From contig SHLQ01000012.1 of the NCBI GenBank assembly GCA_004282895.1, forward strand, positions 1 to 33,214: DNA of 33,214 nt, given 5' to 3'. Source of the stretch: Acidimicrobiales bacterium (GTDB lineage Bacteria > Actinomycetota > Acidimicrobiia > Acidimicrobiales > SHLQ01). Positions 1 to 33,214 of the stretch are shown piece after piece; position 1 is the first letter of the stretch; each line of letters opens with the position of its first letter. The notes below the pieces were generated by a model, which saw only the letters and a list, made by a program, of their open reading frames with translations, was not told the origin of the DNA and ran no database searches. The position numbers were made by a program, and so were the translations under genes.

Positions 1-436
1 CGATGTCGTAGGGCGTGAACGGTTGGCCCGGGCGCGGCCGATAGATGAGGTCGAGGTCAGCCTCGGACGCATCGTCGCCGAACACGCGATCACGAGTGAG
101 GAACATCCCTGCGAATGGTGATTCGGCGCCGCGCTCCTGCCAGTCTCGAAACTGTGGGGAGTCGGAGGACACGTGGTTGACGATCAGATCGGCCATGACG
201 ACAAACTGCGCGCCGATCTCGGCGACGCCTTCCCACGTTCCGAGCCGGGGGTCGACCATGGTGTGATCGGCCGGGTCAAACCCCGCGTCCGCTCCATCGA
301 TCGGATCGAAGAAGGGAAGAAGGTGCACGCCACCAAAGGCTCCGGCGAGTTCGTTGGTGAGACGATCGTTCAGCCCGCTGAGATCGGTGGCCAGACGATC
401 GACGTAGGTGATCAGTTGCGGTGTGTTGTTCGTCAT
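1..436 (-). CDS. Sucrose phosphorylase-like GH13 glycosidase, N-terminal part; runs off left edge
   Basis: Reverse translation from ATG at 436: MTNNTPQLITYVDRLATDLSGLNDRLTNELAGAFGGVHLLPFFDPIDGADAGFDPADHTMVDPRLGTWEGVAEIGAQFVVMADLIVNHVSSDSPQF...; VHLLPFF / DGADAGFDP / MADLIVNHVS / IYRPRPGQPFTPYDI are typical of GH13_18 phosphorylases. Open to the window edge. Confidence 0.85.
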   Translation of the reverse strand, partial: MTNNTPQLITYVDRLATDLSGLNDRLTNELAGAFGGVHLLPFFDPIDGADAGFDPADHTMVDPRLGTWEGVAEIGAQFVVMADLIVNHVSSDSPQFRDWQERGAESPFAGMFLTRDRVFGDDASEADLDLIYRPRPGQPFTPYDI

Positions 437-461
437 GTCGTGTACCAGCTCGCCTGATCTC

Positions 462-1160
462 TCAGTCGTCGATCCAATCGACGCCGAGATCAACCAGACG
501 ATCGCGCAAGCCGTAGAAGTCCACGCCCAGCTCCCCCGCCTCGAGCCGAGCACGCGTCGCCTCCTCTTTGGCGAGGCGTTCGTTCGAGCGATCGAGGGCC
601 CATTCCGCCTCTTCACGTGCAACGACAACAACGCCATCATCGTCGGCACATATGACATCACCGGGGCTGATGGCGACGCCACCCAACGTCACCGGAACGT
701 TGACCGACCCTGGGGTCGCCTTGACGGTTCCTTGCACCGAGACATGTCTCGTCCATACCGGGAAACCCATCGCGCGCAGGTCGGCAGTGTCACGGACGGC
801 CGCGTCAATCACGAGCCCTCTGACACCCCGCGTTATGAGCGAGGTCGCAAGCAGATCACCGAACATGCCATGTGTCGATGGCGCTGTTGTTGCAACGACC
901 AGCACGTCCCCTGGCTGACAAACCTCGACCGCGGCGTGGATCATCATGTTGTCGCCGGGATGGCTCAGCACCGTGACCGCCGTACCCCCGACCTTCACAT
1001 CCTGCTGAATGGGGTGAAGGTCGACCCCAAGAGAGCCCCGTCGCCCGATCGCTTCGTGCACGGTTGCGGTTCCGACCGCGCCGAGCTTCTCGGCCACCTC
1101 GGATGGTGCGCGCTCGATGGTCCGCACGACCACATGGCGACCTTTGGCGTTCGGGTTCAT
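462..1160 (-). CDS. ligK: 4-carboxy-4-hydroxy-2-oxoadipate aldolase / oxaloacetate decarboxylase (RraA-like fold)
   Basis: MNPNAKGRHVVVRTIERAPSEVAEKLGAVGTATVHEAIGRRGSLGVDLHPIQQ...GDNMMIHAAVEVCQPGDVLVV...GDLLATSLITRGVRGLVIDAAVRDTADLRAMGFPVW; family-typical G-x20-R-D region; adjacent to ligJ/ligC. The 435-aa ORF extends upstream falsely into ligJ. Confidence 0.88.
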   Translation of the reverse strand: MNPNAKGRHVVVRTIERAPSEVAEKLGAVGTATVHEAIGRRGSLGVDLHPIQQDVKVGGTAVTVLSHPGDNMMIHAAVEVCQPGDVLVVATTAPSTHGMFGDLLATSLITRGVRGLVIDAAVRDTADLRAMGFPVWTRHVSVQGTVKATPGSVNVPVTLGGVAISPGDVICADDDGVVVVAREEAEWALDRSNERLAKEEATRARLEAGELGVDFYGLRDRLVDLGVDWIDD

Positions 1161-2167
1161 GACAGCTCCAATCGGGGGAAGACTCGTCGCGTGTTGTCTT
1201 CGAACACCTGCTGTTTGGCGGCATCGTCCAGCGCGCAGTTGTCGACGTAGATCTTCGTGTCGTCGTAGTAGTTCCCGGTCTCCGGGTCGACGCCCCGCAC
1301 CGCGCCCACCATCTCCGAGGCGAAGAGGATGTTCTCGGTGGGCACCACGTCGACCAGCAGATCGATGCCGGGCTGATGATACACACAGGTGTCGAACCAG
1401 ATGTGATCCATGAGTCCGTCGAAGTCCCAGCCCTTGTCCTCCGCCATTCCTTTGAACCGGCCCCAGTGATAGGGAACCGCTCCCCCGCCGTGCGGGATGA
1501 TCCAGCGCAGATTTGGATACTCCGCCATGAAGCCGGAGCTGAGCGCTTGCATGAATGCGGTCGTGTCCGCACCCAGGTAGTGGGAGCCCGTGGTGAAAAA
1601 GTTGTCGTTGCAGGCGGCAGAGACGTGGATCATCGCCGGCACATCGAGCTCGCACATCTTCTCCCACAGTGGCCGCCAGTAGTCCTCCCACAGAGGGGGC
1701 CCATTCCAGTGGCCACCCGACGGGTCGGGGTTGACATTGCAGCCGATGAAGCCCATCTCCGTCACACACCGCTCGAGCTCTGCGACGGAGGTGTCGATAC
1801 TCGTGCCGGGTGACTGCGGCAACTGACAGACCGGCGCGAAGTTGTCCGGGTAGAGATCACAAACCCGGCGAATCAGTTCGTTCTGATGCTCGGACCAGAA
1901 CCGTGACGTGTGTTCGTTGCCAATGTGATGTGCCATCCACGAAGCTCGAGGCGAGAAGATCGTCAGATCGGCACCACGCTCACGCTGCAACCGCAACTGG
2001 TTGGTCTCGATGCTCTCCCGAATCTCGTCGTCGCTGACGACGATCGAACCCTTCTCACCGACGAAGGCTGGATCTGCTTCGACCGCGGCTTTCTGCGCCT
2101 CACGCCATTCGCCGACGCCGGGCGGAGTCGTCGTGTAGTGACCGTGACAATCGATGATGCGAGACAT
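1157..2167 (-). CDS. ligJ: 4-oxalomesaconate hydratase (amidohydrolase family)
   Basis: 336 aa MSRIIDCHGHYTTTPPGVGEWREAQ...IIPHGGGAVPYHWGRFKGMAEDKGW...ENILFASEMVGAVRGVDPETGNYYDDTKIYVD; overlaps ligK start by 4 bp. Confidence 0.9.
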   Translation of the reverse strand: MSRIIDCHGHYTTTPPGVGEWREAQKAAVEADPAFVGEKGSIVVSDDEIRESIETNQLRLQRERGADLTIFSPRASWMAHHIGNEHTSRFWSEHQNELIRRVCDLYPDNFAPVCQLPQSPGTSIDTSVAELERCVTEMGFIGCNVNPDPSGGHWNGPPLWEDYWRPLWEKMCELDVPAMIHVSAACNDNFFTTGSHYLGADTTAFMQALSSGFMAEYPNLRWIIPHGGGAVPYHWGRFKGMAEDKGWDFDGLMDHIWFDTCVYHQPGIDLLVDVVPTENILFASEMVGAVRGVDPETGNYYDDTKIYVDNCALDDAAKQQVFEDNTRRVFPRLELS

Positions 2168-2173
2168 CGCTCC

Positions 2174-3118
2174 TCAGTTCTCTAGTTGCTGCTCGAGCTT
2201 GTGCAGCCATTCGTAACAACTCATCACCTGTTGAACGGAGCTGTTGGGTTCGCGGCCCTCGTTGATCGCGGAGATGAACTCCCTGTCCTGCAACTCGATG
2301 CCGTTCATCGAAACGGCGACCTGAGACACGTCGATGACCTCATCCCGACCAGTGATCAGGTCGTCGTACCGGGCGAGGTAGGTACCCGTGTCGCCGATGT
2401 AGCGGAAGAACGTGCCGAGCGGCCCATCGTTGTTGAACGAAAGCGACAGGGTGAGGATTGCTCCCACGCTGGTCTTCATCTGGATCGACATGTCCATGGC
2501 GATGCCGAGGTCGGGATGGTGCGGTCCTTCCAGCACATTGGCGGCAACGATCTCGCCACCGGTCTGGTACGCGAACAGATCAACCGTGTGGGCCGCGTGA
2601 TGCCAGAGGAGGTGGTCGGTCCAGGAGCGGGCCTCGCCCTTGGCGTTCGAGTTGGTGCGGCGGAAGAAGTAGGTCTGCACATCCATCTGCTGAATGTTGA
2701 AGTCGCCGGCCTGGATCTTGTTGTGAACCCACTGATGAGAGGGGTTGAACCGGCGGGTGTGCCCGACCATGCAGGTGAGACCGGTACGTTCCTGTGTGGC
2801 GAGCACCGCCTCCGCATCGGCGAGAGTATCGGCGAGCGGGATCTCCACCTCGACGTGTTTGCCGGCCTCCATGCAGGCGATGGCCTGGGCGGCGTGCATC
2901 TGGGTGGGCGTGGCGAGGATCACGGCCTCCACCTCGTCGTTGGCGAGAACGTCGTCGAGCTCGGTCGCCCAGTGGGCGATGTCGTGTTCGGCGGCGTACG
3001 CCTCGGTGCGATCCGGCGTTCGGCCGAATACGGAAACCACCTCGGCACCGTCGATGTTGGCGATCCCGTCGAGGTGTTTGGTGGCGAATGCGCCCGTTCC
3101 GCCGAGTGCAATCTTCAT
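2174..3118 (-). CDS. ligC: 4-carboxy-2-hydroxymuconate-6-semialdehyde dehydrogenase (Gfo/Idh/MocA family)
   Basis: MKIALGGTGAFATKHLDGIANIDGAEVVSVFGRTPDR...MVGHTRRFNPSHQWVHNKI...WHHAAHTVDLFAYQTG; start preferred over the longer ORF because it has a GGAGGA Shine-Dalgarno-like sequence just upstream. Confidence 0.88.
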   Translation of the reverse strand: MKIALGGTGAFATKHLDGIANIDGAEVVSVFGRTPDRTEAYAAEHDIAHWATELDDVLANDEVEAVILATPTQMHAAQAIACMEAGKHVEVEIPLADTLADAEAVLATQERTGLTCMVGHTRRFNPSHQWVHNKIQAGDFNIQQMDVQTYFFRRTNSNAKGEARSWTDHLLWHHAAHTVDLFAYQTGGEIVAANVLEGPHHPDLGIAMDMSIQMKTSVGAILTLSLSFNNDGPLGTFFRYIGDTGTYLARYDDLITGRDEVIDVSQVAVSMNGIELQDREFISAINEGREPNSSVQQVMSCYEWLHKLEQQLEN

Positions 3119-3139
3119 CCAGTTCCTCCGCAGCAGTGA

Positions 3140-3159
3140 TGTCAACAGGATCGTTGACA
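3140..3159. promoter_or_regulatory. Perfect inverted repeat TGTCAAC-N6-GTTGACA in divergent ligC/ligU promoter; candidate operator
   Basis: Direct read: tgtcaac aggatc gttgaca; 7-bp perfect arms in the 63-bp intergenic region between divergent genes. Confidence 0.6.
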
Positions 3160-3181
3160 ATCTGAACACTACACTGCGGCC

Positions 3182-4246
3182 ATGTCGACAGGAATCCCGT
3201 GCATGCTCATGCGAGGAGGCTCCTCGAAGGGCGCGTACTTCCTCGCCGATGAGCTCCCCGCAGACGCGGCCGAGAGGGACAGCCTCCTCAGGCGCATCAT
3301 GGGTTCACCCGACTCGCGACAGATTGACGGCGTTGGTGGGGCACATCCACTCACATCCAAAGTCGCAATCGTTGGCTCGTGCTCCGACCAGTCAGCGGAC
3401 ATCGAATACCTCTTCCTGCAGGTCGGTGTCGAGGACGGCGGTGTCTCGGATCGACAGAACTGCGGCAACCTCCTCGCCGGCGTCGGGCCTTTTGCTCTGG
3501 AGCGGGCGCTGATCACCACATCCGGCGATGCGTCGGAAGCGACAGTTCGGATTCTGATGCGCAACACGGACACGGTTGCCACCGCTCGATTCCCGGTGCA
3601 TGGCGGAGCGCCGGTCTACGACGGGGTCACCGCCATCTCCGGGGTACCGGGCACGGCCGCCGCGATCGATCTCGAGTTCGACGACCTCGGCGGTGGGAGC
3701 TGCGGGTCGATGCTCCCGACAGGCAACATCGTCGACACGATCCGGGGCGTCGAATGCACACTCATCGACAACGGCATGCCCGTTGTCGTCCTGCGAGCGG
3801 CGGATGTCGGAGCGACAGGGCACGAGACATGTGCCGAGCTCGAGGCCAACGAGGAGTTGCGAACCGAGGTCGAGAAGATCCGTCTGGAAGCGGGACCGCT
3901 CATGAATCTCGGCGAGGTGTCCGACACGACGGTGCCAAAGATGACACTCGTCGCCCCGCCCGGCACCGGTGGCCATTTATTGACTCGAACATTCATCCCG
4001 CATCGCTGCCACGAAGCGATCGGCGTCCTTGGTGCCGTGTCGGTCGCAACCGCTGGGCTCCTCGAGGGATCTCCGGCATCCGAGGTCATCGAGTATCCGG
4101 GAGAAGGGGCCGTGCGCCTCGAGCACCCGACAGGCTTCTTCGACGCGGTCGTCGAGCTCTCAGGCAATCGAGTGGAGCGGGCCGGCATCGTCCGTACGGC
4201 GCGCAAACTAATGGACGGCATCGTGTTCCCGCGGACGAACGACTGA
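3182..4246 (+). CDS. ligU: 4-oxalomesaconate tautomerase (PrpF family)
   Basis: MSTGIPCMLMRGGSSKGAYFLADELPADAAERDSLLRRIMGSPDSRQIDGVGGAHPLTSKVAIV...VEDGGVSDRQNCGNLLAGVGPFALERALI; PrpF/GalD hallmarks. Confidence 0.88.
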   Translation: MSTGIPCMLMRGGSSKGAYFLADELPADAAERDSLLRRIMGSPDSRQIDGVGGAHPLTSKVAIVGSCSDQSADIEYLFLQVGVEDGGVSDRQNCGNLLAGVGPFALERALITTSGDASEATVRILMRNTDTVATARFPVHGGAPVYDGVTAISGVPGTAAAIDLEFDDLGGGSCGSMLPTGNIVDTIRGVECTLIDNGMPVVVLRAADVGATGHETCAELEANEELRTEVEKIRLEAGPLMNLGEVSDTTVPKMTLVAPPGTGGHLLTRTFIPHRCHEAIGVLGAVSVATAGLLEGSPASEVIEYPGEGAVRLEHPTGFFDAVVELSGNRVERAGIVRTARKLMDGIVFPRTND

Positions 4247-4248
4247 GC

Positions 4249-5169
4249 ATGGCAACCACCAACCCTCCCCACGACTTTCCGTTGGACAGAACCGTGCCCG
4301 GGCCGCGCCCGGAGGCCAGCTCCCCGCAGGTCGTTACGCCTCCACCTTTGGCCTGCGATGCGCATTGTCATGTATTCGGCCCGGCGGACCGGTTCCCGTT
4401 CTCCCCGACGCGTACCTACACGCCGCCCGACTCGGGCATCACGGACTTCGAACTGCTTCAGGAGCGTCTGGGTCTGGAACGGGCGGTTTTCGTCCAGGCA
4501 AGCTGTCATGGCACAGACAACTCGGCCATGATCGACGCCATCCAGCGGGGTGCAGGTCGATACGCCGGCGTAGCCATGATCGACGACTCGTTCACGGACG
4601 ACGACTTGGCGTACTTGCACGAAAACCGCGTACGGGGCACCCGGTTCAACTTCGTTGCCCATCTCGGTGGCGCGCCTGACATGGACACGTTCTGGCGCCT
4701 CGTCCATCGGGTGGCACCTCTGGGCTGGCACATCGTTCTCCACCTCGATGCAAAGGACTTCGGCACATACAGCTCGGTGCTCGACAACATGCCCGTGCCC
4801 TACATCATCGACCACATGGCCCGGGTCCCGGCCGTGGATGGGCTCGACCAGGAGCCGTTGCAGTTGTTACTGGACCGCATGTCGACCGACGAACGCTGCT
4901 GGGTGAAGATCAGCTGCGCCGAACGACTGACCGAGGGCCGCATCGCTCCCTACGACGACGTGATTCCCATTGCTCAGGCCGTTGTCGCGGCTGCACCAGA
5001 CAGGGTGCTGTGGGGCACCGACTGGCCGCACCCAAATCTGGTGGACATGCCGGATGAGGGGGCGCTGCTCGACCTGCTCGCCGAGTATGTGCCCGACGAA
5101 GCGCTCCGAAATCAGATCCTCGTGGACAACCCGGCGGTGCTATACAGCTTTGAGGATGGGCAGCCGTAG
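4249..5169 (+). CDS. ligI: 2-pyrone-4,6-dicarboxylate hydrolase (amidohydrolase)
   Basis: From ATG 4249: MATTNPPHDFPLDRTVPGPRPE...CDAHCHVFGPADRFPFSPTRTYTPPD...RVLWGTDWPHPNL; typical LigI. The 596-aa ORF from 3379 is a spurious upstream extension. Confidence 0.88.
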   Translation: MATTNPPHDFPLDRTVPGPRPEASSPQVVTPPPLACDAHCHVFGPADRFPFSPTRTYTPPDSGITDFELLQERLGLERAVFVQASCHGTDNSAMIDAIQRGAGRYAGVAMIDDSFTDDDLAYLHENRVRGTRFNFVAHLGGAPDMDTFWRLVHRVAPLGWHIVLHLDAKDFGTYSSVLDNMPVPYIIDHMARVPAVDGLDQEPLQLLLDRMSTDERCWVKISCAERLTEGRIAPYDDVIPIAQAVVAAAPDRVLWGTDWPHPNLVDMPDEGALLDLLAEYVPDEALRNQILVDNPAVLYSFEDGQP

Positions 5170-5796
5170 ATGATGGATCTCGTTACCGACGAACTCCGCA
5201 GCGACATTCTTGTCGGGCGCTTCGAGCCTGGCGACCGCCTGCTCGAGATGCCCCTGGCCGAACAGTACGAGTGTGGCCGAGCGGCGGTGCGATCTGCCCT
5301 GGTCGCTCTTACATCTGAGGGCCTTGTCGATCGGGCGGCGAATCGCGGCGCAACCGTTCGTCGCATCTCGGTCGCAGAGGCGATTCAGATCACCGAGGCC
5401 CGCTCCGCACTCGAGGGCTTGATTGCCGCCGAGGCTGCCCGACACGCAACTGCGGCCGACCACAAAGAACTCAGATCAATCATCGCCAAGATGCGCGACT
5501 CGGTCGGCACCGAAGGCGCCAAGGAATACTCCCGTCTCAACGGACTGCTGCACCGCCGACTGTGCGAGATGAGCAAGCACGAAATCGCTGCCGAGCTTGT
5601 CGCCAACCTCCGAAATCGGGCCGCCCATCACCAGTATCGCCTGGCGATCATGCCCGGCAGAGCCGAGGAATCTCTCGAGCAGCACGCGGCGATCGTCACT
5701 GCCGTCGTCGCCGGGGATCCCACTGGAGCGGCCAAGGCGATGCACACCCATCTGCATTCCGTAATCGATGTCTTGACCCGCTGGGGGGACGCATGA
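5170..5796 (+). CDS. GntR-family (FCD domain) transcriptional regulator
   Basis: MMDLVTDELRSDILVGRFEPGDRLLEMPLAEQYECGRAAVRSALVALTSEGLVDRAANRGATVRRISVAEAIQITEARSALEG; N-terminal wHTH plus helical FCD; immediately follows ligI. Confidence 0.87.
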   Translation: MMDLVTDELRSDILVGRFEPGDRLLEMPLAEQYECGRAAVRSALVALTSEGLVDRAANRGATVRRISVAEAIQITEARSALEGLIAAEAARHATAADHKELRSIIAKMRDSVGTEGAKEYSRLNGLLHRRLCEMSKHEIAAELVANLRNRAAHHQYRLAIMPGRAEESLEQHAAIVTAVVAGDPTGAAKAMHTHLHSVIDVLTRWGDA

Positions 5797-5827
5797 TCAC
5801 GGACGCGGCGATACAAGAGGAGACACC

Positions 5828-7324
5828 ATGAAGTCTGAAACGAACCTATTCATCGCTGGAGCTTGGACTCCCGCGGCCAACGAAGCCGTGTTCGAGAATC
5901 TCAATCCCGCCACCGAGGAAGTGTGGGCGTCGGTGGCCGACGCAGATGCATCCGATGCGGACCGGGCGATCGACGCCGCCGCCGAAGCACAGCCGGCGTG
6001 GGAAGCGCTGGGATCCACCGGCCGGGCAGAGGTGCTGATGCGGGTATCTGCAGCGATCGATGAGCATCGTGACGAGCTCGTCGATGGACTGATTGCCGAA
6101 GTCGGTTCCGTGAGGATGAAGGCCGGCGCCGAGACGTTTGCCTCCGCTGGATACATAGCGGCCGCGATCGATGCCGCCGCGACCATTGAGCCCGTCGAGC
6201 TTCCTTCGAATATGGGCAAGCGAAATCTGATCGTTCGTAAACCCGTCGGTGTTGTTTCGGTGATTTCTCCTTGGAACGTTCCGCTTGCGCTCTCCATGAG
6301 AGCAATCTCCTACGCACTCGCCCTCGGTAACACCGTGGTCGTCAAACCGAGCGAGGAGTCCCCTGTATCCGGCGGACTGGCGATAGCGCGCTTGTTCGAA
6401 GCTGCCGGCGCACCCCCTGGAGTCCTCAATGTGGTGACGTGTTCGCGAGACAACGTCGGCAGCGTTGGCAACCGCCTGGTCGATCACCCGGCAGTTGGTG
6501 CGATCAGCTTCACGGGCTCGGAGCGGGTGGGACGGCTTCTCGCGGCTCAAGCTGGGCAACAGCTCAAGAAGATCGATCTCGAACTCGGCGGGAGCGACGC
6601 ACAAATCATTCTGGCCGACGCTGACCTCGACGGAGCGGTGGATGCGGCCACATTCGGTGCTTTCAATCACGCCGGCCAGATCTGCATGTCAACGAAACGA
6701 ATTGTGGTCGAAGAACCCGTTGCCGACGAGTTCATTGCCAGGTTCGCCGAACGGGCAGGTGGCCTCGCCTATGGCTCCCCATACGAGGCCACTACCGTCG
6801 TCGGCCCGATCATCAACCGTGGCCAACTCGATCAACTCCAGGCCGCGGTCGATGATGCGCAGGCGAAAGGCGCCCGGGTACTCGTCGGTGGCACGAGCGA
6901 AGGAACCTGCTTTCCTCCAACCGTGCTCGTCGATGTGACGCCGGAGATGATCGCCTACGGCACAGAACTGTTCGGTCCTGTGCGCGTGGTTCATGTGGCC
7001 GCCGATTCCGAAGATGCGCTTCGCATCGCAAATGACAGCAAGTACGGATTGTCCGGCTCGATTTGGACGGCCGACATCGACCGCGGGTTGGCCATGGCCG
7101 ATCGGTTCGAGACCGGAATGGTCCACATCAACGGAACAACTCTCGCGGCCGAGCCCCACGTCCCGTTCGGCGGGATCAAGGCCAGCGGCATGGGACGACA
7201 TTGTGGAGAGGGCTCGATCGAGGCATTCACCGAGACGCGGTGGCATTCCGTCCAAACATCGCCCGGCCAAGTCCCGCCGCCCTTCGCCGCCAAAACATCA
7301 CCAGAACCAGGGCAGGAATCATGA
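5828..7324 (+). CDS. NAD(P)-dependent aldehyde dehydrogenase, probably aromatic (benzaldehyde/vanillin-type)
   Basis: 498 aa with ISPWNVPLALSMRAI, ELGGSDAQIILADADLDGAVDAATFGAFNHAGQICMSTKRI (catalytic Glu/Cys), PFGGIKASGMGR; ATGA overlap with pobA. Confidence 0.85.
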   Translation: MKSETNLFIAGAWTPAANEAVFENLNPATEEVWASVADADASDADRAIDAAAEAQPAWEALGSTGRAEVLMRVSAAIDEHRDELVDGLIAEVGSVRMKAGAETFASAGYIAAAIDAAATIEPVELPSNMGKRNLIVRKPVGVVSVISPWNVPLALSMRAISYALALGNTVVVKPSEESPVSGGLAIARLFEAAGAPPGVLNVVTCSRDNVGSVGNRLVDHPAVGAISFTGSERVGRLLAAQAGQQLKKIDLELGGSDAQIILADADLDGAVDAATFGAFNHAGQICMSTKRIVVEEPVADEFIARFAERAGGLAYGSPYEATTVVGPIINRGQLDQLQAAVDDAQAKGARVLVGGTSEGTCFPPTVLVDVTPEMIAYGTELFGPVRVVHVAADSEDALRIANDSKYGLSGSIWTADIDRGLAMADRFETGMVHINGTTLAAEPHVPFGGIKASGMGRHCGEGSIEAFTETRWHSVQTSPGQVPPPFAAKTSPEPGQES

Positions 7325-8490
7325 AGACCCAAGTCGCCATTGTCGGAGCTGGCCCCGCGGGGACACTTCTCTCGCTGATTCTGAAGCAGAGAGGCATCGA
7401 TTCCGTCGTTATCGAAAGGCAGACGAAGGACTACGTGCTGGGACGAATCCGCGCGGGTGTGCTCGAGTGGACGAGCGTGGAGATTCTTCGAGCGGCCGGG
7501 ATCGGTGACCGACTCGACGCCGAGGGACACCGGCACGACAGCGTGAAGATCTCCTGGCGGGCACAGGACATCCTCTCGATCGACTTCGAGCGACTCACCG
7601 GCAAGCCCATGATGTCTTATGGCCAGACGAAGGTTCAGGAAGACCTCTACGCGGCGGCCGAACGTGAAGGCATCAACATTGTGTTCGGAGCGTCCGACGT
7701 CGAAATCCATGACGTCACGACCAACAGTCCGTCCATTTCCTGCGTCGTCGATGGCGAACAGGAACGCATCGAATGTGACTACGTGGCCGGCTGCGACGGA
7801 CAACACGGGGTGAGTCGCCGCACGATCCCGTCCGAGCTGAAGTCGGAGTTCGAGATGTCATACCCGTTTGGGTGGCTCGGCATCCTCTCCGAAACGCCGC
7901 CGCTCCCCTACCTCATCTACGCCAACCACGAGAACGGCTTCGCTCTCTGCTCGGAACGAAACCCGATGCTGAGCCGGTACTACGTGCAGTGCCCGCTCGA
8001 AGACACGGTCGAGGACTGGTCCGACGATCGGTTCTGGTCTGAGCTGACAGAGCGGCTCCCGTCATCGGTCGCATCAGAGTTGGTCACCGGCCCCTCGATC
8101 GAGAAGTCGATCGCCCCGTTGCGTAGCTACGTCGTCGAACCAATGCAGTACGGCCGCATGTTCCTCGCCGGCGATGCAGCACACATCGTTCCCCCGACGG
8201 GCGCCAAGGGCTTGAACCTGGCGATCGCGGACGTGCACTACCTCTCGGAGGCCTTCGATGCCCACTACGGCGGCGGCGACTCCACAAAGCTCGACGGCTA
8301 TTCGGAGACCGCGCTGCGCCGCGTCTGGTCCTCGGTCCGGTTCTCCTGGTGGATGACAGTGCTGTTGCACCGCTTCCCGGACCAGACGCCGTTCGAACAG
8401 CGCATGCGCGAGGAAGACCTCGCCTATCTCACCCGTTCCGAAGCCGCGCAACGCTCGGTGGCCGAACAATACGTAGGACTGGACCTCTGA
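7321..8490 (+). CDS. pobA: 4-hydroxybenzoate 3-monooxygenase (FAD)
   Basis: MKTQVAIVGAGPAGTLLSLILKQRGIDSVVIERQTKDYVLGRIRAGVLEWTSVEILRAAG...MFLAGDAAHIVPPTGAKGLNLAIADVHYLSEAF; GxGxxG, GD and DG motifs typical of PobA. Confidence 0.93.
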   Translation: MKTQVAIVGAGPAGTLLSLILKQRGIDSVVIERQTKDYVLGRIRAGVLEWTSVEILRAAGIGDRLDAEGHRHDSVKISWRAQDILSIDFERLTGKPMMSYGQTKVQEDLYAAAEREGINIVFGASDVEIHDVTTNSPSISCVVDGEQERIECDYVAGCDGQHGVSRRTIPSELKSEFEMSYPFGWLGILSETPPLPYLIYANHENGFALCSERNPMLSRYYVQCPLEDTVEDWSDDRFWSELTERLPSSVASELVTGPSIEKSIAPLRSYVVEPMQYGRMFLAGDAAHIVPPTGAKGLNLAIADVHYLSEAFDAHYGGGDSTKLDGYSETALRRVWSSVRFSWWMTVLLHRFPDQTPFEQRMREEDLAYLTRSEAAQRSVAEQYVGLDL

Positions 8491-8918
8491 TGGGACTTGA
8501 CAAGCCATATTTGGACATACCCGGCACGACGATTTTCGACACTGATCAGGCCGCCATTGGCTATCACCTGAACATGTTCGCGATGTCGTTGAGGGATGCC
8601 TCGAACCGGGAACGGTTCAAGGACGATGAGCGGGCCTTCCTCGACGAGTGGCCCATGACCGAAGACCAGAAGCAGGCGGTCATGGACCGCGATCTGAACC
8701 GGATCCTCGAGCTCGGAGGCAACATCTATTTCTGCGCCAAGATCGGCGCCGTCGACGGGCAGAACTATGTCGAAATCGTGAGTTCGATGACGGAAAACAA
8801 CGCCGATGAACACCGGCAGATGATGATCGACGGTGGGCGATCGCCAGAAGGCAACCGGTACGTGCACGAATGGGAAGACGGCGGCCCCGCCGCCCGCAAA
8901 GCTCGAGGAGAGAACTAA
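8490..8918 (+). CDS. ligA: Protocatechuate 4,5-dioxygenase alpha subunit
   Basis: MGLDKPYLDIPGTTIFDTDQAAIGYHLNMFAMSLRDASNRERFKDDERAFLDEWPMTEDQKQAVMDRDLNRILELGGNIYFCAKIGAVDG; LigA family; TGATG overlap with pobA. Confidence 0.92.
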   Translation: MGLDKPYLDIPGTTIFDTDQAAIGYHLNMFAMSLRDASNRERFKDDERAFLDEWPMTEDQKQAVMDRDLNRILELGGNIYFCAKIGAVDGQNYVEIVSSMTENNADEHRQMMIDGGRSPEGNRYVHEWEDGGPAARKARGEN

Positions 8919-9775
8919 TGGCTCGGATTACCGCTTCTGCGTACATGTCGCACGTGCCCTTGATCGGCGTGGCCGTCGACAAGGGCCTGACCGGCGACGA
9001 GTACTTCAAGCCGTTGTTCGACGGTTTCGAGCCCGGTCGCGAGTGGGCGGCGGCCAATGTGCCAGATGTCGTCGTCCTCGTCTTCAACGACCATGCCAAC
9101 GCCTTCGGACTCGACATAGTGCCCACGTTCGCGCTCGGTATGTCCGAGACGTTCGAGCCAGCTGATGAGGGCTGGGGCGCCCGCCCGGTGCCTACCGTCG
9201 AAGGCCACCCTGCACTCGCCGCCCATATCGCTCACTCGGTCATCCGCGAGGACTTCGACCTGACTCTGGTCAACAACATCCCCGTCGACCACGGATGCAC
9301 CGTGCCGTTGTCGGTCATGTATGGCCAACCCGAAGCGTGGCCGTGCAAGGTGATCCCCTTGTTCGTCAACGTCGTGCAGTACCCCATCCCGTCGGGCAAG
9401 CGCTGCCTCGAGCTGGGCAAGGCGATCCGGAGGGCAGTCGACGGCTTCGACGAGGACCTCAACGTGCATATCTGGGGAACGGGCGGAATGAGCCACCAGC
9501 TGCAGGGCCAGCGCGCCGGCCTGATCAACCAACCGTGGGACAAGGAGTTCTTCGAGCGCATGATCAACGACCCCGAGGACCTCGCGACGATGGAGCACGT
9601 CGAGTACGTGCGCGAAGGTGGCTCGGAGGGTATCGAGCTGGTGATGTGGCTCGTCGCCCGAGGGGCGATGTCCGATCTGGCTGGTGGTCACCCACCGAGC
9701 GAGGAACACCGGCACTACCACGTGCCCGCCAGCAACACGGCCGTCGGTCAACTCATCCTAGAAGACCCGAACTAG
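8918..9775 (+). CDS. ligB: Protocatechuate 4,5-dioxygenase beta subunit (extradiol, class III)
   Basis: MARITASAYMSHVPLIGVAVDKGLTGDEYFKPLFDGFEPGREW...VLVFNDHANAFGLDIVPTFALG...NNIPVDHGCTVPLSVMYG...WGTGGMSHQLQGQRAGLIN; LigB active-site His/Glu context; TAATG overlap with ligA. Confidence 0.93.
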   Translation: MARITASAYMSHVPLIGVAVDKGLTGDEYFKPLFDGFEPGREWAAANVPDVVVLVFNDHANAFGLDIVPTFALGMSETFEPADEGWGARPVPTVEGHPALAAHIAHSVIREDFDLTLVNNIPVDHGCTVPLSVMYGQPEAWPCKVIPLFVNVVQYPIPSGKRCLELGKAIRRAVDGFDEDLNVHIWGTGGMSHQLQGQRAGLINQPWDKEFFERMINDPEDLATMEHVEYVREGGSEGIELVMWLVARGAMSDLAGGHPPSEEHRHYHVPASNTAVGQLILEDPN

Positions 9776-9777
9776 CT

Positions 9778-10491
9778 GTGACCCCGACGGAGTTCCTCCT
9801 CGTCTCCGTCCTGTCGATGCTCGGTGCGACCGCACAAGGCGCGATCGGGATCGGCTATGGCCTCGTGGCCGGCGCGGGTCTGGTCGCGATCGATCCAGCC
9901 TTCGTGCCGGGTCCGCTGCTCATCATCGGAGTCGTCGTTGGCTGCCGGCATATCGTGGTCGAACGCGACCACCTCGACCTCCCCGCATGGAAGCGCTGCA
10001 TGCTGGGACTCCCGGTCGGTCTAATCGCCGGAATCAGCGTGCTCGAGGCAATGGATGATCGGACGCTCGGTCTTGCGGTTGGCGCAGCGATCGCGCTTGC
10101 AGCGGTGGCCCTGCTGGCTGGTGTCACGGTGAAGCGGACACCCGCGATCGAAGTTGCGACCGGTGCTGGTTCCGCCTTTGCGGCGGTCACTGCAAGTCTT
10201 CCCGGCCCTCCGTTCGTTGTTGCCTTCAGCGATCTTCGCCCGGCCGCCATGCGAGCCACCTCCGCTTCGTTTCTGGTCGCTCTGACAGTGCTTTCGTTCT
10301 TTAGTCTCGTGGCGACCGGCAACTTCGCCCGCGACGAGTTCGAGCTGCTCGCGCTCATGCTTCCGGGCACGGTAGCGGGCCTGTTCGTATCCCGGTTCGT
10401 GCGCCCGCATCTCGAGAGCCAGTGGTTTCGGCCGCTGATCCTGATCATCGCGGGAATCGGCGGAATCGCACTCATCATTCGAAATCTGTGA
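9778..10491 (+). CDS. TSUP (TauE/SafE) family membrane permease
   Basis: GTG start right after ligB stop; VTPTEFLLVSVLSMLGATAQGAIGIGYGLVAGAGLVAIDPAFVPGPLLIIGVVVGCRHIV...GLFVSRFVRPHLESQWFRPLILIIAGIGGIALIIRNL; about 8 hydrophobic segments, TSUP-like. Confidence 0.75.
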   Translation: MTPTEFLLVSVLSMLGATAQGAIGIGYGLVAGAGLVAIDPAFVPGPLLIIGVVVGCRHIVVERDHLDLPAWKRCMLGLPVGLIAGISVLEAMDDRTLGLAVGAAIALAAVALLAGVTVKRTPAIEVATGAGSAFAAVTASLPGPPFVVAFSDLRPAAMRATSASFLVALTVLSFFSLVATGNFARDEFELLALMLPGTVAGLFVSRFVRPHLESQWFRPLILIIAGIGGIALIIRNL

Positions 10492-10512
10492 AGCTCAACC
10501 TGGAGGTTTGAC

Positions 10513-11274
10513 ATGGACATCAGCGGTAAGAACATCATCGTGACCGGAGGCGCATCCGGCATCGGAAAGGGCATGTGCGAACGTTTCGCTTCGCTGGGCG
10601 CAGCCAACGTTGTCGTCGCCGACCGCGACCTCGACGGAGCCACAGCGGTCGCGGAAGCAATCGGTGGCGCTGCTCGAATGTGTGATGTCACCGACGACGC
10701 GTCGGTTGCAGCGCTCGTCGCCGACACCATCGCCGATGTCGGACACATCGACTTCTTCTTCGCAAACGCCGGTGTCGGTGCTGGGGGCGGCGTCGACGTC
10801 TCGGACGAGCTCTGGGATCTGAGTTGGCAAGTAAACGTCATGGGCCCGGCGATCGCGGCCCGACACGTCATTCCGCACATGGAATCGCAGGGTCAGGGCA
10901 CGTTCGTCGTTACGGCCTCTGCCGCAGGTCTCACGACCGGGCCGGTTTCGTTCAACTATGCGGTGAGCAAGCATGCCGCCATCGGCGTCGCGGAGTGGCT
11001 CGCGATCAACCACGGCCCCGCTATCACCGTGCAGGCAATTTGTCCGACGATCGTTGACACGCCGATGGCCGCCGATTTCGGCGAGGTCATGTTCCAAGCG
11101 CTGTCCGTCGACGACGTTGTCGATTCCGTCGTCGCCGGCATCGAGGCAGGCACGTTCATCATCGCGCCGAACGAGCAGCCGATGGCGATGTTCCAGGCCA
11201 AGGCCAGCGACTGGGATGGATTCCTTGGGAACCTGCAGAAGATGGTTGCGTCGATGAAACCCGGCGAATCGTGA
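10513..11274 (+). CDS. Short-chain dehydrogenase/reductase
   Basis: MDISGKNIIVTGGASGIGKGMCERFASLG...FFFANAGVGAGGGV...NYAVSKHAAIGVAEWLA; TGxxxGIG and YxxxK motifs. Confidence 0.9.
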   Translation: MDISGKNIIVTGGASGIGKGMCERFASLGAANVVVADRDLDGATAVAEAIGGAARMCDVTDDASVAALVADTIADVGHIDFFFANAGVGAGGGVDVSDELWDLSWQVNVMGPAIAARHVIPHMESQGQGTFVVTASAAGLTTGPVSFNYAVSKHAAIGVAEWLAINHGPAITVQAICPTIVDTPMAADFGEVMFQALSVDDVVDSVVAGIEAGTFIIAPNEQPMAMFQAKASDWDGFLGNLQKMVASMKPGES

Positions 11275-12581
11275 CCGAGTCCGATGTTTCGGGGCAGCCG
11301 AAACTCGAAGCAACCCGAAGGGTTGCCAGTAGCTGTCCGTTTCACACGACTCCCGAGCAGGCGGCGCTTTCGAAGGATTTCGACGCGTTTACGTTTATGG
11401 CCAATCCCCACCCAATTCTTGCGCGGGCCCGCCAAGAGGCACCGGTGTTCTACGACGAGGAAACCGACTATTGGGTGGTGACCGCATACGACTCGGTTCG
11501 GAGCTTGCTCGGTCAACCGGAGCGATTCTCGTCGGACATCGCCCTCGATCCGATGTTCCCGTTTGACCCGGCCGTGCCAGAGGTCCTCACCGAGGGTGAG
11601 TTCGGTGCCCGCCCCTTCATTCTCAATATCGATGGCGAGGAACACAGCGAACACAAACGCATCATGTCCAAGGTGCTGCACCCTCGGGCCGTTGCCGATC
11701 GCGAGGACGACATCCGGCTGATCGCCCGACGCCTGATCAGCTCGCTGCCCGACGACGAGTCGTTCGACTTCGTCGAACGCTTTTCGATGGTATTTCCGGC
11801 GCTCGTGATCTTCATGTTCTTGGGTCTGCCTGAGGAAGTCGTCAGCGATGTGAACAGATGGGCCGACGCGAGAATGGAGTTGTTCTTCGGTGAGCTTCCT
11901 CTGGAACAGCAGGCGGACGAGGCCCGTGGCATGGTCGAGTTCTGGCAGTTCATCGAACGCCACATTGACGAACAGATCGACGATCCTGGGGACCACTTCG
12001 TCGGCGATCTCATACGTCTTCTGCTGAGCGGCGAGGAGGAGATCACTCGCAACGACATCGCGAACTACTGCTGGACGTTCCTGTTTGCCGGGCACGAGAC
12101 GACGACGTCGCAGATCACCAACATGGTCAGCGACCTGCTCCTCCAGCGAGAAGCGTGGGACGCCGTTGTCGCTGACTCCGGCCTCATCAATCCCGCCGTG
12201 GAGGAAAGCCTGAGAATGAACACGTCGGTGTTCAACCTGCGTCGCCGTGTGACGGAGGAGGTCACGATCGACGGCGTCACAATCCCCGCCGATTCGAAGG
12301 TGTTCGTGGTGAGTGGCGGTGCAAACCGAGATGTCGCAGAGTTCGAGGACCCTGATCACTTCACGATCGGCCGCGACAACGCGCGCCGGCACCTCGGCTT
12401 CGGATTTGGCGAACACTTCTGCGTCGGTGCGGGCCTCGCGCGTCTTCAGTTGCGGGTGGTACTGCAGGAGTTGACCGCAGCGATGCCAGATCTCGCCCTA
12501 GTGGATGGCGCGGAGCGGCGCTTTATCAACAACGCATTCTTCTGCGCCCCGCGAACTCTGTGGCTCGAACGCAAGGCCTGA
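11271..12581 (+). CDS. Cytochrome P450
   Basis: GTG start overlapping SDR stop; AGHETTTSQI (I-helix), EESLRM (ExxR), FGFGEHFCVGAGLARLQLR (heme Cys). Confidence 0.93.
   Translation: MTESDVSGQPKLEATRRVASSCPFHTTPEQAALSKDFDAFTFMANPHPILARARQEAPVFYDEETDYWVVTAYDSVRSLLGQPERFSSDIALDPMFPFDPAVPEVLTEGEFGARPFILNIDGEEHSEHKRIMSKVLHPRAVADREDDIRLIARRLISSLPDDESFDFVERFSMVFPALVIFMFLGLPEEVVSDVNRWADARMELFFGELPLEQQADEARGMVEFWQFIERHIDEQIDDPGDHFVGDLIRLLLSGEEEITRNDIANYCWTFLFAGHETTTSQITNMVSDLLLQREAWDAVVADSGLINPAVEESLRMNTSVFNLRRRVTEEVTIDGVTIPADSKVFVVSGGANRDVAEFEDPDHFTIGRDNARRHLGFGFGEHFCVGAGLARLQLRVVLQELTAAMPDLALVDGAERRFINNAFFCAPRTLWLERKA
11283..11327 (+). repeat. Copy 1 of 45-nt palindrome-containing repeat, inside P450 5' coding region
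   Basis: gatgtttcggggcagccgaaactcgaagcaacccgaagggttgcc; 40/45 identical to 32893-32937; stem GCAACCC-GAA-GGGTTGC. Confidence 0.8.
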
Positions 12582-12608
12582 TCGAAGCCGGTCAGGTAGC
12601 GTCAGCCC

Positions 12609-13523
12609 ATGAAGTTCTCCGTTTGGCCCAGTCCTGCTCGCCCCACTGATGAGGTCCTCGAGTTGGCCCGTGCTGTCGATTCGCTGGGTTACTACGGGTT
12701 CTGGTTCGCAGATCACTACATGCCGAACACCGGAAGTGAGGACCTGGAGCCTGGGGATGTCCATGAGGTGTGGTCCGTGCTACCAGCCGTGGCTGCCGTC
12801 ACCGAGTCGATTCGCGTCGGTTCACTGGTGTCGCCAACCTCGGTCCACCATCCGGCGATGTTGGCCAATCGCGCCGCCACCCTCGACCATATTTCCCACG
12901 GTCGCATGGTGCTCGGTCTGGGCGCGGGCTGGCAGATCAACGAGCACAAGGTGTACGGAATTCCACTGGAGCCTCCGAAGGAGCGGGTGGATCGCTTCGA
13001 GGAAGCCATTCAGATCATTCGCTCGCTCCTCGACGAAGACCGCACCACGTTCCAGGGGGCGTACTACACGATCACGGATGCACCGTCGGATCCGAGTCCG
13101 GTGCAGCCAACGTTGCCGATTCTCGTCGGAACCGGTGGACCACGTATGTGTCGTATCACCGCTCGTCATGCCCAGGAGTGGAACACCTGGGGAGCACCGG
13201 AGATGGCTGCCGGCGCGGTCGAGACCTTCACCTCCGCCTGCGAGAAGGTCGGCGTCGACCCGGCCACGAAACACACCTCTGTCCAAGCCCTGTTCGTGCT
13301 CACTGACGATCAGGAGCGAATCGACAAGGCGTTGGCTGGTCCAATGGGCAACCGCTCCCTCGCCGGCTCCGATGATCACATCATCGACGCGATCGGCCAA
13401 TACGAGGAGCTGGGATTCGACGAAGTCATCGTCCCCGACTTCACACTCGGCAAGACGGCCGACGAGCGTCGTGACACGTATGCCCGCATCATGGCCGACA
13501 TCGTGCCCAACTACTCAGGGTGA
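12609..13523 (+). CDS. LLM-class (F420-type luciferase-like) oxidoreductase
   Basis: MKFSVWPSPARPTDEVLELARAVDSLGYYGFWFADHYMPNTG...LVSPTSVHHPAMLANRAATLDHISHGRMVLGLGAGWQINEHKVYGIPLEPPKERVDRFEEAIQIIRSLL; LLM/F420 family signature. Confidence 0.88.
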   Translation: MKFSVWPSPARPTDEVLELARAVDSLGYYGFWFADHYMPNTGSEDLEPGDVHEVWSVLPAVAAVTESIRVGSLVSPTSVHHPAMLANRAATLDHISHGRMVLGLGAGWQINEHKVYGIPLEPPKERVDRFEEAIQIIRSLLDEDRTTFQGAYYTITDAPSDPSPVQPTLPILVGTGGPRMCRITARHAQEWNTWGAPEMAAGAVETFTSACEKVGVDPATKHTSVQALFVLTDDQERIDKALAGPMGNRSLAGSDDHIIDAIGQYEELGFDEVIVPDFTLGKTADERRDTYARIMADIVPNYSG

Positions 13524-13541
13524 CCTTGTGACGGCTGTCCG

Positions 13542-15635
13542 CTAGCTGCTGCCCCGGCCGACCCGCCGCCGGGCTGACGCTGGAGACTCCGCCTGCTCAC
13601 CGCGGACGATCGCCTCCTTGCGGAGCAGTTTGACCGGCACTCCCTGGTTGTCGCCGGCCGGCAGCACCTCGGGCGGATACAGCGCGATCTTCTGCTTGTC
13701 CGCTATTCGGCCGCCGTCCATGTCCAGTTCGCGGGCGTTGGTGCCCTTCGTCGGTAGAACGGTGCGACCTTCGACGAACTCGAGATCCCACCACCATTTC
13801 TTGATGGGATTGATCGAGCCGTTGCCGACACGGTCATCGAGGTTGGCAATGAACTTGCGGGTGAATGGAAGCTTGATCGCCGACCACAGGAAAACCCGTT
13901 CGGAAAGCACACCCTCGATGTTGTACGGGCACGTCTTCATGCAGCGGCCGCACGCAGAACCTTTGAGATTGCCAAGTCGGTACTTGGTGCATTTCTCGAC
14001 ATCCGGCTTCCACATCTCATACCCGTTGAACATGATCTTGTCGCCAAAGGAAATGGCACCACACGGACACTCCCGCGCACATTTGGTGCATTTGTTGCAG
14101 AAGTCCTGAAGACCGAAGTCGATTTGCTGATCGGGTGTCAGGGGCATGTCGGTCGTGAGCACCACCGATTTGAACCTGGGGCCGACGAACGGGTTGAGCA
14201 CCAGCTCACCGATCCGGCTGAGCTCACCCAGCCCGGCTTCGAGCACAAGTGGGATGTGCAGCACCTCGGAGTCGCGATTGGTGTGGCTGCGTGCGCCGTA
14301 ACCGAGGGAGCGCAAATGCTCGGCCATGATTCCCGCAATCTGCGCCCCTCGCATGTACGCCCGCATCGACTGCGCACCCGACACCCAGTCGTCACCGCTT
14401 GCGCCTTCCATCGTCTCGTACCCCTGATCGAGCAGGATCACGACGCCGTATTTGTGGCGCGGTGTGATCTCCTCACCGGCGCCATTGTGGGAGTACCAGG
14501 CGTACTCGGGCACCTCACACACCCCGACCATGTCACCCCCCAGGTGGTAGGCGAGCGCCTTGAGCGCATCGGCGTTGCGATCCGGGTCGTCGTTTCCCGG
14601 AGCGACCTCGGGCGCGACCTCGCCGTCCTGATACGGAACCATCTCACCGATCTGCTGGATGTAGGCCTGAGCCTGCGGTGTCTTGTAGGAGAACACCTTC
14701 ACGTCTTTCTGGAACTTGGGACCCATGTCGCCGTGGGCGGCTCGGGGAAAGCCGCCGGCGCGCACGGGCACGCGCTTGACCTCATCGGGGATGATGAGCG
14801 TTGTTGCTTCCGGAACACGCTTGATCCGTTCCATCGGATATCGGCCCATGTGCAAGGGCCGGTGATCGCCGTTCAGTCGCCCGATACCCGCTCTTGTACC
14901 GCCTCGACCGAGCATCCAGCCAAGCGACCGAGTGGAACGGAGCTTGTCGAGCAACCCGCGTCGAGCGAGCGGCGGGTCAGCGGCGAGGGCCATATCCGTG
15001 GTGACCGCCGCCAGTGCGAAACCACCACTCAGGTATGGCGCGCGAAGCTCACCGTGAATCGACTCGATCAATCCGCTCTGCAACGCCAGTTGCTCGACGT
15101 CAACGTCCGACGCGGTAGGCGTGTGGGCCATCGCGTCGAATCCGAGGCGACGGATATATCCCGCGGTGAGGACGGCAAGCTCCGCGGCGCGAAGGTCGGC
15201 GTTAATCTGCCGCGTGCCGTCGATCCACTCGTCGCCGGGCTGGTTCTCACCGACGATTCGAGTGTGGGCGATGAGTACAACCACCGCATGGGCGTGGCCA
15301 GGGTGCGTCTCCACCGACCATGCGCTGTCTGGAATTGAGCCGCATCCGGCCATGTCCGCATCCAGGAAGTACAACCCGGCCTTGAGGTGTTCCGCCCGAG
15401 CAAGGGGGTCATCCGGTGCCGGCGACTCCTCAGCCACGTCCCCGGTGCGTTGGTCGTCGAACATGTCGGCATAGAGCTGATACGCATGCCCGGCGTTCTG
15501 AGGCCCGGCAACGCGAGATTCCTCGCGTCGTCGGCCGCTCGACGTCGATACCGTCGTGTCCTCGAGCCTCGGAAGCCGTTCGAGCGGGTACGGGCCGAGG
15601 TGCACGGCTCGGTCACGATGTGAGAACAGTTTCAT
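13542..15635 (-). CDS. Reductive dehalogenase homologue, cytosolic (no Tat signal), with internally duplicated cobalamin/nitroreductase-like domain and C-terminal 2x[4Fe-4S]
   Basis: 697 aa; GLGELSRIGELVLNPFVGPRFKSVVLTTDMPLTPDQQIDFGLQDFCNKCTKCARECPCGAISFGDK followed by KCTKYRLGNLKGSACGRCMKTCPYN: two CxxCxxCxxxCP-type clusters and an RdhA core. N-terminal half (HLGPYPLERLPRLEDTT...) resembles the C-terminal half (HMGRYPMERIKRVPEATT...). Confidence 0.85.
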   Translation of the reverse strand: MKLFSHRDRAVHLGPYPLERLPRLEDTTVSTSSGRRREESRVAGPQNAGHAYQLYADMFDDQRTGDVAEESPAPDDPLARAEHLKAGLYFLDADMAGCGSIPDSAWSVETHPGHAHAVVVLIAHTRIVGENQPGDEWIDGTRQINADLRAAELAVLTAGYIRRLGFDAMAHTPTASDVDVEQLALQSGLIESIHGELRAPYLSGGFALAAVTTDMALAADPPLARRGLLDKLRSTRSLGWMLGRGGTRAGIGRLNGDHRPLHMGRYPMERIKRVPEATTLIIPDEVKRVPVRAGGFPRAAHGDMGPKFQKDVKVFSYKTPQAQAYIQQIGEMVPYQDGEVAPEVAPGNDDPDRNADALKALAYHLGGDMVGVCEVPEYAWYSHNGAGEEITPRHKYGVVILLDQGYETMEGASGDDWVSGAQSMRAYMRGAQIAGIMAEHLRSLGYGARSHTNRDSEVLHIPLVLEAGLGELSRIGELVLNPFVGPRFKSVVLTTDMPLTPDQQIDFGLQDFCNKCTKCARECPCGAISFGDKIMFNGYEMWKPDVEKCTKYRLGNLKGSACGRCMKTCPYNIEGVLSERVFLWSAIKLPFTRKFIANLDDRVGNGSINPIKKWWWDLEFVEGRTVLPTKGTNARELDMDGGRIADKQKIALYPPEVLPAGDNQGVPVKLLRKEAIVRGEQAESPASARRRVGRGSS

Positions 15636-15718
15636 CGAGCCCCCTCAGTGTGCGAAATCCTAGTTGTTGGCCAGGACGAGCGTCCATGCCGAAATCCCCC
15701 GCCGCGCGCATCCTCACT

Positions 15719-16285
15719 TCACTCGACTTGTCCGTTGAACCCGGGACGGCCAGGTGGGAGACCGAGGCCAAAGGTGTTCGCGAACATACTCACCATTGTG
15801 TAGTGCCCAAAGAAAATGACGAGTTCGAGCATCGTTTCCTCGGACCACTGGCGTCGCAAGACATCCCATGCGGTCGTCGGAACCATGGCATTGCTCATGA
15901 GGCCGTCGGTCGCAGCGAGAAGTGCCTGGGACCATTCATCCCACCCGTCAGTAATCGAATCGACTTTGACGCGCTGGCAGTCGGCTTCACTCCACCCAGC
16001 ATCGATCGCCTGCTGATAGTGCTGGCCCCACTCGAACTCGGAGTTGTAGCGCCACGCCATCCGCAAGATCATCAGCTCGCGATCCTTCGCCGGGAGGACC
16101 GTGTCTCGGTTGGCGAACGAACCAACCGCCTTGAGCCGACGTAGGGCGTCGGGGTGTCGGGCCATCAGTTGGAACAGGCTCAGTTGCGCCTGTTGTTCGG
16201 TGATCAACGAACGTTGTTCTTCATTCATATCGTCGGGTGCCACGAGCCTGATTCGAGGCTCGCTCAGCCGCTCATCGGCGCTCAC
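15719..16285 (-). CDS. Carboxymuconolactone decarboxylase / AhpD-like family protein
   Basis: MSADERLSEPRIRLVAPDDMNEEQRSLITEQQAQLSLFQLMARHPDALRRLKAVGSFANRDTVLPAKDRELMILRMAWRYNSEFEWGQHYQQAIDAG; CMD family. GTG start at 16285 overlaps the upstream SDR stop. Confidence 0.8.
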   Translation of the reverse strand: MSADERLSEPRIRLVAPDDMNEEQRSLITEQQAQLSLFQLMARHPDALRRLKAVGSFANRDTVLPAKDRELMILRMAWRYNSEFEWGQHYQQAIDAGWSEADCQRVKVDSITDGWDEWSQALLAATDGLMSNAMVPTTAWDVLRRQWSEETMLELVIFFGHYTMVSMFANTFGLGLPPGRPGFNGQVE

Positions 16286-17034
16286 AAGATCATCCCCCCA
16301 TCGAGCGGCATAGCAACGCCGGTGACCCACCCCGCCTCTTCCGCAGCGAAATAGGCGATGGCTGCGGCCACGTCCTCGGGAAGTCCGGTCCGGCCGAGTG
16401 GGACCATGGATTCGACTCTTGCTCGGAGCTCGGGGTCGGCGAAGGAGACCGCGGCGAGCGGAGTCTCGACGATCCCAGGGCATAGACAGTTGACTCGGAT
16501 GCCATCGGCGGCGTACTCGACGGCGGCTGTCTTCGTGAGGCCGACGACCCCGAATTTGGCCGCGTGATACGCGCTACCGGCGATCGGTCCGCCTTTAAGA
16601 CCGGCGATAGATGAGATGTTGATTATGCTCCCGCCGCCCTGTCCGAGCATCGCGGGGATCTCGTACTTCATGGACAACCACACACCAGTGAGGTCGACGT
16701 CGATCACCTTGCGGAAGTACTCCTCGTCCATCTCGTGGGCGCGGACCATCTGGCCGCCGATGCCAGCGTTGTTGACCGCGATGTCGAGCCGGCCGAAGGT
16801 CTCTAGCGTTTCCACGACCATTTGCTCGGTGTCAGCCGAGACCGCCACGTCTCCTTGGACGAAGTGCGCTCGCACACCCGCGTCTTCGAGCACGGTAACG
16901 GCAGTCGCGCCTGGTTCGGCTCGTCGCCCGGTGATGACGACAGCGGCACCCTCGGTACCCAGTCGCAAAGCGGCGTCGAAGCCAATTCCCTCGGTGCCGC
17001 CCGTGATCAGGGCGACCTTTCCTTCATGGCGCAT
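16282..17034 (-). CDS. Short-chain dehydrogenase/reductase
   Basis: MRHEGKVALITGGTEGIGFDAALRLGTEGAAVVITGRR...NNAGIGGQM...SSIAGLKGGPIAGSAYHAAKFGVVGLTKTAAVEYAADGIRVNCLCPGIVETPL. Confidence 0.92.
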   Translation of the reverse strand: MRHEGKVALITGGTEGIGFDAALRLGTEGAAVVITGRRAEPGATAVTVLEDAGVRAHFVQGDVAVSADTEQMVVETLETFGRLDIAVNNAGIGGQMVRAHEMDEEYFRKVIDVDLTGVWLSMKYEIPAMLGQGGGSIINISSIAGLKGGPIAGSAYHAAKFGVVGLTKTAAVEYAADGIRVNCLCPGIVETPLAAVSFADPELRARVESMVPLGRTGLPEDVAAAIAYFAAEEAGWVTGVAMPLDGGMIL

Positions 17035-17066
17035 GGCGCTAACTCCCCGTTGGATCGGTCGAACCG

Positions 17067-17086
17067 CACACTAGTAACGATCGTGA
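17067..17086 (-). promoter_or_regulatory. 20-nt motif copy 1 (cacactagtaacgatcgtga on plus), upstream of SDR
   Basis: Identical over 20 nt to 18344-18363; contains palindrome ACGATCGT; 32 nt between motif and SDR start codon. Confidence 0.6.
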
Positions 17087-17136
17087 TGATCAGCCAGCTG
17101 TCTGTGGCGCCCCGTGATGTCGCTACGCGCTGGCGA

Positions 17137-18309
17137 TCAGAACTTGTAGAAGGTCGTGTCTCGATGGAACTCGATCCACGACCGCACGAACTGCTGATGG
17201 CACTGAATCGTGCGCAGTTCTTTGCCCTCAAGTGCACCCGCGGTACATCGGCCGAACTTGTCCCAGGACGATTGGGTTTGCACGTCCGTAAATCCGTCGC
17301 CTGCCCTTTCAAACTCAAGCTTCTGTCCGTCGATCGTGCGGTCGTAGGCAAACGGTGAGAATCCCTCCGTATCAGCGAAAACCAGGAGCGGAATGGCTCC
17401 GACTTCGTCATGGATTGGGTCCGACTTCTTCAACTCCTCGAAGTCGTACGCTCGAGCGTGGTCGCCGACTTCAAGACCGAGCACGAGCCGGGGCAGGTCT
17501 TGCATCATCCAGCCGGGGAAGCTGACCTCGTAGTCCAGCATCTTCTCGTGCCAGTGGTACACGTCGATCCACTGCGGGTCGTACTGCAGGACCTTGGAGT
17601 CGGGATACTTATTGAGCCAATTGCCGAGGCTCATATGTTCGTGCGGTACATCGGCAAGTATTCGGCCAGCGAGCGGGCCCTTCACGGCCTCGCCGGTTTC
17701 CTGTCGCCACCACGACCCGGTCTGGTTGTCTTGAAAAACCGCGTTGTAGGTCACTGCGCCGACAAGGAAGAAGTCGAGCGTCGTGCCATCGAGGTCGAGG
17801 TCGTACACACGGGCACTCCGGCACAACCCGCAATAGGTGAACCACATCGGGCGACCGCCGACCTCATCGGGAACCTGGTGGTGATGGTCGATGACGGTCG
17901 CTGGGATCGCTTTCTGCTCGCCGTTGTGGTCAACACCAACGACCTGCACCGAGAGATCGATGGTGTTCTCGGCTGCGGTCACGAAAAGTCTGCTTTCGAG
18001 CTTCGGGAACTTGAGCCGGCCCACCCAGAACCGGTTGAACAGCCAATAGATCCCGAACCAAAGGGCGAGAAGGCAAATGCTCAGAATAATTAGGCCCGGC
18101 CGGTCGCCCAAGGGCACCTGGGCACCCACCACAATCAGCGCCACGGCGAGGACGATTCGAATTCTGGCGATGTTCGACCACATGAAGTAGGCCAGGTCCA
18201 TCTGACGCGAGAACCCCTGAAGCACCGGCGGGGTGCCGTTGGCGCTCAAACCCTTCGTCAACTCGGCGACGATCAGCACGGCGAGCAGAACAACGAAGAG
18301 TGAAGTCAC
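17137..18309 (-). CDS. DUF3179-type membrane-anchored protein
   Basis: N-terminal hydrophobic segments (MTSLFVVLLAVLIVAELTKG..., IRIVLAVALIVVGAQV, LIILSICLLALWFGIYWLF); PATVIDHHHQVPDEVGGRPMWFTYCGLCRSARVYD...FLVGAVTYNAVFQDNQTGSWWRQETGEAVKGPLAG resembles DUF3179. Confidence 0.75.
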   Translation of the reverse strand: MTSLFVVLLAVLIVAELTKGLSANGTPPVLQGFSRQMDLAYFMWSNIARIRIVLAVALIVVGAQVPLGDRPGLIILSICLLALWFGIYWLFNRFWVGRLKFPKLESRLFVTAAENTIDLSVQVVGVDHNGEQKAIPATVIDHHHQVPDEVGGRPMWFTYCGLCRSARVYDLDLDGTTLDFFLVGAVTYNAVFQDNQTGSWWRQETGEAVKGPLAGRILADVPHEHMSLGNWLNKYPDSKVLQYDPQWIDVYHWHEKMLDYEVSFPGWMMQDLPRLVLGLEVGDHARAYDFEELKKSDPIHDEVGAIPLLVFADTEGFSPFAYDRTIDGQKLEFERAGDGFTDVQTQSSWDKFGRCTAGALEGKELRTIQCHQQFVRSWIEFHRDTTFYKF

Positions 18310-18343
18310 GATCTACCCCGAGACGGCGAGAGGATACCTCGCA

Positions 18344-18363
18344 CACACTAGTAACGATCGTGA
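18344..18363 (-). promoter_or_regulatory. 20-nt motif copy 2 between divergent DUF3179 gene and aldolase-like gene
   Basis: cacactagtaacgatcgtga, 20/20 identical to 17067-17086; 34 nt from the DUF3179 start codon and 20 nt from the plus-strand ATG at 18384. Confidence 0.6.
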
Positions 18364-18383
18364 CGACCAGCTAGAAATGATCC

Positions 18384-19370
18384 ATGAAGACTCTCGATGC
18401 GAAGCTTGCCGCCCTCAAAGAACAGCCAGGCGGCAACGATTTCATCATCTGCTACGCCGCTGACCCGGACATGGGCGGCGGCCTCCGTCCCACGATCGGC
18501 GCCGGCACCATTCCTGACCGCTGGCGTGACGAGATGGCGGAAATCACCGAGAAGGGTGACATCGACATTCTCCTCGCCTCGGTGTCGACCATGGACGTCC
18601 TTGCTCGCGAGCGTGGGGTCTTCCTCGACTCTCCGGTTACCCCGGCGATTCGCGCCAACGACACGAGCGATATTTGGATGGTCCGAGGTGGCACGTATTC
18701 GTCGCATCCGAGCCGCCCCTTTGCCACCACGACGGTGAAAGAGGCCATGTACGGCACGCTTCACCCAGACCCCGATCAAGCGATCGATGTGCCGCTCGGA
18801 CTGTGGTCGATCACCTTCAACAACGACCTCGAGGCCGATGAGCGCTCGCTCTTGCGCTACCGCGACTTCCGAGCTGAGGCGGCGGCAGAAGGCTTCCGGC
18901 ACTTCGTCGAGGTCTTCAATCCCAACGTTGCTGACCCTGGCATTCAGGGTCCAGTTGGCGACTACGTCAACGACTGCATCGCCCGGATGCTGGCCGGCGT
19001 GCCACGGGCGAGCCGACCCGAGTTCTTGAAGGTGGGCTACAACGGGCCCCAGGCGTTGGAGGATCTTTCGGCCGGCCTGGACGTGACCGTGGGGGTGCTC
19101 GGCGGTCCACCAAGCACGTCGAACGATTCGTTTACCTTCATCCGCGACGTCAAGAAGTACGGCGGCCGCGTTGCCTTGTTCGGACGTCGCATCAAGGTCT
19201 CCGATTCCCCGATCATCTTCACGGAACTGCTGCGTCGCGTAGCCGAGAGCGAACTGAACCCAGAAGAAGCCACACGCGAATACCACGGCCGACTGGCCGA
19301 CGCCGGAATCACCCCATCCCGTTCGCTCGAAGATGACCTCGTCATCGAAACGCCGGAACTCCTCCTCTAA
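18384..19370 (+). CDS. Putative TIM-barrel aldolase-like protein
   Basis: 328 aa MKTLDAKLAALKEQPGGNDFIICYAADPDMGGG...HFVEVFNPN...LKVGYNGPQALEDLSAGLDVTVGVLGGPPSTSNDSFTFIRDVKKYGGRVALFGRRIK; barrel-like alternation and gene context with a sugar dehydrogenase and FGGY kinase. Family assignment is tentative. Confidence 0.5.
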   Translation: MKTLDAKLAALKEQPGGNDFIICYAADPDMGGGLRPTIGAGTIPDRWRDEMAEITEKGDIDILLASVSTMDVLARERGVFLDSPVTPAIRANDTSDIWMVRGGTYSSHPSRPFATTTVKEAMYGTLHPDPDQAIDVPLGLWSITFNNDLEADERSLLRYRDFRAEAAAEGFRHFVEVFNPNVADPGIQGPVGDYVNDCIARMLAGVPRASRPEFLKVGYNGPQALEDLSAGLDVTVGVLGGPPSTSNDSFTFIRDVKKYGGRVALFGRRIKVSDSPIIFTELLRRVAESELNPEEATREYHGRLADAGITPSRSLEDDLVIETPELLL

Positions 19371-20467
19371 TGGAGCAACTCGACCATCTGCCGGGCTCGA
19401 TGGAGTGCGTGATCTGTCACGGTCCGCACGACTACCGCCACGAAGAGAAGGCCGTTCCCACCGCAGGCCCCGGCGAAGTGCTGCTGAAAGTCCACAGCGC
19501 CGGTCTCTGCGCCAGCGACGTGGCTTGCTACAAAGGCGCCTTCGGCTATTGGCCCGGTGATGGCATGCCTGGTTTCGTGCAGCCACCCGTCGTGCCCGGG
19601 CATGAGTTCGTTGGCACCGTCGTGGGCCTCGGCGAGGGCGCGGCCGAGAAGCATGGCCTGGCCCTTGGCGACACGGCCGTGAGCGAGCAGATCACCCCAT
19701 GCTGGAACTGCCGGTTCTGCAACCGCGGGCACTATCACATGTGTCAGAACACCGAGATATACGGCTTTCGCCAGCTCGCCCAGGGTGCGATGGCCGAGTA
19801 CATGGTGTTCCCGAAGAACGCGATCAACCACAAAGTTCCCGAGTCGGTCTCGATCGATCACGCCGTGTTCATCGAACCTCTGGCGTGTGCAATCCACGCC
19901 GTTGACCGCGGCAACATCCAGGAGGGCGACACGGTCGTTGTCGCCGGGTGTGGCCCGATCGGGCTAGGCATGATCGCTGCTGCCAAGGCGAAAAGCCCGG
20001 GATTGCTCGTCGCCACCGACCTACATGAGGATCGCCTCGACCTCGCGCGTGCATGTGGCGCCGACCTCACCCTCAACCCTGGGCAGGTCGATGTCATCGA
20101 CGAGGTCCGCGATCTCACCGAGGGGTACGGCTGCGATGTCTTCCTCGAAGCATCCGGTCATCCGGCGGCGGTCGACCAGGGTCTTCGCATGATCCGTAAA
20201 CTCGGCACCTTCGTCGTCTTCGGAGTCTTCAAAGAGAAGGTCACGACCGAGTGGTCGATCATTGGCGATCGCAAGGAACTCGATGTGCTCGGCGCTCACC
20301 TCGGGCCCAACACCTACCCGCGGGCAATGGAGCTCATCGGATCCGGCGCCCTGCCCATGGATCGCATCATCACCCACCGATTGCCGTTCTCACAGATCGA
20401 CACGGCACTCGACCTCACCGCCGGTGGAGCTGAGTCGGTCAAAGTGACGCTCGCCCCGGGCCTCTAG
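19370..20467 (+). CDS. Zinc-dependent medium-chain alcohol dehydrogenase, sugar-alcohol (erythritol/threitol-type) dehydrogenase-like
   Basis: GLCASDVACYKG, PGHEFVGTVVGLGEG, CWNCRFCNRGHYHMC (structural zinc), VVVAGCGPIGLGMIAAAK; TAATG overlap with upstream gene. Confidence 0.8.
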   Translation: MEQLDHLPGSMECVICHGPHDYRHEEKAVPTAGPGEVLLKVHSAGLCASDVACYKGAFGYWPGDGMPGFVQPPVVPGHEFVGTVVGLGEGAAEKHGLALGDTAVSEQITPCWNCRFCNRGHYHMCQNTEIYGFRQLAQGAMAEYMVFPKNAINHKVPESVSIDHAVFIEPLACAIHAVDRGNIQEGDTVVVAGCGPIGLGMIAAAKAKSPGLLVATDLHEDRLDLARACGADLTLNPGQVDVIDEVRDLTEGYGCDVFLEASGHPAAVDQGLRMIRKLGTFVVFGVFKEKVTTEWSIIGDRKELDVLGAHLGPNTYPRAMELIGSGALPMDRIITHRLPFSQIDTALDLTAGGAESVKVTLAPGL

Positions 20468-21696
20468 TGGCCGAGGCGTTCATTGGTCTCGACCTCGGCA
20501 CGACTGGGGTAAAGGCTGTTGCCTTCGATTCCGACGACCGTCAGCTCGCGTTGTCTACGGTCCCAACGCCCACGCACCCCACGACAGCAGGTGGCGCAGA
20601 GTATGACGCCGACGAACTTTGGGCAGCAGCGTGTGAGGTGCTCCGGGCGGTCGCCGAAGAGCTTGCCGCAAGCGGCCACTGGATCGAGTCGGTCGCGACA
20701 GCATCGATGGCGGAAGCTGGCGTTCTGCTCGACGGCAAGGGCAGGCCCGTCGCTCCGATCATCGCGTGGTTCGATAAGCGCACCGAGCCACAGCTCGAAT
20801 GGTGGCGCGAAGTGGTCGGGGCCGAGCGCACGCTTGCGATAGCGGCAACGCCACCGCGAGCGGTGTTCGGCGGAGCCAAGATGCTGTGGACCCGCGAAAA
20901 GACCCCCGACGCATGGCAGGCCGGACGTCACTGGCTCAACATGGCCGACTGGGCAGCGTTCCGTCTGACCGGGACCATGGCGACGGACTATTCGCTCGCC
21001 TCTCGCACGATGTTGCTCGACCTCCGAGCCCGACAGTGGTCTGACGAATTGCTCGATGCATCCGGACTTGATCGCTCGCGACTCGCTCCGTTGATTCAAT
21101 CGGGTGAACGCGTCGGGCAAGTCACCGCGACAGCGTCGGCCGAATCGGGGCTCCCCACCGGCATTCCCGTTGGTGCGGGTGGTCAGGACGACATCTGCGC
21201 GGCGCTCGCCCTTGGTGTTACCGAGCCGGGCATGATGGTCGACTCGATGGGAACCGCAGAGGCGTTTGTCTTGGTGATCGACGGTGTGGATGAGTCCGGG
21301 CGCATCGGCGCCGCGGGAGTCGGGCAGGGGGCCCACGTCGAACCGGGTCGCAATTACGCAATGACCGGGCTCGCTCCCGGAGTCGGCCGCATCGACGATG
21401 CCCGACGAAATCTGGGGCTCAGCTGGAATGAGTTCCTCGTCACTCCCGCAGCTGACGAGGTAATCGAGTCAGTAGCCGTCGACGGTCAGGAGCGGATCGA
21501 TTTGCTACTGAGTGCTGCCGGCATCAGCGACGTTCACCACATCGCAACCGGCGGGGGAAGTCGCAACGAGCGCCTCATCGAACGAAAGCAAGCGCTGGGT
21601 GGCCGGGCAATTCACGTAGCCGACGAGACCGAAGCAGCCGCCCTCGGTGCGGCCATCCTGGGTCGACGGGCATTGGAGGGGTTCAATGGGAAGTAG
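20467..21696 (+). CDS. FGGY-family carbohydrate kinase
   Basis: VAEAFIGLDLGTTGVKAVAFDSDDRQLAL...IIAWFDKRTEPQLEWW...GGQDDICAALALGVTEPGMMVDSMGTAEAF...HHIATGGGSRNERLIERKQALGGRAIHVADETEAAALGAAILG. GTG start in TAGTG overlap. Confidence 0.88.
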   Translation: MAEAFIGLDLGTTGVKAVAFDSDDRQLALSTVPTPTHPTTAGGAEYDADELWAAACEVLRAVAEELAASGHWIESVATASMAEAGVLLDGKGRPVAPIIAWFDKRTEPQLEWWREVVGAERTLAIAATPPRAVFGGAKMLWTREKTPDAWQAGRHWLNMADWAAFRLTGTMATDYSLASRTMLLDLRARQWSDELLDASGLDRSRLAPLIQSGERVGQVTATASAESGLPTGIPVGAGGQDDICAALALGVTEPGMMVDSMGTAEAFVLVIDGVDESGRIGAAGVGQGAHVEPGRNYAMTGLAPGVGRIDDARRNLGLSWNEFLVTPAADEVIESVAVDGQERIDLLLSAAGISDVHHIATGGGSRNERLIERKQALGGRAIHVADETEAAALGAAILGRRALEGFNGK

Positions 21697-21754
21697 CCGC
21701 GAAGCATCCAACGGCCACGGTTCGACGGCACCATCGCCGAGTAGGGTCAGAATA

Positions 21755-22975
21755 GTGACCGACGCCGATTCAACGCCGTGGCTGGACGGGCTTCCCGAGG
21801 GTGCCGATCCGGAACAGTACGAGGCCGGCGAATGCCCGTGGGAGAAATTTGCTCGTGCGACGCACGACACCTGGGGCCATCGTCTCAACGACGTACTCGT
21901 TGTCTCCGAACACGCGACGATGAAGGGAATTCTCTCGGATCGCCGCTTTCAGCAGGGAATGCACGCCCGGATCAGACGCCAGGCTCCGGATCTCGATCCC
22001 CGATTTGTCGAGCGGCGCCGAGACGCCCTTCTCGGCCGTGAGGGACCCGATCACATCCGGATGCGTCGCATCGCATCCAAATCGGCGTTCACGCCGAAGG
22101 CCGCGAATCGGCATCGGCCTCTCATGCAACAGGTCATGAACGACCTCGCTGACCGCATCCCCGATGATGGCATATACGACGCAGTCCAGCTCGTGCACGA
22201 CTATCCGAGCACGGTCATCGCCCAAGTTCTCGGAAGCAGGCCTGACGAGGTGACCGCGTTCTCGTCGACGGTCGGCACCATCTTCGATGCCCAACGGGGT
22301 ATCCCTGAGGCCGTGCCGAAAGCCTGGGACGCAATCGTTCAGCTGGACGCTCACATTCTCGACCTGGTGGAACGCAAGCGCGAACAGCCGGGCGAGGACC
22401 TGATCACCGACCTGTTGCGGGCAGAGTCCGAGGACGGCGTGCTCAGCACACAAGAAGTGCATGACATCGCCGTTGCCGTCGTCATGGCAGGCACCGAGAC
22501 GACCCGCAACGCACTGACCCGGGGGCTTCAGTTGCTCGCGGAACGGCCGGACATCTGGCAGCAGCTCGTCGACGACGATCACCTCTCGGCCGCCGTCGAG
22601 GAGATCCTGCGATTCGCTCCCCTTGCACCTCTGCGGCGGGTGCCTTCGGAGGACCTTCCGGTCCACGATCTACTGGTTCCTGAGGGCGAGGTCATCGTGC
22701 TCGACCTGGGCGCAGCCAATCGAGACCCGGAGGCCTTCGATGATCCGGACACGTTTCGAATCGACCGAGCGGGATCGTCAAAGCACTTCACTCTTGGTCA
22801 CGGCCACAAGTACTGCCTCGGCGCAAACTTGGCCAAAGCCGAAATGGTGGAAGCGCTTCGGGTACTAGTTGGCCGTTTCCCGAGGCTCGAGGTAGCCGAA
22901 CCGCCGGTCTGGTCCTCCAAGGGTCAACCCCGGGGACAACGGGTCGTGTTGCGATTCAGCAGCATGCAAGGCTGA
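21755..22975 (+). CDS. Cytochrome P450 (start ambiguous: GTG 21755 or ATG 21686)
   Basis: VTDADSTPWLDGLPEGADPEQYEAGECPWEKF...VMAGTETTRNALTRGLQLL, FTLGHGHKYCLGANLAKAEM heme motif. Confidence 0.9.
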   Translation: MTDADSTPWLDGLPEGADPEQYEAGECPWEKFARATHDTWGHRLNDVLVVSEHATMKGILSDRRFQQGMHARIRRQAPDLDPRFVERRRDALLGREGPDHIRMRRIASKSAFTPKAANRHRPLMQQVMNDLADRIPDDGIYDAVQLVHDYPSTVIAQVLGSRPDEVTAFSSTVGTIFDAQRGIPEAVPKAWDAIVQLDAHILDLVERKREQPGEDLITDLLRAESEDGVLSTQEVHDIAVAVVMAGTETTRNALTRGLQLLAERPDIWQQLVDDDHLSAAVEEILRFAPLAPLRRVPSEDLPVHDLLVPEGEVIVLDLGAANRDPEAFDDPDTFRIDRAGSSKHFTLGHGHKYCLGANLAKAEMVEALRVLVGRFPRLEVAEPPVWSSKGQPRGQRVVLRFSSMQG

Positions 22976-22978
22976 CGC

Positions 22979-23680
22979 ATGGACGAACCACTGCCTTCGG
23001 CGGTCTTGGCCGCGCTGCGAACCATTGACACTCCAACCGTCTGCAACGCATTGGAGATCGTCGCGCCTGACCGTCGCGGCTTCGGATACACCACCGCTCC
23101 CTTCTTCTGCGCCGATCGAACACTCGAGCCGATGGTCGGCTACGCGCGGACGGGCACGGTTCGCGCCCAAACGCCACCAAACCTTGACCCAGATGCGGCG
23201 GCGCGGCTTCGCCTTGGGTACTACGACCACATCGGTGAAGGGCCGGGTCCGACGATCACGGTGATCCAGGACCTCGACGAAATAGTCGGGTACGGCGCAT
23301 GGTGGGGCGAGGTGAACACCAACATCCACAAGGGGCTCGGGTCCCTCGGTGTCATCACTGATGGCAGCGTCCGTGATCTCGACGACGCCGCGGCGGGGTT
23401 CCAGATGCTCGCCGGCATGGTGAACCCCTCCCACGCCTGGATCAGGATCGAGGAATATGGCATTCCCGTCACTGTCCACGGCATGCGAGTCGAGCCGGGC
23501 GACCTCATCCACGCCGACCAGCACGGAGCCGTCGTGGTCCCGTTGGACGCTGCGCCCGACATCCCCGATGCGGCCGCCGAGCTGGCCGCCAAAGAGCAGG
23601 TACTGATCACCGCCAGCCAACAGCCCGGCTTCACATCTGCTCAGCTCTACGAGCTCTTGGGCATCGAGCCTGGTCACTGA
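22979..23680 (+). CDS. RraA / HMG-aldolase-like family protein
   Basis: LRTIDTPTVCNALEIVAPDRRG...WGEVNTNIHKGLGSLGVITDGSVRDLDDAAAGFQMLAGMVNPSHAWIRIEEYGIPVTVHGMRVEPGDLIHADQHGAVVVP; GxxxDGxVRD-like RraA motif. Confidence 0.82.
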   Translation: MDEPLPSAVLAALRTIDTPTVCNALEIVAPDRRGFGYTTAPFFCADRTLEPMVGYARTGTVRAQTPPNLDPDAAARLRLGYYDHIGEGPGPTITVIQDLDEIVGYGAWWGEVNTNIHKGLGSLGVITDGSVRDLDDAAAGFQMLAGMVNPSHAWIRIEEYGIPVTVHGMRVEPGDLIHADQHGAVVVPLDAAPDIPDAAAELAAKEQVLITASQQPGFTSAQLYELLGIEPGH

Positions 23681-23723
23681 ATACCGGCACGGCGATCCCG
23701 TCCCAATCAACAATCATTGGTAA

Positions 23724-23752
23724 TTGACACTCCCGGTCGACATTACTAGGTT
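23724..23752 (+). promoter_or_regulatory. Sigma-70-type promoter for furA: TTGACA-N17-TAGGTT, start codon 7 nt after the -10 (leaderless)
   Basis: ttgaca (23724-23729), 17-nt spacer, taggtt (23747-23752), ATG at 23760; AT-rich CAATCATTGGTAATTG just upstream/overlapping -35. Confidence 0.65.
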
Positions 23753-23759
23753 TCCGAGT

Positions 23760-24191
23760 ATGCGGAGCCCTGTGGAGTTGACCGACTCATTTCGAGATCG
23801 CGGTCTACGTATCACCCCTCAACGGGTCGCCGTATTCGAGGCCTTGCACGAAAGCATGGGGCACCCCACAGCGGAAACGATCTATCAGACCGTGGCCGCC
23901 GACATGCCGTCGATCTCGTTGAAGACCGTCTACCAAACGCTCAACGACCTGACCGACATGGGAGAGATCCGCCGCCTCGACCTGGGCTCGACCGCGACGC
24001 GGTTCGATCCCAACCTTGAAGACCATCATCACCTCGTGTGCGACTGCTGCGGCGTGATGATTGACACCTACCTCGACGCGTCGCGCATCGAGCTCGGTGA
24101 GCTTGAAGGCTTTCGCCCAACCGGAACGAGTGTTTTCGTTTCCGGTTTGTGCGAGGCTTGCGCGACCTCGACCAGTCCAGAAAACCCTTAA
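23760..24191 (+). CDS. furA: Fur-family regulator, FurA/PerR-like (adjacent to katG)
   Basis: [102 protein letters not shown]; located immediately upstream of katG. Confidence 0.88.
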
Positions 24192-24211
24192 CCAACGGAG
24201 AAGCAAGCACC

Positions 24212-26365
24212 ATGAGTACAGACGAAGGCAAGTGCCCGGTAGCGCACAACCCGCACACCGGCACCGGTAGCTCGGCCAACCAGCACTGGTGGCCGAACCA
24301 ACTCAACTTGAACATTCTCGATCAAGGGTCGTCGGCCTCGAATCCGATGGGCGACGACTTCGACTACGCGGCCGAACACGCGACGCTCGACCTGCCGGCC
24401 GTCAAGGCCGACCTGACCGCCCTGATGACCGACTCCCAGGATTGGTGGCCAGCGGACTTCGGTCACTACGGCGGCCTGTTCGTGCGCATGGCATGGCACA
24501 GCGCCGGCACGTACCGCACCCACGATGGTCGTGGTGGCGGTGGCAGCGGCACCCAGCGCTTCGCGCCGCTCAACAGCTGGCCCGACAACGGCAACCTCGA
24601 CAAGGCCCGTCAGCTGCTCCTTCCGATCAAGCAGAAGTACGGCCGCAAGCTCTCGTGGGCCGACCTCATGATCCTCGCCGGCAACGTGGCAATGGAGTCG
24701 ATGGGCTTCAAGACGTACGGCTTCGCAGGCGGTCGTGAAGACGTGTGGGCCCCTGAAGAGGACATCTACTGGGGTCCCGAGAACGTCTGGCTCGATGATG
24801 AGCGTTACAGCGGCGACCGCGAGCTCATGGAGCCGCTTGGTGCCGTCCAGATGGGCCTCATCTACGTGAACCCGGAAGGCCCCAACGCCGTCCCGGATCC
24901 CGTGGCATCGGGTCGTGACGTGCGCGAGACCTTCCGTCGTATGGCGATGAACGACGAGGAGACCGTTGCGCTCGTCGCTGGTGGTCACGCGTTCGGCAAG
25001 ATGCACGGCGCCGGCCCCGAGGATGATGTGGCCGCCGAGCCCGAGGGCGCTCCCATGGAGCAGCAGCTTCTCGGGTGGAAGAACAGCTACGAGTCGGGCA
25101 AGGCCGAGCACACCACGACGGCAGGGTTCGAAGGTGCATGGAACTCCACGCCAACCACGTGGGACAACAACTACCTCGAGACACTCATGGACAATGACTG
25201 GGAGCTCATGGAGAGCCCGTCCGGCCACAAGCAGTGGACCGCTCCGGCATTGGCCGGCACGGTTCCCGACGCCCACGTCGAAGGCCTCATGAACGGACCG
25301 GTCATGACCACCGCTGACATGTCGTTGAAGATGGACCCGATCTACAACGAGATCTCCACGCGGTTCCGCAACGACTTCGATGCGTTCTCCGATGCCTACG
25401 CTCGTGCCTGGTACAAGCTGACGCACCGCGACATGGGGCCGAAGGTCCGCTACGTCGGTCCCGAGGTGCCTGCGGCCGATGAGCTCTGGCAGGATCCGAT
25501 TCCGGCCGGCACTGCGCTCAGCGACGCCGATGTCGCGACGGTCAAAGCCGCCATCATGGGTGCCGGGCTCAGCATTACCGACCTCGTGAGCACGGCCTGG
25601 GCCTCCGCCTCGACCTACCGCGGTTCCGACATGCGCGGTGGCGCCAACGGCGCCCGCATCCGCCTCGAGCCACAGGTGAGCTGGGAGGCCAACAACCCGG
25701 CCGACCTCCGTCGGGTCCTCACCGCTCTCGAAGGTGTGCAGTCGAGCGTGGGCGTCGACGTGTCGATGGCCGACCTCATCGTCCTCGGTGGCGCAGCAGC
25801 CATCGAAGCCGCGGCCTCGGCCGCTGGTCAGAGCGTCAGCGTTGCGGTCAGCACCGGCCGCGGCGATGCCACCCAGGATCAGACCGACGTCGAGTCGTTC
25901 GCCTGGCTCGAGCCAAAGGCAGATGGTTTCCGCAACTATCTGGGCAAGGGTGTCAGCCACGTTGCCGAGCACCTGCTCGTCGACAAGGCGCAGCTGCTTG
26001 GCCTGAGCGCTCCCGAGATGACCGTGCTCGTGGGCGGCCTCCGCACCCTTGGTGTCAGCTCCGACAACCACGGCGTCCTCACCGATGACACCTCCAGCCT
26101 GACCAACGACTTCTTCGTGAACCTGCTCGATGTGGGCACCGAGTGGTCGCCAGCTTCAGGGGCCGAAGGCGTCTTCGAAGGCAAGGACCGTGCCAGTGGT
26201 GCCGCCAAGGGCACCGGCACTCGCAACGACCTCGTGTTCGGCTCGAACTCGATCCTTCGTGCGCTGGCCGAGGTCTATGGTTCAAGCGATTCGGCAGAGA
26301 AGTTCGCCAACGACTTCGCTGCGGCATTCGCCAAGGTCATGGATGCCGATCGGTTCGACCTGTAG
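24212..26365 (+). CDS. katG: Catalase-peroxidase
   Basis: [36 protein letters not shown]...[37 protein letters not shown]...[17 protein letters not shown]...[17 protein letters not shown]. Confidence 0.97.
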
Positions 26366-26381
26366 AACCCTCCATTACGAA

Positions 26382-26426
26382 TCTGTGGAGTGTGAGGTGC
26401 GCCTAGCGCGGCTCACACTCCACAGA
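26382..26426. terminator. Large hairpin between convergent katG and zur; likely bidirectional terminator
   Basis: Perfect 15-bp inverted repeat TCTGTGGAGTGTGAG ... CTCACACTCCACAGA, with an inner GCGC-CTA-GCGC stem. No obvious T-tract. Confidence 0.7.
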
Positions 26427-26437
26427 ACGTGGGCGGG

Positions 26438-26875
26438 TTACTGACAGTTCGCGCACGCGCCGACGAGATCAAGTCGGTGGGCCTGAATCTCGAACCCGGT
26501 GTGCTTCGCCGCGCGTTGAAAGGCCCGATCGAGGCTCGCCTCCGTGCGGCCGTCGAGTGAGAAGTCGGCGACATCGCCACAACTCGAGCAGATCAGGTGA
26601 TGATGGTGGCCGGTCAAATGTTCCGCCAGCTCGTAGCGGGCGAAGTCGTCATGGGTGACGATGCGGGTCACGGCGCCAACCTCTTCGAGGATGGTCAGGT
26701 TTCGGTACACACTCGATTGGCTGAGCGACGCATCGGTGGCCAGAAGCTGTGTAATCGTCAGCGGACCCTCCCCCGATTGCAGGGCAACCACCAGCCGCCG
26801 CCGGCCGCGGGTGTAGCGCTGATCTGCCCGATGCAGGAGAGCAGTAACCTCGTTATCGACGTCCTGTTCGTTCAC
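26438..26875 (-). CDS. zur: Fur-family regulator, probable Zur
   Basis: ADQRYTRGRRRLVVALQSGEGPLTITQLLATDASLSQSSVYRNLTILEEVGAVTRIVTHDDFARYELAEHLTGHHHHLICSSCGDVADF...CANC; adjacent to znuC. Confidence 0.8.
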   Translation of the reverse strand: MNEQDVDNEVTALLHRADQRYTRGRRRLVVALQSGEGPLTITQLLATDASLSQSSVYRNLTILEEVGAVTRIVTHDDFARYELAEHLTGHHHHLICSSCGDVADFSLDGRTEASLDRAFQRAAKHTGFEIQAHRLDLVGACANCQ

Positions 26876-26917
26876 GCGCTCACTGTATCCGGTAATGAGA
26901 ACGGCTGGGAATACGGG

Positions 26918-27685
26918 TCAGTGGGAGTGGTCATGGTGAGGATCGTCAAGAATGAACTGGTCTCCCACGCGTAGGACTCCGCCCCCGAACGCCTGGCGCA
27001 GGTGGGTTTCGGTAAGAACGGCGGCGGGAGGGCCCACGGCGATGGCGTTGGTGTCGAGCAGAAGAACCTGATCGCACCGTCGAGCCTCCTCGAGGCTGTG
27101 GGTCGTGACCACCACGGTGCGTCCATCCTCGACCTCCTCGTCGATCAGGTCGAGGATGATGGCGCGCGACGTCACGTCCAGACCCATCACCGGTTCATCG
27201 AGCAGGAGGACGTCTGCATCCTGCGCGAGGCCTTGGGCGATCAGCACCCGTTGACGCTGCCCGCCGGACAGCTCGTGGAGTTGCTTGCGCTCGAGGTCGT
27301 CGATCGCAAGGCGGCGCATCGCGTTGTCGACGGCACTTCGGTCCTCGCCGCGGAACCGACCGAACAGCCCAAGACTCGGGTAACGACCGAGCGAGACGGT
27401 GTCGCGCACGGTGATTGGAAGGCTCTTGTCGACCTCGGTCGACTGCAACACGAAGGCAGGAGCAGGCCCCTCCACGACGGCTGACCCACTCGTGGAGGGA
27501 ACGGTGCCGGCCAGCACGCCGAGCAGCGTGGATTTACCGGAGCCGTTCGGTCCTATCACCGCCAACGATGACGCAGCGGGCACCTCAATGTTGACGCCCG
27601 TCAGTGCCACATCATCGCCATAGGCCACGTGTAGGTCTTGGGTGTTGATCGCGACGGGCACGAGAACAAGAGTATGCGGTATCAA
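26918..27685 (-). CDS. znuC: Zinc/manganese ABC transporter ATP-binding protein
   Basis: VIGPNGSGKSTLLGVLAG (Walker A), LSGGQRQRVLIAQGLAQDADVLLLDEPVMGLD; C-terminal DDPHHDHSH. Exact start uncertain. Confidence 0.88.
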   Translation of the reverse strand: MIPHTLVLVPVAINTQDLHVAYGDDVALTGVNIEVPAASSLAVIGPNGSGKSTLLGVLAGTVPSTSGSAVVEGPAPAFVLQSTEVDKSLPITVRDTVSLGRYPSLGLFGRFRGEDRSAVDNAMRRLAIDDLERKQLHELSGGQRQRVLIAQGLAQDADVLLLDEPVMGLDVTSRAIILDLIDEEVEDGRTVVVTTHSLEEARRCDQVLLLDTNAIAVGPPAAVLTETHLRQAFGGGVLRVGDQFILDDPHHDHSH

Positions 27686-27688
27686 TAA

Positions 27689-27709
27689 CGAAACCGATTC
27701 TCATTTCAA
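27689..27709 (-). promoter_or_regulatory. Candidate Zur-box-like site A
   Basis: cgaaaccgattctcatttcaa; its reverse complement TTGAAATGAGAATCGGTTTCG resembles site B. Confidence 0.45.
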
Positions 27710-27737
27710 GTTGCCGTTGAATTCAATGGCCCGTAGG

Positions 27738-27758
27738 TTGAAAATGATACTGGTTCTC
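27738..27758 (+). promoter_or_regulatory. Candidate Zur-box-like site B
   Basis: ttgaaaatgatactggttctc, GAAAATGAT core similar to known actinobacterial Zur boxes (TGAAAATNATTTTCA-type); upstream of znuA. Confidence 0.5.
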
Positions 27759-27775
27759 ACTCCGGAGATTCGAAG

Positions 27776-28735
27776 ATGAAGCTTTCTTTCAATTCGACGC
27801 TTGCACCTGTGCTCGCTCTCGCTTTGGTGGCGGTGGCGTGCGGAAGCGCCGATGCCTCACAGTCCGATGATCAGCCAACCGCCGTCGTGACCGCAAACAT
27901 TCTCGGGGACGTGGTCGAGAACCTCGTCGGCGATCAGATGAATGTGCTGACCGTCATGCCGGTCGGAGCGGACCCCCACGACTTCCAGGCGTCGGCTCAG
28001 CAGGTCGCACAAATCGGCGAGGCCGACGTCCTCATCGTCAACGGCGCGGGGTTCGAGGAAGGCCTACTTGACGTGATCGAGTCGGCTGAAGCTGACGGGG
28101 TACTGACTTTCGAAGCGATCAGTGCCGTCGACACAATCGAGTACGACGAGGGAGGTCACGGCCACGACGATGAAGAAGACCACGACGACCATGGCGAGAG
28201 CGTCGATCCTCACTTCTTCACCGACCCTGCCCGAATGGCTGTGGCAGCAGACGCACTCGCGACCTTCATCGTTGACAACGTCGAGGGCATCGACGAGGTC
28301 GCCTTGCGCGCATCGGCGGATTCGCACATCGCCGAACTCAACGCGCTGGATCAGGAGGTCGCCGACACGGTGGCCGGCCTCACCGAGGAGCAACGAGTAC
28401 TCGTGACCAACCATGAGGTGTTCGGCTACTTCGCCAACCGCTACGACTTCGAGGTCGTCGGAACTGTGATCCCTGGCGGCAGCACGGTGGATGGCGCCAG
28501 CGCGCAGGCGCTGGCCGAATTGGCTGAGGTGGTCGAGGCGGAAGGCGTGCCCGCGATCTTCGCCGACGCGTCCTCCTCCGACGACCTGGCGGTCACGCTC
28601 GCGGAAGAGGTCGGCGACATCGAAGTTGTCCAACTTTTCTCGGAGTCACTCGGCGACGAGGATTCCGAGGGTGCAACGTACCTCTCGATGGTCCGGACGA
28701 ACGCCGATCGCATAACCGCGGCGCTCAGCGGCTAA
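27776..28735 (+). CDS. znuA: Zinc ABC transporter substrate-binding lipoprotein with His/Asp-rich loop
   Basis: Lipobox-like LALVAVACGSADAS; GADPHDFQASAQQVAQIGEADVLIVNGAGFEEGL; GGHGHDDEEDHDDHGESVDPHFFTDPARM His-rich loop. Confidence 0.92.
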   Translation: MKLSFNSTLAPVLALALVAVACGSADASQSDDQPTAVVTANILGDVVENLVGDQMNVLTVMPVGADPHDFQASAQQVAQIGEADVLIVNGAGFEEGLLDVIESAEADGVLTFEAISAVDTIEYDEGGHGHDDEEDHDDHGESVDPHFFTDPARMAVAADALATFIVDNVEGIDEVALRASADSHIAELNALDQEVADTVAGLTEEQRVLVTNHEVFGYFANRYDFEVVGTVIPGGSTVDGASAQALAELAEVVEAEGVPAIFADASSSDDLAVTLAEEVGDIEVVQLFSESLGDEDSEGATYLSMVRTNADRITAALSG

Positions 28736-28748
28736 GACTGGAACCATC

Positions 28749-29594
28749 ATGGACTGGGTTGTCGACGCGTTCGAACCGGCGTTCATGCAACGCGCGCTTA
28801 TTGGCAGCCTTATCGCGGTCGTCGCGACGTCGTTCGTGGGTACATGGGTGGTCCTAAGAGGACTTGCGTTCCTCGGTGACGCTCTCGCCCATGGGGTTAT
28901 CCCCGGGATCGCCCTTGCGGTGCTGATCGGTTTCAACCCCGCTATCGGCGCATTCGCGGCGGCGTTGGTGATGGCCGGATTTGTCAGCCTGGTCTCGAAC
29001 CGAACCTCGGTCCGTGAGGACACGGCAATCGGGCTTCTCTTCGTCGGCATGCTGTCATTGGGCATCATCATCATCTCTCGTGCGCAGTCTTTCTCGACAG
29101 AGGTCACGGCCCTGCTGTTCGGTGACGTTCTGGGCGTAACAACAGACGACATCCGGGGCCAGGCGATCGCCGCGGTCGTTGTGGCGGTCGCGACCGCGGT
29201 GCTCTACCGCCCGTTTCTTGCTCTGACGTTCAACCGCGACAAGGCCCAGACCCTTGGTATGCATCCTCGGCTCGCCCAGGCCGCCCTTCTAGCGCTGTTG
29301 ACCCTGAGTATCGTGGCCAGCTTCCAGGCAATCGGAACGCTGCTCGTGTTCGGATTATTGGTCGGACCGCCGGCGACGGCGTCTCTGCTCGTCCACCGGG
29401 TGCCGCTGATCATGGCACTGTCAATGCTGCTCGGCGCGGTCGCCGTCTTTGCCGGCCTGTTGGTGAGCTTCCACTTCGGCACCGCCGGCGGCGCCACCAT
29501 CGCCGGCTTCAGTGTGCTCGAGTTCTTCGTCGTGCTCCTTGCCCGCGAAGCCCGGGAAGCGCTGCGGCGAACACCGAGCACCGTTGGCGCCTGA
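28749..29594 (+). CDS. znuB: Zinc ABC transporter permease
   Basis: MDWVVDAFEPAFMQRALIGSLIAVVATSFVGTWVVLRGLAFLGDALAHGVIPGIALAVLIGFNPAIGAF; ABC-3 permease family. Confidence 0.92.
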   Translation: MDWVVDAFEPAFMQRALIGSLIAVVATSFVGTWVVLRGLAFLGDALAHGVIPGIALAVLIGFNPAIGAFAAALVMAGFVSLVSNRTSVREDTAIGLLFVGMLSLGIIIISRAQSFSTEVTALLFGDVLGVTTDDIRGQAIAAVVVAVATAVLYRPFLALTFNRDKAQTLGMHPRLAQAALLALLTLSIVASFQAIGTLLVFGLLVGPPATASLLVHRVPLIMALSMLLGAVAVFAGLLVSFHFGTAGGATIAGFSVLEFFVVLLAREAREALRRTPSTVGA

Positions 29595-29597
29595 CAC

Positions 29598-30908
29598 TCA
29601 GTCCTGGTCGCGTGGTGCGAAGTCATCCCATTGCGGTTCAGCTTCCAAGGGCTCCTCTGAGCCGACCGCATCGGCTGAGCTGACCGACTCGTCCTCACCG
29701 GGCGGCAATACGGCCGCTGCAAGCGCCGTCGTCAGGGGAACCGCCGCGATCAGCCCGATCGAGCCACACAGTGTGCGAACGATCTCAACTGCAATCACCT
29801 CGGAGTTGGCCACGGTCGCAAGGGACTGTTCCGATGCGGCGAACAGCAGCAACAGCGGCAGACTCGCACCGGCGTAGGCGAGAAGAAGCGTGTTCACTGT
29901 GGCCGCGATGTGATCCCGTCCGATCCGTAGACCGGATCGGATCAGGGCAGCCGACGGCAGGGCCCGGTTGTGTCGGCGCAACTCAGCGACGATCGACACC
30001 TGAGTGACGGTTACATCGTCGAGCGCACCGAGTGCACCGATGATGGCCCCACCCAGTAGCAACGAACTCAGCCGCAAGTCCTCGGCCAGAAACGGCAGCA
30101 CAAGCGCCTCGCTGCTCCCGAAGCCGGTGAAACTTGCCCACTCGAAGAAGACCCACGACAGCACGAACGTCAGGGCCAGTGCGGCGAGTGTTCCAGCGAG
30201 CGCAACAGTCGTCGTCGGCGTGACCCCGTGGGTGAGAAAGAAGCTGACGAACGCAATGACCGTCGCCGCTACCAGCGCCACGAGGACAGGGTCGTTCCCA
30301 TCCAGCACCGACGGGGCGATGAAGCCGACAAAGACCGCCACGGTGACGGCCATTGATAGTAGAGCGAGGGCTCCCCGAACTCGCCCGAACGCCACGACGA
30401 TCACTACAAACAGCACCGTCAGGACGAACAGACTCGTCGATCGGGCCTGATCTTCGTAGAAGTACGTGTTCGTTGTCGGGAGATACCCGAGTACAACGAC
30501 GTCGCCGGCCTCGAACTCGGGCAACCCACGCTCGATCTGCAGGTTGATCTCGGGTAGCGCAAGTCGAGCACCGGCGTCCGGACCCCCGCGAAGCTCAAGA
30601 TCGAGGAGTCGACACTGCTGCGGGAATTCCGGCGTCGAGTAGCTGCACTCACTGTTCACGGAGCTGAGGACCTCCGCGTCGATGCGATCCGTTGCGATCC
30701 CGACCTCGCGGGCGGCGTCGATTGCGGCATCGCGACCTTCGCCGGTCGGCCACATGGCCAGGATCCCGATCACCGCAAGGACGAACGCTCCGGCCAGCGC
30801 CACGAGAATGGCACGCAGGCGCGTTGACTCCCTCCACTGCTGCCAGTCCCCACCGGCACCATGGGAATGACTATGGGCCATGCCATGCGAATGGTCGTGG
30901 TCGTTCAT
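29598..30908 (-). CDS. YibE/F-family multi-spanning membrane protein with His-rich N-terminus
   Basis: MNDHDHSHGMAHSHSHGAGGDWQQW...LTVLFVVIVVAFGRVRGALALLSMAVTVAVFVGFIAPSVLDGNDPVLVALVAATVIAF...GGAIIGALGALDDVTVTQVSIVAELRR (YibE/F signature). Confidence 0.87.
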   Translation of the reverse strand: MNDHDHSHGMAHSHSHGAGGDWQQWRESTRLRAILVALAGAFVLAVIGILAMWPTGEGRDAAIDAAREVGIATDRIDAEVLSSVNSECSYSTPEFPQQCRLLDLELRGGPDAGARLALPEINLQIERGLPEFEAGDVVVLGYLPTTNTYFYEDQARSTSLFVLTVLFVVIVVAFGRVRGALALLSMAVTVAVFVGFIAPSVLDGNDPVLVALVAATVIAFVSFFLTHGVTPTTTVALAGTLAALALTFVLSWVFFEWASFTGFGSSEALVLPFLAEDLRLSSLLLGGAIIGALGALDDVTVTQVSIVAELRRHNRALPSAALIRSGLRIGRDHIAATVNTLLLAYAGASLPLLLLFAASEQSLATVANSEVIAVEIVRTLCGSIGLIAAVPLTTALAAAVLPPGEDESVSSADAVGSEEPLEAEPQWDDFAPRDQD

Positions 30909-30917
30909 GGGGCGATG

Positions 30918-31223
30918 TCAGCTGATCCGTTCACCCGTCACCGGATGGGGCCCGATCACGGTGAGCATGCCCCCCTCGAAACGGTCACCGTCCACGGTGC
31001 CGCGGAATCGCATCTTGAATTCGGTCATCACGGTCTTGTGGGTGGCGATGAACGTGACGTCGTCGCCGTCGTACGTGGCCGTCACGGGCAACGGACCCTC
31101 AGGGCTCTGGTAAATGCCGGTGCCGTCGGCAGCGAGCGCCACAACTGGCCGCTCCTCGCCCCGCTTGGTGTCGAACCGAAGACGCCATGCACCGACAGCA
31201 CTTGGCGATGAAGTCTCTGACAC
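30918..31223 (-). CDS. Small conserved-looking hypothetical protein (beta-rich)
   Basis: 101 aa, GTG start: MSETSSPSAVGAWRLRFDTKRGEERPVVALAADGTGIYQSPEGPLPVTATYDGDDVTFIATHKTVMTEFKMRFRGTVDGDRFEGGMLTVIGPHPVTGERIS; located upstream of the YibE/F gene on the same strand. Confidence 0.65.
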   Translation of the reverse strand: MSETSSPSAVGAWRLRFDTKRGEERPVVALAADGTGIYQSPEGPLPVTATYDGDDVTFIATHKTVMTEFKMRFRGTVDGDRFEGGMLTVIGPHPVTGERIS

Positions 31224-31283
31224 GGTGTCCTCCGATCGGAATTACTAACATCTGAGGCTAGTTCAACCCCGCCTGGAGACAAG

Positions 31284-32873
31284 ATGCCGCCCACCGCCCC
31301 ACCGAACATCGTGTTCGCGTTTGCGGACGACTGGGGCCGATACGCGAGCGCCTACCGCGGTTACGAAGGAACGAGCGCGTGGAACGAGGTGATCGACACG
31401 CCCAACTTCGACGGCATCGCCGCCGAGGGCGCGCTCTTTCTCAACGCTCTCGTGCCCGCCCCGACGTGCACACCGTGTCGCAGCTCCATCCTCGCTGGCC
31501 GATACTTCTGGCAGACGGGGCTCGGTTCCATCCTCATGGGTTCCGAATGGGACGACGAGATTCCCACCTTTCCGCTCGAGCTCGAGGAACGGGGCGGCTA
31601 CGAGATTGGCCACACCTACAAGGTCTGGAGCCCGGGGCAGACGCGCAACGCCCCCATGGGCGGCCTACGAACCTCGTACAACCCGGCCGGGCTCGACTTC
31701 AATCAGTTCTCCCACTTCGTTACTGCCTTCGGCGAGAAGTACGGCATCACGGCGGCGAAGGAGCTGATGTACACCGAGACTCGGGACAACGTTCGTTCCT
31801 TCCTGCTGGCCAGACGCAAGGATCGGCCATTCTGCTATTGGTGGGGGCCGGCCAACACCCACCGATCATGGGAGCGTGGTTCCGGCAAGGCGCTGTGGGA
31901 CCTCGATCCCGATGACCTCGAAGGACGCATGCCAGGCTTTCTCCCTGACGTGCCCGAGGTGCGCGAGGACGTCGCCGACTATCTGGGCGAGGTACTTGCC
32001 TTCGATGAGGGGCTCGGCATTCTCGTCGAGGAGCTCAAGAAGGCCGGCGAGTACGACAACACAATCATCGTCGTGAGTGGCGATCATGGCATCCCCGGTA
32101 TCCCTCGATCGAAGAACAACCTGTACGACATCGGCTGCGAGGTGGCGCTCGCGGTTCGGTGGCCCGGAGTCGTCGAGCCCGGTCGCGTTATCGACGACTT
32201 CGTCAACATCATGGATTTCGGCCCGACCCTTTGCGAGGCCGGCGGCATCGAGCCTCCGGCAGATATGAGCGCCACCAGCCTGATGTCTCTTCTGCAGAGC
32301 CCGGCCAGCGGACAGGTGGAAGCCGAACGGGACTTCGTCGTGACCGGACGAGAGCGACACGTGGCCCAGGCCCGCGCCGGCTTCCTCCCCTACCCGCAGC
32401 GATCACTGCGCGAGAAGGACTTCATCTACATCATCAACTTCGAACCCGATCGCTGGCCGATGGGCGACCCGGTCGACCTCGGCCCGGATACTGCCGAGGA
32501 GGACAAACCCACCTGGGATCAGCTGGCGTCGAACCCACTGCGCACACTGATGGACTGGGACGGTGGCCCGACCAAGGCCTGGATGATTCTCAACCGTGAG
32601 GATCAGGACGTGGAGCCGCTCTATGACCTGGCGGTGGGCAAACGCCCCAGGGAGGAGCTCTACGACCTGCAGGCTGATCCCGACTACCTCGTGAACCTGG
32701 CCGCGGACCCGGCCCACGAAGAGACCCGGGCGCGCATGGAAGCCCGCTTGTTGTCGGTGCTGGAGGAGCACAACGACCCGCGGCTCATGGAACAACCGTG
32801 CCGCTACGAACTAGAGCCCTACGCCGGCCCCCCAGACACAAACTGGTTTGCCTACATGTGGTTCCAGAAGTGA
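31284..32873 (+). CDS. Sulfatase (formylglycine-type; CTPCR motif)
   Basis: PNIVFAFADDWGRY...DTPNFDGIAAEGALFLNALVPAPTCTPCRSSILAGRYFWQTG...DNTIIVVSGDHGIPG; CxPxR sulfatase signature; C-terminal ...NWFAYMWFQK. Confidence 0.9.
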   Translation: MPPTAPPNIVFAFADDWGRYASAYRGYEGTSAWNEVIDTPNFDGIAAEGALFLNALVPAPTCTPCRSSILAGRYFWQTGLGSILMGSEWDDEIPTFPLELEERGGYEIGHTYKVWSPGQTRNAPMGGLRTSYNPAGLDFNQFSHFVTAFGEKYGITAAKELMYTETRDNVRSFLLARRKDRPFCYWWGPANTHRSWERGSGKALWDLDPDDLEGRMPGFLPDVPEVREDVADYLGEVLAFDEGLGILVEELKKAGEYDNTIIVVSGDHGIPGIPRSKNNLYDIGCEVALAVRWPGVVEPGRVIDDFVNIMDFGPTLCEAGGIEPPADMSATSLMSLLQSPASGQVEAERDFVVTGRERHVAQARAGFLPYPQRSLREKDFIYIINFEPDRWPMGDPVDLGPDTAEEDKPTWDQLASNPLRTLMDWDGGPTKAWMILNREDQDVEPLYDLAVGKRPREELYDLQADPDYLVNLAADPAHEETRARMEARLLSVLEEHNDPRLMEQPCRYELEPYAGPPDTNWFAYMWFQK

Positions 32874-32892
32874 CTCCACGACTCGGACTGGC

Positions 32893-32937
32893 GATGTTTT
32901 GGCGAAGCCGAAACTCGAAGGAACCCGAAGGGTTCCC
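32893..32937 (+). repeat. Copy 2 of 45-nt palindrome-containing repeat, 20 nt after sulfatase stop
   Basis: gatgttttggcgaagccgaaactcgaaggaacccgaagggttccc; stem GGAACCC-GAA-GGGTTCC; 40/45 identical to 11283-11327. Confidence 0.8.
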
Positions 32938-32938
32938 G

Positions 32939-32965
32939 TTCGCATATATGTGGTTCCAGAAATAG
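32939..32965 (+). repeat. Duplicate of the sulfatase 3' end (FAYMWFQK-stop)
   Basis: ttcgcatatatgtggttccagaaatag vs 32847-32873 tttgcctacatgtggttccagaagtga: same 8 amino acids, sense-codon differences all at third positions. Confidence 0.75.
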
Positions 32966-32978
32966 AGAGGATGCCGTC

Positions 32979-33214
32979 ATGATGCCGGAACCAAGGGTGT
33001 GGAGTCGCGAGGAGATGATGACGCGTGTCGCGATCTTCGACGAACAGCAGGGGTCGTTCACCGGCCTGCAGGAGAGTCACCTCCCACAATGTGAGAAGGA
33101 ACTCATCAACATCATCGGCTTCCGACCCCCTACAGAGGAGGGAGTCTTCTCCCCCGTCGGCTCCGACTCCGCGTCAGCTTCGGCGATCGACATCTTCGAG
33201 GGATTCAACCTCGG
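32979..33214 (+). CDS. Unidentified CDS, 5' part; runs off right edge
   Basis: MMPEPRVWSREEMMTRVAIFDEQQGSFTGLQESHLPQCEKELINIIGFRPPTEEGVFSPVGSDSASASAIDIFEGFNL...; open to window end, GAGAGG upstream. Confidence 0.6.
   Translation, partial: MMPEPRVWSREEMMTRVAIFDEQQGSFTGLQESHLPQCEKELINIIGFRPPTEEGVFSPVGSDSASASAIDIFEGFNL

Follow-up and report, generated by a model that had tools for sequence, protein, structure and literature searches.

Sequence comparison and structure prediction support the assignment of an rdhA gene in an Acidimicrobiales bacterium (contig SHLQ01000012.1, of which the whole analysed stretch of 33,214 nucleotides is referred to here as the window) to the catabolic reductive dehalogenases of the NpRdhA type that lack a reductase domain, a kind of enzyme for which proteobacterial examples are known. 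The joint explanation that we favor, and consider likely, is that RdhA is a cytosolic, probably oxygen-tolerant dehalogenase of the NpRdhA kind, the product of which enters protocatechuate cleavage through PobA and LigAB; that is, RdhA probably removes bromine or chlorine from aromatic compounds, and the neighboring genes would use the ring as food. In the open-access literature searched, every catabolic duplicated RdhA mentioned by name is proteobacterial, and NpRdhA-type enzymes were not found to be reported from Acidimicrobiia. The locus and some forty homologs place intact enzymes of this kind in Acidimicrobiia, a large, little-described lineage of actinobacteria, here beside genes for taking 4-hydroxybenzoate through to ring cleavage, and they provide new, probably oxygen-tolerant candidate enzymes together with an operon-based substrate prediction. 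The gene and its predicted domains are as follows.

13542–15635, minus strand: rdhA, NpRdhA-type catabolic reductive dehalogenase by the assignment above, 697 aa, ATG start
14877–15635, minus strand: vestigial copy of the cobalamin-binding domain, RdhA residues ~1–253 (hhalign and BLASTP of the halves; boundary approximate)
13842–14876, minus strand: catalytic cobalamin/2x[4Fe-4S] domain, residues ~254–598, with Ser423, Tyr427, Lys489, and Arg553 (boundary approximate)

A ribosome-binding-like sequence, GAGGGGG, lies just 5′ of the rdhA start codon. A first-pass annotation of this DNA had described the N-terminal half of the protein as parallel to the C-terminal half, and a comparison of the halves bears this out: they align by BLASTP with 32% identity over 244 residues (E 8e-29) and, profile against profile, with a probability of 100% (E 1e-42, compared with 0.09–0.7 for column-shuffled controls), and the motif pairs that it quoted sit on these alignments. 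The N-terminal half contains a single cysteine (C98) and no cysteine motifs, whereas the C-terminal half contains C513-C516-C519-C523 and C549/C562-C565-C569 and matches Pfam Fer4_7 above its cut-off, so that both the two ferredoxin-type [4Fe-4S] motifs and their absence from the N-terminal copy had been read correctly. The catalytic residues are also missing from this copy, which carries Asp147 at the position of Tyr427 and Ala207 at that of Lys489, two positions that are variable across the RdhA family. The N-terminal copy would bind no cofactor and may replace the second subunit of the dimeric respiratory RdhAs. No twin-arginine Tat motif was seen when the N-terminus (MKLFSHRDRAVHLGPY) was read by eye, as had been stated before, and RdhA, which ends at 697 aa, has no Pfam match to a C-terminal reductase domain. 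The earlier description of the gene proved correct in every point that could be checked.

RdhA aligns over its full length with the crystallized NpRdhA (50% identity, E 1e-204) and scores 181 bits with TIGR02486, the curated model of the reductive dehalogenase family, above the cut-off of 160. An AlphaFold model built from 60 family sequences (pLDDT 88.8, pTM 0.92) superposes on NpRdhA (6zxx/4ras) with a TM-score of 0.95 over ~700 residues; the best score against PceA is ~0.37, and that against QueG is 0.2. These matches confirm the RdhA core and NpRdhA architecture that the first-pass annotation had recognized, and the catalytic Ser, Tyr, Lys, and Arg are present. The duplicated, vestigial cobalamin domain at the N-terminus is a feature of catabolic RdhAs as defined in PMC10463259, and RdhA displays the catabolic features described in PMC7565698. 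That RdhA might instead be a respiratory, membrane-linked terminal reductase of organohalide respiration is very improbable; it shares its catalytic domain with PceA, but the absent Tat motif, the vestigial duplicated domain, the adjacent catabolic operon, and the far closer structural resemblance to NpRdhA led us to reject this reading. Still more improbable is a QueG epoxyqueuosine reductase, or a different B12/Fe-S reductase that does not dehalogenate. A distant homology to QueG is detectable (PDB match, E 0.0015), but the QueG model TIGR00276 gives only 18.6 bits against a cut-off of 200, the fold differs, the same genome contains a separate QueG-like gene (L004), and long, well-supported branches divide the RdhA sequences from the QueG-like protein. 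The two objections that the first-pass annotation had anticipated, loss of the catalytic Tyr or basic residue and a placement with QueG, were both examined; the residues are present and RdhA groups elsewhere.

To place RdhA phylogenetically, one genome per species was scanned, which yielded 462 encoded relatives; a tree of the catalytic domain was inferred by a quick search with SH-aLRT support only. Among the best 80 of the 462 relatives, rdhA falls into a clade of 39 Acidimicrobiia sequences (support 99%), and the inner 32 of these (support 99%), including rdhA, form a group with an altered pocket. The 39-member clade is nested among Pseudomonadota, Rokubacteria, and another group of Acidimicrobiia, and NpRdhA belongs to a separate proteobacterial group. 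Most of the single-domain RdhA-like proteins lie outside, as does the QueG-like protein; two or three single-domain sequences have very long branches and an unsure exact position. Two single-domain RdhA-like genes are found on other contigs of the same genome (L002 1195–2355, 386 aa; L003 1003–2208, 401 aa); the former matches PF13486 and has cluster motifs like those of the Roseobacter debrominase Ros_A3X954 (PMC13101508). Frame-broken homologs were considered and dismissed, since the one TGA that had raised this suspicion in two relatives is the natural stop at the gene end.

In NpRdhA, K488, R552, and S422 bind the substrate hydroxyl, and the proton is proposed to come from Y426 (PMC7565698). 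The equivalents of S422/Y426/K488/R552 in RdhA are S423/Y427/K489/R553, which are invariant in all homologs compared. By analogy with NpRdhA, an ortho-halogenated phenol would be positioned above the cobalamin with its phenolate bound by Lys489, Arg553, and Ser423, the two [4Fe-4S] clusters with which the protein is presumably loaded would deliver electrons from a reductant encoded elsewhere, and the halogen would depart via a cobalt-halide adduct while Tyr427 gives a proton. The pocket differs from that of NpRdhA at four positions: F290 corresponds to Gly295, K307 to Val312, P311 to Ser316, and A419 to Gly420. Glycine at NpRdhA position 419 is common throughout the family; by contrast, glycine at position 290 is found in all 32 members of the inner Acidimicrobiia clade and only there, and valine at position 307 in 30 of them. 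Judging from the altered residues F290G, K307V, and P311S, the exact substrate of RdhA may therefore differ from that of NpRdhA. The loss of K307 does not, however, exclude a hydroxybenzoate, because the salt bridge reported between K307 and the carboxylate of the substrate occurs in a pose at the entrance of the pocket and not in the productive pose.

The genes around rdhA, some of them named by domain and context, are the following.

1157–2167, minus strand: amidohydrolase, LigJ/LigI-like by context (PF04909)
2174–3169, minus strand: GFO/IDH/MocA dehydrogenase with OxRdtase_C domain, LigC-like by context (PF19858, PF01408)
4249–5169, plus strand: amidohydrolase, LigI/LigJ-like by context (PF04909)
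5170–5796, plus strand: GntR/FCD regulator, operon head (PF07729, PF00392)
5828–7324, plus strand: aldehyde dehydrogenase, overlapping the pobA start (PF00171, 503 bits)
7321–8490, plus strand: pobA, 4-hydroxybenzoate 3-monooxygenase (TIGR02360, 583 bits, cut-off 539; PDB PHBH, E 1e-143)
8490–8918, plus strand: ligA, protocatechuate 4,5-dioxygenase alpha, start overlapping the pobA stop (TIGR02792, 164 bits, cut-off 109)
8918–9775, plus strand: ligB, class III extradiol dioxygenase beta (protocatechuate 4,5-dioxygenase), overlapping ligA (NF009903, 490 bits, cut-off 317)
9778–10491, plus strand: TauE/SafE-family membrane transporter, after ligB (PF01925)
10513–11274, plus strand: SDR dehydrogenase
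11271–12581, plus strand: cytochrome P450, overlapping the SDR stop
12609–13523, plus strand: LLM-class (F420-type) oxidoreductase, convergent with rdhA
15719–16483, minus strand: carboxymuconolactone decarboxylase-like (CMD), upstream of rdhA (PF02627, 34 bits); true start probably downstream of the ORF start
16282–17034, minus strand: SDR dehydrogenase, upstream of the CMD gene, on the strand of rdhA

The genes for GntR, aldehyde dehydrogenase, PobA, LigA, LigB, and TauE form a packed operon, in which the starts and stops of aldehyde dehydrogenase and PobA, of PobA and LigA, and of LigA and LigB overlap; the operon, which the first-pass annotation did not include, lies ~5 kb from rdhA on the opposite strand. 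For the two amidohydrolases and the GFO/IDH dehydrogenase, the match to LigI/LigJ/LigC is one of domain and position only, and the nearest NCBIfam model of the amidohydrolase at 4249–5169 is 4-sulfomuconolactone hydrolase (252 bits, below cut-off). This arrangement suggests that the substrate of RdhA is a halogenated 4-hydroxybenzoate-like phenol, which would be ortho-dehalogenated aerobically in the cytosol. The product, most likely 4-hydroxybenzoate, would be converted to protocatechuate by the neighboring PobA, and LigA/LigB would open the ring at 4,5; by feeding PobA/LigAB in this way, RdhA would thus serve the carbon catabolism of a halogenated aromatic compound, not respiration. A motif scan of the window revealed no ferredoxin, and no reductase was seen among the genes scanned. 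The window contains no cobalamin riboswitch and no tRNA; in the genome, which is 85% complete, CobS and CbiC homologs were not found and a CobO-type adenosyltransferase is present. Upstream of the SDR-CMD-rdhA group lie a DUF3179 membrane protein (17137–18309) and a 328-aa protein without Pfam match (18384–19370), of which a homolog with 78% identity in L025 is conserved with an ADH and an FGGY kinase beside rdhA.

NpRdhA of Nitratireductor pacificus pht-3B (PDB 4RAS, 6ZXU, 6ZXX) resembles RdhA in length, domain order, the vestigial N-terminal copy, the two [4Fe-4S] motifs, the Ser/Tyr/Lys/Arg active site, and the absence of both a Tat signal and a reductase domain. RdhA differs from it in the pocket (F290G, K307V, P311S, and A419G), in its location beside pobA-ligAB, and in its actinobacterial host; moreover, ferredoxin and ferredoxin-reductase genes are reported to adjoin the NpRdhA gene (PMC10463259), whereas none is seen near RdhA. 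BhbA of Comamonas sp. 7D-2 (plasmid pBHB) is likewise a duplicated catabolic RdhA beside PobA, LigA, and LigB, and is reported to convert 3,5-dibromo-4-hydroxybenzoate to 4-hydroxybenzoate (PMC13101508). It is 41% identical to RdhA, is plasmid-borne in a betaproteobacterium, and, at 1071 aa, carries a C-terminal domain like phthalate dioxygenase reductase that RdhA lacks; the first-pass annotation rightly named NpRdhA and BhbA as duplicated kin but overlooked this domain. On pBHB, PobA (64%), LigA, LigB (55%), and BhbA are encoded within ~6 kb, and the cluster is reported to encode the degradation of bromoxynil to 4-carboxy-2-hydroxymuconate-6-semialdehyde (PMC10463259). Because pBHB contains the same PobA-LigA-LigB set, the present locus is best read as an actinobacterial counterpart of the BhbA cluster without the fused reductase. 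For the position of the pBHB homolog of PobA (L104 11848–12657; 64% identity across 270 residues), the plasmid table has no gene entry. JtRdhA of Jhaorihella thermophila is by description a similar catabolic duplicated RdhA, acting on ortho-bromo and ortho-iodo phenols (PMC10463259), although it is self-sufficient through a fused reductase. T7RdhA/A6RdhA, members of the reductive dehalogenase family also attributed to Acidimicrobiaceae, are described as PceA-like (PMC10008544), which sets them apart from RdhA.

Of 11 genomes with both rdhA and pobA, 7 carry the two genes no more than 15 kb apart; their order varies, and one of the cases is a Pseudomonadota contig. This compares with a chance expectation of ~0.75% per genome (P ~4e-13, ignoring kinship). 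Similarly, LigB-like genes are present in 14 of 16 RdhA-bearing draft genomes and in 1 of 15 drafts of relatives without full-length RdhA (Fisher P 7e-6, ignoring kinship). Of the RdhA-bearing genomes checked, about one in three has no PobA homolog at E <= 1e-60, and most homologous rdhA loci have neighbors other than pobA-lig; therefore, protocatechuate cleavage is not the sole context. An enzyme of the same kind may act on another ortho-halogenated phenol, such as a bromophenol, a halogenated hydroxyphenylacetate, or a larger natural product, with PobA-LigAB as a general 4-hydroxybenzoate pathway next to it by chance. This alternative, which we regard as possible but rather unlikely, would suit the clade-wide pocket changes, the differing neighborhoods of other clade members, and the range of brominated phenols taken by related catabolic RdhAs (PMC10463259), and sulfatase genes beside some rdhA loci hint at aryl sulfates. 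That the pobA linkage recurs although the gene order changes, and is also present in the pBHB cluster, which has been studied by experiment, argues against this alternative and for a dehalogenase that feeds PobA and LigAB.

Sulfatase genes are located beside rdhA in several relatives (L024 13335–14894; L042 8293–9921 and L077 12197–13768, in the latter two directly adjacent or nearly so), and one is present in the window at 31284–32873; as a substrate clue they were set aside, since their enrichment is roughly three-fold over background at best. It is tempting to speculate, though with considerable doubt, that the 32-member Acidimicrobiia clade forms a lineage of aerobic reductive dehalogenases with a function apart and a natural halogenated substrate of its own, in which case uncultured actinobacteria would be a sizeable, unrecognized sink of natural organohalogens. 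The ten-member subclade L037–L048, with L065, has other conserved neighbors (an alpha/beta hydrolase, an MFS transporter, an mpaB/rubber-oxygenase-like protein, and a transglutaminase), and the substrate context may therefore differ there.
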